In this document: piece by piece, positions 1 through 64,000 of the stretch
How the letters are laid out: the number at the start of each line of letters is the position of its first letter
How positions within the stretch are numbered: position 1 is the first letter of the stretch
Assembly: GCA_003194525.1 (NCBI GenBank)
Contig: NBIV01000268.1
Location: forward strand, 46,411-110,410
DNA length: 64,000 nt
Reading direction: 5' to 3'
Origin: Gracilariopsis chorda
Taxonomy: Eukaryota; Rhodophyta; Florideophyceae; Gracilariales; Gracilariaceae
Made by a program: the position numbers and the translations under genes
The notes under the pieces: generated by a model
Told to the model about the DNA's origin: nothing
Seen by the model: only the letters and a program-made list of their open reading frames with translations
The model's database searches: none

Positions 1-241
1 GAAGCACCCCTAGGCCTTGCCGCCGCAAGCGGCACCCCTATTATCAGGGTAATTCGTGGACATCCACATCGCTACCGAGTGGCCTCGCGCCCCTAGTGGT
101 TGTACCACAGACTCACAGTGAATCTCCGAGGAGAGGTAATACAAAACCTAACCGTTTCCGATTCTAGGTCGGGAGACTACTTTGTAGTGCAATACCCGCA
201 AGCGGGACAACAAACGAAGACGTTCGGATCTTCCCCTCTGG
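1..241. other. Palindrome-rich fragment upstream of copia-1 RT
   Basis: No protein domain is recognisable. The integrase expected upstream of a copia reverse transcriptase is not visible, so copia-1 is either truncated here or interrupted by other DNA. The stretch contains several short perfect inverted repeats: GCCGC/GCGGC at 22-26 and 29-33, GTGG/CCAC at 56-59 and 64-67, CCCGC/GCGGG at 195-199 and 202-206. These resemble the hairpin-laced sequence of gypsy-1, so part of it may come from that family. That origin is an inference. Confidence 0.4.
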
Positions 242-1885
242 ATGGTAACACAAGCTTTGGAACATTGTCTAGTGGCACACACTCGTTCAACAAATAACAG
301 TGAGCTGGACAAAGTACCAAAGACATTTTCCCAAGCAAGGACAATACCGGAATGGGCAGACGCAATCGACCGAGAGTATGATGCTCTCATCGAACGCAAA
401 ACATGGAAGCTCATTGACCGGAAACCAGGAATGAATCCAATCCCATTCCTTTGGACATTTACGGCAAAACAACTCAGCGCAAAACCTTTGGATATCCTTC
501 CTAAGGCACGTTGTGTGGCGCGAGGGGACATGCAGAAACCGTACATCGATTACGACCCTGAAAACATTTATGCACCTGTAGCAAGACTTGAGACAATAAG
601 GTTGGCATGGGCAAAGGCTGCTGCGCAAGAACTTTTGCTGAAAACAATGGATATCAGCAACGCCTACCTGTACGGCGACCTCGATGAACCATTTATCATG
701 GAACAACACCAGAACTCGTCTGGAACTTCATACGTTCCGGGAAAAGTATGTCAACTGCTGAAATCATTATACGGGGCAAAGCAGGCTGGAAAGATCTGGG
801 GATCGTTTCTACACACGACGTTGATCACACTGCAATTCCGTCAATCGAAAACGGACTACCGTCTCTATATATATCGATCAAGCAGTGGGATACTGATTCT
901 CGTCATCGTCGTGGACGACATACTGATTTTGTCTGACTCGAGATCTCTTCTGGACGACTTTAAAGCCGAAATGAAGAGATGGTTTCAAGTGAAACTATTG
1001 GGAGAAGCCAAATCATTCGTCGGACTTCGTCTCAGTCGGGACAGACATGGCATTAAGGTTGGTCAGGAAACGTATGTGGATAAGCTGCTACGAGAATATA
1101 ACCTCGGAAACGCAAATCCTGTGCAAACACCGTTGCGCCATGGCTACTCTATCATTAGTACAAGCGAAGAGGAACAGAAGCTGCCTCCTCCACTCCACCG
1201 GAAATATCGGAAACTGGTACGAAAACTGATGTATCTAGCCGTGGCTTCTAGACCAGACGTCATGTTTCCAGCTTCAATGCTGGCGAGACAGGTTCATAAA
1301 CCTTTTTTAAGGCACTTAGCTTTGGCAAAGCGAGTGCTTAGATATTTAAAGGGAACAAAGAACCTTTGTATGCACTTTCCCGCAACCAGTGTATCACCTT
1401 TGGAAGGTTTTTGCGATGCGGACTGGGCAGGATGCCGAGAGACCAGGAAGTCAACGACGGGAGTACTGACTAAAGTAAACGATGCTCCAATCCTATGGAC
1501 TAGCAAGAAACAGACAATCGTGGCTTTGTCTTCGGGAGAAGCTGAGTACGTTGCTTTATCGTATTGCGCTAAGTTAGTGACTTGGATCCGAAGACTATTT
1601 TGGGAGCTTCATCATTGCCAAATTCTGCAAGAAGAGCCTATCGGAATGTACCCCGTCTGTATCTATACAGACAGTTCTACGGCAAACTCTATTGCAAAGA
1701 CTTCGAAAACGTCTGAGAGAAACAAACATATTTCTCTGAAATACCATCATGTCAAAAACCTTGTGAAGTCTGGAATGCTGCAAATAGTTGAGATCAGAAC
1801 TGATTCCCAGCCGGCTGACATAATGAAAAAAGCTGCTAACCGAGAAAGCTTATACCAACTTTCTGTTTTGTGCGGACTACAATAA
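242..1885 (+). CDS. Ty1/copia reverse transcriptase-RNase H polyprotein, C-terminal part (copia-1)
   Basis: The 547-residue open frame covers the copia reverse transcriptase and RNase H. The N-terminal part has the copia RT entry region (EWADAIDREYDAL, then KARCVARGDMQK, then APVARLETIRLAWAKAA). DISNAYLYGDL carries the first RT aspartate. The palm motif is VVDD (in LVIVVDDILIL) instead of the usual YVDD. RNase H follows with CDADWAG (Asp), SSGEAEYVAL (Glu), YTDSSTANSIA (Asp) and KHISLKYHHV (His), so its catalytic residues are all present. The frame starts at an ATG but probably belonged to a longer gag-pol; protease and integrase are absent upstream. No stop or frameshift interrupts this part, unlike the other elements in the window. 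Confidence 0.93.
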   Translation: MVTQALEHCLVAHTRSTNNSELDKVPKTFSQARTIPEWADAIDREYDALIERKTWKLIDRKPGMNPIPFLWTFTAKQLSAKPLDILPKARCVARGDMQKPYIDYDPENIYAPVARLETIRLAWAKAAAQELLLKTMDISNAYLYGDLDEPFIMEQHQNSSGTSYVPGKVCQLLKSLYGAKQAGKIWGSFLHTTLITLQFRQSKTDYRLYIYRSSSGILILVIVVDDILILSDSRSLLDDFKAEMKRWFQVKLLGEAKSFVGLRLSRDRHGIKVGQETYVDKLLREYNLGNANPVQTPLRHGYSIISTSEEEQKLPPPLHRKYRKLVRKLMYLAVASRPDVMFPASMLARQVHKPFLRHLALAKRVLRYLKGTKNLCMHFPATSVSPLEGFCDADWAGCRETRKSTTGVLTKVNDAPILWTSKKQTIVALSSGEAEYVALSYCAKLVTWIRRLFWELHHCQILQEEPIGMYPVCIYTDSSTANSIAKTSKTSERNKHISLKYHHVKNLVKSGMLQIVEIRTDSQPADIMKKAANRESLYQLSVLCGLQ

Positions 1886-1886
1886 C

Positions 1887-2331
1887 TGTTGAACATTTAT
1901 TGACCAATCTTTTTTTTGTTTCTTGTTTTGTTTTTGTTTCTATGAGTTTTATCCAGACTATCTGTTCTTGAAAACACTATTTGGGATTTTGATAAGCATT
2001 AGATTGCTATACCTTTTCCTAACTATGCAGCTTTTTATCCTATATGGTTTTTGCTGATAATTAGGTTTTTAACGGTGGCATTAGTGATGCACAAATAACT
2101 TCAGAGTTGTTTGCGAGGGACGGTGTGAAGACACGCAATTGTACGGCTGCACTATCGGCTGTTGTAATTCAATGTCAGTGGCATTTGTAATCTTGCTCAA
2201 GTCTCTTGATTACAAATGCAGACCTCTCCTAATTACGTACATTTTAATTAGAATTGTAGGACTACAAAGAGCGGCCAGCGGCGCTGACCTGAGCACCACC
2301 GGCCGGGGGGGAACACCCTCGACACCTTTCA
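1887..2331 (+). repeat. Probable 3' LTR of copia-1
   Basis: The segment begins TGTTGAAC directly after the RT-RNase H stop codon and ends CACCTTTCA, giving the TG...CA ends expected of an LTR. It is T-rich at the start. Immediately after it begins sequence matching the LTR of copia-2, which is cut short at exactly this point. The simplest reading is that copia-1 inserted into the copia-2 LTR. The 5' LTR lies outside the window, so neither the ends nor a TSD can be confirmed, and no clear polypurine tract precedes the start. Confidence 0.5.
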
Positions 2332-2502
2332 CAGTACGTATGTCTATTGTAGTCTAACGAGCAGGGGACCACAAACCCAAGATAGTATATCAATACGTAG
2401 GGTCCGACACCTCACAAGAGGTATCGGGCAAAGGGACTCACGTAACTACCTTACGTGATTCCTAGACCTGTAGGTAATGGCATCACGATTGCGTGTTCCT
2501 CA
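2329..2502 (-). repeat. Partial 3' LTR of copia-2
   Basis: On the - strand the LTR starts TGAGGAAC at 2502. It is preceded by a short polypurine tract (GGAAAGGG) beyond the RNase H coding end. The sequence to 2329 matches 18403-18576 with about 11 differences. The rest of the LTR is missing where copia-1 begins. Confidence 0.8.
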
Positions 2503-3477
2503 TGACCCTTTCCATGCTATTGTTACTCCTGATCAGTCCAAACTTTGTCGACAATCGACGAAAGCGGTCTACACTCAGCGCTTTGGTGAATATATCTGCA
2601 AGCATTGCGTCAGTGGTGCAATACTTCAAAATGGCCTCTCCTGATTCAATTGCCTGAACCAAGAAATGATATTTGAGCTCAATGTGTTTTCCTCTTCGCG
2701 TTCCATGACTCCAATCCAGTACCCCTGTGTTGTCTTCATAAACAGTAGATGGAACTGCTGGGTCAAGCATACAAATTTCACGCAGCAAGTTACGCGCCCA
2801 TTTCACTTCCTTCAGACATTCACATAGAGAAACGTACTCCGCTTCTGTCGTAGAGGTGGCAATAAAGCTCTGCTTCAGTGTGCGTCAGCCTACTGCATTG
2901 GCTAGGACCAAAAGACAAAAGCCACTTGTAGACTTCCTGTCCAAATCATCCCTAGCCCAATCGGAATCTGTAAAAACCATCAAAACATTCTCCATTCCAT
3001 GCGCTGGCCTTGTGTACCTAAGACATAAACTTCGAGTCCCGCTTAAGTACCTCAGAATCCTCTTCACTGCCTTCCAATGATATAATGACGACGTGGTCTT
3101 GGCGCGCGATAAGATGTTCACGGCAGCACATATATCAGGTCTCGTGCGCGTCGAGAGGTAGAGCAAAGAGCCGATAGCTTCCAGATACAATTTTTTCGAT
3201 GTCATCGGTTCTGCGTTCAGTGCATCGGATGGCTTGTAGCTTGTTGTCATCGGTGTGGGGACAGGGCTCGACTGTGATATATTAAACGTGTCCAGGATTC
3301 TTGCAACCATTGGCTGCTGGTGCATAATGAGTCTCCCTACTTCCCTCTGTATGTAGACACCAAGAAAACTGTTCGAGCAAAGCACTTCCTTCATTTCGAA
3401 CTCTTTACCCAGTATCTTCTTAACATTCTTTATCAGGTTCGCACTATTGCCGATTAGCAGAAGGTCGTCCACGTAGA
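2503..3477 (-). pseudogene. copia-2 RT C-terminal part and RNase H
   Basis: The stretch begins (right end) with the RT catalytic YVDD, followed by LLLIGNSANLIKN. RT then continues with SYLEAIGSLLYLSTRTRPD-like sequence and RYLSGTRSLCLRY. RNase H follows with FTDSDWARDDLDRKSTSG (Asp), STTEAEYVSL (Glu), YEDNTGVLDW (Asp) and KHIELKYHFL (His). The frame changes between about 2806 and 2885, so the reading frame is broken inside RNase H. The N-terminal half of RT lies on the other side of gypsy-1, at 15175-15650. The last codons run into the 3' LTR. Confidence 0.9.
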
Positions 3478-3482
3478 GGAGA
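3478..3482 (+). repeat. Left target-site duplication of gypsy-1 (GGAGA)
   Basis: GGAGA directly precedes the TG of the gypsy-1 LTR and recurs at 15170-15174 directly after its CA. The five-base length is normal for Ty3/gypsy integration. Confidence 0.95.
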
Positions 3483-4307
3483 TGAAGTGCAACGCCTTAA
3501 GGGAGGGATTCTTGGTACTTGATCGTTTTCCCGATATTATCGGTTGTGTAGTGTGTATATGAACTACGCCCCACAATGGTGGGTATGGACACCTGGGACA
3601 CGGTTTTGGGTCAATTGGCGGTTGGCCACAGTAGTGGATGTTGCCACGAAATGTGGAGTATTTTAGTTAGTATTATTTATTATTTTCACACCCATTTATG
3701 GGAAGCTAGTACTTAATGCGACGACGCACTGCCGTCGCACCAGTAAACCTTCCCCAACAAGGGACCCGAACCTGGGGAATTGGCTCTAGTTGTTACCGCT
3801 TGCGCGCGTGCTCTACTCCTCCTTGGAGGGAAACGCCGTGAACCACGGGACATCTAACCCCCTTGCACATCTAAAGGGACCCATCACTGGGAGTATAATT
3901 GTTCCAATTGCATTGGTGTTTCGCCCTGTATAGGGATATTGTTACTGGCATCGCCGTTCGTCCCCGTCGCTCTCGCGACTCACTTCGCCCTCTCTTCCTC
4001 CTCTTCGCCCTTCCTTTTTCCCCTTTTTAGGGTAGCACCTCCCGCTATCCGCGGCCCTCGTGTGCGCATCCGCTCACACACCCCCACTTACGTGGAAACA
4101 TACCTCTCCTGAAGATCACACCCCGCTCACGCGGATACCGATTCTTCGCCTTCACCTCCATGCGCAAGTCGCGACAGGTGTCCCTGGTCTTACAAACCGG
4201 CTTCGCCGTGACAACTCTGGGAGGGCTCTACCTACCTGGGTTCACCTCGTGAGAAGAAGATCCCGAACGTCTTTCGGTGTTTTTCCCCTTTGGGGCATTG
4301 CACCACA
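3483..4307 (+). repeat. 5' LTR of gypsy-1
   Basis: It starts TGAAGTGCAAC and ends GCATTGCACCACA, so the termini are imperfectly inverted (TG...CA). It is 825 bp and matches 14346-15169 at about 98%. The reverse complement of a related copy stands alone at 62045-62869. The LTR contains several short perfect inverted repeats, for example CCGTG/CACGG and GTCGC/GCGAC pairs. No promoter element could be fixed with confidence. Confidence 0.97.
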
Positions 4308-4310
4308 AAG

Positions 4311-4330
4311 TGGTCTCTCGACTTAGAATC
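4311..4330 (+). other. Probable primer binding site of gypsy-1
   Basis: TGGTCTCTCGACTTAGAATC begins three bases after the 5' LTR. It starts with TGG, complementary to a tRNA CCA end. Its reverse complement resembles a tRNA 3' end through the acceptor stem into the T arm. I cannot name the tRNA. The corresponding site in gypsy-2 starts with the same TGGTCTC but then differs. Confidence 0.65.
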
Positions 4331-4411
4331 GGTTTTTGTTTTCCCTCTTACGAAGTTTGTTTTTATTTACCGGAAGTTCCGTGATCGTTCCTGTCGTAAC
4401 GGTATTCTCCC

Positions 4412-6585
4412 ATGTCGAGAAATCTCTCCGATGCAGAGCCAGTGGTTACGCGTAGTCGCTCCCGCGACAACGCGGACACTTCCGAAGTCCGGTTCGTACC
4501 CCGTATCCCTATACGCACAAGTTCCAGCCGTACTGGCGCCGCCTCATCGCGGAATGATACCCCCGACCGGGAACCCCGGAACCTCCGTTTGCCCTTGTTA
4601 TCACCCCCGCAGGGGAATGCAGCATCGACTCCGGCTGTTGCCGCAGTGCCCCAGGCACCCCAGCCTGCTCCCGCTGTCGCGGCTTCAAGCCCCCGTGGAA
4701 CGGGCGATAACACCCCCCAGGGGACTTCCCTGGAATCCCAGGTCCGCGCTCTGTGGACCGCCCATGACACCCTTGTAGGGGAACTAAAATCCCTCCAAGA
4801 GGTGGTCTTGGCAACCCCCGTAAAGGAGGTCGCCGAGGAACTCCGTATTTTACGATCTGACGTCAACTCCGTGTTGGAGAGTTTGGGACAACCCGCCACC
4901 TTCATCGAAGGAGTTGAAGCCCGATTTGATCGGATTGGTGCCCGCCTGGAGACGCTGTAGCAGTTCGTCCTCATGGACAAACCATCCCCGGATGATCCGG
5001 CAAACGAGGCTTTGCACAACAACCAGCTTGCTGGAAAGAAGAAACGCCGTCATCGACGGAAACAGCACCGAAAATATTCGGACTCCGATTCTTCGACATC
5101 GTCGGACTCATCCCGAAACCATTCGGTTAGCTCGAGCTCCTCGTACTCCGACTCGGAGGACGAGAAGCGAGGCTACTCCTCCCGGTCGAAGCGGTCATCG
5201 GCCACTGAAGGTGTGGTCCGAACCCTCCAGAAGGGGAGAAGACACCCCAGTCTCCGGGAATTGAAACCGACAAACCCGGATTACCGGAAGCTTTTATCAT
5301 ACCGGTACTACCGGCTCGAAGACTCGTCACTTGGACGTACGCCCCGTGGTACGGGAAAGGTGCGAGAATGCATTAAGCGAATGCAGCTCTCGCTCTGCAA
5401 CCAGTATTTTACTGAAGAGGACCCAGTCCTAGTACTGTATTTACTATCCCGCTTTTTAGCGGAGGCCGATATCCTCGGTATGAATGAGGGACAAGCCTAT
5501 TTGGCTTTACCGTATTTCTTACGGGGAGTGGCGGAGGACCAATACAACTCTGTCAGATGATCTTCTCGTGCCTCCGAGGGAGGAGTTACTTGCTGGCCGG
5601 AGGCTCTGCAGTATCTACTGCGCTCCTACGCCACAAATACCGCTATTCAGCAGGCTATCCTCGCTTTGCGAGATACACGCCAGCGTGCTGGAGAGACCGA
5701 GACCGATTACTCGGTGCGCCTTAACAAGGCTTTCCACAGATGTGGTAACGTTTATCCCGCTGGGGAGCGCAGTACCATGTTCATCGATGGTCTTGACCCG
5801 GCAATCCGGAGTTTAGTTACCCGTTATCGTAGGACAAGCGGAGAATCACCTATCTCGAGCTGGTTCAACACGCTCGAGTGGAAGGGGATGCACTCCGTGC
5901 AAGAACTCCGAACAATCGGTCTAAATCCACCAAGGCGTTGTTGCTGGAAATTGAAGCTTCCTCTCTCCCGCTCACCGCGGAGGGGAACCCTGGACAGGGA
6001 TTTGATACCGTGCATTTAGTGCAGGGGGATGGTGTGTCGATACCCACCAGTGATTTGCCGTCAACGACGGAGACGACCCGTGATACGGGAACGGAAGACC
6101 CCGTTTTGTACGGTGGTAACAGTCGGGTTCAACCCCAACGACTCCCGTTTTCAAACGGTCAATCCCGTTATCAACGGCCTGGATGGACTGACACCCGCCC
6201 TGCGGTTCGCTTCTCCGATACTCGGAATAATAATCCGCGTGTCGCGGTATTGGCTCTCATTTGCCACCTCTGCTATGCCCATGGCCATACCTCATCTCAG
6301 TGTATTTGTTCACTGAAGGATATGGCCAAGGTAGTGGCAAATTATGAGGCCCTGACTCCAGAGGAGAAACGTTCCGTCCCGACGGCTTCCTACCTCCGTG
6401 CTAAAACGGACTTTTACCATGCCCTACCTCAGATCCCGGGTGCGCGGCAAGCTTCATACACCCCGATTCGGGAGATCACGCAACCATCCGTTGCAACCCC
6501 CGCTTATGCGGATAGAAACCCCCGTCAACGGGATGAAGCACTCGTTGTCGAGGAAACCAACCCACCGCCGAGGGCGGAAAACTAA
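4412..6585 (+). pseudogene. gypsy-1 gag with CCHC zinc knuckle
   Basis: Gag starts at the ATG in CCATGTCGAGA and stays in one frame to about 5850, interrupted only by TAG at 4958 and TGA at 5558. Homology to gypsy-2 gag continues straight through both stops (for example around NSVR/SSRASEGGVT), so they are single lesions. A frameshift near 5850 moves the rest into another frame, which runs to TAA at 6583-6585. Recognisable parts are an N-terminal Ser/Arg/Pro-rich region, a coiled region (LRSDVNSVLESL), a Ser/Asp-rich stretch, a capsid-like helical part (LAEADILGMNEGQAYLALPYFL) and one zinc knuckle CHLCYAHGHTSSQC (C-x2-C-x4-H-x4-C) at 6262-6303. Gag would form the particle and bind genomic RNA. 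Confidence 0.88.
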
Positions 6586-6602
6586 CTGAGGGAGTCTCCC
6601 CT

Positions 6603-7301
6603 TTGGGAGAGGCGTCCTCAAAAACGAGGCTGTTCGCGCCCGAGGCGTCCTCGCCTCGCTCCCCGGTGAAAGTCCTCTCGAGGAAAGACACCGCTGACGC
6701 CGTCTCTGCGCACCTCCGTGTTTTGCGTCGCCCGTGGATACGGGGTAAAAATCCCCGGATTCCCGGTAGAGTCTTGGTCTTGGCCAAGCGCAACTATAAG
6801 GTCTATGCCGACCTTGGCCTTGACCCCCAGTTTATGGTGAGGTTTCTCGCCGTCCTGGATACAGGTGCAGGCCCCAACTTTGTTGTGGAATCATTGTTAC
6901 CCCCGCTTGTGTGGTCTCGTATCCGCTCTGACGCGGTCCCCGACATTTCGGATGCGAACAAAAATCTGTTACAAACGGTGGACACAGTGGACCTCGTCGT
7001 GAGACTTGGTACCTCTGTGGTGAAGTTGGACTTCATCGTTTGCCATTCATTGGCAGCACCAGTCATACTGGGATGTGATTACTGCGACATATTTGTCGAC
7101 GCAATCAGGCCCCGCCTCAGGCGTGTAGAACTTGACGACGGATCGTCGGTTCCGATTGTTCGCCGCCCGCTAAAGCGGTCCTCTCGGAAACAAGTTCTGC
7201 TCCCTGCTGCGCAGGAACCACCGCCCGTGTCCCGCGAGTCCACCAAGCTCCGCGTCGCTGCCTCGGTTTCTATACCGGCTGAGTCCCAAGTCTGGGTGTA
7301 G
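6603..7301 (+). CDS. gypsy-1 aspartic protease
   Basis: This stretch matches a retropepsin: VLDTGAGPNFV carries the catalytic DTG at 6858-6866, then a hydrophobic strand (DLVVRLGTSVVKLDFIV), then APVILGCDYCD, equivalent to the ILG flap motif. It processes the polyprotein. The frame is the same as RT downstream, separated only by a TAG at 7299, and differs from that of gag's end. Gag and pol may therefore have been joined by frameshifting or re-initiation in the parent element. The start at 6603 is simply the first start-like codon of the open frame and is unlikely to be a real initiation site. Confidence 0.85.
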   Translation: MGEASSKTRLFAPEASSPRSPVKVLSRKDTADAVSAHLRVLRRPWIRGKNPRIPGRVLVLAKRNYKVYADLGLDPQFMVRFLAVLDTGAGPNFVVESLLPPLVWSRIRSDAVPDISDANKNLLQTVDTVDLVVRLGTSVVKLDFIVCHSLAAPVILGCDYCDIFVDAIRPRLRRVELDDGSSVPIVRRPLKRSSRKQVLLPAAQEPPPVSRESTKLRVAASVSIPAESQVWV

Positions 7302-7349
7302 GTAGATTCCCGTCAACACGGTCTTCAGGTTATACAACCCCTCGCCTCG

Positions 7350-8642
7350 TTGTACGAGAAATCCCAGCTGGCGCTGGCTAATGGAATTGTCTCCATTTAC
7401 CCGGATGTTCCTTTCCGGATATTGGTTGCCAACCTTGGCAAACACCCCCAGTATCTGGTAAAATACCAAGTAATTGGGAGTGTAACCCCCCATCCTATGG
7501 GAATGCTGCCAACGAAGATGACAGCCGCCGATGTACTCGGAGTTACCACCTCTTCTGAGGAGTTCGCCCCGCCGTCCGAAGACGTCAAGTCTAAGGAGGG
7601 GGAGGAAACCGCTACTTCAGCGTCGAACATACCGAGTAACTCGGAATTGCGAACCACACCTGTTCCACAGGACAATGCTCCATCGAGCAACGACCGGATT
7701 GATCCGGAAAAGGCACTTGAAGCGCTGGACTTCAGCCACGTGCCAGAGTCGCACCGCGAAAAACTCCGTACCATGTTACGGGAATTCACCACAATGTGGG
7801 ATGGCTCGCTTGGCGAGATTAACGCAAGGGTACACCGGATCGATTTGATCCCCGGTGCGCGACCGGTTGCAAAACCCCCTTACAGGGCAGGTCCGAAAGC
7901 TCAGGAAGAGGAGCAGTCCCAAGTGGAAAAGATGCTCCGCGCAGGTGTGATTGAGCCAGCTCAATCAGCCTGGGCATCCCCAGTTGTACTGGCTTTGAAG
8001 GCCGACGGAACCTGGAGGTTCTGTGTCGACTACCGCCCGCTCAATGCCGTGACTGTTAGGGACACGTACCCTATCCCTCGTATGGACGAGTGTATTGACT
8101 ACCTTGGAGATGCCACCGTGTTCACGGCCCTCGATGCCAATTGGGGATATTGGCAAGTACCTGTCAGACAAGAGGATCGCGACAAAACCGCATTCACCTG
8201 CCACACAGGAACGTACCGCTTCAAGCGAATGCCATTTACGTTAACCAACGCCCCCGCCACCTTTCAGCGTGCAGTAGATATTCTACTCAACCGCTTTAAG
8301 TTGCGGAGTTGTCTGGTCTACCTTGATGATATTACCATCTTCTCCAACTCGTTGGACGACCATCTCACTCACGTCCGAGACGTGCTGACCGTACTCCGCG
8401 ATGCGGGAATTACCCTCAAGTTGAGGAAATGCGAGTTTTTCACAGATACTTTGAAGTATCTGGGTCACATTATCCGTCCTGGACGGTTAGCGATCGAGAA
8501 AGCTCGAGTCAAATCCCTCGTTGAAGCGAAAGAGCCCCGTACTCAAACGGAACTGCGCTCCTTTTTGAGGCTGGTCAACGTCTATCGACGGTTTATCCGG
8601 AACTTTTCGGATACCGCGGCGCCCCTGAACGCGTTGTTGTGA
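7350..8642 (+). CDS. gypsy-1 reverse transcriptase
   Basis: Ty3-type reverse transcriptase. Motifs in order are KMLRAGVIEPAQSAWASPVV, WRFCVDYRPLNAVT, FTALDANWGYWQVPV (first catalytic Asp), FKRMPFTLTNAPATFQRA and LVYLDDITIFS, with catalytic YLDD at 8319-8330. The thumb follows (LKYLGHIIRPGRLAI) and then YRRFIRNFSDTAAPLNALL. A TGA at 8640-8642 interrupts the frame exactly where gypsy-2 has a sense codon; RNase H continues in the same frame. The catalytic residues are intact. The N-terminal 110 residues, before the palm, are Ser/Pro/Glu-rich. Confidence 0.95.
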   Translation: MYEKSQLALANGIVSIYPDVPFRILVANLGKHPQYLVKYQVIGSVTPHPMGMLPTKMTAADVLGVTTSSEEFAPPSEDVKSKEGEETATSASNIPSNSELRTTPVPQDNAPSSNDRIDPEKALEALDFSHVPESHREKLRTMLREFTTMWDGSLGEINARVHRIDLIPGARPVAKPPYRAGPKAQEEEQSQVEKMLRAGVIEPAQSAWASPVVLALKADGTWRFCVDYRPLNAVTVRDTYPIPRMDECIDYLGDATVFTALDANWGYWQVPVRQEDRDKTAFTCHTGTYRFKRMPFTLTNAPATFQRAVDILLNRFKLRSCLVYLDDITIFSNSLDDHLTHVRDVLTVLRDAGITLKLRKCEFFTDTLKYLGHIIRPGRLAIEKARVKSLVEAKEPRTQTELRSFLRLVNVYRRFIRNFSDTAAPLNALL

Positions 8643-9554
8643 AAAGGGAACCCCCCAAAACTAGGAACCTTTACGCCCGAGCAATCGGAAGCTTCTAACT
8701 CCTTGAAGGAGGCTGTCACATCAGCACCAATCCTACATCTCCCAAAACTTGGGCTGCCATACTCCGTAGATACGGACTCGAGCGACTACCAAGTCGGGTG
8801 TGCTCTTTTTCAAACCACCCCCGAGGGGGAACGACATCCAATTGGTTATTGGTCGCGCTCGCCCAATGTTCATGAGCGGAACTACTCCGTATCGGAGAAA
8901 GAGTGCCTCGCCGTCGTATGGGCGATGACCACTCTGCGCCCCTACCTTGTGGAAGTTCACTTTACCGTGTACACGGGTCATTCCTCATTGAGGTGGTTAT
9001 TGAATATCTCCGACCCGTCGGTACGCCTCATGCGCTGGAGACTCCGCCTCGCGGAATATGACTTTCAAGTCATTTATAAAAAGGGAGCGCAGAACACCCA
9101 AGCCGACGCCCTGTCGCGGTTACCCACAAGTGGGGAAGCACTCCCAACGGAGGATGATGAAGTCCCATGTTTCATGGCCATAGATCCAGATGATCCGGAA
9201 TGTGCCGTCAAGGCTGGGCCAGAAAACTGGGACGAGGATGCTGACTTTGACAAACTACTCGCATCGCGAGATGAATCTGAGAACCCGTTACCGGGAAACT
9301 TTGTACCGGTATCACCGGAAGAAATGATCCGAGAACAATTCGGCGACCCATTCTGTACGAGGATTCGTGCCTGTTCTAACGGTGGTGAAGATCTCCCTTT
9401 CGGGGTAAACGACAAAGGCTACCTCGTAAAGAAGGTCGAAGCCCGCCCACAGATTGTGATACCTCATTCCCTGCAGTCGTGCAGTCGCGGGTGTTACATC
9501 TATCACACTATATCCCCATTGGAGGTCACCCAGGTGGGAGGAAACTCTACCTAA
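8643..9554 (+). CDS. gypsy-1 RNase H and linker
   Basis: This continues the RT frame after the TGA at 8640. Ty3-type RNase H motifs are YSVDTDSSDYQVGCALFQ (Asp), SVSEKECLAVVWAMTTLRPYL (Glu), VYTGHSSLRWLL, where the usual catalytic TD is TG, and NTQADALSR (Asp). The change of YTDH to YTGH would remove one metal ligand. RNase H degrades the RNA of the RNA-DNA hybrid. The C-terminal part is the acidic linker leading to the integrase zinc finger. A frameshift around 9480-9550 moves the integrase to another frame. Confidence 0.9.
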   Translation, partial: KGNPPKLGTFTPEQSEASNSLKEAVTSAPILHLPKLGLPYSVDTDSSDYQVGCALFQTTPEGERHPIGYWSRSPNVHERNYSVSEKECLAVVWAMTTLRPYLVEVHFTVYTGHSSLRWLLNISDPSVRLMRWRLRLAEYDFQVIYKKGAQNTQADALSRLPTSGEALPTEDDEVPCFMAIDPDDPECAVKAGPENWDEDADFDKLLASRDESENPLPGNFVPVSPEEMIREQFGDPFCTRIRACSNGGEDLPFGVNDKGYLVKKVEARPQIVIPHSLQSCSRGCYIYHTISPLEVTQVGGNST

Positions 9555-10228
9555 CCCTGCGAAGGGATTTCTATTGGCCCGCCATGGCGGTGGATTGCTA
9601 CGCAACCGTGCGGTTTTGTAGCGAATGCGCGAAGAATCGCGTCAAGCTCCACAAACATGCGAAGAAGATGAAACTATTCCCCGCAAGGGCGCCGCTCGAG
9701 TTTATCGCGATCGATATTCTCGGACCACTGCTCACCACGAAACGTGGAAACAAGTTTCTACTTGTCATTACCGACCGCTTTTCTAAGCTGGTACGGACTG
9801 TCCCTCTTCGGAGGATAATCGCTCTCACGGTGGCCCAGGCTCTGGTGACGCACTGGATTTTCGTCTACGGTCCCCCTGTGGAGGTGCTCTCCGATAACGG
9901 GAAACAGTTCGTGAGCAAGTTCTTCCAGGATGTTTGTCGCATCCTGGATGTCAAGAACTTGTTCACGACTACCTACCACCCCCAGTGTAATGGGCAAGTT
10001 GAACGGTTTAACCGGACGTTACTCGCGGCGTTACGTTCCTACGTCGCAGACCACCCAAAGAACTGGGACATGTACGCTGATGCGGTAACCTACGCGTACA
10101 ATACGCAGGTACACCGGACTACCGTAGTTTCGCCATTCGAGTTGGTTCTATCTAAAACACCCTTGCCTGTGGCGCTGGAACCCCAAGCTACCTTGGACAA
10201 TTTCCCATCAGTGGGTATCTACCGGTAG
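9479..10228 (+). CDS. gypsy-1 integrase, zinc-binding and catalytic core
   Basis: The HHCC zinc-binding module is visible (HLSHYIPIGGHPGGRKLYL ... FCSECAKNR). The core has IAIDILGPL (first Asp), SDNGKQFVSKFF (second Asp) and HPQCNGQVERFNRTL (Glu), so the DDE triad is complete. It joins the cDNA to chromosomal DNA; the GGAGA duplication is the scar of such an event. A TAG at 10226-10228 interrupts the frame, which then continues with the C-terminal domain. The start shown is only where this frame opens after the frameshift. Confidence 0.94.
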   Translation: MQSRVLHLSHYIPIGGHPGGRKLYLTLRRDFYWPAMAVDCYATVRFCSECAKNRVKLHKHAKKMKLFPARAPLEFIAIDILGPLLTTKRGNKFLLVITDRFSKLVRTVPLRRIIALTVAQALVTHWIFVYGPPVEVLSDNGKQFVSKFFQDVCRILDVKNLFTTTYHPQCNGQVERFNRTLLAALRSYVADHPKNWDMYADAVTYAYNTQVHRTTVVSPFELVLSKTPLPVALEPQATLDNFPSVGIYR

Positions 10229-11638
10229 CAATGGAAGCAATGGCTTTCCAAGCTGGTCCTCGCTGCGCGGAAGTCTATGGCACGGGCCCAAGCCGCTTAC
10301 AAGCGGGATTTTGATGCTCGCTTGCGAGGGAAACCGTCCCCAATTCGGGCGAATAACTACGTCTTCATCAGGAAGGAGTACTACGACCCGGAACAGGAGA
10401 AGCGCCATAAACTCTCGCCTGTGGTGGATGGACCATTCACGGCCATCTCTGTAAACACCGACACTGTCGTGGTAGAGATGGGCGACACGCACGAACGGAT
10501 TTCCCGTGATCGTGTTGTCCTTGCCCCTCCTCCCTCGTCAGAGGTAGTCATGGATCCAGGCAACCCCGTTTCTACGGGCTCTCCAACAACGGAATCATCC
10601 GGGAGTACTAGGCCTACGGTACTAACACACCCCAGCCGGGGACTCTCAGACCTACCGACCCTGTCGGACTCACCGGCTAAGCCGGGTAATTCGGGCTTCT
10701 CAGCGCCCGCCCCTACCACGCCCGCCCCACTGGCGCGCATTTATACCCGCCAAGCGGGGAATGTTATCCCTTATCCCGCCGCTCCGTCTAAGGAGGGGGA
10801 GGAGAACACTCGTTTTCGAGTAACGATATCGCCGTCGCAACGGGAAACACACCGTACCATACGGAACACTGACCGTGGAGCACGGAGTATGTCACGCGAC
10901 ACTCATCCCCCGTTCCCGGGCATTGTTGTGCAACAGGAACCAGAAGCGCAGGTCCCGCAAAAGCGGCAAAAACACCGTTTGTCACGGGAAAACGAGAAGC
11001 CTCCCTCCAATACCGCAGCAGCGGAAATGAAATCGCGCGATCCATCCCCGAAGGCATCGCTACAAACGCGGGAAATATACCGTGCTACACGGGAAGTTGA
11101 AGCGCAACTACCGCACACCCCTGTCAGGGAAGGATCCCCGATAAGGGAGTATGGTGACGATTGCCCCCAATCCCCTGGGCAGAGCGATGCATCGAAGCCG
11201 CCATTGGCGGAAGCCCCCGCGGAAGCGGTTCAATCAGGTCCAGCAGACCCGCGCACCGCGGAAAAGAGGCGCCCAGATACGCCAGCCTCACAGGGAAATA
11301 CCCACACCCCTCTTGGGGAAAAAGGCAGCCAAGCCGCAGTCGAAGCTTCAGGCCCTGGCTCGCAAGCACCGGAAACCCCTCCCGTCGTTGACAGAATCGA
11401 CGCCCCCGCTCCGGGGAATAATTTGCGCCAACCCCCGCAACGCTGCGGCGAAGAACGGAGGAACTCGGGAATAACGCGCGCCATCGCACGCTCGAAACTG
11501 GTCGTACCGGACGCTGCTCCTCCTCATGGAGATGGTGCACCGCGCTTAGCGGCAATTCCACTGAAAAAGGTGTCATCGGCACCTGCCCGGCACCCCCCAA
11601 TTGGAATTTTGACTAAAATACCGGTGTACCGGAGTTAG
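10229..11638 (+). CDS. gypsy-1 integrase C-terminal domain and long low-complexity linker
   Basis: The same frame as the integrase core continues after the TAG. The first ~90 residues contain QAAYKRDFDARLRGK, VFIRKEYYD and LSPVVDGPFTAISVN, a GPY/F-type module usual at the end of Ty3 integrases. About 350 residues of Pro/Ser/Thr/Arg-rich low-complexity protein follow. The DNA under this linker is packed with short perfect inverted repeats, for example CCCGC/GCGGG at 10746-10758 and ACTCG/CGAGT at 10808-10821. The linker separates the integrase from the chromodomain by about 1.6 kb, unusually far for a chromovirus. A TAG closes the frame at 11636. Confidence 0.8.
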   Translation, partial: QWKQWLSKLVLAARKSMARAQAAYKRDFDARLRGKPSPIRANNYVFIRKEYYDPEQEKRHKLSPVVDGPFTAISVNTDTVVVEMGDTHERISRDRVVLAPPPSSEVVMDPGNPVSTGSPTTESSGSTRPTVLTHPSRGLSDLPTLSDSPAKPGNSGFSAPAPTTPAPLARIYTRQAGNVIPYPAAPSKEGEENTRFRVTISPSQRETHRTIRNTDRGARSMSRDTHPPFPGIVVQQEPEAQVPQKRQKHRLSRENEKPPSNTAAAEMKSRDPSPKASLQTREIYRATREVEAQLPHTPVREGSPIREYGDDCPQSPGQSDASKPPLAEAPAEAVQSGPADPRTAEKRRPDTPASQGNTHTPLGEKGSQAAVEASGPGSQAPETPPVVDRIDAPAPGNNLRQPPQRCGEERRNSGITRAIARSKLVVPDAAPPHGDGAPRLAAIPLKKVSSAPARHPPIGILTKIPVYRS

Positions 11639-11921
11639 CCCCAGGAAACCCGTCAGTAACCGAGGACATCACGGCGTCGCCGGAACGTATGGTGCAGAGC
11701 GCTCGTGCACCTGGCAGGGAGGTGGAACGCTTACCAATCACCGTGTCGCACGGGACCCCGCAGGGGATGTCGCAAACGCCGTTCCCCATGCGCGGCAAGA
11801 ACCCTGCAAGCTTGCGGTTCGCGAAGAAGACCGCACTCGAGGAGTTCAAGTCCCCCGCCGACTGGCGGTTCGCCCGGCCTACCGTGAACACGGGAGCAAC
11901 GGCGCCCCTCTGGGGAATGAC

Positions 11922-12317
11922 TTGCCGGTGAAAACCGTGACGCCACACACCCTCTTGAGGGATATTTTCCCGCATGAGCAGCGGCCACTAGGACAGCGCA
12001 CGGCAACGCCGGAGACATCGCCGACAACCCGGATAGGGGGTAATATACTGCACAGCGGACAACCCTCGCAAGGGAATACAACCACCACCTGGCACGGCCG
12101 GCAGGTCTACGAACGAGAGTTCGTAGTAGAGCGACTTGTCGGACACACCTGGGACTAGGATGGTATTCTACAATACCGCGTCCGCTGGTACTGGTATGAC
12201 CCCAGTGGGGATACGTGGGAGCCAATTGAACACCTCCCACGATCGCAGGTCGTGCGATACCACCGTCAAACGGGAACTGTAGCCACAGCCAAGCTGGCTA
12301 ATGCCCGAGTAGGGTAA
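11922..12317 (+). pseudogene. gypsy-1 chromodomain, with one nonsense codon
   Basis: The frame ends in a chromodomain: YEREFVVERLVGHTW, then TAG at 12156-12158, then DGILQYRVRWYWYDPSGD, TWEPIEHLP and QVVRYHRQ, closing with TAA at 12315-12317. FVVE, the aromatic RWYWY and TWEP match the chromodomain signature; chromodomains bind methylated histone tails and steer chromovirus integration into heterochromatin. The single TAG lies inside the domain. The upstream boundary is uncertain, because frame changes occur between 11638 and 11922. The chromodomain makes gypsy-1 a chromovirus. Confidence 0.85.
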
Positions 12318-12650
12318 CGTTGCCGCGCGAGCGGAGGGCAGGAAGAAGTGATAGCAAGGGAAAGTCCGTCCAAGACGGGGAAGTCTAATTGGAAATCACC
12401 GTCCGAGACGGTAAAGTTTACCTAGTGGAGCAGCAAGCTCCATACTACACTGCACTAACTGGCATAGCCAGGGAAAGGAGAACCAGGAAACTGGACTAGA
12501 GGTTTCACTCACCCCCATCGTCCGGGGCGTAACCACCAGCGAGGCGGTAGGCCAACGCGTCCGCCATGGTGGTGACATCCCCCGATACCTCGGCAGCGCT
12601 CAGACCGCCACCCCGGAGAAAACGTACAATGATCTCGTTTTCATTCGCCG
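12318..12650. other. Spacer between chromodomain and antisense gene
   Basis: No open frame with recognisable content. It holds several perfect short inverted repeats, including CCGTC/GACGG at 12366-12378 and ACCGTC/GACGGT at 12398-12412. The two converging genes of gypsy-1, sense pol and the antisense gene, end on either side of it, so it would hold the 3' ends of both transcripts. Confidence 0.6.
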
Positions 12651-14290
12651 TCACCCCGCTGGGATAGAAGGTCCGGCACTTGCCGCCGAAGGGTCAGCAG
12701 CCGGCTCGGCCGGAGATACACTCTCTGGGAAAGCTTCGGCTCTAGCGCCGGTTTCCTCTACGTCCATCTCCCCGGGTTCTTCCGGTTCGTTATCGACCAT
12801 TGGGTCATCCCCGCCGTATGCACGGTAGTAGTCGTCAGAATCGACGTACCCCACCGGGTGATCTTCCGGCACATGCCGGGGCGTATCGCGAAGCTCGCGC
12901 GCCTCCTCGGAGGAAATTTCCCGGAACTCCCAGGGGTCGAAGTAGATAAAATACCCCGCAAGGGCGGTGTTTCTACCAAGTCCGGACCACTGGTGTTACC
13001 GCTGCCGCCATCCAGACGACCGCTTTGCTCCAGCGGGACCTCACTCCAGCTGACGCTGTCGATGTACCCAAGTAATTGGAGGACCTCTTCATTGTTGGCC
13101 TGGCCCCCAAGGGGGATGGGAAGATCCAAATTGCGGATCGCCGCCCGCACACGCGGTGGAAGGAACCAGAGACGAAACTGGTCGTACGCCTCGTTGAGGA
13201 TATAAGCCGCAGCGCGGGCCGCCCACTCCGTAACCACTACGGACCACAACCCCGACCGGGGATCCTGCATGAGCAGCGAACCGAAGTACGTAAATACCGG
13301 CGGGAGGTCTATGTAGCACCCCCGGCAGGCTTCATGGAAGCGCCACCACTCGGGGAGTGCTACATACCCACCTAGTCGGTGAGGCGGCGCAATCTGCTCT
13401 ATCTCCACGTTCTGATATGGGATGAAATACCGGAATCGGGATTGCCAACGCCGCTCATAGCGGACGACGTTTTTGAGAAAGTTGGACCGGTATTGCCGGG
13501 GAAGATACCTGAACTCCGCCCCAATAATCGGTCGCTTCCAACAAAGGGCTTCTTGCCGCGCTGCGGGGAAATTCCTCCAAGCGAGAGTCTCGAGGCGGAA
13601 CAGGTTGTCGCCGTATCCGATCTCCCCGCGAGTGCGGAAGTGACTAACGTCGAAGCCAAACTCCGGTGGGACCGGTACATCGAATGGAGCCCGGCTCTGC
13701 CGTTGGTATGCCATGCGCGTCAACGCGGTCTGCGCCACAGCGACGGTCTCGCCCGAATTTCTTCGGAGGTGGTGACGCGGAATTGCAATCCGGTGACTCC
13801 AATCCCACGATGTGGTGACTGCTCTGGGCAGATCCCCCGGAAGGGTGTCTGAGCCATCCGCATAAGTGGTGACCAATCCCTCATTGAGGACAGCGACCGG
13901 GTGAAACCACGGGGCAAGGCGCAGGCGCGACGCGTGATTCCGATTCATCGGGTTGAGCCCCACCAGGGTGTTGTAGGTTGGCCAGTTGAACGACGGAGCG
14001 GGTCCAGAGGACCCCACCGAAGGTGGTAGTGCGAAGGGATGGTCGGCTGCAGCAGCCATACTCCCCGGTTGTACCGCATGTCGATCGCCCTGAGGCAGGG
14101 GAACTGACCGGAAACCAGTGGTGTATCGCCCGAGAGGCCTCGGAGGTTGGCTGTGGTTATTGATGTAGTTGTCGTTGTTCATTTCTCTCTTTTTGGGGGT
14201 GGCTGTTGTTGTTGTTTGTTCGCTCGATGACTCTGGTGCACAGGGATTTACCGGAGAACCGGAGACAGAGCACGCGCTTTTATCACCCAT
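12651..14290 (-). CDS. Antisense gene of gypsy-1, unknown conserved protein (one frameshift)
   Basis: An ATG at 14290 opens a 510-codon frame on the strand opposite gag-pol, starting 55 bp from the 3' LTR. The N-terminus is Ser/Thr/Asn-rich, followed by a ~400-residue Trp/Tyr/Arg-rich domain of unknown fold. Motifs are RFRYFIPYQN, ALPEWWRFHEA, LPPVFTYFGSLLMQDPRSG, LWSVVVTEWA and WFLPPRVRAAIRNLDLP. A frameshift near 12970 moves the C-terminus into the frame reading AGYFIYFDPWEFREISSEEA, then PVGYVDSDDYYRAYGG and an acidic, Ala/Pro-rich tail ending at 12651. The same motifs in the same order occur in gypsy-2 (28595-29637) and at 43527-45439, so this is a real protein gene. No signal peptide, membrane segment, zinc finger or known enzyme motif is seen. 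A second in-frame Met (MNNDNYINN) about 35 codons in is an alternative start. Function is unknown. Confidence 0.85.
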
Positions 14291-14333
14291 TTTCGTTTGG
14301 GAATCCTCCGCGTCCGCGGTAGTTTTCCCGTCT

Positions 14334-14343
14334 TAGGGGGGGA
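14334..14343 (+). other. Polypurine tract of gypsy-1
   Basis: AGGGGGGGAT-type purine run two bases before the TG of the 3' LTR, in the position where plus-strand DNA synthesis is primed in LTR retrotransposons. Confidence 0.8.
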
Positions 14344-14345
14344 TA

Positions 14346-15169
14346 TGAAGTGCAACGCCCTCAGGGAGGGATTCCTGGTACTTGATCGTTTTCCCGATCT
14401 TATCGGTTGTGTAGTGTGTATATGAACTACGCCCCACAATGGTGGGTATGGACACGTGGGACACGGTTTTGGGTCAATTGGCGGTTGGCCACAGTAGTGG
14501 ATGTTGCCACGAAATGTGGAGTATTTTAGTTAGTATTATTTATTATTTTCACACCCATTTCTGGGAAGCTAGTACTTAGTGCGACGGCGCACTGCCGTCG
14601 CACCAGTAAACCTTCCCCAACAAGGAACCCGAACCTGGGGAATTGGCTCTAGTTGTTACCGCTTGCGCGCGTGCTCTACTCCTCCTTGGAGGGAAACGCC
14701 GTGAACCACGGGACACCTAACCCCCTTGCACATCTAAAGGGACCCATCACTGGGAGTATAATTGTTCCAATTGCATTGGTGTTTCGCCCTGTATAGGGAT
14801 ATTGTTACTGGCATCGCCGTTCGTCCCCGTCGCTCTCGCGACTCACTTCGCCCTCTCTTCCTCCTCTTCGCCCTTCCTTTTTCCCCTTTTTAGGGTAGCA
14901 CCTCCCGCTATCCGCGGCCCTCGTGTGCGCATCCGCTCACACACCCCCACTTACGTGGAAACATACCTCTACTGAGGATCACACCCCGCTCACGCGGATA
15001 CCGATTCTTCGCCTTCACCTCCATGCGCAAGTCGCGACAGGTGTCCCTGGTCTTACAAACCGGCTTCGCCGTGACACCTCTGGGAGGGCTCTACCCAACT
15101 GGGTTCACCTCGTGAGAGGAAGATCCCGAACGTCTTTCGGTGTTTTTCCCTTTGGGGCATTGCACCACA
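14346..15169 (+). repeat. 3' LTR of gypsy-1
   Basis: 824 bp, TGAAGTGCAAC...TTGCACCACA, about 98% identical to 3483-4307. A strong inverted repeat, GCGACGGC/GCCGTCGC, lies at 14581-14588 and 14594-14601; its partner in the 5' LTR has one arm mutated. Any promoter for the antisense gene would have to lie in or near this LTR, reading leftwards. Confidence 0.97.
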
Positions 15170-15174
15170 GGAGA
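15170..15174 (+). repeat. Right target-site duplication of gypsy-1 (GGAGA)
   Basis: GGAGA directly after the terminal CA of the 3' LTR, identical to 3478-3482. Copia-2 RT coding resumes here on the - strand. Confidence 0.95.
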
Positions 15175-15652
15175 AGCCACAAGGTGCTGCCATCCTTCTT
15201 AATGTAGAAAAAACAAGGGTCAGAAAGGCATTGCTGAAATCCCAATGCCAGTAATCTCTGCGTGAACAATTGACTCCAGATCGAGTTGGACTGTTTGAGA
15301 CCGTATATAGATCGGTTAGCTTGAGGACTTCGTGCTCTGCCAGGCCTATATCTAATCCAGATGGTGGAGCCATATAGACTGGGTTTGTATCATCGATAGG
15401 CCCATTCTGGAAAGCACACTTGACGTCCAGTTGGTGTATATCAAAGTTGTACACACATGCTAGCGCAAGGGCGATTCGGACTGTGGAAAAGTCAACGACA
15501 GGTGAGTATATGTTTTCCACATGGCCCTGTTGGCATCCCTTGGCAACCAGCCGTGCTTTCTACCTTGATACTGTACCATCATCGTTCAACTTTGTCGCAA
15601 AGACGAGTTGAGATGCCAGGACTTGAGAACTCGGTGGCCTCTGTACCACATC
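15175..15652 (-). pseudogene. copia-2 RT, N-terminal part
   Basis: Read on -, this has ENIYSPVVDFSTVRIALALA and IHQLDVKCAFQNGPI (first RT aspartate), then YMAPPSG, the canonical copia RT start. A frameshift after ISVYMAPP/LKLTDLY moves the later part, which ends with FFYIKKDGSTLWLL immediately before the GGAGA duplication. YVDD and the remainder of RT resume at 3477. Removing gypsy-1 and one GGAGA would place these two halves directly together, which confirms the nesting. Confidence 0.88.
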
Positions 15653-16225
15653 CTATGTGTTCATAGACCTGAGGGATGCTAGTTCTTCCTTGATTGCCCC
15701 TTCCCAATGTTCCCAGTCCCAGGATTTCCTGGCATCATCGAGGTCTGCAGGTAATCTTGTTGGTTTCTGAACTAGGCTGACATGGCTGCTGTGTTGCGTA
15801 TCTGAAAAGCGTTCTGGAGGCTTTCTGCTTCGCTCGGGATAGCGTCTAATGGGATAGTGGGTAAGGAATTCATGCATGCTGGAGGTAATTGAGCCAGTTT
15901 CTACATCTTCCACATTATCGGACTCGATGCCTTCATCTGAATTTGCTTCTGCGGGTAGTTCATCAGAGCCCGTTGGGTTTCCAACTGAACCCACACGATC
16001 AACGGCGGTCTCATTAGCGCCATTATGCTCACTATCTTGCGCATCAGTGAGCACCTGGTCTTCATCTAGGCCAAGGTCTGGTGCCGGGTTGCCTCTGACC
16101 TCATCCAGGGTATTCTCTCTTCCACTTTCTCTTCCGGAGGAAAATAAAAGCCTCCCAGGGAAGACGTCTTCATTGATGGTCACATGTCTGGCAAACGTCA
16201 CTTCTCTCCGTTCAATGTCATACAC
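15653..16225 (-). CDS. copia-2 integrase-RT linker region
   Basis: Open frame of 190 residues between integrase and RT. It starts with YDIERREVTFARHVTINED, matching the copia stretch after the integrase core (typical form: RDVxFxE). Next comes an acidic Asp/Glu/Ser/Asn-rich spacer, then RRYPERSRKPPERFSDT, the proline-arginine stretch that usually precedes the RT, and WEGAIKEELASL, the RT entry helix. It is in frame with neither neighbour without a shift. Confidence 0.75.
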   Translation of the reverse strand: MYDIERREVTFARHVTINEDVFPGRLLFSSGRESGRENTLDEVRGNPAPDLGLDEDQVLTDAQDSEHNGANETAVDRVGSVGNPTGSDELPAEANSDEGIESDNVEDVETGSITSSMHEFLTHYPIRRYPERSRKPPERFSDTQHSSHVSLVQKPTRLPADLDDARKSWDWEHWEGAIKEELASLRSMNT

Positions 16226-16267
16226 TCGGTAGTTTAGACGTGGCAGGGACCTGAGTAGAACCCCACG

Positions 16268-17605
16268 TCATGCCTTCTTTTCCAGCTTCTTTCTCTTTGC
16301 AACATGTATCCAGACTTCACAGCCGAATGTCCTCAAGGACTCAAGGTTTGGGACGGTTCCTGTGAGGACTTGATGTGGTGTCATGCCATTATTGGCGTCA
16401 CAGCTGATGGTGTTCATCATCCTTGTAGCAGTGACAACAGCTTCTGTCCAGAACCTACGCGGAAGTCCAGCGTGGCGCAACATGGACCGTGCCATTTCCA
16501 TCACTGAACGATTGAACCGCTCAGCTACTCCATTTTGTTGGGGAGTATACGGGGCACTTGCTTCGCAATCTATGCCTTCAGTAGACAAGTACTTCCGGAG
16601 CGCAATGTATTCTTTTGCATTGTCGAAGTAAACCAGTTTGATTTTCTTCTCAGCCTGCCTTTCAAACTTTGCTTGGAAGCATCTGAACTGCTGTGTGAGG
16701 TCCGATCGGCTACTTAGAAGTCTAATGTCCTTGTATCTTGATCTTTTGTCGATAAAAGAGACAAAGTACTTCTTTCTTCCAATACTCAGAGTACTGAAAG
16801 GACCACAAATGTCTGAGAATATGACATCTCCGACATTACAAGAGTCATTGGCGCTTCGGCTCGGCAGAGTACGGCGGACCATTTTGCCTTCTAGACATGG
16901 CGTGCAGCGTAATCCAGACTCTGGACCCTTTGTTAGGTCTAGCCCAATTACCGCAGTACTGTTGGACATTTGCCTTATCCTACTTCTGCCAATGTGGCCA
17001 AGTCTCTCGTGCCATAACTGGCTACCCCTCGCATTCTGGGCTACGTACGCTCGTTCGCTGCTCAGGTGAGCATGGATTACATACATCCCTTCAAAGGCTT
17101 CAGCTGTTACCCTCTTATTCCCCATCTCTATCGTGCATCCCGATGTATCAAATCGGATGCGGTGTCCTATTGCAATTAGCTTTGAACACGAGATCAGGTT
17201 GCAGTCCAGTTCTTCGGCGAACAGCACACCATCAAGTGTTTGATACGCAGTACGTTCTCGTGGTTGGATCACACTCAATACAACTCGTCCTTCACTCTTA
17301 GCTTGTACACGCCTTCCATCTCCAAGGGAAATGGTCCTAGGCTGTACTGGAGTAAACGATTGCGATAGAGCATGACTCCCAACCATATGGCACGTAGCGC
17401 CTGAATCAATCAAGAAGCGATAATCTGGGTCAATAAGAGAGAGGAAAGCACGAGGAACGCTTGTGCTAATACCACCTTCTCTTTGATTTTGATTCCGTGA
17501 GCGGCAGTTGCGTTTGTAATTGCCCTTCTTTCCGCACAGGAAACAACTGCCCTTGGCTTTTGCCTTCAGGGCACGTTCGGTTTCTACGTGTTCATCGGGT
17601 GGCAC
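16268..17605 (-). CDS. copia-2 nucleocapsid end, protease and integrase
   Basis: A 445-residue open frame. Near its start the zinc knuckle CFLCGKKGNYKRNC has Asn in place of the ligand His. The protease motif is FLIDSGATCHM (catalytic DSG). The GAG-pre-integrase zinc module follows (LWHERLGHIGRSRIRQM ... CTPCLEGK), then the integrase core with FSDICGPF (Asp), YFDNAKEY (Asp) and TPQQNGVAERFNRSV (Glu). The DDE residues are complete. The order gag-protease-integrase-RT identifies Ty1/copia. The frame closes near 16268, where the linker region begins in another frame. Confidence 0.93.
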   Translation of the reverse strand: MPPDEHVETERALKAKAKGSCFLCGKKGNYKRNCRSRNQNQREGGISTSVPRAFLSLIDPDYRFLIDSGATCHMVGSHALSQSFTPVQPRTISLGDGRRVQAKSEGRVVLSVIQPRERTAYQTLDGVLFAEELDCNLISCSKLIAIGHRIRFDTSGCTIEMGNKRVTAEAFEGMYVIHAHLSSERAYVAQNARGSQLWHERLGHIGRSRIRQMSNSTAVIGLDLTKGPESGLRCTPCLEGKMVRRTLPSRSANDSCNVGDVIFSDICGPFSTLSIGRKKYFVSFIDKRSRYKDIRLLSSRSDLTQQFRCFQAKFERQAEKKIKLVYFDNAKEYIALRKYLSTEGIDCEASAPYTPQQNGVAERFNRSVMEMARSMLRHAGLPRRFWTEAVVTATRMMNTISCDANNGMTPHQVLTGTVPNLESLRTFGCEVWIHVAKRKKLEKKA

Positions 17606-17672
17606 AGATGTTCAAGTTATTGCCTCAACTGCTCGAGTATTGTACTCCTGCAGGCCTTGCAGTAACCTTATC

Positions 17673-18221
17673 TCAAGTAAGCTCAGTGTCTGACATCGTT
17701 TGCAACGCCGATATCACAGGTCCAAACGCACCGTCACCCGTGGAGCCAAAGCTTGAGAAGAGGATGGCAATCTGCATGCTTTCCTCGAGAGGACTTTCCA
17801 TACCATCAAGACGATCAAACACGGATTCCATCTCATCTACATAGTCAGACATGGGTTTGCCCTCGGTATAGCGGAATTGGTGTAGTCTGGTTTGAAGCTG
17901 TACTCTCGTTGCTGCGTTCTCAGTTTCATAACGCTCACGGAGTTTTCTGTACATAACGAATGGGTTTTGTCTCTCCGAAGCAATTGCTCTCAACGGCTTG
18001 TCACCGAGAGACTGTACAAGGTACATCCTTGCCTTAAATACTCTTTGCTTCATTTCCGTAGTAATTGCATCAATACCTTCCGTATCAATCACATCATCAA
18101 CCACGACCTAAAGCAAATCCTTAGATTCTAACAGCGCTTCAATTCTCATAGTCCAAAGAGCAAAATTTTCATCCCGACGATCACAAAAGCGCGGAAGCTT
18201 TTTGTACGTGTCTTTTTCCAT
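17673..18221 (-). pseudogene. copia-2 gag (UBN2-like) with an early stop
   Basis: ATG at 18221 in AACAATGG context starts MEKDTYKKLPRFCDRRDE with WTMRIEALLES, the usual N-terminus of copia gag. Codon 38 is TAG (18108-18110), after which the same frame continues to 17673 with AIASERQNPFVMYRKLRERY and SDYVDEMESVFDRLDG, typical of the UBN2 gag domain. Further stops separate it from the zinc knuckle at about 17550. Gag would assemble the particle. Confidence 0.85.
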
Positions 18222-18364
18222 TGTTAACGTGAGTAGAACAGTATTCAAGCGTTAGAATCTCCGTGATTGTCGACCGTAGCGGATTTCTTTAGCCATCGAT
18301 GCTACTACTGTTGAGTGGTTGGGTGACTCCGATCAGCTCTCTCAGCTGCGGAGACTCCTTTACT

Positions 18365-18373
18365 CTTTATATA
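18365..18373 (-). promoter_or_regulatory. TATA-like element of copia-2
   Basis: TATATAAAG on the - strand, about 145 bp upstream of the gag ATG and within or just after the LTR, where a retrotransposon promoter is expected. Confidence 0.45.
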
Positions 18374-18402
18374 GATTGTAACTGAGTAAAACCCTGCGAA
18401 AA

Positions 18403-18576
18403 TCACAGTACGTATGTCTATTGTAGTTTAACGAGCAGGGGACCACAAACCCAAGATATTATATCAATACGTAGGGTCGGACACCTCACAAGAAGTATCG
18501 GGCAAAGGTACTCACGTAACTACCTCACGTGAGTCCTAGACCCGTAGGTAATGGTATCAAGATTGCGCGTTCCTCA
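18403..18576 (-). repeat. 5' LTR of copia-2 (part shared with 3' LTR)
   Basis: On - it starts TGAGGAAC at 18576. The 174 bp match 2329-2502 at about 94%. The LTR probably extends further left, since a TATA-like TATATAAAG lies at 18365-18373 and gag only starts at 18221, but the other LTR is truncated so the end cannot be fixed. Confidence 0.8.
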
Positions 18577-19373
18577 TCATGCATTGCTGACAACCACTAA
18601 TCACAAACTTACTCATGACTGATGGGTAGTACCGACATATTTCGAAGGGCAGGTGGGGGATTGCAAACGACTGTTTATGGTCAACGAACAAGACCGTTGC
18701 GACGATGGCGTGATACGCCATCTAGAGCGCCTATCTTCCAAGACTACAGGTAGATAACATCGTCGTCCCTCTCTTGAAATTGACTTCTTTTGACACTAAG
18801 AATTATTACGTCTCCAATGGTAGACAAAAGAGGAAGCCAATGGGGGAAGAACACTTGGGCGTGAGCGTTTCAAATACTTGTACAGGTGCTCACACTACAC
18901 TGCTCTTTGAAGGAAGGAATGGCTCAGATCAGCGCAGCTATAGCTGATGATGGCGCTGTCCGACAGCTCGCTTATGTGTACTGAAACATAAGCGGTGAAC
19001 GCCTTTTAGCGAATTATGTGATCAGCGTAATGTGAACTGTAGAGGCGATGAGGTTAGCGGATCGCTAACAAGGATACTCTGGGGACAACAAGAATACAGG
19101 GTTACCACGCCTTGTTGAAAATGGCGCTCTGCCGTGGCAGCAATTCGCTTGGCCAGCTGCCCGACCAAACACTGCCCTATTGGTAGATGCCAGTATCTAG
19201 CATTGACGGGCAACAAGGACGGATTGCGTCGTGTCGCTTCTACTTCGCTGAAGAGACTTGGCAGAAGTTGCCAACGGTAAGCTACCCAAGGATGGCCAAT
19301 TCATTTAGACGCCAGCGTCCAAGACGACCCGGTTCACTTTGGACAGCTGACTGTTATCAGGTTTTCGTGTGAG
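18577..19373. other. Intergenic DNA after copia-2
   Basis: No gene, tRNA or repeat recognised. This is the flank of copia-2 and probably the upstream region of the gene at 19374. No convincing TATA box was found close to that gene. Confidence 0.5.
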
Positions 19374-20321
19374 ATGGGTTCAGGAAGGAAATTATTCAAG
19401 GCTCTAGCGGCCGGCGTCGAGAAACTTACGGAAGCCGTCAATCAACAGAACGTCGAATCCACGTCAGCTTCATTGCCGCAGCAGAATCAACCGAGCTGGC
19501 AAGGCAATACTTCTCCCACGCCCGCTCAGCAACATACGTTCCCATCCCCGAGTGGTGCACACTACAATGTTGGTGAACCGAACCAGCAGCTTGACGAAGC
19601 TGCAGCCACAAACCAATATCCCGGACCATCACCCGCTGCTAAGACCATGACATACCCCGGGCAAGCACCTGCTCCTCCCCCTCCAACACATGAACCAACA
19701 CCAGCGAGTTCCGCTCCGCATCGAAATCCCGCTTCCTCCACGCGTGACGATGAAGAGAAGAAGAAGTTTATCATATCGACACAACGACAGTTGTGGAGTA
19801 TGGTGTGCGAAATGTTAGGAACGCAACCGCCTCTTGTGAAGCTCAGCGACTCCGGTTCGGCCTCTTTCTACTGGGCGAATGAAGATGAATTGGCATTGAG
19901 TGTATATCGAGTTTACAATCATGTCATCACTGGTGGTACGTCGCCGCACCAGCGACGAGCAACTGTGGAACGCCTTTCGACTGAGTCATGGCGGAATGAC
20001 GCCCGTGTGTCCAGTTCAGTGAGACAGTTGGAGGCAGAACTTGCGGTATTAATCGTATCGTTTGCGAGTTATCGAGAGATGGTGGACGTAATGTACAGAA
20101 CATCCAAGCGCGCTGCGGAGATGCAGCAGAAGCAAACTGAGAGTGCCAGCGCGCAACAAAGCGCGGCGGCGGCTACTGCTCGAATTGAACAAGACAGGGC
20201 TCGAATAGATGCGATTATGCAACAAGCTGAGAGGGATAGAGTTAAGATTGGTCAAATAACTGGTGCGGTTCCTATGTACTATACGAATGGAGTCCCGCAT
20301 TACGGCGGAGTTCACTTCTGA
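19374..20321 (+). CDS. Gln/Pro-rich protein with C-terminal coiled coil, unknown function
   Basis: ATG in GAGATGGGT opens a 315-codon frame without stops. The protein starts MGSGRKLFK, which fits the pattern for N-terminal myristoylation (Gly2, small residue, then basic residues), so membrane attachment is possible. Residues about 25-125 are Gln/Pro/Ser/Ala-rich and probably disordered. A folded part follows (STQRQLWSMVCEMLG, SASFYWANEDELALSVYRVYNHVI). Residues about 240-295 are a Glu/Gln/Arg/Ala-rich helix likely to form a coiled coil (RAAEMQQKQTESASAQQSAA). It ends with Tyr/Gly-rich YYTNGVPHYGG. I recognise no family. It could also be a gag-like or domesticated protein, but no zinc knuckle or pol is nearby. 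Confidence 0.7.
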   Translation: MGSGRKLFKALAAGVEKLTEAVNQQNVESTSASLPQQNQPSWQGNTSPTPAQQHTFPSPSGAHYNVGEPNQQLDEAAATNQYPGPSPAAKTMTYPGQAPAPPPPTHEPTPASSAPHRNPASSTRDDEEKKKFIISTQRQLWSMVCEMLGTQPPLVKLSDSGSASFYWANEDELALSVYRVYNHVITGGTSPHQRRATVERLSTESWRNDARVSSSVRQLEAELAVLIVSFASYREMVDVMYRTSKRAAEMQQKQTESASAQQSAAAATARIEQDRARIDAIMQQAERDRVKIGQITGAVPMYYTNGVPHYGGVHF

Positions 20322-20446
20322 AGCTTAGAACAGGATAGCTTCTGTTGACGCCCTTTGCGCAGCACATCGGAAAGGTGCGAATTGAGAATTCGAGTGCGAA
20401 CTTTCTGTCAATTGGGCAAGGAGCGTTTAGAGTACAAGTTACGACC

Positions 20447-20835
20447 CGGGAGGTCGTTAAACTCGCCCAAGCAACCGGTCAGCTTGCCAGTTGCCCTCGC
20501 GGACCTGGGTGAATAGTCTTGAAAAGTCACCCGCGTAACTGCACGTACGCAGTCGGTCACGGGCCCGCTACCGGAAGAAGATCCAGCCGCTGTTTCCCTG
20601 AATTTTTCCCTCGAAGGAAGAGCTCCAAAGGAGCCTCTGGACCGGGGTTTTTTCCAGGGTTTTCTCGGAGGATCTACACTTGGATCAGACGCCGCAGCAG
20701 GTTACGCGCCGGTTCTTACCCCCGATCTTGCCGCTGAAATGAGGATTGGGCGGAAAGGATGTCGTCAATGGTTTCTTGGCGGCCAACGTGGTACATGCGA
20801 ATCGCCTTGTCGTGGTGTGCCCCTTACCCGAGGAC
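20447..20835 (+). repeat. Diverged dispersed repeat, copy A
   Basis: Starts ACCCGGGAGGTCGTTAAACTCG and ends near CGCCTTGTCGTGGTGTGCC. Copy B at 51756-52255 has the same start, the same end and scattered matches between (GGGGTTTTCT, AACGTGGTACATG). The middle is highly diverged and of different length. No coding domain is seen. It may be an old non-autonomous element or a decayed gene family. Confidence 0.6.
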
Positions 20836-21480
20836 CTCTAGAGGTTGAATGAAATGGTGGAATGAAGAAGGCAACAGTCCTCGGAAACGAAACGATTCTG
20901 CGGTTGAACACGCCTAGACACCTAATGCATTCTTAGTATAGTAGTAACCCAGTGTGTGTAGCACGACTCCGGGTTGTAGCTAATAGCTATCGTACGAAGA
21001 ACGCGTTATAGGTTGTAGGGGTCCTTAGCAAACCCCCGGGCTAACATAGAATTGATGTTACTCGTTCGTAAACAGAGAGAGAGAGTACAAGTGTATACGA
21101 AACTTTGCGCGGAATCGAGGTGAACAAACGAGCGAACGAACGAAACCCTATGACTGTTAGCCCTACGTCAGCGCAAAAACCCGTGCTATCCTAGGGATAA
21201 CCCTTCTGACGCAAAAGCTAAATAGTGGAATATTATTCGTTGAAGTTTAATTGGATTTCGACCGTCGTCGCGCAAGAACGCTGCCCTCTCTATTCGTCGA
21301 AGGGTTCCTCGGTTTGGATGACTGTTGTACTACGTGTGCATGGTTGCGCGTGGCGGGTCATTTCATCAAGTCTGGGTGACGTGGCAAAACATCATTTCTT
21401 CTCCTTTTGTGAAGGATACTTTTCGAACCGTAGAAACAAGTCAGCAATGAACTTGTTCACCCACCCATGCATTCGTACAG
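20836..21480. other. Intergenic DNA upstream of the Tudor-like gene
   Basis: No gene recognised. A short GA-dinucleotide run lies near 21075 and an imperfect GAAC tetranucleotide run near 21125-21145. Confidence 0.5.
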
Positions 21481-21487
21481 TATAAAA
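21481..21487 (+). promoter_or_regulatory. TATA box of the Tudor-like gene
   Basis: TATAAAA about 138 bp upstream of the ATG at 21625, followed by a pyrimidine-rich leader. Confidence 0.55.
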
Positions 21488-21624
21488 CAAATCACTACGC
21501 CCAGTGACCAGCATCCGCATCCTTCGCCACATCGCCGACCACCTCACTGTCGTCTCCACCCCACCGCTCACGCCAAACGAACCTCCCCTCCCTTTCATCA
21601 ACCCACTCTCACCCGCCCCCCACA

Positions 21625-21942
21625 ATGATCCGCGACAAGTACAACCACATTTTTCGCAACCATTACGAACTAGGCTCCACCGTCGAGGCAAGAAAAGGCA
21701 ACAACGCCCTTGGCAACTACTTTCCGTGCAAAGTCATCCTCGTTCGTCAAGCGCCGCTCTCCAATGAAACCGGCGTCTACGCCGAGAAAAACATAGCCGC
21801 AAAACTCGTCTTCACCCTTGGCGGCGTGCTTGATAGGAAGAAATACACTTATGATTTGCAGTACGAAGATGGTTCCGTCGACAAACATGTTCGCCCCGAT
21901 AGTATTCGTCCCGTTGTACAACCTGTACAGCACAAGCATTAA
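21625..21942 (+). CDS. Small Tudor-like domain protein
   Basis: ATG in CACAATGATC opens a 105-codon single-exon frame. The protein is one barrel-like module: GSTVEARKGNNALGNYFPCKV, then strands LVFTLGGVLDRKKYTYDLQY, then EDGSVDKHVRPDSIRPV. This fits the Tudor-like pattern G-x-VEAR ... Y(D/E)DG ... V-x-x-(D/E)-x-IRP. Such modules bind methylated Arg/Lys or partner peptides, but here the function is inferred from the fold only. A TATA box and leader precede the gene. No other domain is present, so it is a minimal single-module protein. Confidence 0.7.
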   Translation: MIRDKYNHIFRNHYELGSTVEARKGNNALGNYFPCKVILVRQAPLSNETGVYAEKNIAAKLVFTLGGVLDRKKYTYDLQYEDGSVDKHVRPDSIRPVVQPVQHKH

Positions 21943-24288
21943 CTTTCTAACTTTTTCGCCTTAGCCTCGTTTTAACTACTTACAAACCCTAATTTTGCGC
22001 GGTAAACACTAACGATTCCAGCCAGTATTCATAGCCTTGCTTCCTTCGTATAAAATCTTTCCATCAGCACCAGTTGAACCAAACACGTGATACATTACCA
22101 ACAAGTGTCACGTACACATACTGGTTTACAAGGGTACTACGTACGTCTTGACTTTCCACGACAGTCTGCGAAATAATTCATTTAAACAAAAAGGTTCGCC
22201 CGCCTCGCTTGGCACAACAGGTACCGTTTTCCTGTAGTATATCTATCTACTCACGTATACATGTTTCGGCTCCTATATCATCCATTTCTCAAACCTCTCT
22301 TCTACTTTAAACCCCCGGGAACGATACTTGGTGCGTATCGTGGCCTGAATCTATAAAGAGAACCCTTACACACAAGTACTCGGCCGACGCACTCCATCGC
22401 ATTTCTTTGAAGCTTACGCAAAAGGATACTCAGTCCTTCCTAGACCTCATATGAAAATAAAACCTAAGCAGCACTGCTGCTTGCTCTTCGGCTTTCCATA
22501 GGACCATAAGAGTGACACTTCAATCCTCTCATATACGCCGTTGGGTTTTTTAGGGGTTTTGTTTTGTTGCTTAACATGCTTCACTGTGCTTAGCAGTGCT
22601 CTACTGGCACACTTTGCCCATTTCTTGGTTACTCAACTGCTTCATATCGGAAGAGATAAGGCAATATAAACTCTTAAATCGCTCATGGCACAAGCTTGTT
22701 CTGTGTGACACGTAGTTCCATTCCCCCCGTTTGCTTTATAGTTTCTATCATGCTTGGTAGTTCTTATTCCAGACTGCTTCTCTAAGCATTCAAGGTCAAC
22801 AGATTCCCCGATTTCATCGTCCTTCTTCGCACTATACATACCTCAGTATACCAAAATTCGAGCCTTGGCGCATCTCAAGCCTGCAGCCTCCGTACAAGTC
22901 CGCAAAGTCCGCATCCAGTACGCCTCTTGTTCGTGGGACACTCGACGAACAAACTGTTCATCGCAGTCCGGAAGCGACTACTTCGTATAGACGCATTTTC
23001 TCGCATTCCGAGAGGTCGTCTCTTCCTAGAAAAGGGCATGCAACCCGAAGCCAAAATAGGCATGGGCCATAGGTGCCTGTGCGGCATTTGTTGCCGAGCT
23101 TTCAAATTGGATATCCCGAACCAGAGCAGGTTCCTTTGGCTGAGCTCTTGACAGGACTGGCTGAAAACTTCTGGACTCTACTGCTTTTCAACAAGTGATA
23201 AATAGCATCCCTTTTGATTCCCATGTCAGGCTTGCACAAACGAAAGTTGTTGATACATTTTGAGGTGGAGGACAGAGATTTCATAGCCACATTCTTCGTC
23301 TTGAGCGTTATCAATAGTATCGTGTCATTTTCTGTCCATGCCTTCTATCACTTTGTTTTTAATACCCCGCTTGTTCAAATTCTATAGATTCCAAGAGAGA
23401 AAAGCACTTGTATTGCAATCAAAGTATTTGCTAATGTTGTAGCGCTGCAAGGGCAGTCTGACCTGCTCAAAGCCCTATGAACAGGCGAGGGATCTGTGTT
23501 CTCCGTCTGACCAGTTATATTCCTATTTTTAGTCTTTTGACACCTGTGGCTGCTGCACATAGACTGTTCAAATTATCGGAATTAGCATCCAAGTCATCAG
23601 CCCAACTATGACATACCAGCAAGAAGTCGTTCTATGCAACACAAGAAGATCATTTCTGTGAGCTCTCCGCTTGGGCTGGTCGCATCTTTGTAGCCGGTAC
23701 CACCTTTGGAGAAATTCCATCCGGCGTATTCGCGTTTGATGTGCAACGTAGCCTGGGGCGTACTTCAGCAGGTGCAGAATTCGGTTGATGCTTTGCAATC
23801 CAAACGAAACCCGTCAGCTGCCATGCAGTCTGTGGCTGGGTGATATGTGCACAGAAGTTACGGTATCATGAAGTTTCTGTCGGAGATCTACATAATCGAT
23901 GCACAACATCAATTAATTATTACTTGTTTCTCCAATACACCAAGTGCCGGTATAAGGCTGTAGGTCGTGCATGTTCTACATTCAATGAATATAGATCCAA
24001 GACGTGCTGCATGCTTGAACAGCAGACGGTTTGGCTCCATTCCCTGTAAAATGGAGAATGACTAAGTCTAGTGCAACGGTGAGGGTTAGAATAACATTTA
24101 GTGTTTATTGATATCAGAATTTGTAATCATAAGCCTTAATAAGCAGTAATAGAGGGTTCTCTTGGCCGTATATTCAGTTGTTCCCATGACGCTCTACGCG
24201 CTGTACCAGAAACACTACATATCCCCTCTAAGATTGGAGAGGATCAACGTATGCAAGCCCTTCACCCAACCTAAACGCGAAAGGGCAA
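21943..24288. other. Long intergenic region without recognised genes
   Basis: Both strands have only short frames with no recognisable domain. The region is AT-richer than its surroundings and contains T-runs near 22545-22565. I see no tRNA, rRNA or transposon ends. It may hold UTRs or a non-coding transcript. Confidence 0.5.
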
Positions 24289-26019
24289 CTAAGGCAGCCG
24301 GTGAAGAACGATTCTGGAGCAGCGACCCCGCTGGCATCTACCGAGTAGACACAGCTTGCATGGGCCACAGGTTTGACCCGGTCTTTGCATTCGAATGCAT
24401 CTTCCTGAAATGCATACCGTACCCTTCAGGCACTTCCTTTTAGAGGAGCACTTTCGGCACCGAAACGGCGGGCGCGGGGAGGGGGTCTGCTTCGGCGGCG
24501 CCGCGGAGCATGTCGACGGCTGGGCACAGATCGTGCCGAGACGAATCACGAAAAGCTTATCGATGATAATCTTCTCCTTCTTTACTCGGCCGTCCTTCAC
24601 GAGCCGCACACCAAGGTCCCCTGATGTTGAGTCCACCTTGCAGTCTATGGCACTGGCTGCACTTCCCAAGATTCAAGCCCCGGCCGTTGTGCGGCTTGAA
24701 CGGTGGGTGCTTGATGCGAGTTTCCGCCTCCGAGCCCAACTTGGAACCGATGTTTCCCTCGACACCCTTTCTACCAAGAGTCACTTCAACACCAACAGCT
24801 GGTCGCACACCAACAAAGCCAACAATGCTTGCTTCAGCGCTCAAATCGTCCTTGAATTTCAAGTCAGAGCTGCGAGAGCTACCTTTGCTTGGAGGCAACA
24901 AGTTCCTGGATCTGAGACGGGCAGATGCGATTCCAGCCGTCACACGCTGTTTGGTCTCGTGCGAAGCCCGAATGCTAGCTTGGAGTGCAGCACCAATCTG
25001 TACGTCGGCAACCCAGCCCAGTTTGGCGAACGCGCCCGCACGAACGCGACCCACGAACGGAATCTTCTTAGAAAAGCCAAACTTGGGGATCGGACGCCTG
25101 AAAATCTCACCGCTCCTCTCGCGCTTTATCTTCACGTCCACAGTCAGTTACGCATTGACACGAGCCTTGAGGCTTTGTTACCACTGCACTTCGGTCTTGA
25201 GTGCCCGCTTGATCTTGAACCTGTTGATGCTTGCCGACAGCGATGCGTCTACCTTCAGCACGGCGCCCTTGAAATCTTGGACTTGTGTGAAAAGGTGGGG
25301 CGGGTAGCACTCGGAAGAGAGCCGTTAGGTATCACATTGCGAGACGTGGCCAAAAGGGAGGAAGTGCTAGCGAACAGCGGGCTGTCGTTGAAGACCGCCT
25401 TCTGCGGAAGAGCAGAGACCAACACACGCTCCTCGCTGATGTCAATGTCAATCTCGGGTGCAACCTCAGATCCGGGCACGATGCTCATACTGAGAAATGC
25501 TTGTCTTCCGCTCATGGAAACGACGTCAACGATATAGAACAGAGCGTCGTCGGCTTCGTCAACACCATCCACCGGTTGCACCTGTCCGCAATGCTTTTCC
25601 CAGTCGTCGACATCAATGACAAACGCAATACCGGCCGCAAAATCGAAGTAGTCCAGATTGTCGCCAGTACGCTGAACAGTTTCTTTGAGGGACGCCGCAT
25701 CACGGGTGCAAGAAGAAATGCTGACACCATCTTCTTCGAGTTCGTCGAAAAGAACTGAATCCTTTTTCAGCTTGACGGAAAACTGAAGCAATCGGGGAGT
25801 AGGGTGTACAAGAGACGCGGCGTTAGGCGTGCTTGTGAAAGAGTTGAATGAAGATGCACTTAACGTTGGGACTCCTGTGGAGCCGGAAATCAGGGTGTGA
25901 CCTCGGAGAACAGTGGGAGGACCAGATGCGTTAGAAACACGATGAAGCCTAGATGCAGAGACTTGGCTCGCCAACAAAACCAACAGAAGAACACAGAGGC
26001 CCTTCATTGCTATCATCAT
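24289..26019 (-). pseudogene. Secreted protein with Cys-rich C-terminus, frame broken
   Basis: ATG at 26019 (AAGATGATGATAGC) starts MMIAMKGLCVLLLVLLASQ with VSAS, a clear signal peptide, so the product would enter the secretory pathway. This frame runs to a stop at 25255. Homogeneous protein-like sequence continues in a second frame (FTQVQDFKGAVLKVDASLS, then two TAA codons, then FRRPIPKFGFSKKIPFVGRV and VGVRPAVGVEVTLGRKGVEG). It shifts again near 24665 to a third frame ending in a Cys-rich tail (CRKCSSKRKCLKGTVCISGRC, then CGPCKLCLLGRCQRGRC). A TATA box lies upstream. The middle alternates Val/Lys/Gly like beta-strand repeats. Either the gene is dead or short introns or sequencing errors explain the shifts. 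The family is not recognised; a cell-wall or defence role is possible but unsupported. Confidence 0.65.
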
Positions 26020-26144
26020 CTTCAATTGGGCGAGACGCCGGAGGTTGAGTGGAAGAAACAATGAAAGGAGATGTTCGAAAGACTAGAACTGCGCCGTGGG
26101 TTGTGTGAGAGGAATGGTTCCCGGTGAACTCCACCGTCGACCCA

Positions 26145-26151
26145 TTTTATA
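26145..26151 (-). promoter_or_regulatory. TATA box of the secreted-protein gene
   Basis: TATAAAA on - about 126 bp upstream of the ATG at 26019. Confidence 0.55.
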
Positions 26152-26874
26152 TGCACTAAAGAGATGCGGAGCTGGCAAGCAGCGCCTTATGCAATTGAGG
26201 TCGCTCTACCGCAGAGAGAATAAGGTGGTGAAGTCATTAGAAATGCAGACGATTGCGCTTAGTGAGGAACGGTCCTCTCTCTTCATGCATCTCAATGCAA
26301 AAAGCGAGCGTTGACACTCATTCTAACTCAGATCAAAGTCCAATCCGTCAGCGCAGCCTTCATCCGCGGTGCCCGTGGTTTGATGCCTTCTTGGACCTGT
26401 GCCGCATTAGCGCCCACGTCACTATTTAGCCAAATAGTGCACACAGTGGCATTATGGCTCCGCTGCCACTTGTGACAGTGGCAGCGTTTCATCATATTAT
26501 ATCCGTGCTCGGCTGGAGCAGATGGACATTCTCTTGTAAACAGAAGCTGATATCTCCCACAGGCTTGGCTTTCGTGTACCGTTGGTGCCATTGTAACTTC
26601 GATACTCTTCTACAAGGAGGTGGTCCATCTCGGTAAGTGAAACGGAACGAGCTGGAGCAAACGATGAGACGGCGCCATAACAGTCTCGCACCACTTCCAT
26701 TTTCATGATAAGATTGGCAACATTAGAGTACCTTATTTTAACGTAACATTTCGTTCGTGGCACACTTGTACAGACGTCACACCCGTGAAAGCATCGAGGC
26801 GAAATTGCTCTTTGACTGATAGGTGATGACCTCGCCAGATTTGACGAAAAGGACAAGCCGGAGTCTGGCAGCAA
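26152..26874. other. Intergenic DNA left of the Mutator element
   Basis: No gene recognised. The - strand frame that covers 26497-26994 runs into the Mutator terminal repeat and looks accidental. Confidence 0.5.
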
Positions 26875-26883
26875 CCCCCAACC
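26875..26883 (+). repeat. Left 9-bp target-site duplication of the Mutator-like element
   Basis: CCCCCAACC directly precedes the left terminal repeat and recurs at 47589-47597 directly after the right one. Nine base pairs is the characteristic length for Mutator-superfamily insertions. Confidence 0.88.
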
Positions 26884-27210
26884 GGCCAAGGCATAATCTA
26901 CACGGCGTAGCCGGCGTAGGAAGTTGATTAAAAAGGAACAGCTCAGGACGAGCTCTCCAGACAACTGACCCAGCTCAATGACCCGCATATGCACATTCTG
27001 CTGCGGCCAATCAGAGCCCTTTATTGCCCCAGTAGACCAATCAAATGAAAATGAGCATCTTAAACCAGCAACAACGCACCTCTAAGCGCGAAGTGTTCAG
27101 TCATCTTTGATCTTTCATCGCGTTCACTAAGGACACATCATTACACGGTCTTTGCCGTCGTTGACTGTCAGATCTTTGGCCTTGCCGTTACGCACTAATC
27201 ATGCCTCTTT
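26884..27210 (+). repeat. Left terminal inverted repeat of the MULE
   Basis: Begins GGCCAAGGCATAATCTACAC. Its reverse complement matches 47263-47588 through landmarks such as GTAGCCGGCGTAGGAAGTTG, CATATGCACATTCTGCTGCG and CATCGCGTTCACT. Short frames here (IN/FLRRLRRVDY-like) are by-products of the repeat. Confidence 0.9.
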
Positions 27211-27855
27211 TTTGAATTATTTACCTAACCATTTTCATTGCTGCCAGATCTCTACATACCACAATTACCTATTCCTATAGCCATCGTTGTCCCTGCATTG
27301 TGAGTCTATGAGTTCTGCGTTTCTTTTTACCAAAACCACTTCCGTCTCTGCGTTATGTTTTTTTTGCGGTACGCACTAGGCTCTTGGGATCTTTTGTCTT
27401 CTTAACTTCGTGCTTTTTTACACTTTGCGCTTGCCATTCCCGGGATATCGAATTCTCTTTATCTTTCTTCTGTGCAGTTTGTGCTTGTTCTTTTTACTTA
27501 CAATCAAGTTTGACAGAGAGAATAATTCGTTTGCTGCATCCATCCAAAGCTAATGCAATATCTCTCACTTATCAGGCAATTCGCCTTCGCCTATGTCTCT
27601 TTCAATTACCATTGCTTACAGCTGCGTACTGGGAACGTGGTGCTCTACTCTGGTTTTTACATTTACACGGCTGCACGTATCATTCTTTTCAAGCAATCCA
27701 CCTTTGTTTTTGTCTTATTCACTACCGCACACACTAATGTATGGTAACAGGGTTGCTCTACTCTGCTTTCTACTATGATGCGTTTGCACAGCTCTCCGTT
27801 TTTCTTGCACAGTTCGTACGATGCTTTCCTGTCAAATTTGTTTCACTTACGTTAG
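27211..27855. other. MULE internal DNA left of gypsy-2
   Basis: T-rich and C-rich on +, with no recognised coding content. Confidence 0.5.
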
Positions 27856-28574
27856 TGTCGAGCAATATCCCTAGGCGGGAAAGCCTTCCAAGATATTCGC
27901 AGCCTTGCTCTCTTGTGAGGTAGGCGCAACGACAGGGCTCTCCGTACTACAAGGTGTTCGGGTGTAAAATCACGGTGGCTTCCGGCTATGCCGACGGATT
28001 TGATATCACAAATCGGGTTACCAGCTGGTCAGCATAGTGCGCATGTCCGTGTGAGCAGTGTGATAGTCCACGGAGAATCCAGAAAGGGAAAAGGCAAAAA
28101 GGGCAGAAATCAGAATCAGGAGTACAACCAGGCGGATCGTAAAGAAAGCCGAAAAGACTCGGCTGTGGGGGGTGTTGCTTATTCGCCAGCACGGCAAAAC
28201 TTAATACTAATTCGAACGGCTATCTGTTCCCACAATAGAAAGTAACCCTAGCGGTAAGAACAGTGAACATTGGGCGAGCCCACGGGATAAGACAGATCAG
28301 CGGTCTTTGGTGATACTGTGCGGGTGAGTATAACGAGATCGAATGCGATGGAACCCCAGCAGGAATTGGTCACTTTGCACAGGTAATACACTCAGAGCCA
28401 AGTCACACCTTGTCTTAAATTCACGGTGAAACGTCAAAGCCGTCCTCCCTTAAGGACTATTGGGTTGCAATAAACTAAGAATAGTACTACTGTCGTGTAA
28501 CACACTTGTAGTCCACACACTTGTGTCACTTGGCGGCACTGCCGGCCACGGCAAAACAAGACACTTGTGAATCA
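27856..28574 (-). repeat. 3' LTR of gypsy-2
   Basis: On - it starts TGATTCACAAG and ends TTGCTCGACA. It aligns along its whole length with 37363-38074. A purine-rich tract (GGAGGACA on -) adjoins it at 28575-28583. Confidence 0.9.
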
Positions 28575-28594
28575 TGTCCTCCAAGAAGATTCGG

Positions 28595-29637
28595 TTTGAG
28601 CGCAAGGCGCTTTCCCGACATGTTTATTTGATTCCACACATCAATATCGAAACCGAACGGTATCTCCCGCATTAGTTGAAAGTCGTTTCGCAGTGTTACC
28701 ACCGTGGTGGGTTCAGGTTGAGGTACCCAAGCGGTGTTTCCTGGCACTTCCTCCCTGTTTAACTTTTGTAAGTTCCCACATCATTGATGATCCCAAATCT
28801 GGTTATTGGTCGTTTATTGCCGCAGAGTGGGCTACCTGCGTAGCGGTTTTAATTCGCTGGTAAGCGTATGACAACTACCATCTTTGTTTCATACCACCGA
28901 TAGTCAGGAACATCATCAAACAGCTCGACCTTGTAGTCTCATTAGGATGCCAACAAAACGTGGATAAAGTCTTATACATCTTGGATGTGATCGAACAGGT
29001 CAACTTGGATACATTTCCATGGGAAAACCGTGGTCAGTGTCCAAGAAATGCTCGTGACAAATCTCCTGGTCGCTGCGATCCAACTGCTGGGGTCTTTGTC
29101 TATACCAACCCTTATGTGGGTGCAACGGTGTCCCGTGCTCATGCATTTGAACAAGGCAGTCTTCCGCGGACCGTACCAGCGGGAAATCCGACAGGATTCG
29201 TATTTCATGACGATTACGAGCCGTCGGTCGACTTCGATGATCGGATGAAGGATGACGAGGAAAACGAGAGCGGCGGACTATACCATGGACGGATCATGGA
29301 TTCGGTTGGTCCGAGCAACGCCGGTGCATCCAAGCAATCGGGTGCTCTCGAGGGGTGCGTTTTCGTAACTCGGATGAATGAGTCGCAACATCCAAAACCT
29401 TGGAATCCTGGTACCTCCACATATTGTAAATGTTTGACAGCTCCCGGCTCTCGCCACAGCGAAATATTCTCAGTCAACCAGTCAATCTGGTGCGGACCCT
29501 TCCTCGGGATAACGTGTACTCAGTATTCGGACCTTCACGTATCGGTGATAAATCTTGCGATTGCTTCTGGATTCAAACAAACTTTTGGTTCTTCGTACTT
29601 CTTTCTTCATGATTCTTCTGTATTCTCCACTTCATAG
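28595..29637 (+). pseudogene. Antisense gene remnant of gypsy-2 (C-terminal part)
   Basis: This lies on + while gypsy-2 is on -, between the integrase end and the 3' LTR, exactly as in gypsy-1. Matching motifs in order are YLIPHINIETERYLPH (against YFIPYQNVEIEQIAPPH), AVLPPWWVQVE (ALPEWWRFHE), LPPCLTF...DDPKSGYWS (LPPVFTY...QDPRSGLWS), EWA, FIPPIVRNIIKQLDL (FLPPRVRAAIRNLDL) and PTGFVFHDDY (PVGYVDSDDY). One frameshift lies near 28680 and one TAA at 28861-28863; otherwise the frame is open to 29637. The N-terminal two thirds of the gene are missing next to the LTR. The conservation shows selection on the antisense protein before gypsy-1 and gypsy-2 diverged. Confidence 0.82.
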
Positions 29638-31053
29638 TGTTCTTCATCATCATGACGTTTCTTCTTTACACCATTAATCCCCTATAACTGTTAATTCAGT
29701 ATTCTATTTGCTACAGTTCATAAACTTCTTGTTCCATCCGTGAGGATCTTCTTCTTCTTCTTCTCTTCTCCGCTTAGCGGTCACTTCATACCCTTTGGGG
29801 ACTGGGTATGGTTCTACCCTACTTGGGCTTTATTCACAGTTGGTGGTATGGATACCCGAGTGCTTTGGTGATATTGTAGGAATTTAGACCTAGGTAGGTG
29901 TTCGATGGGTTCCATCGTGTCCTCTTTTGGGGGGTATTCATACCAACAGATTTGGTAATAAATCACCCCTTCCGGGTCATATTCGTGACGCACGATGCGT
30001 TGGAGAACTAATTCTCGGGAATAAGTGTCCTATTTCACAGCTCTCATGACGGATTCCCGCCAAAGCGAGCCTTTCAAGGGTACCAAGGGACTCGTTTCCA
30101 ACCCTGATCGAGTTTATTCCGGTTCTCGGAGACCGGAGACTTGTAATTTACTTTCCGTAGGTCCGTCGAATCGACCGAATGGTAACTTCCATGATACCAG
30201 TAGTAGCACAAATCTGAAAGTGTGTCCAGATAGAACTAGCGTTCCAGATTACCACATCTTCAAGTGAGCTCTCAAGAGTCGTTAACCAGCGAAAAGTACC
30301 TTCTGAGATTCGGTTAGCGCCTCATAGTGTCGGGATTACCGTTTGAGGAAGATACTCATGTGCCACACTTCCTGCGCATGGAGGCGGATCGACCTGCTAC
30401 GGTGCTTGCACACTGGATCCTGATTGGATGACCGTCGCCGCCGGACTCCCACAAAGTTTCGGTGCCGTTATACGTAAACTATTGCCGATGGGTACCATGG
30501 ATTGTCGTATACACGGGTACGGTGTCCGTTACTTCTGCACCTCAGTGCTCGGTGACGTTGTAAGCGTGTTACGTCCGACTCCTTATACTGGCTGTGCGCC
30601 GTGTGATGCACGTTGCGCGTGAACTTCCCACACGCCGTGGCGCACATCTCAACGTTCTATCTCGTCAAGAGTTTCACGAAAGCCTCGTTCTTCCCAGCAA
30701 CTAGAAATTACAAGCACAAAAGCGTGGTGTACGACTGATTGGGGTCGTCGTCTTCGACAAGGTAGCCCAAGTCAGGGTCGGCTATCACCGGGCGCGGTTC
30801 GCAACTAGTCTGAAGAGCAACGCCTTGCGTTTTATCGCTACTGCAAAGTCCTGATTTCAGCAGTCGAGCCATGGGGTCGGGCCTTGATACAGTGGTGTCT
30901 TCTCTTTGAGGGCTTTGCCTAGTGGGCTTCCAATGTACTTTGCGGGGTCCCAAGTCCCCGTCTCACACTGTGCGATTAACTATTTGGTGCTCAGCAATAA
31001 TTTTCCCTGGCGACGTCAGTAAATCGACAGTGTTCGCATCTCCCTTGCCCTAT
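29638..31053. other. gypsy-2 spacer between antisense gene and integrase end
   Basis: No clear open frame. By position it should hold the chromodomain remnant on -. A faint trace, TLWES-like, reads on - near 30460-30490 but is too weak to call. The sense linker seen in gypsy-1 is probably represented, degraded, at 30708-30953. Confidence 0.5.
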
Positions 31054-31560
31054 TTAGTTGGAGCCCGGGGGGTTGGGTAGGGTGGGTGGCAGGTTGAATC
31101 GAGTGCAGTGATCCGGGATATCCGGGGACTTGTTCTGAAGACGGAGATCCGTTTCCATCGGTAAATCCGATAAACCAGGATCCGGATGCGGTAGAATCAC
31201 TGGCTGCGATGGAGAATGAACCATGAGCGGGTCGTCTGAGTCCAGATTAACCTCAGAGGTATGCCCGGTATCAGAGTCTGGGTGAGGGTGAAGAGATACA
31301 GTAACGCGGTCGCGCGAAACTTTTTCTTGGTGGTCGTTAATGTCCAAGATCACTTTTTCGTTGGCAGGAGAAACCACGGGAGAGGGTCCGTCCACGATTG
31401 GATAAAGCTTTTGACGCCTTTCATCTTCAAGATTATAATACTTCTTAAGAAGGAAAACAAAGCCATTTGTATTAACCTGTGGATCTTGCCGCCGAAATTA
31501 CACTTCTACGCAAGTTGATCGTTGTGCATAGCTTTCCGGAGAACCTGTATCATCTTCTTT
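31054..31560 (-). pseudogene. gypsy-2 integrase C-terminal module and linker start
   Basis: On -, DGPSPVVSPANEKVILDINDHQEKVSRDRV matches the gypsy-1 GPY/F region (VDGPFTAISVNTDTVVVEMG ... ISRDRVVL), followed by Pro/Ser/Asp-rich linker (PHPDPGLSDLP resembling HPSRGLSDLP). Frame breaks separate it from the core. Confidence 0.75.
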
Positions 31561-31763
31561 AAACATTCTCTCCAGATCCACCTGTGTAACCGCGTTGAAT
31601 GGTACGCCGAAAAAGTCGGTTGAGCCTCGACTGCCACTGGGGCTGGGATTGGCGACAGCATAAACTCAAAAGGTGAAAGTGACGTAAACCGATGTAAGTG
31701 GGTATTGTAGACATACGTAACTGCATCGGTATACAGGTTCCAATCCTTAGGATGATTCGCAAC

Positions 31764-32538
31764 TTAGGATCGTAACGCGTTAAGAATCGTACGATTAAAT
31801 CGTTCTACATGTCCAATACCCTGCGGGTGATATGTTTTGACGAACATATTTCGGACATTGAGAATACGGCAAACGTCTTGAAAGAACTTTGACATAACCT
31901 GGGGGCCATTGTCGAACAACAAATCGACTGGGGGACCGTAAACGAATATCCAGTGTGCGACGAAGCCTTGTGCCACCGCGGCAGCAGTTTTTCGTTTAAG
32001 CGGCACTGTTTGTACGAGTTCAGAAAACCCGCCGGTTATTATCAGCAGGTAGCGATTTCCTCGATGTTTCACAATCAACCCGATGAATATATCGATCGCC
32101 ACGAATTCCAGCGGAGTGCGAGCTAGTAGCAGCGTTAATGCCTTAGAGTATTTCCGTAGTTTTACGTGGTTCTTCGTGCATTCCATACAAGAGCGGCGAG
32201 CTGCCACAGTCAAACGCCATAGCGGGCCAGTAGAAATCTCTACGGAGAGTTAGATATAACTTCCTACCCCCTGGGTGTGCTCCGAGTTTCACATAATGAG
32301 AAAGCTGGAGAACCCGTCTCTGTAAAGTGTGGCGTACCACAATCTGTGGAGAAGAATTAACCAACCTGACAAGGTATACCTGTTCGTTCGTCGAAAAAGG
32401 TAAGTGATATCCTCCATTGAGGCGAGCGCAAATCTGCGAACATAACGGGTCGCATTGTTGCTCGCGAATCAACTCTTCAGGAGTAATAGGCTTTAAAGAG
32501 CCTTCGTTCGAGGGCACCGAAGTTTGAGAAGCTAGCAT
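31764..32538 (-). pseudogene. gypsy-2 integrase
   Basis: The zinc module (QLSHYVKLGAHPGGRKLYLT, CMECTKNH) and the core (FVAIDIFIGL, FDNGPQVMSKFF, YHPQGIGHVERFNRTIL) are recognisable; the DDE residues survive. The zinc part and core are in different frames, with a break near 32200. NGQVERF of gypsy-1 has become GIGHVERF. Confidence 0.9.
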
Positions 32539-32559
32539 ATCATCACAAATGTCCTCTGA

Positions 32560-33279
32560 CTAATCCTTGGTATTCCGTTCATCGTTCTCGACCACGAAAC
32601 ATGGCATTTCGAGATCATCGACCGGTTCTGCTTCTACAGTGGCTCCTAGGCGGGATAACGCGTTGGCTTGCGTGTGAAGTGTTCTCTCTTTGTAGAGTAC
32701 TTCGAAATCGAATTCTGAGAGTCGGAGGCGCCAACGCATGAGGCGTTCCGATGGTTTGGCAATCTTCATGAGCCAACGAAGGCAGTAATAATCCGTATTT
32801 ACCTTAAAATAGGTTCCCATAACACATGATCGAAGAGTGGCAAGCGCCCAAACAACGGCGAGACACTCTTTTACAGAAACCGAGTAGTGACGTTCGTGCG
32901 CGTTCAATGTCCGAGACAAATATCCGATTGGGGATCGTTCACCCTCTTCGGTCACTTGAAATAGTGCAAACCCGACCTGGTTACCACTGGCATCAGTATG
33001 CATTTCATAGGGTAAACCAAGACTTGGCAGCGCCAATATTGGCGAAGATGTCACGGCGTTTATGAGAGCTGTGAAGGCAGACGCTTTTGCGTTGCCAAAA
33101 GTTTCCAGTTTAACTGGTTGTCCCTTCTTTTGGAGAGCATTCAGAGGTGTCTCAAGCTCCGCAAAACTCGGCACAAACCGACGATATATGTTACAAAGTC
33201 CAGGAATTGATCGGAGTTCCGTTTGCGTAGTCGGATGTTTCGCGTTCTTTAGCAATTTAACTCTTCCCTCGTCTATCAA
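32560..33279 (-). pseudogene. gypsy-2 RNase H
   Basis: YEMHTDASGNQVGFALFQV (Asp), SVSVKECLAVVWALATL (Glu position is KE in the family motif), VNTDYYCLRWLM (Asp) and HTQANALSRL, where the final Asp of ADALSR is Asn. The ORF is uninterrupted for 239 residues. The remaining parts of pol are frameshifted on both sides. Confidence 0.9.
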
Positions 33280-34308
33280 AAGCTGTCCGGAGCGGACGGA
33301 TTATATTTCCAAGGTACTTCACCGAATTGGTACAGAACGTCCACTTCTTGAGTTTCAGCGTAATCCCTGCATCTCGCAGCACACACATGACGTTCGTCAC
33401 ATGGGTTATGTGATCATCAAAGTTGTTGCAGAACACGATTATATCGTCGAAATACACCAAGGTTGTCGATTTTAACTTGGCCAATAGATTATCTATGGCA
33501 CGTTGAAACGTAGCAGGTCCACTAGGTAACTCGTAAGGCATTCGTTTAACACGATATAGTCCTTGGTGACACAAAAACGCAGGTTTGTTGCGGTCATCCT
33601 TGCGTATAGTCACTTGCCAATAACCCCAATTGGCGTCAGGAGCCGTGAAAACCGTAGCAATACCAAGTGAGTCAATGTAATTGTCCATCCGAGGGATGGG
33701 GTAGACGTCCTTGACAATAACTGTGTTGATACGTCAGTAATCGATACAAAATCTCCACGATCCATCCTATTTTGGAACGAGCACTACTGGCGAAGCCCAA
33801 GGTGATTGAGCGGGTTCAATGACGCCAGCGCGTAACATCTTCTCGACTTAAGATTTTCATCCTCATGGGCTGTCGGTCCAGCCCAATAGAGATGCTGTGC
33901 AATTAGCCAAGTGTTCGGTAACAAATCAATACCGTGCTCCGTTACTCGTATTGTTCCAAGGGAACCGTCCCACATATTGGTAAACTCACGAACCATATCT
34001 CGTAGTTTCTCATGATGAGAGTCAGGGACATGATCCAGATCGATCTCCTCGAGTTCTTCCATAGAATTAGCCTGTTCTGAACCAGTTGGTCGCGCACAGG
34101 TTTCCGTTGTTCGTTCACCTTTGAAGTTGGGATCCGAATTACGCTCAGCGTTGTTAGAGTTGTCGTTCCCCTCCTTAGAATCTTCCACTCCCAGAATGGC
34201 AGCCAATGGAATTATCGGTGGCGGGATACTCCGCGGGTGTGGGAGAACCAACTCCAAGACCTGGTTCTTGACTAGACACTGAGTAGTTTTGCCAACGTTG
34301 GCAACCAT
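33257..34308 (-). pseudogene. gypsy-2 reverse transcriptase
   Basis: Two frames together cover RT. The N-terminal part (33784-34308) includes the linker and LDHVPDSHHEKLRDMVREFTNMWDGSLG. The palm (33257-33688) has FTAPDANWGYWQV and FQRAIDNLL. The catalytic motif is YFDD in LVYFDDIIVF. Frame breaks near 33700-33850 interrupt it. Confidence 0.92.
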
Positions 34309-34440
34309 TTCCTGTAATGGAACATCAGGGCTTATAGAAACAACTCTGTTTGCAAGTGCGAGTTAACGCTGGTCTTATAACGACGAAAGCGGTTGAACCA
34401 CATGGTATGAAATCTGTTTGGAAACAACTGTGACAAAGAC

Positions 34441-35045
34441 TTAGAACTCCGGTAGTACTGGATTTGAATGAGCAATAAAAAGCTTTGTAGAAACGGGATC
34501 TATATTCTGCATTTTTTGGTCAGTCGGTATCGGTACAAGCTTCTGCTTAGCACACTTGAGTGGTTTCCAGACAATAGGCATGGTAGAAATGTTTGCCATT
34601 ACCACCTTATTCGCACTGGGGCGATTTACTTCGACAAAGCGATCACAACAGCCACAACCAATAATCACTGGTGCAGCGAGTTTATTGCAAGCAACGAAGT
34701 ACATTTGAACCATAAAGGTACCCAATCTCACTACGAGAGGAACGTATCCGACGGTCTTCACGGGATTATTATTCCCGTAAGCGATATCCAGGCCTGGTCC
34801 AAAACGAATTTGAGCCCGAAGAGGCGGGGGTACTAGTTCAGAGTTGATAAAGTGGGGTGCAGCATCTGTATCAAAACAGATAACTGGCGAATCATATGTT
34901 GATTGGACAGGCCAAGATCTGCATAAACTTTGTAGCTTCTCTTTGCCATGACCAGAGGTCTATCTGGAATACGGATATTACGATAACGTATCCACAGACG
35001 ATATAGAACAGAGATGGCTTCCGAGCTCACGTCAGTTGCAGTCAT
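34441..35045 (-). pseudogene. gypsy-2 protease with mutated active site
   Basis: It follows the gypsy-1 protease: AKRSYKVYADLGLSNQHMI, a frameshift, then FDTDAAPHFINSELVPP and APVIIGCGCCDRFVE. The catalytic triplet reads DTD instead of DTG, which should abolish dimer-protease activity. Confidence 0.85.
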
Positions 35046-35176
35046 TTTCCTGGTATGGATCTTAGCAGCTGGGGAGCGAAGCTATACCGCCTTGGGCGTC
35101 AACGTCGGCTCCGAGCACGCCTCTCCCGTAGGTGAGACTCCCGAATCTAGTTTTTCGAGGAGGAATTCACCGAACT

Positions 35177-35761
35177 CTATGTCATGATCCCATGATGGGA
35201 ACCAGAATTAATCCCATTAGTAGGTACGACCGCGTCCACCGTTTGATCAGCGGTTGGTTTAACCACGGTAATATCCGTTCGTGCCAGTGCGTCGTTAGCA
35301 AGTAATGCTTTCACCTCTTCGTATAGAGTACTCGGCACTCGAGCTCGATAAGCTGGAGTCAGCGTTTTATACTTCACGATAGCCTTGGGCACCTGCCGGA
35401 ATGTCAAGTCACACTTCAGGGCGATATGACCATGATGGATACATCTATGACAGATAGCCAGTGCGGCTTTATCGTATTGGCGATGGGTATCCGTTTGACG
35501 TTGCGGTTTCGGTACGAACCATCCAGTGCGGGTAAGAAAGGATCCGTTTGACGCGTGAGCGAGGGGAGTGGCCTGAATCCATGCCCCACCGGCGTAGAAA
35601 GCGTTGTCTTTTACCAAAATCGGAGCAATGTTGACGGCAATTCCATAATCCCAAACGAGCCAGGGCGACTTCCAGCGTCTTGGGCTTTGTCCATATCTGC
35701 GTTCGCAGTTCTGCCCTGGGGCAAATAAATCGATTGTGACAATTTCTCCAATAAAAGACAT
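35177..35761 (-). pseudogene. gypsy-2 nucleocapsid with CCHC zinc knuckle
   Basis: CHRCIHHGHIALKC fits C-x2-C-x4-H-x4-C and corresponds to the single knuckle of gypsy-1. Downstream, YKTLTPAYRARVPSTLYEEV matches gypsy-1 NYEALTPEEKRSVPTASYLRA. Confidence 0.88.
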
Positions 35762-35781
35762 CTCGCCGAATGGCTTTTTGG

Positions 35782-37235
35782 TTAACTCCTTGCACGGTGA
35801 GGTTTTCCCTCAGCCTGGGCATACTGGACAAGTTCAAGGTACGAAAGCGTCCCCTTATCCCCACTGTGTGGCCCGAAGAGTACTCTTACTGCAGGATCCA
35901 ATCCAAGAACGAACATCTCACACCGCTCCTGCGCGGAATGCACACTACCCCAACGATGAAACGCTTCATTCAAGAAGGTTCAATAGACCATTTCGGTTTC
36001 AACAGGCCCCTATTTCGCATCGCGTAGCGCGAGTATCGCCGTCTGGATGTCGTTGGCCGTAACGTATGACCTGAGAAGGTGATGAACTGCTTCCAGCCAG
36101 CGAGTTACTCTTCCTTCCGAGTTTCTCGAGGTTCTTTGAACGGAATTGAACTGATCTTCAGCCATACTGGTTAGGGAGTACGGTAACGCAAGATGCGCAT
36201 GGGCTTCACTCATGCAGAGTATGTCAGCCTCCTGAATGAGCCTAGTGATGAATTCAAGCAACAGAATGGGATCTTCTCCTCAGAAATGACTCAATTCAAG
36301 AGTAACATTCATCTGTTTGATGCAATTCTTAACCTTGCCAGTACTTCATGCAGACCGAGTAGATGAGGAATTATACAAACGATAATAACCATACGATAGC
36401 AATTTCCGGTAAAGCGGATTCATAGGCTTTAACTCCTTGAGTCCGAGGTGACTCCTACGTTTCTCGCGACAGCGAAAGACTCCCTGAGTAGTATATTTCG
36501 CCTTCGACTTCGTCGCACGGTACTTCACGCGTTCGTAGTCGGAATCTGATGAGTACGTTGAGAAATCCGCTGAGCGGCGATCAGAGTCAGAATCCGACGA
36601 ACCCGAATAAAGGTAGTGAACATCCTTTTAGGGTTTAGGAGACTGTTCTTTGTCTGGACGGCGACTTGAATCGATAGAGACGACCTCGTTTTCTGCTTCC
36701 GTGGGCGCTTCTGTATCCATACGGATGGTCGCATCCAGCGTATCCAAAAGAACGTGCACACGTTCCAAAGCCAACTGAACGTCATTCACATAAACTTGTT
36801 CTAGTCCTTGATGAAGGTATCCGGGGCACACAGACATTCCAAAATGGAGTTCACATCTCCACGTAAGATTCGGATATCTCCCAAGGTATCCTGAACTCGC
36901 GCAATTTCAACTTTTTGACGAATTTCGTTTACCTCTTCGAGGAAAGACACATGAGCCACTTTAGAGATGTGGATCATCGACTCTAGTCGAGCAAACGTAG
37001 CTGAGCCCATACCATGGTAAGCCGCAGACGGCTTTTCGACCACTGGGGGTGGTACTGCCTGGGTAATAGCATGTGGAGCAAACGCACCCGACAGCGTTGT
37101 TCGGGCACCCCGCCCAACTTCATTATTGTCCAAACGTTCCGGAACGGATTTGCACCCTGCGGGGGTATACCAACTGCATCGGTAAAACCAATACGAGACT
37201 TGGGGGCGCGTGTTGACATATTGCATGCCAGTCAA
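35782..37235 (-). pseudogene. gypsy-2 gag, N-terminal and capsid part
   Basis: Several frames together match gypsy-1 gag: IRILRGDVNSILECL (LRILRSDVNSVLESL), LIQEADILCMSEAHAHLALPY (FLAEADILGMNEGQAYLALPY), AFHRWGSVHSAQERCEMFVLGLDPAV (AFHRCGNVYPAGERSTMFIDGLDPAI) and SYLELVQYAQAEG (TYLELVQHARVEG). At least three frame changes and stops are present. Confidence 0.88.
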
Positions 37236-37335
37236 CCGAATTTTTGGAACTTTAATGAACTCGAATCAGAGGTTTCCAAAGAACTGGGGTAATAAAACTA
37301 TCTTGGTAGATTCTTTCAAAGAACTGGAACAGCAC

Positions 37336-37358
37336 AGAAATGCTAGGTCAGGAGACCA
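37336..37358 (-). other. Probable primer binding site of gypsy-2
   Basis: On -, four bases after the 5' LTR, reads TGGTCTCCTGACCTAGCATT. The first seven bases equal those of gypsy-1 but the rest differs, suggesting different or diverged primer tRNAs. Confidence 0.55.
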
Positions 37359-37362
37359 CTTT

Positions 37363-38074
37363 TGAAGCAATATCCATAGGCGGGAAAGCCTTCCAAGATG
37401 TTCGCAGCCTTGCTCTCTTGTGAGGTAGGCGCGGGGACAGGGCGTACCACAAGGTGTTCGGGTGTAAAATCAAGGTGGCTTCCGGCTATGCCGACGGATT
37501 TGATACCGAGAATCGGGCTACCAGCTGGTCAGCATAGTGCACAGGTCCGTGTGAGCAGTGTGCCAGTCCACGGAGAATCCAGAAAGGGAAAAGGCAAAAA
37601 GGGGAGAAATCAGAATCAGGAGTATAACCAGGCGGGTCGTAAAGAAAGCCAAAAAGCCCCGGCGGTTGGGGTTTTGCTTGTTCAGCCAGCACGGCAAAAC
37701 TCAATACTAAGTCGAACGGCTATCTGTTCCCACAATAGAAAGTAACCAAAACGGTAAGAACAGTGATCATTGGGCGAGCCCACGGGGTAAGACAGATCAG
37801 CGGTCCTTGGTGATACTGTGCAGGTGAGTATAATGAGATCGAACGGGATGGAAGCCCAGCAGGAGTTGGTCATTTCGCACAGGTGATACACTCAGAGCCG
37901 AGTCACAGCTTGTCTTTAATTCATGGTAAAACGGCAAAGCCGTCCTCCCTTAAGTACTATTGGGTTGCAATAAACTAACAATAGTACTAATGTCGTGTAA
38001 CACACTTGTGGTCCACACACTTGTGTCACTTGGCGGCACTGCCAGCCACGGCACAACACGACACGTGTGACTCA
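37363..38074 (-). repeat. 5' LTR of gypsy-2
   Basis: On - it starts TGAGTCACACGTG and ends GATATTGCTTCA. It is 712 bp and aligns with 27856-28574 over its full length. Confidence 0.9.
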
Positions 38075-39536
38075 AGCCAACCATGAATAATCTCCGTACG
38101 CTTGCTACGCGGCCATCTGTTCCAGATACCACAGAAATCACCCACGAAGGTTCCAAAAATACCAATTAAAATTCATATCGAATTTCACCCAATATTTCGG
38201 AGGGTCCACTCATACCTGAGTTAATCCATGCCACGTCGGTATTGAATCATTCATGATACACCTTGCCTAGAGTCTATGCGTGAGCACATTGCTTGAAATC
38301 TCTTGCAACAAGAATTTACTTTGATCCAACTACTAACAACTTCTACTCTCTTGAAACATTTTCAAGTATGCTAAAAGCCTTCCCCAGTACTCTGTCTATA
38401 TCTGCAGGAGAAGGACTAGATTGCAGTTGCGATGATTACTGAGATGCCCCTCTAAGCTCCGAAGATGAAAAAGACGTACGTTTCCTCTTTGAGTTGAATC
38501 TCTTCGTATATCCTTTAATTCTGGGTTTCATTCTAACATAATCTTTACTCGGTGGTTTGATCGTCGTGTTTTTTTATGAACAGAACCGGAATTCACAACG
38601 AACTATCTTTGAAAACCAAGAAGGCTCTCTAAGTCTAAGACTAAAGAAAGCGGTGGTACCGATCATTGAGATAACACGTCCTGGACATTTTCCGAGAATT
38701 GGTGAACGCGCTCTACCGCATTTATAGTCATACTTGATGCAGTTCTATGGCATGTATCAAGTAGCGCGACTACAGATGCTCTGGTAACGTAATTCTGCAC
38801 CTCAGCACTTCTGTCTTTCACATTATGTCATCGAAATCAATATCAGTTTCGTTTGTAGTGGTTTTGCGCAGCAGCTTTTCACACTCTTCTTTTTTATACA
38901 TTCTTGCCTGCTTTCGTACTTCGCTTGTATCTTGAACAGAGATTACGCGATCAGATGCTCTTCATTATGGATCAAAAAGGTGATAAATGGTGATGCACTC
39001 ACCCTAAACGGGACTTACATCTGGTAGTTTTAGAAGTTCTTCTGGGCATACATATGCACATTTCACAATGTGTGTACATAGAAACACCATTTTTAGTGAC
39101 ATGTGACAGGTGCATGATACAAGAAGATTGCTTTCTTGGCCATTATCCGTTGGAATGACTGTTGTTGTGAACACGACGGCAACTGGTCTTGACTGTTGCT
39201 GCGAAATCCTGGATGAAGAGGTCGGAGGTCTTCTTTGTTGCAGTTCTAATCGCTCGACCGCGCCAATTGAGCTCCCATGCTCTAAAACCAGTCTAGAACT
39301 GGTCTCGGTGTCTTACTCGATCACAGAGGTTGAGATAACCGCAAATGTTTTGCACTGTCGATGCTCAACTTTTTGAACTTAGTGAGAAATTACGTCGTGT
39401 ACTCTATGAGAAGGTAATTCAGAACTTCATCTGGTAACGGTAGCCGGCAATCTCGTAGAGATCTAAATCTACTACTCAAAGAATATACTGACTTTGTCCG
39501 AGCGTTCTGTCGCCTGTCCTCTCTTTTCAACGTTTG
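38075..39536. other. MULE internal DNA, AT-rich
   Basis: No clear coding sequence. By position it would include the 3' end of the MULE transposase transcript on -. A short + frame at 39110-39376 has no recognised features. Confidence 0.5.
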
Positions 39537-42183
39537 TCAACACATCCCGTAGTTTATATGAGAGGAGGGAACCTTCTTAGAGAGAATATACGCCTTACAT
39601 CCGAATTTGGATTGTTCCTTGTAGCCAGTACCTTGGAAAAGGTACCTCCTAGGGACTAATAAGTCTTTAAAACAGCTCACAACCATGTGTGGCTTCTCTA
39701 AGTAAAGGAATCGATTCCAAACTGGAGGTCCTCCCCCAAAATGTTCAAAATACTTCCTTTGGAAAGACTCTCTGCGTCCCATAAAGCTTTGTACGGTTCG
39801 TGATCTACACATAGCGAACAAGTCCCTCGACATATCGTCACACCAAGACTGGCGTTTTATATGGGCGCACCATGATTTCACGTTGTGCATCTGGTTCTGG
39901 TTAATATTTTATTTATCAAAAGAAACGAATGAACTTTCAAACACCTGCTCCATAGCATTGATGCATGGAATGCTTTGGTCCCTGTTTAGCATTGCCGGTG
40001 ACATTGGAATGATAGACTTAAATCAGGACAGCACCTCAAGGAAGTCAGCTGTCATTTCTCCTGAAATGAAACCCATAAAGAAATCGAAAGTGAATCCATC
40101 GTTTGAACTTCCATTCACAGTGAAGAGTGGATACCCATATCGATTTGCTATGGCTTTGCAATCAATTGATACACCAGGTACAATCCCAAAAAGTTCGTAG
40201 TCCTCCAACCACTCTTTCCATGACCAGCAAGCCAGCTTTATTCGTCCTGCGCAGTCACACTTAAAGAATAATTTGTTTCTTGGATCCTGTCTATTGAGCT
40301 CAATAAGAATCTCACTCAACCCCATGCACTCCAAGTTCTTTGGGTTACTCCCTGGCCCTGCACATCATAGTTGCTTTTGTGCAGATATGGGATTGATCAG
40401 CTCTTGTGCTTGTCTTTAAGGTACCTTATTGTGTACTGGGAAGGCATGTGTAGCTTTCCCGTCATGTGAATTGCCTCAGCTCTCATTTTTGGAGCAAAAT
40501 ACTTCACAGTTCCGTGTTGGGTTGACGGGTGTGTATGCCTCGCCACTGTGAATTCAGCGACGTAGCTTCGTCTACTAGTACTATCCGAAACCTTCTTGAT
40601 CGTCATCGAAAACGAACAACGGTCTTTCTTGTCGTTGTACTTCTGGCACTTCAAAATTTATTTTGGTAGAACTCTCTGATCTCCAGATACTCCGTCACAT
40701 TTCTTTGCTTCTCCTTCAAACAAACATAGAGAGAAGTTCTCATAAATATGTAGAATCCCACACAGTCTGCAATATTTTAAACGTCCTTCAGAACATCATG
40801 GACAGGGTAAATCAAAGGAAATGATTGAAGAAATGCGAGAAAAGCAGCCTTAAAGCACTCTTCTATATCCTCGTTCTGATATTACTCAACAGTCTGGCTA
40901 TTGCTGTCATCCTGTTTGATATCCTCCCCGTCAGTTTTCAGAATCTCAATCTAGCCAGTATCTTACTATTGCCGTCCAGTTCTACTATAAGGACATGAAA
41001 TAAGTCGAGAGGGAGCTCCTCTTCGTTGTCAAGAAAGCATTCCATAAGCTCAGTTCGATGTATACCACCTTCATAACTTCTTTCCTCACACAATTCATTA
41101 ATGCGTGTGGAAAGCGTCCCATCGACTTCCAAGGAAACCTTATCGGTAGATACTTCAGTTTCCATTGCTACACTCAACTGCAAGTTCTCCAGTGAAGTTT
41201 CCGGATAGCATTCTTTATGCTTCTCCAAAACCTCAGGTCTGTCGTCTGCGGGCGATCGTTTGTCAATCTCAAAAGCCTCCTTTCCATTCTTCAAAATAGC
41301 AAAGGGAGTTTTTGAGCCAGATAAGTCCTCTACAACACCTAAATTATGTCCCTGGTCCACTACGTCTCCTACAATGAGAGCATTGTCATAATTCATTCTC
41401 ACTTCTCCTACATCTGGCGCGATAGCATCTTCCAATCTTGATATTTCTATGAATATAGACCGTGCTGGTATTCCGGAGCGGTTCAAACGGCTCAGAGTTG
41501 CGACGAAATTGCTTCGCATTGGATAAAAGAAGTAGCTTTACTGCTATTTTAGACATCAGAACTCTGTTTGAACCTGGTTCAAGAGATTCCTCATGAGAAA
41601 CTCTTTTCCATCGTCCATTGTTCCAGTGGAAAGGTCTTTCTGGTACTTGACATCCTCTCCTCGGCAGCAAACTGGTTTCGAACATCTTCCAATCCGGTTC
41701 AGTCATCCCTGTTAGTCCATTCTTTTTCCAGATCCTAAAATGCGAGATAAGAGATCGCCTAATAATCTCTACTCGCTTTTCAACCTTCTTTCTGATGCTT
41801 GATAGAGGGTCATGGTTGTGATTGAGACAATAAGATACCTCCCAATTATTTTTACGTCTGATGAGGTTGAAAGAGATGTTCGAGTGACAATTCGAATTCA
41901 TACAGCGCATCCTTCCCATAAGAGCCCTATCGTTTCCCTTAACGCTCCCGCAAACTGTTTGAAAGTAGTGAAGGCCATACATCCAACCATTCGTTGTTAC
42001 CAGTGACTGTAGGATTCCTACTAAATCGTCCACATGATCCACTTCATTTGGCAACTGCAGCTGTGGCACAGAACTATTCCCTGCATTACTCCAAAATGTA
42101 AGAAGTAGGTCTTCAACTACGGAATAAGCTGCACAGTAGCTATCTTCAAAGCATATCTTCCGAGGTACACGGGTCATAGACAC
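39537..42183 (-). pseudogene. Decayed MULE transposase
   Basis: Reading on -, a zinc-finger-like N-terminal part (41386-42183) has GSVKGND, MRCMNSNCHSNISF and WEVSYCLNHNHDP, resembling the FAR1/WRKY-GCM1 type finger of MULE transposases. A second such stretch lies at 40397-40654 (CQKYNDKKDRCSFSM ... YVAEFTVARHTHP). The MULE catalytic region is at 40023-40334: KLFFKCDCAGRIKLA, then GVSIDCKAIANRYGYPLFTV, then DGFTFDFFMGFISGEM, fitting D-x-T-x-x-T-N-K-Y-G-x-P-L and the trailing E-T. The C-terminal part is at 39537-39890. Several frameshifts and stops break it. It would have mobilised the 26884-47588 element. Confidence 0.72.
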
Positions 42184-42470
42184 CGTGGAGAGATGTCTAT
42201 TCAGCAGCTCAATTTTCTCAAGACAAGCTTCCCTTCTTGGCCGTTTCTCCTCTCTTCTTTCTATATATATTTGTCAGGCGTCTCGGCGTAAACTTGGTCC
42301 CTGTCAAATTTGCCGCTCCAAGTGCCCGAATCACTTCTACGGGATTTCAGTGTCCCGAATTCTGTAGAATTGTCCGGCTGTTCTACCATTTCTCTGCGCC
42401 AAGAAGTGCTCCCATTCGTAGCTTTCGTACTCTTTGACTTCTGTCCCTTCTCTTCATTCACTTTGGCGTC

Positions 42471-43094
42471 TTAATACGCCGATTCGTACCTTCGTCTCAG
42501 AGTTTTGCCCCGGTGGTTAGTCTGAATCTGAATATCTTTCATTCGTGAAAAACTGCGAGCTTGAGCCTCAAACATATGCTCTGGGAAATGAATTCCGTAC
42601 TCGCTGACCATTGTTACCATCACTTTTTCAATGCTAAAGTACTGATCTTTCATCAAAGTTTGTACCAGCCAGCTCCTTATCGACATACAACGATATCGCT
42701 TGGAGAGCTCGGAACTATACCCCTGTGCATAGGATTTCTTCGTAGCACATCCTCTATCCGAAGAAAAAATGGTAAAGAACGAGATTAAGTAGCATCTACA
42801 GCCGTAACTGTCCGCTTGACGGTAGGAATTATTGATCTCCAGTACTACGTTCTTCCGAGAAACAGTAGCCTCACCTTTTTCATGAATAATGCTGAAGTCA
42901 AATGCTTTCTTAAAAAGCTTCAAGACAGGCGTCGGACACTTTAAACGAACACTATCTCCAAAGTACACCGTAGGCGATGCAGGTGGAGTTGAGACTCTGG
43001 TGTGGCCAGAGCCCAACTCTGCATCTGACCAATTGCTGAACCCTAAAGGTAACCGATCATCTGTGGTGATCCCCATATTGGACTTGGAGAGCAT
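42471..43094 (-). pseudogene. Possible second MULE-type N-terminal fragment
   Basis: A 207-residue open frame. SIRSWLVQTLMKDQYFSIEKV and MVSEYGIHFPEHMFEAQARS resemble the helical region between the zinc finger and catalytic domain of MULE transposases (W-x-x-x-x-L ... YG ... A-x-R-A). It lies upstream of the other transposase pieces on -, so it could be the 5' part of the same gene or a separate copy. Not certain. Confidence 0.4.
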
Positions 43095-43492
43095 TACCGA
43101 AACGGTGATTGAGCGTGCAGTCCGCGAACCACACGACCGGTTACCAGCTTTGTTGTTTCAATTCCTCGAGCAGGAAGCTCAGTAGTCGCAGCTGATTTTT
43201 TGATTGACCTTGCAAATAACCTCAAAGGCTGGGTGCCACGCTTAGGCGCATACAGCCAAGGAGGGTATGCATACCGCGTGGGTATCATTTCTGGCCAACC
43301 ATCACAGGGTGCACGCGCCAAGCGCACGTGAAACCATGTAGGAGAGTGCCCTGCGCGCCCCACCTTAAGGGTTCGAGACTGCCACTCCCGGTGCGGGAGA
43401 TGCTCTATTAGCTCAGAACGTCTTGGTAAGAAAGAACATGAAAGAGAGGGCAGGGAGGTTACGCAGGATTCAAGTCGGTTTATCGGCCACAA
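43094..43492 (-). other. Open frame downstream of cargo gene, unknown
   Basis: A 132-codon Pro/Arg/Trp-rich frame on the same strand as the cargo gene. No family is recognised and no ATG context supports it. It may be a continuation of the cargo gene or chance. A tRNA-like phrase near 43360-43425 was examined and rejected. Confidence 0.3.
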
Positions 43493-43526
43493 AGTGGTGA
43501 ACTAAGATAGTCTATCGACCGCTTGG

Positions 43527-45439
43527 TTACAGAAAAGTTTCTATGATTGGAGCGACATTCGGACCACTTGTGGGTCCAGCAGCGGTACCAGACGGATGAC
43601 TGGAGGAGCGGGGCGCACCCGCGCTGCCATGTCCCCACTTACCCGCTGGGCCCGTATGGCGAGACCCATTGTTGTTGGAGCCCTCAGTGGTAGGTGGAGC
43701 ACCTGGATAGGTGGGCGGGACCGTTGCGGAAGGACCCGGAGCGGAGGTACTCGGCGTGGGCATCAGCACATTCTCCACCGGGTACCAAACTCCAGATGCA
43801 AGCAGTGAACATACAAGGGTACCCATAAGTGGATCCCCAGTGGAGCTCGCTCCTCTTAAAAGGTCTGAAAGCTCACCAACGCGGTGAGTGACCGCACGGT
43901 ACAATTCCGCCTGGAAGTTGGTACGGAATCCACCAAGTTGGTTTACCATTTCCACTTAGGTCGCATGACACGTGATAAGCGCTTCCAAAAAAGTGAGCGC
44001 TTCCTGAATATAACGCGGACCAGGTCGGTTAAGGCGAGTGACGCACAGCTGCTGGATATGCATTAGCGTGTCCGTCACCTCAGGGGCAGTAATGGGCTCA
44101 CCCCCTCCCATTGGATTACTTACAAGAATAATTGGATGGAATGGATCCCTGCGCGGTACGGGAGCAGTTTTCGACGGAGAAACTGGAGGGCGCTGACCAG
44201 AAGTAAGGGCCATGGAAGTTGCGGGGGTGAGAACCTCGGGGGTCTCGACCATATACCCATACTGGGTTTCTTCTCCCATGTGGTCGTCACCAGGCAGAGC
44301 TCGCTCACTCGGTGAGGAAACCCTTTGACGGTCATGATTTCACAGTTCCCATACTTGTTCAGGACCGCACCGGTGATTCTCAGCAGCACGGAGGTAGTTG
44401 TCCAAGTGGTTTTTGGTGTAACCAGTACGGGCAACGATGGTGGAGATGCCTAGACGGCGGATCAATTGGATCAACTGCATGGGTAAACGGAAGAGGCGAC
44501 CAACTGGTTGGAAGTCATGGGTATAGAAGGCCATCTCGGGGCACCGCGAGTTCCAGGTGATACCATGACAGCCGGCTTCCAAAGCCAACATGGCGACCAG
44601 GACGGCCCATTCGCACATCGCAACCGACCATATAGTGTGGTACAGGGTCTAACCTCCCGGGTCAGGCTTCCAAAATAGGCCAGTACCGGAGGGGTTGGAA
44701 CCGATAACCACTGCGGTGCTTCGTACTCATTCCACCAGCGTGGTTGCTGCACGTACCATTGTCGGCGAGCCGCAGTACTCTGAGAGAAGTAATCAATGGG
44801 GTGATAACCATGCATGGTCTTAACAAAACTGTTTCGGTGACGAATGCGCGCCTCCGATGCGGCGTCGTCACTCCACATTTTACGGTCGAGCCAATGAATC
44901 CTGTCATAAGAGGATTCGAAAATCACAAGGTCGAGGTCCAGTTTTAACCAATCTGGTGAAGGACCCGCCGAGGAGAGGACATCAACGAGTCCCTTGAAGT
45001 ACAGGAACTCAAAGTCACTCCTGAGATAAGGTAAATCACCAGGAATGGTCGGCTGGATGAAGTACCTGAACCGTGAATGGTGAGCCCGATGGAGGAAGCA
45101 GCTGTGACGACCCGGACGGTGGCATGTCTCCTTATTCCTCCTGGGTGGGTTGTGCGGAATGTTTGCCAAACAGTGAGTGTCTCACCTTTTCCAAGAGGAG
45201 TACAGCAAAAAAACCGGGTGGTAAAACGGTTGACCAAGAGGTTCGCTTACCGGAATCGGCCAGGAAGTGGTTTGCAACAACTCCCGACGGAATTCCGATG
45301 GGAGCAGGCCAAATTCATCTATATGGGAGGTATCCTCGGTGGTCGCCGTAACCACATACGGGTCATGTAGCACGCAAGTCGCAGCGGGGAACTCGCGCAC
45401 CACGAGGTTTACCAGTTCGGCTGAAGCGGGAACGGGCAT
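43527..45439 (-). pseudogene. Cargo homologue of the gypsy antisense gene
   Basis: Several - strand frames together reproduce the gypsy-1 antisense protein in order. CVLHDPYVVTATTEDTSHID and LLQTTSW match VAVLNEGLVTTYADGSD and AVTTSWD. IRHRNSFVKTMHGYHPI matches QYRSNFLKNVVRYERR. QQPRWWNEYEAPQW and TPPVLAYFGSL match ALPEWWRFHEACRG and LPPVFTYFGSL. TIWSVAMCEWAVLVAM matches LWSVVVTEWAARAAA. ERALPGDDHMGEETQYGYMV matches the DTPRHVPEDHPVGYVD part. The C-terminus continues with a helical domain (EVTDTLMHIQQLCVTRL, FQAELYRAVTHRVGELSDLL) and a Pro/Ser/Gly-rich tail that gypsy-1 lacks. At least four frameshifts or stops show decay. No gag-pol or LTR of the corresponding element is visible nearby. Confidence 0.75.
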
Positions 45440-45906
45440 GTTGCCACTTTGGTTTGGAAACGACAGGGTCTGCGAAGTACCCCGCCCCGCCTGCGCAAAC
45501 GTGTTATGGACTTGTCGATTCCACTTCTAGGGCGGGTGCGGGAGCCGCGGGAACCACGACCAGACATGTTGATCTGGCTGACCGGTGATGGAGGAGGACC
45601 GCAATGGTAGTTGGTTGGGAACGTATGGCACCCGGATAAATGGTCGGGTGGAGGAAACCTTCCAGGTGACCGAGAACGCGGACCAGAGTTGGTATGCGCC
45701 GACTCGTCGTTGGCGACAACCAATTCGGGTAAGGGAGCGCCAATCGTCTCCACTGGGGTCAAATGTACCCTATAAGTCTCAGAATCCAGTACGGGAGCCT
45801 TCTTAGCACGCTGATGCACCATAATGGTCAGTCCGCGTTGCATTGGTTCACGGACAAGATGACCAAATGGCCTTGAAGAGCGCTGGGGTGGAGAGCCAAG
45901 GACCAC
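45440..45906 (-). other. Pro/Ser/Arg-rich frame upstream of cargo gene
   Basis: The frame includes VHLTPVETIGAPLPELVVAND and an SGRGSRGSRTRPRSG stretch, and may be the N-terminal low-complexity region of the cargo gene. The gypsy-1 counterpart also has a low-complexity N-terminus, but the sequences do not align. Confidence 0.35.
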
Positions 45907-47262
45907 GGAGGCGTCGCGATTATTACTGAACGGTCGAAAGCGGAGGAAGACAGCGTTGCACTGGGACCAAGCGGTGTTGCACTAATACCAAATGGTCACG
46001 GTTGAACGAGAACGGAGACAATATCGACACAGTAGGAATCGCCAAAGTAGCCTCAAAGGTCGCACGCCGCACTAAGAAAGCGGAGAGAGACCGACACGGT
46101 GATAGGACGGAGAGGAATGTAACTGAACCGCAAAGGACGGCAGGATGCAGTGGAGGGGGAATAAAAAATCAAGTTGGTCGCTTCGGTCGATGCTGACGTG
46201 GAGAGCACTAAAGCCGGTGCTCAAGCACCGCTTCGATACTGACAAATGGGTGCACCCCGAGACAGAACAAGCCATTAGGGACTGAAGTGGCACCTACGGG
46301 TTCGTAGATGCATGTAGGAGGGAGGTCTGTCGTACTGTGGGTTTCTGTACAAAAGTGGTGTGCAAAATACCAGTTCGGTGAGCTCCGTGGGTGCTTGGAC
46401 CAAGGCAGTATGTCCTAGTATTTAACTTTAACTCTTACAAATAGTTCTAACTGTAAACTACAGTATTGAGGTGCACCAGTAAGGTGTAATTCAGACATGG
46501 CAGACGTAGCGTGCCATATCCACGAGAAGTCGAGCCCACCCACCTTTCAAGTGAGCATCAGCCTCCTTCCTCTTCAAGGCAAACAGTACGCACCTCTTGG
46601 ATAATTTTAATACCAACTGTATTTTACAGCCAATGTTTCTGGTTATCTAAGATCTTATCAGGTATTAATAGTCCATCAATCACGATAGGTAGCTATCAGC
46701 ACGCTGGTACGGAGAACTAGCCGACTATCTTGCACCGCTAGTGTTTGGTGTGGCCACAGACCCTACCAGTAGCTCTCTTTTTCCATTGTAGGTCGAGCCT
46801 ATCTGGGGCTTCCTAACACGGGAGGTTCATACGAGCTACCCATTTGGTCATTGACCGTTTTCGGTTATGCCAGACATATCAAGTCGCGTTTTAGAATTCA
46901 GATTGAAAGCTGTATCAGATGCAGAGTTGAGAGTTGTACAAAAGAAAATGTGTTAGAATGGAATTCCGTTTTTGAAGTGCGTTTTTGTGTACTTTACTAC
47001 ACGTGCACTGACTTTTGCCATTGCTTTCGAATCAAGACCTCAAAAAAAGAGATGATGCCCTGATCAGCAATGTAAAAATACATAATATGTTTCTATATGC
47101 CATATTAAGAGCTTTATCAGTCTCCCTGACGATTCAAAGCTCTGCCAATATCCGCCAATATCTGTCACCGCAAAGCAACAAAATAAATGGATGAATATAG
47201 TAGTGATAAGACATTGGTTGACTGAGAAGCTGATAATTTGGCGAAGGGGTCTGGAAAGAATG
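45907..47262. other. MULE internal DNA right of the cargo gene
   Basis: No coding domain recognised and no LTR matching gypsy-1 or gypsy-2 found. AT-rich towards the right end. Confidence 0.5.
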
Positions 47263-47588
47263 GAAGAGACAGGATTAGTGCATGAAAGCGACGCCAGAGA
47301 TCTGGCAGTTGACGATGGCAGAGACCGTGGGCTGATGTGTTCTCAGTGAACGCGATGAAAAATCAAAGATGGCTGAAGACTTTGCGCTTAGGGGTACGTT
47401 GTTGCTGGTTTGAGTTGCTCATTTTTGTTTGATTGGTCTACTGGGGAAATAGAGGGCTGTGATTGGCCGCAGCAGAATGTGCATATGCAAGTCATTAACG
47501 TCGGTCAGTTTTCTGGAGAGCTCGTGCTGAGCTGCTCCTTTTCAATCAACTTCCTACGCCGGCTACACCGTGTAGATTATCCCTTGGC
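47263..47588 (-). repeat. Right terminal inverted repeat of the MULE
   Basis: Reverse complement of 26884-27210 with roughly 85% identity. It ends CCCTTGGC at 47588, followed by the CCCCCAACC duplication. Confidence 0.9.
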
Positions 47589-47597
47589 CCCCCAACC
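47589..47597 (+). repeat. Right 9-bp target-site duplication of the MULE
   Basis: CCCCCAACC, identical to 26875-26883. Confidence 0.88.
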
Positions 47598-49702
47598 AAT
47601 GAAGCAGCGGCTGGCATTAAGATACCCTGGTAATCCCTGTAGGTTTGAATCCCGTGGGCGTGCAAGAGCGGCTTAGGCATCATCATACAGTACCATATCA
47701 ATTAGCCTTCGTAAGTAGCATTGCATCTGTTGACTGCAGCTATTTTGGTCTCATGACCGGATGCTTAGGAATAGATTCATTCCCCGTTTCCTGTTAACGC
47801 TGCTCATACGTTATGGTCGGGATGCTTTCCAGTGTCCCCACTCTACCTGGCCGCATTCAATATGCGAGCCTGGCCCTCTGCGCTGTACGTTCTGCATAGT
47901 ATGGCTTACATGCCATGCAAAAACTCGTCTCTTCATGTGATGGGGAGCCAGTAGACGTATGCTTCGACGTCGCAAATGTACATCCATAACAAATCTTGAC
48001 ACTGGCTCAGTGGTTTTGCTGACTCATTCAATGACCAACACGACCAAGAATATGCTACAGTGCCGAAGTCTGTGCCGTCCGAATACATTGGCGCACGGCG
48101 GGTGTGGGAAATTTGATATTGCTCACTGTGCGGCACACTAGACTGCTTCACCACACTGTGGCAGAGAGTAATTCTTAGCCGAGCTTTTTGTCCTTGGGCA
48201 CTCACTGCCACGAGGCCTATACCAACAGAAAAAGGGGAAGCTGTTAATTCGCACAATCCGTTATGTCATTCGTCAACTTCAGATATAACTAGGAAGTCGA
48301 GGGTCCATGTAAATGGTTTTTCTGTAAACGATCCATATCCCACCACAGAGAACCACCAACACAACAGCGTCGAGTTTGCGCAGTTGTCTTGCATTTTCAA
48401 TCACACTTGCTTAGCATTATCTTGCGGTTCACCGACAATGCCTTTTAGTGCCCAAGTCTTTCCATCAATAAGTACCTTATGGTTGGTAGGTTGATGAGCA
48501 CAGACTAAAGGATCTTCATCAAAGCCGTCGTGTAAATGTGTTTGTCATTGTGGGACTCCACAGCTCTGCGCTCTGGTGCGCTATCCAATCTTTTGACATT
48601 CATCTGCCTTCTTCACCGAACTTTCAAAACAGACATAAACTATCACGTGTGGTTTCGGAAATGGCCTCTACCCAGCAGGTTGCTAAAAGGTCCTAGGAGA
48701 GAAAACTTTGACTACAAATATTTAATTCTTTCTGAAGTGTTGTAAGGCTTTCAGAAGCCATATAAGCAAAAAGAACAAACGAGAGTTATGACTGCAGCGG
48801 CAACTTTGACTACTGCACCAAGAAGATGGGTTAAAATCTCACCCAAGTGCAGCCGCCAGAGCGCAAATACCAAAGCGAAATCATAACGAAGAATTGGACG
48901 CCGTGCGAGCGCTACGGGTTTTGATGCTGTGCTCGGATCTGGTCTCAATTCGGTTTTTAGCGTTTGTTCCTGGACCAAGTCTGAAGGGCTAGCATGGTGT
49001 CCAGTCGTTCTGATAGTGGTGCACTAGCAGCTGCGTCTCGGTGAGCTTTTAACCCGATCTTGCTGATGCCGTAGTCACCAGCAACTCTGTCCACGTAACT
49101 GTGGGTACAAAAAGTCTTCTGACGGTTACTTGGTCTTGAGGCTTGTGGGGTGGGTAGTTACTCTCAGGAACATCTGGAATTTACGTTCCAATAGAAACAG
49201 AGCACAAGTTCCTGGTGATGTTGAACCGTATTCCTGTGCGATACCTACCTCTCAAGAGTCTAGAAGCAGACTAGACCACAGGAGAGGTCAGTGGCCTCTT
49301 GGGAGGGTCTTACGTGGCCATGCGCTACCGACAATGTCGGGCAAGAACAGCACTGCTTTCAGGTTACTCTGGCACTACTAAAGACGGTCGCGCAGGGCCG
49401 TGCGACTACGACGGTGGAAAGATATCCATCCTGTCTGCTGTTGGACATGGATTTTGTAACGCGCATCGCTGTTGCAGGCAGCTGCAGCTCCTTCCAGATC
49501 ATGATACTGTACCATTTAAACTCGAAGATAGAAGATTGCTACCCCTGCAGTAGATACCATAGACAGAATGCCATACGTACTCCAGCTTAAGCCTTTTGAT
49601 AGTTGCATGGCTGCCGTTTGTCTCCCGACACCAAACCGACAGTGCAAAAAGGCAATTACAGTACAACGACGTACAAGAAGAGACGCAGTCCGCCTATCTT
49701 CC
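47598..49702. other. Intergenic region, no gene recognised
   Basis: Short frames only. Frames at 47811-48256 (-) and 49130-49590 (+) were read through and show no domain. Just inside 49620-49702 begins a sequence that repeats, diverged, at 49798-49905 (CCGACACC...GAGGGGACCTTT). Confidence 0.5.
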
Positions 49703-49732
49703 ATACCAGTGAGGAGGAGGGGACCTTTGGTG

Positions 49733-49789
49733 TTGCCATTCAACTCTTAGCGCCTCGCGAGTCGGGAGGCGCTAAGAGTTGAATGGCAA
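49733..49789. repeat. Perfect 24-bp-arm hairpin
   Basis: Arms 49733-49756 and 49766-49789 are perfect inverted repeats around a 9-nt spacer GCGAGTCGG. The identical arms recur at 56331-56387 with spacer CCGACTCTG. It lies about 590-645 bp upstream of the ATG. It could be a small MITE, a transcription end or a structured RNA. Confidence 0.85.
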
Positions 49790-50175
49790 TCGGGAGTCCC
49801 GACACCGAACGGACAGTACAAGTGCAGTGCAACGACGCACAAAAAGAGACACAGTCCCCTTATCTTCCATATCCGTGAGGGGAGGGGACCTTTGTTGTTG
49901 GCATTCGCTTTGCTCGGGGAGATAACAGACACCAGCACACGCGGCACAGCTTGTTCTGTTGACCATTAACTTTTTAGCGCGTCCCGTGTGCGTCACGCAT
50001 CAGTATCTAGACTGTCTCGAATGTTTTTCAAATGACCCTTTACAAAGAAAGGAAAGAACGGCATGCACTTTCTTGTGCCCACTACTTCAGTTCGCGCGGG
50101 CACGCTCACGAGCCGGTACCGACGGTAGCTGCAAAATAACAGTCACCGTGACAGTGGTGACGCAGCCCCACTTGA

Positions 50176-50182
50176 TATAAAA
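50176..50182 (+). promoter_or_regulatory. TATA box of the truncated Sel1 copy
   Basis: TATAAAA, 196 bp upstream of the ATG at 50378; the same element precedes the full gene at 55938-55944. Confidence 0.5.
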
Positions 50183-50377
50183 TATCGATTAGCGAGCCCA
50201 CCGCCGCAGTCCGTATCAGAAGAGCTTCCACTGCGCGTGCATGCGTCTTACATGTTGACACCAACAATGGTACCAAATGTTTTGTGGTTTGTGCGCTGGT
50301 TATAAGAAGTTGTGAGAAGCGATGAGGGAGCCCGTGAAGGGCAACGGGTGTGTGCTGATTCAACGCCATCTTCATCA

Positions 50378-50734
50378 ATGACGACTTCCGAACTCCCGGC
50401 ACTCTCGCACAATGAGCTCCATGGCTCCATGCAGAAGCTCATGCGCCGCCACGAGCGAGCCATCAAACAAACCGGCGATGTGAACGCAATGCTCTCTCTC
50501 GCCGAGCTTCTCAAGGACAATACCTATGGCATCAACACACTTACCCCATATTTCCCTTACATCAGTCCGAAGGAAGATCTTCTTATTCAAACTTGTGAGA
50601 AGGACGATAATCAGATACAGATGCTTGGAAATCCAGGAATCAGCAACCAAAGCGAACAACCAGCGATCAATAGTACAATATTAGAACAGGAGGGGAATCC
50701 GAGGACCGCCATGAAAGAGATCCTAAGGAAGTGA
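50378..50734 (+). CDS. Truncated paralogue of the Sel1 gene fused to new sequence
   Basis: ATG at 50378 in ATCAATGACG. The first ~46 residues (MTTSELPALSHNELHGSM... to LSLAELL) match the N-terminus of the Sel1 protein on the other strand. After the duplication ends, the frame continues for ~73 codons of unrelated sequence (DNTYGINTLTPYFPYISPKE onward) to a stop at 50734. No repeat motif remains. It carries the same promoter region as the full gene and may be transcribed. Either it is a gene fragment or a small chimeric gene. Confidence 0.5.
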   Translation: MTTSELPALSHNELHGSMQKLMRRHERAIKQTGDVNAMLSLAELLKDNTYGINTLTPYFPYISPKEDLLIQTCEKDDNQIQMLGNPGISNQSEQPAINSTILEQEGNPRTAMKEILRK

Positions 50735-51755
50735 GATCCATTCCGATGGTGCTGTAGACGGTGGACTAATCCTGCATCGGCAGGGAAGGACATCCCTTGG
50801 AAACAGCTTTAGAGAAGCTGCTCTCATTATGTACCTTGCGGTACACCGGCGGTGGCAGCGGTTGTGCCGCACTTCACGCTTGATTTCGTGTATTCTGTGC
50901 TTCAGGAAAGAGAACATGCTGGACAATGTCAAAAGGCGTGAAGGAAGCTGAAAAAGGTATTGACCGGTGAGGAAGGTATCTGGGGCAGTTCACGTTGTCC
51001 GATCACCTGTGTGGCGAAGAGTTGAGAGCTTCGTTGTATAGTGCCACCGGTGTTCTGCTAGGGGTATAATCATTTATTGATTCACAGCTGTGCTTGATTG
51101 CAAACCAACTGGGCGTTGACAAGTGGGAACGTCAGCATTCATGTTGTCATTCAGTAGCCTGCTACTCTGCCAGAGACAGTAATGTTAGCCGGAACACTCT
51201 TCATCTGTATCGAATAAAATACACAAGTCTTTCCATAGAACAGATTGAAGTATACTCTTGGAATCAGACAGTGTTTAAGCCCTTTTCTTGCTGCGGCAGT
51301 AAAAAATGAAAAGCTGTTCGTAATGACAAAGGGATTTAAATATGTTTGTAGAAGGGTACACAAATAATCTATCTGAAGGGGATGCAAAACGCTTCGGAGT
51401 CGATACGAACTCCTCTCAACTGAAGAAGCCAGTTGTCGCTACACACTCGTTAAGGTCCTCCAAGCTTCGTGCCAAATGTGATTCAAACCATTGCTTTTTG
51501 TCCGTCTAAACCGTTGCTTCTTCATCTTCTGAAGGTCCTTGTAGTGAACCGGGTGGAAGAGTGCCAGGCCGGGGTTAGAACCTTAACCACACAAAAAGCA
51601 CACGAAGGTAGTTACCGGTTGAGCTATGGCCGCTCACGGTGTGGTGACCCAAGCCACACCGCCGGAGATGTTATTGTGACTCTGTGACTATCATCTGCAG
51701 CTGACAGCACCACAGTCTTTCAGATCTTTGAATATATACCAAAACTGTGCAGGAC
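50735..51755. other. Intergenic DNA after the truncated copy
   Basis: No gene recognised. A tRNA-like sequence lies at 51561-51633 (-). Confidence 0.5.
51561..51633 (-). other. tRNA-like sequence with A and B boxes, probably degenerate
   Basis: On -, 73 nt from GCGGCCATAGCTC. TAGCTCAACCGG resembles the A box and GGTTCTAACCC the B box, with tRNA-like spacing of about 44 nt. The D stem does not pair, and only four acceptor pairs plus a wobble form. It may be the head of a tRNA-derived SINE or a decayed tRNA. Confidence 0.3.
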
Positions 51756-52255
51756 CCGGGAGGTCGTTAAACTCGTCCAGGTGATCGGCGGACTGATCGC
51801 CTCCACGGACCCGGGATGTCCGTAAAATCGCCCCGGCAGTCGGCGCACCGACAGCCTGAAGACCTGGGCGGTAGCGTCGGAAAAAGACCCCCGATTATCT
51901 GTGCGAGACAGAAGGGACGAGGCACGTGCAACACTGCGGATCTTACCAATCTTTTACTAGCTTTTCCCAGAAGGATCATGGAGGTTCCCATGGAAACTCT
52001 GGCGGGATCTCGGCTGGTCTCCAACGGAGACCAGGGAGTCTAGGAAGCGACAACACCGCCTGTACAAGGATCTGAATGGTTTTACAGGGGTTTTCTGGAC
52101 TTACGCTGAAATCTACAGCAGACACGGGCCCCAACGCGATCTTACCGCCCTTTATCGCCAAGGGTAAAGAGAAAAGGGAGGGTAAGATGTCAGCAGATGT
52201 TCTGGGTGGCACGAACGTGGTACATGGAATCCGCCTTGTCGTGGTGTACCACTTA
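51756..52255 (+). repeat. Diverged dispersed repeat, copy B
   Basis: Shares ACCCGGGAGGTCGTTAAACTCG at its start and GTGGTACATG plus CGCCTTGTCGTGGTGTACC near its end with 20447-20835. Longer than copy A. Confidence 0.6.
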
Positions 52256-53843
52256 CCTGGCGTTCTCTCGAGTTGAGGAAGGATTAGCAGAGCAAAGTCT
52301 GGAAGAGGCGAAACGCGCCAGAACGAAATGGATTATACATTCGGGTCTCCCCGCAGAAGTTTTGTACCATTCTACTACGTCTTGGAATACCAGTTGGTGA
52401 GCGTAACACGGCTGCTGCAGGGTGGGAGCAAGCAACGGCCATCAACAATATTTTGAGTCGAAGTTAATACTGGTGTAACGGGGTAGAGAGAACTTGTCAT
52501 TCACGAGGAGTAGCTAGCGGTTAACCTTAGTTGTTGGGAAATTGAGGAGGAATTATGATAAGCTCTACCGCAGCGTCGCAATTAGCCAATGTGCGCCCCA
52601 TCAAGAAGAAGAAGAAGAAGAAAACTGTGCAGCAGTTGGGCTTGATGCATGGAATATGGGTCAGGGCGTCAAAGTTGTCGTAGCCCATCTGGAATCACGA
52701 TGCTTAATCGCTTTGCGCTGGATACCGTGGTGGTGAAAGACCACTGCAAGGTACTAGCGAGTCCCGCTCAGGGCACATGCAGTTCCGCCTGTCGAGTGTG
52801 CCGACCTTCTGAAAAGGCTATAAAACACTATAAAGTTACGCCGGGATGAGGAAACCAACTGGAGATGCGATTGGGTCTATTAGGGAAATTTAGCCGTCGA
52901 ATAGATAGTTAGCATTCTACTTGTAGAAAGCGAATACCTTTGCCTTGGAATTAGAGGCACGTGCCGTAACCACACACACACACATGGAATATGGACCAGG
53001 ACTTACTTTTCTGGTTTGAAAACCTGCTGGAGTTGATGCCTTCTACTCGTTCCAAGTATGCCGGGTAATTCGTCTCCAACCGCATGAGCCCGGGTTGAGT
53101 GTCCTTAGTCGAAGTCGAAGCCTGGATAGTAGTGACAATTCACCAAGACTACATAACCTCCTTGTAACGTCTCGAAAATAATTGACGTCTCAAAGCGCTT
53201 TGTTCATCAAATATGTGCCACAGCTATCTGTCTCTCAGTTACAGTCTCAAAAATACAAAAGCAGGCGCAAAGACCCCAGAAGTTCTACTCAGGTTGCTTT
53301 CTTCCTCTAGAGTTCTTGTTCACGATTCCGACTTTTGTCCAACAAACCTTTTTTTACTCAAAATGGTTTTCGCCTTGCCTCGAGGGAACCACGCAATGCG
53401 TGGGATGTTTGCGCCTTCTCATTTGACTGTTACCAATTTTGCATGCTCTACATCCAGCAGCACTTTCTGTTTATACGAAGAACTGCACGCATTGTCAACA
53501 GACTTCTTCATATTGCTTTCCAATAACCCCACTCTTAACAGCTCGCTGTCCTGAAGAGCGCCCCTACTTTAGCCCTGCTCAGTTCTCCGCCATGGATGGT
53601 TCATACACATCAAGCACTTTTTTTAATACATCCTAACTCGCGCGGACACGGCATAATTAACGCAAATCACTGGGATGCATGTCCTTCTACTCAGTAAGCT
53701 ATATCTTAACCTATGTAAGGATTTCGTCAATAAGTTGTTTTACATCCCTTGCGAAATAAGTGCGTTGGAAAGAGATTTTAACTGTGTCAAAGAAATACAT
53801 GTAAACCAGGAGCCACATATCAAAACTACAACAATGAAAAGGT
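52256..53843. other. Intergenic DNA downstream of the Sel1 gene
   Basis: No gene recognised. A GAA-type run lies near 52603-52622 and a CA run at 52971-52984. The AT-rich end near 53640-53840 probably holds the 3' UTR of the Sel1 gene. Confidence 0.5.
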
Positions 53844-55742
53844 TTATGCAGCATGATGTCGCATCAGTGACTGCTGCGTATATTTTTCAATAGCAAAAGT
53901 GGCTTTTGGGGATATGAGAGTTGATAATCTACGAACTTCCTCAACGTCTCGAAGAGAGCGCGTGACCTTTTTCCACAACTCTACAGCGCGGGGTAGATCA
54001 TCATCATGTCCTTCGGCAAGCATACACGCTAACAAAGTTCTTGCAAGTTGATGAGAAGAGCGCAATATAACACCTTCAACAAGATGAATGGCACGAGAAG
54101 AATCTTTCTTTACCCCCGAAACACCGTACCAAAGCACGTACGCAAGATTGATACGTATAAGATCGCTGTTATCCTTCTTCACGCCAGACTCGAGAAGAGA
54201 CAACGCTGTTTGGGAGTCACAGTTTTCGGGCTGAATCTTGTGGTTTTCTAATAAGAGACTGGACAGATTTAGAACGGAAACAGTTCGTAATCTCTCCATT
54301 TTCATAACGGCATGTGTAATACGATGCGGGCAGCCACATACCGGAAGTACAGCATTGCTCCGCCTAAGGTGAAGTGGTAACCAAACCAACCAGTAGACAT
54401 CATCGTGAAGCGCAGTTCCCTCCTTTAACATCGAGAAAACACGACGCAAGAGAAGAGTGTAAGGGTTATGATGTTCACTGAGAACGACAGCAAGTGCAAC
54501 ACTCTCGACAACATTATCACATTTTTCCAAGAGGCGTATCGCTTCGTTAAGACAGCGTTTCAGCAGAAGAGAATGACCGTATCGAAGCATATGGGCCAAT
54601 AAAACATTTGCATTCGGAATCGTTTGTTTCGCCTCAAGGGCCAGATTAACAGCCAGTGCGCGATCAGGTGCTTCTGAGGCGGTACCACTCCAATAAATTT
54701 GTGCAAGCAGAGGCAGAAGTGATGGCTTTTTCGTGCGATTGTATACTTCGCGGCAGTGACGGAACGCTTCGCACGGATTAGGAGCTACACCACTTCGACC
54801 AGAGAGCAAGATCATTGACACAGATAACCTAGCACGAGTACTATCAAACTGACGTATGACTTGTCGATATAGGCGTACGGCTCTGGAAATATTGAGAACC
54901 GATGGTCTAAAATGGTAAAGAGAGGCCAATGAAGTCATGGCACGCTCGGAAGGAACAATTGAAATGAGCTTCTCGAGAAGTTGTGCGGCGTGAACAATGT
55001 CTGCAGCGTTGGAGCTTGCAGAGAGAATATCGGCAAGATTCAGCAGGGCAACGGGAATGGTGGCGTGTTGAAGGGCACGTTTATACCACTTTCGAGCGTG
55101 TGAGAGGCTAGGTTTGAGTGGTGGTTTCCCAAAATGATATAGGATGGCAAGGTTTGTCATGGCCATTGGACATCGCTCTTGCCCGACGAATTCTTTGTAC
55201 AAACGCACTGCGCGCAATGGATCTGGGTGAGAGACTTGATTCGAAGAGAGGAGATAAGCCAGTTGCGGAAGACAATGAGGGGGTACCGACCTAGACCGTC
55301 TCACAGCACGTTCTAACAGCTGTACGGCGCGATCAGGATCATCTTTAAACTCACCGTTTCCATGCCCGTTGTAGAGCAACCATGCGGAATCACAGCAAGC
55401 GTCAGGCGTTTCTTGAACGTGAAGCGAGTGCTCTAAAATTTGTTGTGTAACAGCTCGGGGTTGAACAGCGGCCGGAGTAGGTCTTATCGCCAATTGCGCA
55501 GTAGCAAGGGCATTCAAGGTGCGCGCTGTGGGATGCTGCTTGGCCGCGCGACAGAGCAGTTGATAGGCGCGAGAACGGTCCTCGTTGCTGCCGTCAGGAT
55601 TCTTTTGGAGAAGCTCGGCGAGAGAGAGCATTGCGTTCACATCGCCGGTTTGTTTGATGGCTCGCTCGTGGCGGCGCATGAGCTTCTGCATGGAGCCATG
55701 GAGCTCATTGTGCGAGAATGCCGGGAGTTCGGAAGTCGCCAT
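53844..55742 (-). CDS. Sel1-like/TPR repeat protein
   Basis: ATG at 55742 (ACCAATGGCG, strong context) gives 632 residues; the open frame extends 22 codons upstream from a GTG, but the ATG is preferred. About a dozen helix-turn-helix repeats of 35-40 residues follow, for example ARTLNALATAQLA, NLAILYHFGKPPLKPSLSHA with RKWYKRAL, SLASLYHFRPSVLNISRAVR and AHMLRYGH. They fit the Sel1-like pattern A-x-x-x-LA-x-x-Y-x-x-G ... D-x-x-x-A-x-x-x-L-x-x-A. Such solenoids are protein-binding scaffolds, often in ER-associated degradation or signalling. No signal peptide or membrane segment is seen, so a cytosolic adaptor is likeliest. The specific role is unknown. The gene is uninterrupted, and its 5' end is duplicated at 49703-50513. 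Confidence 0.85.
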   Translation of the reverse strand: MATSELPAFSHNELHGSMQKLMRRHERAIKQTGDVNAMLSLAELLQKNPDGSNEDRSRAYQLLCRAAKQHPTARTLNALATAQLAIRPTPAAVQPRAVTQQILEHSLHVQETPDACCDSAWLLYNGHGNGEFKDDPDRAVQLLERAVRRSRSVPPHCLPQLAYLLSSNQVSHPDPLRAVRLYKEFVGQERCPMAMTNLAILYHFGKPPLKPSLSHARKWYKRALQHATIPVALLNLADILSASSNAADIVHAAQLLEKLISIVPSERAMTSLASLYHFRPSVLNISRAVRLYRQVIRQFDSTRARLSVSMILLSGRSGVAPNPCEAFRHCREVYNRTKKPSLLPLLAQIYWSGTASEAPDRALAVNLALEAKQTIPNANVLLAHMLRYGHSLLLKRCLNEAIRLLEKCDNVVESVALAVVLSEHHNPYTLLLRRVFSMLKEGTALHDDVYWLVWLPLHLRRSNAVLPVCGCPHRITHAVMKMERLRTVSVLNLSSLLLENHKIQPENCDSQTALSLLESGVKKDNSDLIRINLAYVLWYGVSGVKKDSSRAIHLVEGVILRSSHQLARTLLACMLAEGHDDDLPRAVELWKKVTRSLRDVEEVRRLSTLISPKATFAIEKYTQQSLMRHHAA

Positions 55743-55937
55743 TGGTGAAGATGGCGTTGAATCAGTACACACCCGTTGCCCTTCACGGGCTCCCTCATCG
55801 CTTCTCACAACTTCTTATAACCAGCGCACAAACCACAAAACATTTGGTACCATTGTTGGTGTCAACATGTAAGACGCATGCACGCGCAGTGGGAGCTCTT
55901 CTGATACGGACTGCGGCGGTGGGCTCGCTAATCGATA

Positions 55938-55944
55938 TTTTATA
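55938..55944 (-). promoter_or_regulatory. TATA box of the Sel1 gene
   Basis: TATAAAA on -, about 196 bp upstream of the ATG; conserved in the duplicated copy. Confidence 0.55.
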
Positions 55945-56330
55945 TCAAGTGGGGCTGCGTCACCACTGTCACGGTGACTGTTATTTTACAGCTACCGTCG
56001 GTCCCGGCTCGTGAGCGTGCCCGCGCGAACTGAAGTAGTGGGCACAAGAAAGTGCATGCCGTTCTTACCTTTCTTTGTAAAGGGTCATTTGAAAAACATT
56101 CGAGACAGTCTAGATACTGATGCGTGACGCACACGGGACGCGCTAAAAAGTTAATGGTCAACAGGGCAAGCTGTGCCGCGTGTGCTGGTGTCTGTTCTCT
56201 CCCCGAACAAGGCGAATGCCAACACCAAAGGTCCCCTCCCCTCACGGATATGGAAGATAAGGGGACTGTGTCTCTTTTTGTGCGTCGTTGCACTGCACTT
56301 GCACTGTCGGTTCGGTGTCGGGACTCCCGA

Positions 56331-56387
56331 TTGCCATTCAACTCTTAGCGCCTCCCGACTCTGGAGGCGCTAAGAGTTGAATGGCAA
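56331..56387. repeat. Perfect 24-bp-arm hairpin, second copy
   Basis: Arms 56331-56354 and 56364-56387 pair perfectly. The arms equal those at 49733-49789, and the spacer is the reverse complement type with one or two changes. Confidence 0.85.
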
Positions 56388-56421
56388 CACCAAAAGGTCC
56401 CCTCCTCCTCACTGGTATGTG

Positions 56422-56969
56422 TCGTGTGAATGCGGCGCATGTCTTCCCCGCGTCTTATCTTGTACGATCAAGATAGCGTAGGGAGCGAGGGTGCGGTTGA
56501 AGTGTTTCAGATAGTAGGCCACGGACTTTTTTGGGCGCGAGCGTCTCTTTGCTACGCTACAAAGCTCTTCTCTAGAGAGACACTTCTGATACCCAAAAAC
56601 TGCTGTGTTCCCCTTCGAGATGAAGGAGCTGCGTAGGTAGCAGTATATTTATAACGTAGATGCGCGCGTCGTCGGCGGCTTACGCCAGCGTAAGCGGTGC
56701 AAATACACCTAAAAATAAATCTCCCTGGGTGGTTGTCTGCTTTTGCATACACTCGACACTCCCTCCATTGCACCCTAGCATCTCTGCAACCGTCGCAGAG
56801 ACTGCTCAGCAGTCTTCTTGAGTTCTTTTACGAAGCAGGCGGTTAATCTCGATGGACAAGTGTGAGACTAGACCTTCGGGTGACGCCGTACCCTACAAAT
56901 GCCCGTCGAAACAATGCAAAAGCGACGTGATAGTGACGCATGAAGGTCTTTGATGGTCCAGTGCAGATT
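56422..56969. other. Region between the Sel1 promoter and copia-3
   Basis: No gene recognised. It may contain the copia-3 3' UTR and LTR, but no second LTR is available for comparison. Confidence 0.45.
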
Positions 56970-57590
56970 ATCCACTTTTCAACAGTGGTATCTAACTTTC
57001 CCGCCTCCAAAACCGATCGCAACGCTGCTTGATGCATGAACTTGGTACGTCCATGGGCAATGTTCTGCGAACTTGTTACAAATCCAATATCCGATAAAAC
57101 TTTGTCTTTAAATCCTTCTCTAGCCGCGGCAATATCTAACATCATTTATTTTTCTGATATTCGAGAACTTTTAGAGATGACGTCAAACAAATACTTGTTA
57201 TGAACCGGAATTATTCTTCAAATGAGTAAACGTAGTTCTTCGAACAGAGTAATGGCGATATAAAAGAGATCACTAAACGTAATTACTTCTCCAGCCATTG
57301 CAGAACGAGTTTCTCTTCTCTACTTGTAGGACTTGAAGCAAATTGGAACAGCTGCACCAGTTGCATCTCCAATTAAGCAGATATGTCCAAGTTGCGAAGA
57401 CAAATCAGCATTTTTCGCAAAGGATGAGTCTGAAAAGCCAATAACTCGGAGCGTACGGGTGTTTTAAGGGACGATACACAGATATACGCGGTGAGTCTTA
57501 GCATAAGGAACAGCACATTTGAGTTCTCTAATAAACTTTTCCCTTTCTTTTTCGAGCATCGGTTCTGTCATTTGCGCCATGTGGTACTCT
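56970..57590 (-). pseudogene. copia-3 RNase H
   Basis: LRVIGFSDSSFAKNADLSSQ (Asp), SYK-stop-RRETRSAMAGEVIT (Glu), HNKYLFDVISKSSRISEK and MMLDIAAAREGFKDKV, then DIGFVTSSQNIAHGRTK, where the usual ADGLTK is AHGRTK. Three in-frame stops. The order and spacing are those of copia RNase H. Confidence 0.88.
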
Positions 57591-58235
57591 ACGAACGATT
57601 GTGAATTCTCTGTAAGGGTGGTGGATATCCACTAAAATAACCGGCTAATTGGGCGCCGCCTTGCGGGCGACTGTCCAAGATCACAGAGTCCAGGTGTCGG
57701 TGGTATAGTCTCGTGTGTGCACTAACGACGAGCGGATTGGGGGTCAATAGATCTCGGTGGCGATTGCAGCACAGGAATACCTGACCAAGGGCAATACACA
57801 ATCAAAACAGGGAACAAAAGAAATCAATGGTGACAAATTACGTGAGGGAATCCTCAGGCGAGAACTGTAGCTCAGATACCATTAACTACTGATGAAACCG
57901 GCGCTCTGATTTCGTATGCGACTGAGGATCCCTTGACGATTACCACCAGGGTAAGACGTTGGTTGGCCTCGCCTCCCTCACCTGGGCTTCAGCCCTTTAC
58001 TAGGCCCACGGGGGCTGCACGGCGGCCGCACAGTCAGGCCTACACGTGTAACTAGCCACTATTTGGCACTACGACAAATTATCAAATAAAGCATTTGGCA
58101 GGGGGTGCCAGAGTGGTGCAGGTGTACAACTGCACGAGCGCGCCACCCACGAAGTGGTTCTCCTCATAACTTCTCGCTTCCGAGTGCTGACCTCAACGCG
58201 CATTGATGAATGCCATCATTCGACTTAGCCCATTT
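57591..58235. other. Unidentified insertion in copia-3
   Basis: RT coding stops near 58200 and RNase H resumes near 57600 on -, so about 600 bp are foreign. It holds short palindromes like those in gypsy-1: GTGGATATCCAC at 57621-57632 and CCGC/GCGG at 57656-57666. The phrase GCCTTGCGGGC also occurs near 61610. It may be a further LTR or MITE; its ends were not found. Confidence 0.45.
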
Positions 58236-58469
58236 TCAGCGTTCCGAGCCAGATGCATCATGAATGCTACACGCCAATTTCGATATATCGAAGAGACAGT
58301 CGGGTCTAGTATTCGAAAGCCAGGCTAGTCTCATTTGAATTGAACGAAACGCCTTGTAGCGTGATAAGGACTTCAGCTCTTCGAGGTTGCAGAGATACAT
58401 ATGCTGATCCTGAATGATCATCCCATTTTGATCACGGTTAAGCGAAAAACCAGTGAGTATACAGTGCAC
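58236..58469 (-). pseudogene. copia-3 RT, C-terminal part
   Basis: GMIIQDQHMYLCNLEELKSL and FRSIQMRLAWLSNTRPDCLF match the RT connection region of copia (Q-x-x-Y ... LAWL-x-x-TRPD). The upstream RT part lies right of the Tc1 element. Confidence 0.82.
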
Positions 58470-58633
58470 GAAATGCCGTTAAGCACACCCAGACACAAGC
58501 TTCTATTGCAGGGATCGGCATGCTTTTGCAGTATACCGATGTGGTGCACGCTGCTCTTTGGTTAGTTAATCACATCCGTAGACTCCTTTTGTCATAGATA
58601 AGAACTACAGCTGTGCTATCAATAAAACACCTT

Positions 58634-58672
58634 GCGAAACTTCTTTAAACCCACGAAATACTATATGACACA
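58634..58672 (+). repeat. Left TIR of the Tc1 element
   Basis: About three quarters of positions match the right TIR, strongest at CGAAATA and ATGACACAT. Confidence 0.75.
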
Positions 58673-58785
58673 TGTCACAAAAATGGTGGAACTTTCTGCC
58701 AATTCAAACTTCTTGCCTAACACTACTTAGTATTAGTGACAGCAAACACTGAGTTGCTTGTCTATCCCAACTAAAAACCCTAAAT

Positions 58786-59790
58786 ATGGCGAGAGCAAAG
58801 TACTTGTCTCAATTTGAGAAAGGACAGATATCCGCACTCCGTCATGAAGGACTCTCTTTACGTCAAATTGCAGAACACGTACAACGCTCCGTCGGGGCAG
58901 TACGAAGCTTCTTAAGTTCAAAAAAGAAGCCACATCAGCCTACCATTGCCAAGAAGTTTCGAAAACTGTCCCCACAGCAACATCGCGCTTTGCTACGGGA
59001 GGCACGCAAGGGCAGCTCAAGTGCATCAGATTTGAAAAGGGACCTCAATCTGACTGTATCTGTTTGCCGAGTGCAGCAGCTACTTAAAGAAGACGAAACC
59101 TTGAAATATTCCAAAATGATGCAGGGCCCGAAGATGACCGAAGATCATAAGGTAGCACGGCTACAATGGGCACGACGCAACATATCTAAAGGGGATGTTT
59201 TTTGGAATAAAGTTGTGTTTTCAGATGAAAAGAAGTTTAACCTTGACGGCCCAGATGGTCTTTCATATTACTGGCATGATTTGAGAACAGAACCGCGACG
59301 TCTATCCTCCCGTGTTGGAGGTGGTAACTCGGTCATGGTTTGGGGTGCGATATCATTGTATGGAGTCAGTGACTTATTATTTTTATCGGGCACTCAGGAT
59401 TCTAAGAAGTATTGCGATACCCTAGAGCTTGGACTACTACCTTGGACTGCAGAAATATTTGGACCTATGTCAACTTGGGTGTTTCAACAGGACGGTGCAT
59501 CCATTCATCGTTCTGCTTTTACAAGGAACTGGCTACTGCAACATCAGGTTCGGCTTCTATCCTGGCCTGCTAAGTCCCCAGACCTTAATATAATTGAGAA
59601 TGTCTGGGGATTAATGGCTAGGAAGGTTTACGCAAATGGTAAGCAGTTCGACAATGTCGAGGACCTTAAGGACTCTATTCTAAATGTATGGCGCAGTCTA
59701 ACTGCAGACTACATTCAGAAACTGTATCGATCTATTCCTAGACGCTTGTTAGCTGTGATGGACAAACGTGGTGGTGCTACAAAGTACTAG
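58786..59790 (+). CDS. Tc1-type transposase, DD34E
   Basis: An uninterrupted 334-codon frame from ATG (AATATGGCG). The N-terminal paired-type helix-turn-helix is visible (LSQFEKGQISALRHEGLSLR, IAEHVQRSVGAVRSFL), with a second HTH at residues about 60-110 (SASDLKRDLNLTVSVCRVQQ). The catalytic core has VVFSDEKKFNLDG (first Asp), WVFQQDGASIHRS (second Asp) and SPDLNIIENVWG (Glu); 34 residues separate the last two, giving DD34E. It cuts and pastes the element at TA dinucleotides. Length and motifs are complete, so it could be active. The imperfect TIRs and the lost left TA argue for some age. Confidence 0.95.
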   Translation: MARAKYLSQFEKGQISALRHEGLSLRQIAEHVQRSVGAVRSFLSSKKKPHQPTIAKKFRKLSPQQHRALLREARKGSSSASDLKRDLNLTVSVCRVQQLLKEDETLKYSKMMQGPKMTEDHKVARLQWARRNISKGDVFWNKVVFSDEKKFNLDGPDGLSYYWHDLRTEPRRLSSRVGGGNSVMVWGAISLYGVSDLLFLSGTQDSKKYCDTLELGLLPWTAEIFGPMSTWVFQQDGASIHRSAFTRNWLLQHQVRLLSWPAKSPDLNIIENVWGLMARKVYANGKQFDNVEDLKDSILNVWRSLTADYIQKLYRSIPRRLLAVMDKRGGATKY

Positions 59791-59819
59791 AGCAATAAAG
59801 GAGTGCACTTTTATTAAAT

Positions 59820-59859
59820 GTGTCATAACTTATTTCGCGTGCTTAAACCTATTTCGCTG
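59820..59859 (-). repeat. Right TIR of the Tc1 element
   Basis: Reads ATGTGTCATAAC...TATTTCGCTG on +, followed by TA at 59860-59861. Confidence 0.8.
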
Positions 59860-60059
59860 TATGATTTTAGTTTAACCTCCGTATGAAACGGAACTGCGTC
59901 AAACACATACCAGTGTCGTGTTGGGCACCCGTTTCGCCCTTATGCAAGCATGACTAGTGTCATGCTTGCACCTTTGAAACGCCTTTATGGGCAGTCGGGT
60001 GGGTGTGCTTAAAGGAGTTTCGCGCACTGTACATGGAAGGTGTTAATCTGCAGCAATTT

Positions 60060-60905
60060 TTTAACGCTTTCGGGTGAGCTGCAAAGTCTTCTCAAAGTCT
60101 TCTTCGCCAGCAGGCAGTAGAACATCGACGTATCCACCCGATAAACCCTTTACCATCACTTGTACATAAGCATATACAGCGCCTGGTCTGAAAGTAGTCG
60201 CATCATACCTAAATCTCTTATATGATTCAGATGAAGTGTCCTATGCCAAAGGTCACCTGATTCACAAAGTCCATATAAGGTCTTAAGCATCCGCAAACAC
60301 TCAGGTGGCTTGAGCTCCCATTAGGGTATAGGCTTCGCGATCAAGGTATCGCATGCTAACGGTTCTGAAGATTGGAGGTAAGCCTGAAGCAAATTCGACG
60401 TCCAGACTTCGAAACCAAAGATCGTTGCAAGTGCAATCAATAGGCCGATCCACTGAGGGTGGAGCTTTGTTCTCAAATGACCCATCATATGTTTCAATCG
60501 ATCACGATGGTCACCTTTGACGTACCTTGCTTTGTACGTAACCTCTCCGTCTTCAGTAGACGTAATTGCAAACAGGAAGCTCGTTACCATCAGCATGGAT
60601 TTCCACTTGGAGGATACCCTTGAAAGTACTGCATTCTAGTGAGTCTTTGATCTCTCGCTTTCTAGTCTCCGTCATCTCCTTCGAATTTGCCCATGGATCA
60701 TTCTTGTCTATTATCTCCATCAAGAAGGATTCTTCGCCGACCGGGGTTGTGGATGCGGAAAAAGCATCCCTTAGTTCTGAAAATAAGGAATTTGCAAGTA
60801 TCTTCTGCTCATAGTACCGTATCACTTGCGCGAGACTGAATGGCTTTGCGACACTGATGCGCTCATCCGCTATATAGACAAGCTTTTTTTGCTTTATCTA
60901 TCCCA
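60060..60905 (-). pseudogene. copia-3 RT, N-terminal and palm part
   Basis: On -: VYIADERISVAKPFSLAQVI, RKREIKDSLECSTFKG, VTYKARYVKGDHRD, then LLQAYLQS, where the first RT Asp is Asn in TSNLLQAYLQS, KTLYGLCESGDLWHRTL, and YVDV at 60121-60132 in place of YVDD. Both RT metal-binding positions are therefore damaged. The frame changes near 60555 and 60310. Confidence 0.88.
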
Positions 60906-62044
60906 CTGATCAGAAATTGTCTGAGTCATTCTCCTATCTGGCTTTCGACGACGTTTTCCCTCCAAGCTAGAACCTTGTCTCTGACCTTATAGCTCATATA
61001 GACAGCTGCCAGTGTCTTTTGCTTCAATGCGCGGTTCACTCGCAACTTTGACATATGTTTTTGCATCTAAAACCTAGCGTCGTTGGCCATCTATGCTCTG
61101 TCAACTACAGATACTCATTAATCTGGAGCTTCTGACCGATCATGTACCTGTAAAAACTCACCAAATAAGAGGAATGACGGACAATTCCTTCTGGATCCAG
61201 CGTATCGCTCATTTCTTTTACCGATGCGGCGAGGGCATACTGCGGTTTCACATTAGTATGCTCAGCCATTATCTTTCGATTCGTTTGACAAAGTGGTTGG
61301 TGATAACGTTCGTGTTAGGAACCAAATTGCAATTGTTAGGAACGGTTGGAAGTCGATGATGATGATCCGAGTCGAAGTTCAGAGCATCCATCGGGATTAC
61401 ATAGCGGTTCTAGCCTAGTTCTATCAGTGCCACTAGTCAATGACAAATCGTACGTGTCTAAGGGCATTATGCTTCGTCGTCTTGTTGGCTTCAATATGCA
61501 TGGTTTACCTCGTTCAATGCCAGATCTAGCTGTAGTATACCACCTCGTTGACTGTAAGGGCTCAGTAGTGTGGTAGCCAAAGTAACAACCGTACAAGACG
61601 GACGCTGCCTTGCGGGCAACTATCCTAGAGGCCAAAGGGGTAAGAGATCACGCGTGCACGAGTGGGGTACACGAGGGCGACGAAGGATACGTCACGGTCA
61701 CGAGACTCTGATTCCAGTGAGACAGGTGGCGAAGAGTGGATATCCACATGGGAAGCTGTGGAACAGCAAATCAAAGCCGACGACACACCTGAAAAGGCGG
61801 AAAACAACGGCACAAACAAAGAGGGAGTCCTCGAGCAATGCAGCAATCCCGGTAAGCTGGTAAGACTCCGTGAATGCAGGGCCCTATGATCTTTTGGTCT
61901 GAAGCATCCTCTACATTGAGGGCAATGGGTGCTTGTTTCCTTTACTGAGTATGCCGCTGGCAGCAGCTGCAATAAGTAGTGTAGTGGGAATTCTCAGTAT
62001 AAAATATCGATAAATACCCTAAATTATGGCACAAGCCCGCCTTT
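60906..62044. other. Probable copia-3 linker region
   Basis: Lies between integrase and RT of copia-3 on -. Only short frames remain (for example 61336-61635 and 61625-61972), with no recognised domain. The phrase GTGGATATCCAC recurs near 61738, as at 57621. Confidence 0.45.
62040..62044 (+). repeat. Left TSD of the solo LTR (CCTTT)
   Basis: CCTTT immediately before the LTR; the same five bases follow it at 62870-62874. Confidence 0.9.
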
Positions 62045-62869
62045 TGTGGTGGAACGCCCCAAACGGGAGAAACACCGAAAGACGTTCGGGATCTTTCCTC
62101 CGTGGAGGTGAACCCAGCTGGGTAGAGCCCCTCTAGGGGTGGCACGGCGGAGCCGGTTTGTAAGACCAATGCCACCCTTCGCGACTAGCGCAAGAGGGTT
62201 TAGGACAAGAATTGGTATCCGCGAGAGCGGGAATGCGTCCCCGCCAGAGGTAGGTTTCCACGTAAGTGGGGATGTGTGAGCGGATGCGCGCACGAGAGCC
62301 GCGGATAGCGGGAGGTGCTACCCTAAAAAGGGGAAGAAGGAAAGGCGAAGAGGAGGAAGATAGGACGAAGTGAGTCGCGAGAGCGACGGGGACGAACGGC
62401 GATGCCGGTAACAATAAACCTATACAGGGCTAAACACCAATCCAATTGGAATAATATGACTCCCATTGATGGGTCCCTTTAGATGTGCAAGGGGGTTAGA
62501 TGTCCCGTGGTTCACTGCATTTCCCTCCAAGGAGGAGTAGAGCACGCGCGCAAGCGGTAACAACTATAGCCAATTCCCCAGGTTGGGGTCCCTTCTTGGG
62601 GAAGGTTTACTGGTGCGACGGCAGTGCGCCGTCGCACTAAGTACTAGCTTCCCAGAAATGGGTGTGAAAATAATAAATAAAATCAACTAAAATACTCCAC
62701 ATTTCGTGGCAACATCCACTACTGTGGCCAACCGCCAATTGACCCAAAACCGGTCCCACGTGTCCATATCCACCATTGTGGGGCGTAGTTCATATACACA
62801 CTACACAACCGATAATATCGAGAAAGCGTTCAAGTACCAAGAATCCCTCCCTGAGGGGGTTGCACTACA
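62045..62869 (-). repeat. Solo LTR of the gypsy-1 family
   Basis: The reverse complement matches the gypsy-1 LTRs along the full 825 bp (start TGTAGTGCAACCCC, end GTTCCACCACA on -), with more differences than those between the two gypsy-1 LTRs. A perfect CCTTT duplication flanks it, so it arose by LTR-LTR recombination of a full insertion. Confidence 0.95.
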
Positions 62870-63150
62870 CCTTTCAAGTGGCGCTATCCACAACCAGTGT
62901 CTATCAGCAATCCACCTGTGGAGGGTTCTTCTCATAAGCCGCTCGGCCGTCGCATGATAACGTTGCCAATTTATGAGTGATACCCCCACAAGTTTACCAT
63001 TCTCAGCGATCTGAACCATCAGTAGACAAAATGCTACACTAGCCGTTTAATAATTTGGCGAATTCCCCAGCTGATGACTTGTTCTATGACTCGGCAAGGA
63101 TCAGCAACAGACAGGGTCTTGATGATCTGGCATAACCCCAAAGTGCTCAT
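62870..63150. other. copia-3 DNA right of the solo LTR
   Basis: Begins with the second CCTTT. A - strand frame (LVGVSLINWQRYHATAERL) probably belongs to the post-integrase region of copia-3 but has no firm motif. Confidence 0.4.
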
Positions 63151-64000
63151 GATGACTTTGCACGGATTTCTCGAGAACCTTCAATGACCATTTTGATCAT
63201 TGCTGTGCCATATGGGGTGTTTGCCAACGTTGTAAGTAGTAGCCAACTTGTATTTCGGAGCCAAATTTGTCCACGTGGTTGGTTGGGGCTTTTCTGAAAT
63301 AAGCATTTTGTCGTGTCATATTGACAGTATGCCACAAAAGATGTCAACCCGGCTTTGGGGCCACGTAGACATGTCAAATAGGTAACTGATCACTTCAGGA
63401 GATCGAGTAGAATAAAAATAGGATAAGTAAACCCATTAGAACTGATGCTGGAGCCAAATATACTCGAGCGAAGGTAAACCAGTAACTATTCTAACAGATT
63501 GCCAATTCCCATGCTTGAATGAGCTCCACTCCGGTTCGACCAACCTCCACATTAGGTCTAGCGGAGATATTGATGAACAAAAGGGCCAAATGCACTTCCG
63601 TGGTCTACCAATATTCTGTTTGGCAGTCCAGTGTATATTGATGCCCAGCACAAGAGTTTTTTTCGCCATATGGTGATCGTAGAGACGTCTGGAAGGACTG
63701 TTGCAGCTGAGAAGTGCTTTCCTTAATCGATAATTCGCAGAACTGGTTTCCCACCAATTAACATGATGTCTATGAACACTCGTTCATTGAATCCGACATT
63801 CTCCGCACCGACTGAGACATGAAACCTGTTCGGAGCATTCTGTATCCTTTGAAAGGGATCACAGCGTTTAACGATATCATTCAGAGTCGTCAAGGTCTCT
63901 GGCATTGCTTCTTCAGTTCGATCTCTCTTCATCCCATTGAAAAGCTTTTCTGCCGAGGGATGTAAGAATTGGCGATGCAGTTTGTACAGTTGTACCTTCG
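63151..64000 (-). pseudogene. copia-3 integrase
   Basis: On -: LHRQFLHPSAEKLFN (window edge), TLNDIVKRCDPFQRIQNAPN, VFIDIMLIGGKPVL (first Asp), SIYTGLPNRILVDHGSAFG (second Asp) and HSSMGIGNLLE (Glu position). Several stops and frame changes follow. The C-terminal part near 63150-63377 is weaker. The zinc-binding region continues beyond the window. Confidence 0.83.

What the first reader, a model, noticed from the sequence alone, without database searches (positions are those of the whole stretch)
12651..14290. Conserved gene carried antisense to gag-pol in a chromovirus
The - strand between the chromodomain and 3' LTR of gypsy-1 encodes about 590 residues (one frameshift near 12970). The protein aligns motif by motif with + strand sequence in gypsy-2 (28595-29637), an element whose nucleotide sequence and LTRs have diverged almost completely. 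Shared anchors are YFIPYQN/YLIPHIN, LPEWW/LPPWW, DPRSGLWS/DPKSGYWS, EWA, FLPPRVRAAI/FIPPIVRNII and GYVDSDDY/GFVFHDDY. Conservation at protein level in the same antisense position argues for selection on this gene. Antisense genes between pol and the 3' LTR have been reported in plant Ty3/gypsy lineages such as Grande and Retand, but I see no resemblance to a known family.
Basis: partly seen in the sequence, partly recalled or inferred. Interest (0 to 1): 0.92.

Follow-up and report, generated by a model that had tools for sequence, protein, structure and literature searches.

The report
Antisense gene in red-algal jumping element
A family of retrotransposons in a red seaweed carries, on the strand opposite to its usual genes, an extra protein gene that evolution has kept working across very different copies, and the protein resembles no family in the libraries searched.

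Summary
The window lies in the red alga Gracilariopsis chorda. A chromodomain-bearing Ty3/gypsy element (3483-15169) carries a minus-strand gene between chromodomain and 3' LTR. It runs 14290 to about 12508, not 12651, and this copy has two frameshifts, not one. Other copies are intact: 595 codons, 58 of 74 scored copies without a stop. In 27 intact copies pN/pS is 0.31, and the excess of synonymous changes is strongest in this frame. The gypsy-2 match scores 134 bits against at most 28.9 in 500 shuffles. In 23 of 23 loci with both features it is antisense to the chromodomain. Relatives occur in Gracilaria domingensis and Agarophyton chilense. Pfam, PDB and PHROG scans gave nothing below E 0.05. 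The layout is that of antisense ORFs of plant Grande and Retand elements; the protein and host lineage differ. Best reading: an accessory protein gene inherited with the element, probably a nuclear regulator favouring it.

The parts
3483..4307 (+). 5' LTR of gypsy-1 (TGAAGTGCAA...TTGCACCACA)
   Evidence: 97.8% identical to the 3' LTR over 830 aligned positions; flanked by 5-bp repeat GGAGA at 3478-3482 and 15170-15174
7350..8642 (+). reverse transcriptase part of pol
   Evidence: PF00078 E 1.9e-34
8703..9554 (+). RNase H part of pol
   Evidence: PF17917 E 1.2e-32
9479..10228 (+). integrase core of pol
   Evidence: PF00665 E 2.3e-12, PF17921 E 3e-11
12072..12314 (+). chromodomain at the end of pol
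   Evidence: 85% identical to the chromodomain query taken from L002; the L002 ORF hits PF00385 E 5.3e-11
12508..14290 (-). antisense accessory gene, this copy broken by two frameshifts (near 12970 and near 12700); 595 codons in intact copies
   Evidence: 510-aa ORF 12758-14290; three tblastn pieces; intact copies
14336..14342 (+). polypurine tract before the 3' LTR, about 50 nt from the start codon of the antisense gene
   Evidence: read from sequence
14346..15169 (+). 3' LTR of gypsy-1
27861..28587 (-). 3' LTR of gypsy-2 (element on the minus strand)
   Evidence: 90.4% identical to 37366-38087
28589..29637 (+). relic of the antisense gene in gypsy-2, lacking about the first 275 residues; similarity to gypsy-1 at 28589-29280, and the rest matches other gypsy-2-type copies
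29817..30023 (-). chromodomain of gypsy-2
   Evidence: 49% identical over 69 residues
31147..34362 (-). pol remains of gypsy-2 (integrase, RNase H, RT)
   Evidence: tblastn with gypsy-1 pol pieces

Best explanation
It is an accessory protein gene that belongs to a lineage of chromodomain-bearing Ty3/gypsy elements of red algae and is inherited with them. It lies tail to tail with pol and starts close to the 3' LTR. SHOWN: the protein is under purifying selection in gypsy-1, the antisense position is constant where it could be checked, and the protein tracks the chromodomain between families. INFERRED: it is transcribed toward pol from a promoter in or next to the 3' LTR. The product is a soluble protein with a low-complexity N-terminus, a conserved core of about 355 residues and an acidic tail. 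It acts in trans in the nucleus on the element's own DNA or chromatin, most likely raising the element's expression or countering host silencing. Probabilities: selected accessory protein gene about 0.95; nuclear regulator acting for the element about 0.4. The confidence below is for the whole chain.
For: No stop in 58 of 74 scored gypsy-1 copies and in 68 of 82 listed matches of a third family, of which 53 of the 63 that cover the whole query; both lists hold the best-scoring copies. pN/pS 0.31 in 27 copies. Shared variants 63 of 103 synonymous against 30.2 expected, z 6.8, in the gene's frame. Between five families at 30-60% amino-acid identity the third codon position differs most in all ten pairs, e.g. 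0.36/0.28/0.57. Opposite strand to the chromodomain in 23 of 23 loci that show both, of 26 tried, and in the 38 gypsy-1 rows. Distances of protein and chromodomain correlate over 22 loci, Mantel rho 0.79, 0 of 5000 permutations. 17 of 25 gypsy-1 loci read have the pol tail open to the edge of the fetched piece; one search shows no stop in the antisense gene of any of them. Third family C74: TATAAATA 112 nt upstream of the start codon, between LTR and gene. Tail net charge -6 to -24 in the 16 of 17 sequences that have a tail. By analogy, the Grande antisense protein is nuclear and has its own promoter (PMC7264820, passages and one section).
Against: No transcript, protein or structure was seen. 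The TATA word was found in one of five upstream stretches by strict pattern and was not tested against shuffles. No DNA-binding or chromatin domain was detected, and no basic cluster by a crude pattern in the gypsy-1 protein. The core charge is near neutral and varies from -9 to +7. Within the 17 gypsy-2-type loci alone the protein-chromodomain correlation is weak: rho 0.27, 482 of 5000. In families P2 and C42 pN/pS between copies is 0.67 and 0.79. One frame of the gag-pol strand also shows an excess of synonymous variants, z 4.4 to 4.8; see Tried and rejected.
Confidence: 0.45

Rival explanations
1. The protein works in the element's replication cycle rather than in gene regulation: for example packaging, nuclear import of the integration complex, or cell-to-cell spread.
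For: Its association with pol fits any step of the cycle. Plant authors raise nuclear import of the integration complex for antisense ORF products (PMC7264820 section 7).
Against: It is encoded antisense, so it cannot come from the gag-pol RNA and needs its own transcript. Hydropathy over 19 residues stays below 1.6 (a threshold I recall) in 16 of 17 members; P0012 reaches 1.78 in an N-terminal stretch. So an envelope role is unlikely. No profile similarity to two gag-region ORFs; a third, 6603-7301, was not compared.
Confidence: 0.28
2. The protein is a brake: a negative regulator that limits the element's own copy number or cuts sense RNA.
For: Convergent antisense layout. Antisense genes in some retroviruses regulate expression (named in PMC11963269, passages).
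Against: A brake should be lost readily by selfish copies, yet it stays without a stop in 58 of 74 and 68 of 82 listed copies of two families. The lists favour intact copies, so this is weak.
Confidence: 0.15
3. Only the antisense RNA matters (double-stranded RNA or promoter interference) and the open frame is incidental.
For: The transcript would be complementary to the 3' part of the element RNA; such a role is discussed for plants (PMC7264820).
Against: Codon-level constraint in this frame, 30-60% amino-acid identity across divergent families, and protein relatives in other species.
Confidence: 0.03
4. A host gene or a separate mobile element was captured independently by each family.
For: The family is an orphan, and the ENA proteins lie on contigs whose context I could not see.
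Against: Same side of the element, beside the 3' LTR and antisense, with the start codon 50 to 170 nt from the LTR in four families; distances correlate with the chromodomain across families.
Confidence: 0.05

Closest known systems
Antisense additional ORFs between pol and 3' LTR (aORF-3R) of plant Grande, RIRE2, Retand, PvRetro13
   Same: Position between pol and 3' LTR, antisense to gag-pol, present in most copies, function unknown (PMC7264820 passages and section 7; PMC11963269 passages)
   Different: Those are in flowering plants; Retand is described as a non-chromovirus lineage. Ours is in red algae and in elements with a chromodomain. No Transposase_28 (PF04195) match in any of 17 members
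Plant mobile domain (PMD, PF10536) carried by plant Gypsy elements
   Same: Extra non-canonical domain carried by Gypsy elements (PMC9289625, passages)
   Different: No PF10536 match at E up to 1 in any of 17 members
Antisense genes of retroviruses such as HBZ of HTLV-1
   Same: Antisense gene with a promoter in the 3' LTR (HTLV, as described in PMC7264820 and PMC11963269, passages)
   Different: Not compared directly; no Pfam or PDB sequence match of ours. Ours is 595 aa with a large conserved core; its promoter, expression and function are not known

Membership tests
Antisense additional ORF (aORF-3R) of LTR retrotransposons | Lies between pol and 3' LTR | tested here: met
Antisense additional ORF (aORF-3R) of LTR retrotransposons | Antisense to gag-pol | tested here: met
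   23 of 23 loci with both features, of 26 tried; 38 gypsy-1 rows; not testable in family P2
Antisense additional ORF (aORF-3R) of LTR retrotransposons | Conserved in most copies rather than a single transduction | tested here: met
   58 of 74 and 68 of 82 listed copies without stop; both lists hold the best-scoring copies only
Antisense additional ORF (aORF-3R) of LTR retrotransposons | Transcribed antisense from its own or an LTR promoter | not testable with these tools
   no RNA data; TATAAATA in one of five upstream stretches
Retand TRP28 protein (PF04195) | Transposase_28 domain | tested here: not met
   no match at E up to 1 in 17 members
Plant mobile domain family (PF10536) | PMD domain | tested here: not met
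   no match at E up to 1 in 17 members
Chromovirus | Ty3/gypsy pol with a chromodomain after integrase | tested here: met
   RVT_1, RNase H, rve, Chromo; order
Chromovirus | RT or integrase groups with the chromovirus clade | not tested
   no reference set was built
Envelope-like gene | Membrane-spanning segment and sense orientation | tested here: not met
   antisense; highest 19-residue hydropathy 1.09 in the gypsy-1 protein, below 1.6 in 16 of 17 members, 1.78 in P0012

The most novel reading that the evidence does not exclude
Red-algal chromodomain retrotransposons evolved, independently of plants, an antisense gene for a new protein fold that binds the element's own LTR or chromatin and lifts host silencing. 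If so, antisense accessory genes next to the 3' LTR are a convergent solution in distant branches of life.
Probability: 0.25. Interest if true: 0.75.

Novelty: new variant of a known kind. Interest (0 to 1): 0.58.

Why it matters
Antisense protein genes beside the 3' LTR were known to me, and in the passages read, from flowering plants and some retroviruses; what the plant ones do is open. Here is a second case in red algae with a protein that matches none of the known domains. There are 156 scored places in two families, most of them without a stop, and relatives in other species. That makes the question testable in a 91-Mb genome. It also adds a conserved orphan protein family, three members of which are named hypothetical proteins of the algae in public records.

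Tried and rejected
Viral contigs: 105 pattern matches, none a relative. Pfam, PDB and PHROG hits were all above E 0.05 and differ between members; taken as chance. Two gag-region ORFs as the source of the gene: no profile match. Constraint coming from a gene on the gag-pol strand: one frame there also shows an excess of synonymous variants (z 4.4 to 4.8), but it holds 17 to 19 stops, and by codon arithmetic its third position mirrors that of the antisense gene. Ten paper searches listed no title or abstract start reporting such a gene in red algae; I judged by the listings. The library lacks most subscription papers, and the Bostrychia genome paper, cited in PMC12477816 (passages), was not read.

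Full report
What is there. The window lies in contig C268 of a 91.3-Mb genome. Protein P0002, named BWQ96_03215 of Gracilariopsis chorda, is 100% identical over residues 1-491 to contig C30, and its contig length of 445,473 is that of C30 (and the locus list), so I take the genome to be G. chorda. Gypsy-1 runs from 3483 to 15169 with LTRs 97.8% identical over 830 positions and a 5-bp target duplication GGAGA. Its plus strand carries RT, RNase H, integrase and a chromodomain. The finding sits on the minus strand between the chromodomain and the 3' LTR. In this copy two frameshifts break it; it spans 14290 to about 12508.

Intact copies. A protein search of the genome scored 74 of 1912 candidates, and 58 of the 74 had no stop. 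The list is of best scores, so it favours intact copies. The protein is 595 aa. A third family (C74) gave 82 listed matches, 68 without a stop; 63 cover the whole query of 529 residues and 53 of these have no stop; 79 of the 82 are 95-100% identical. Of 30 gypsy-1 loci tried, 5 were not recognised by the search words; of the 25 read, 17 have the pol tail with the chromodomain open to the edge of the fetched piece, 7 have it cut by a stop and one gave no chromodomain word. In gypsy-1 the two genes run tail to tail without overlap.

Selection. Of 30 gypsy-1 copies fetched, 27 began with the same start word and were used; 3 were dropped. Mean pN is 0.0153 and pS about 0.050, ratio 0.31. With natural copy L012 as reference, 63 of 103 variants shared by two or more copies are synonymous, against 30.2 expected (z 6.8); among variants seen once it is 70 of 207 against 58.8 (z 1.7). 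This is what a selected lineage with decaying copies gives. References L020 and L009 give the same picture (z 7.0 and 6.5). The chromodomain ORF of 27 copies gives 0.65, three of them with a stop. Results against: family P2 (5 copies, three with stops) gives 0.67 and family C42 (3 copies, two with stops) 0.79. Between five families the third codon position differs most in all ten pairs.

Position and inheritance. In a set of 26 loci (gypsy-1, C42, C74 and 20 gypsy-2-type loci; P2 was not in it), 23 showed both features by tblastn with enough length, and in all 23 the strands are opposite. The same holds in the 38 gypsy-1 rows, 34 distinct places. Family P2 showed no chromodomain or other pol similarity in the 1,060 nt after the gene; a chromodomain-like hit in L041 and L042 lies outside the LTR. 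The start codon lies about 50 nt from the LTR edge in gypsy-1, P2 and C42 and about 170 nt in C74. Protein and chromodomain distances over 22 loci correlate (rho 0.79, 0 of 5000); within 17 gypsy-2-type loci alone rho is 0.27 (482 of 5000). So the link is clear between families and weak inside one.

Protein family. Three searches of 5.8 billion proteins gave 15 relatives: among them two of G. chorda, one of Gracilaria domingensis and one of Agarophyton chilense; the other 11 come from Logan or ENA without names. None carries a precomputed Pfam domain. Scans of 11 and 17 members against Pfam, of two profiles against PDB sequences, and of 17 members against PHROGs found nothing below E 0.05. The anatomy is an N-terminal low-complexity part with a [TS]GFxSxPxP word in four G. 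chorda families, a core of about 355 residues with invariant R, G, E, L and Y positions (within RTxGE, RPILRAEFR, ERRxRSR, PYQ and nearby), and an acidic tail ending in a short conserved segment.

How it may work. The selected unit is the protein, not only the RNA. Because it is antisense it needs its own transcript. In C74 a TATAAATA word lies between LTR and gene, 112 nt before the start codon. The other four stretches checked (gypsy-1, P2, C42 and the truncated gypsy-2) lack it; C42 has a TATATA word at -260. By analogy with the nuclear Grande protein that has its own promoter (PMC7264820, passages and section 7), I infer a nuclear regulator. That it favours the element rather than restrains it is inferred from its retention in recent families.

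Compared with what is known. [quoted passage not shown] PMC11963269, passages), with the TRP28 domain in Retand. The layout is the same. The protein, the host lineage and the chromodomain-bearing carrier differ. I file it as a new variant of a known kind.

Noticed in passing
2329-2503 and 18403-18577; 15200-17605: Gypsy-1 seems nested in a Ty1/copia-like element: the minus strand at 16268-17605 has gag_pre-integrs, Pol_BBD and rve domains, and a 175-nt direct repeat flanks the whole.
   Followed up: partly
14969-15169; L044:561-761; L048:3630-3830; L070:319-519; 27862-28062; 37367-37567: The 3' end of the LTR keeps a conserved block across five families whose LTRs otherwise differ, with a possible weak hairpin; RNAalifold -7.43 kcal/mol, 9 of 35 pairs with a change on both sides in at least one of 6 sequences, no control run.
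   Followed up: partly
62095-62872: An LTR of the gypsy-1 family on the minus strand, perhaps a solo LTR, as only LTR sequence matched.
   Followed up: no
49719-50536 and 55584-56401: Inverted repeat of 818 nt, 96% complementary, arms 5047 nt apart; not identified.
   Followed up: no
L039-L044: Family P2 keeps the antisense gene but shows no chromodomain or other pol similarity in the next 1,060 nt; it may be non-autonomous.
   Followed up: partly
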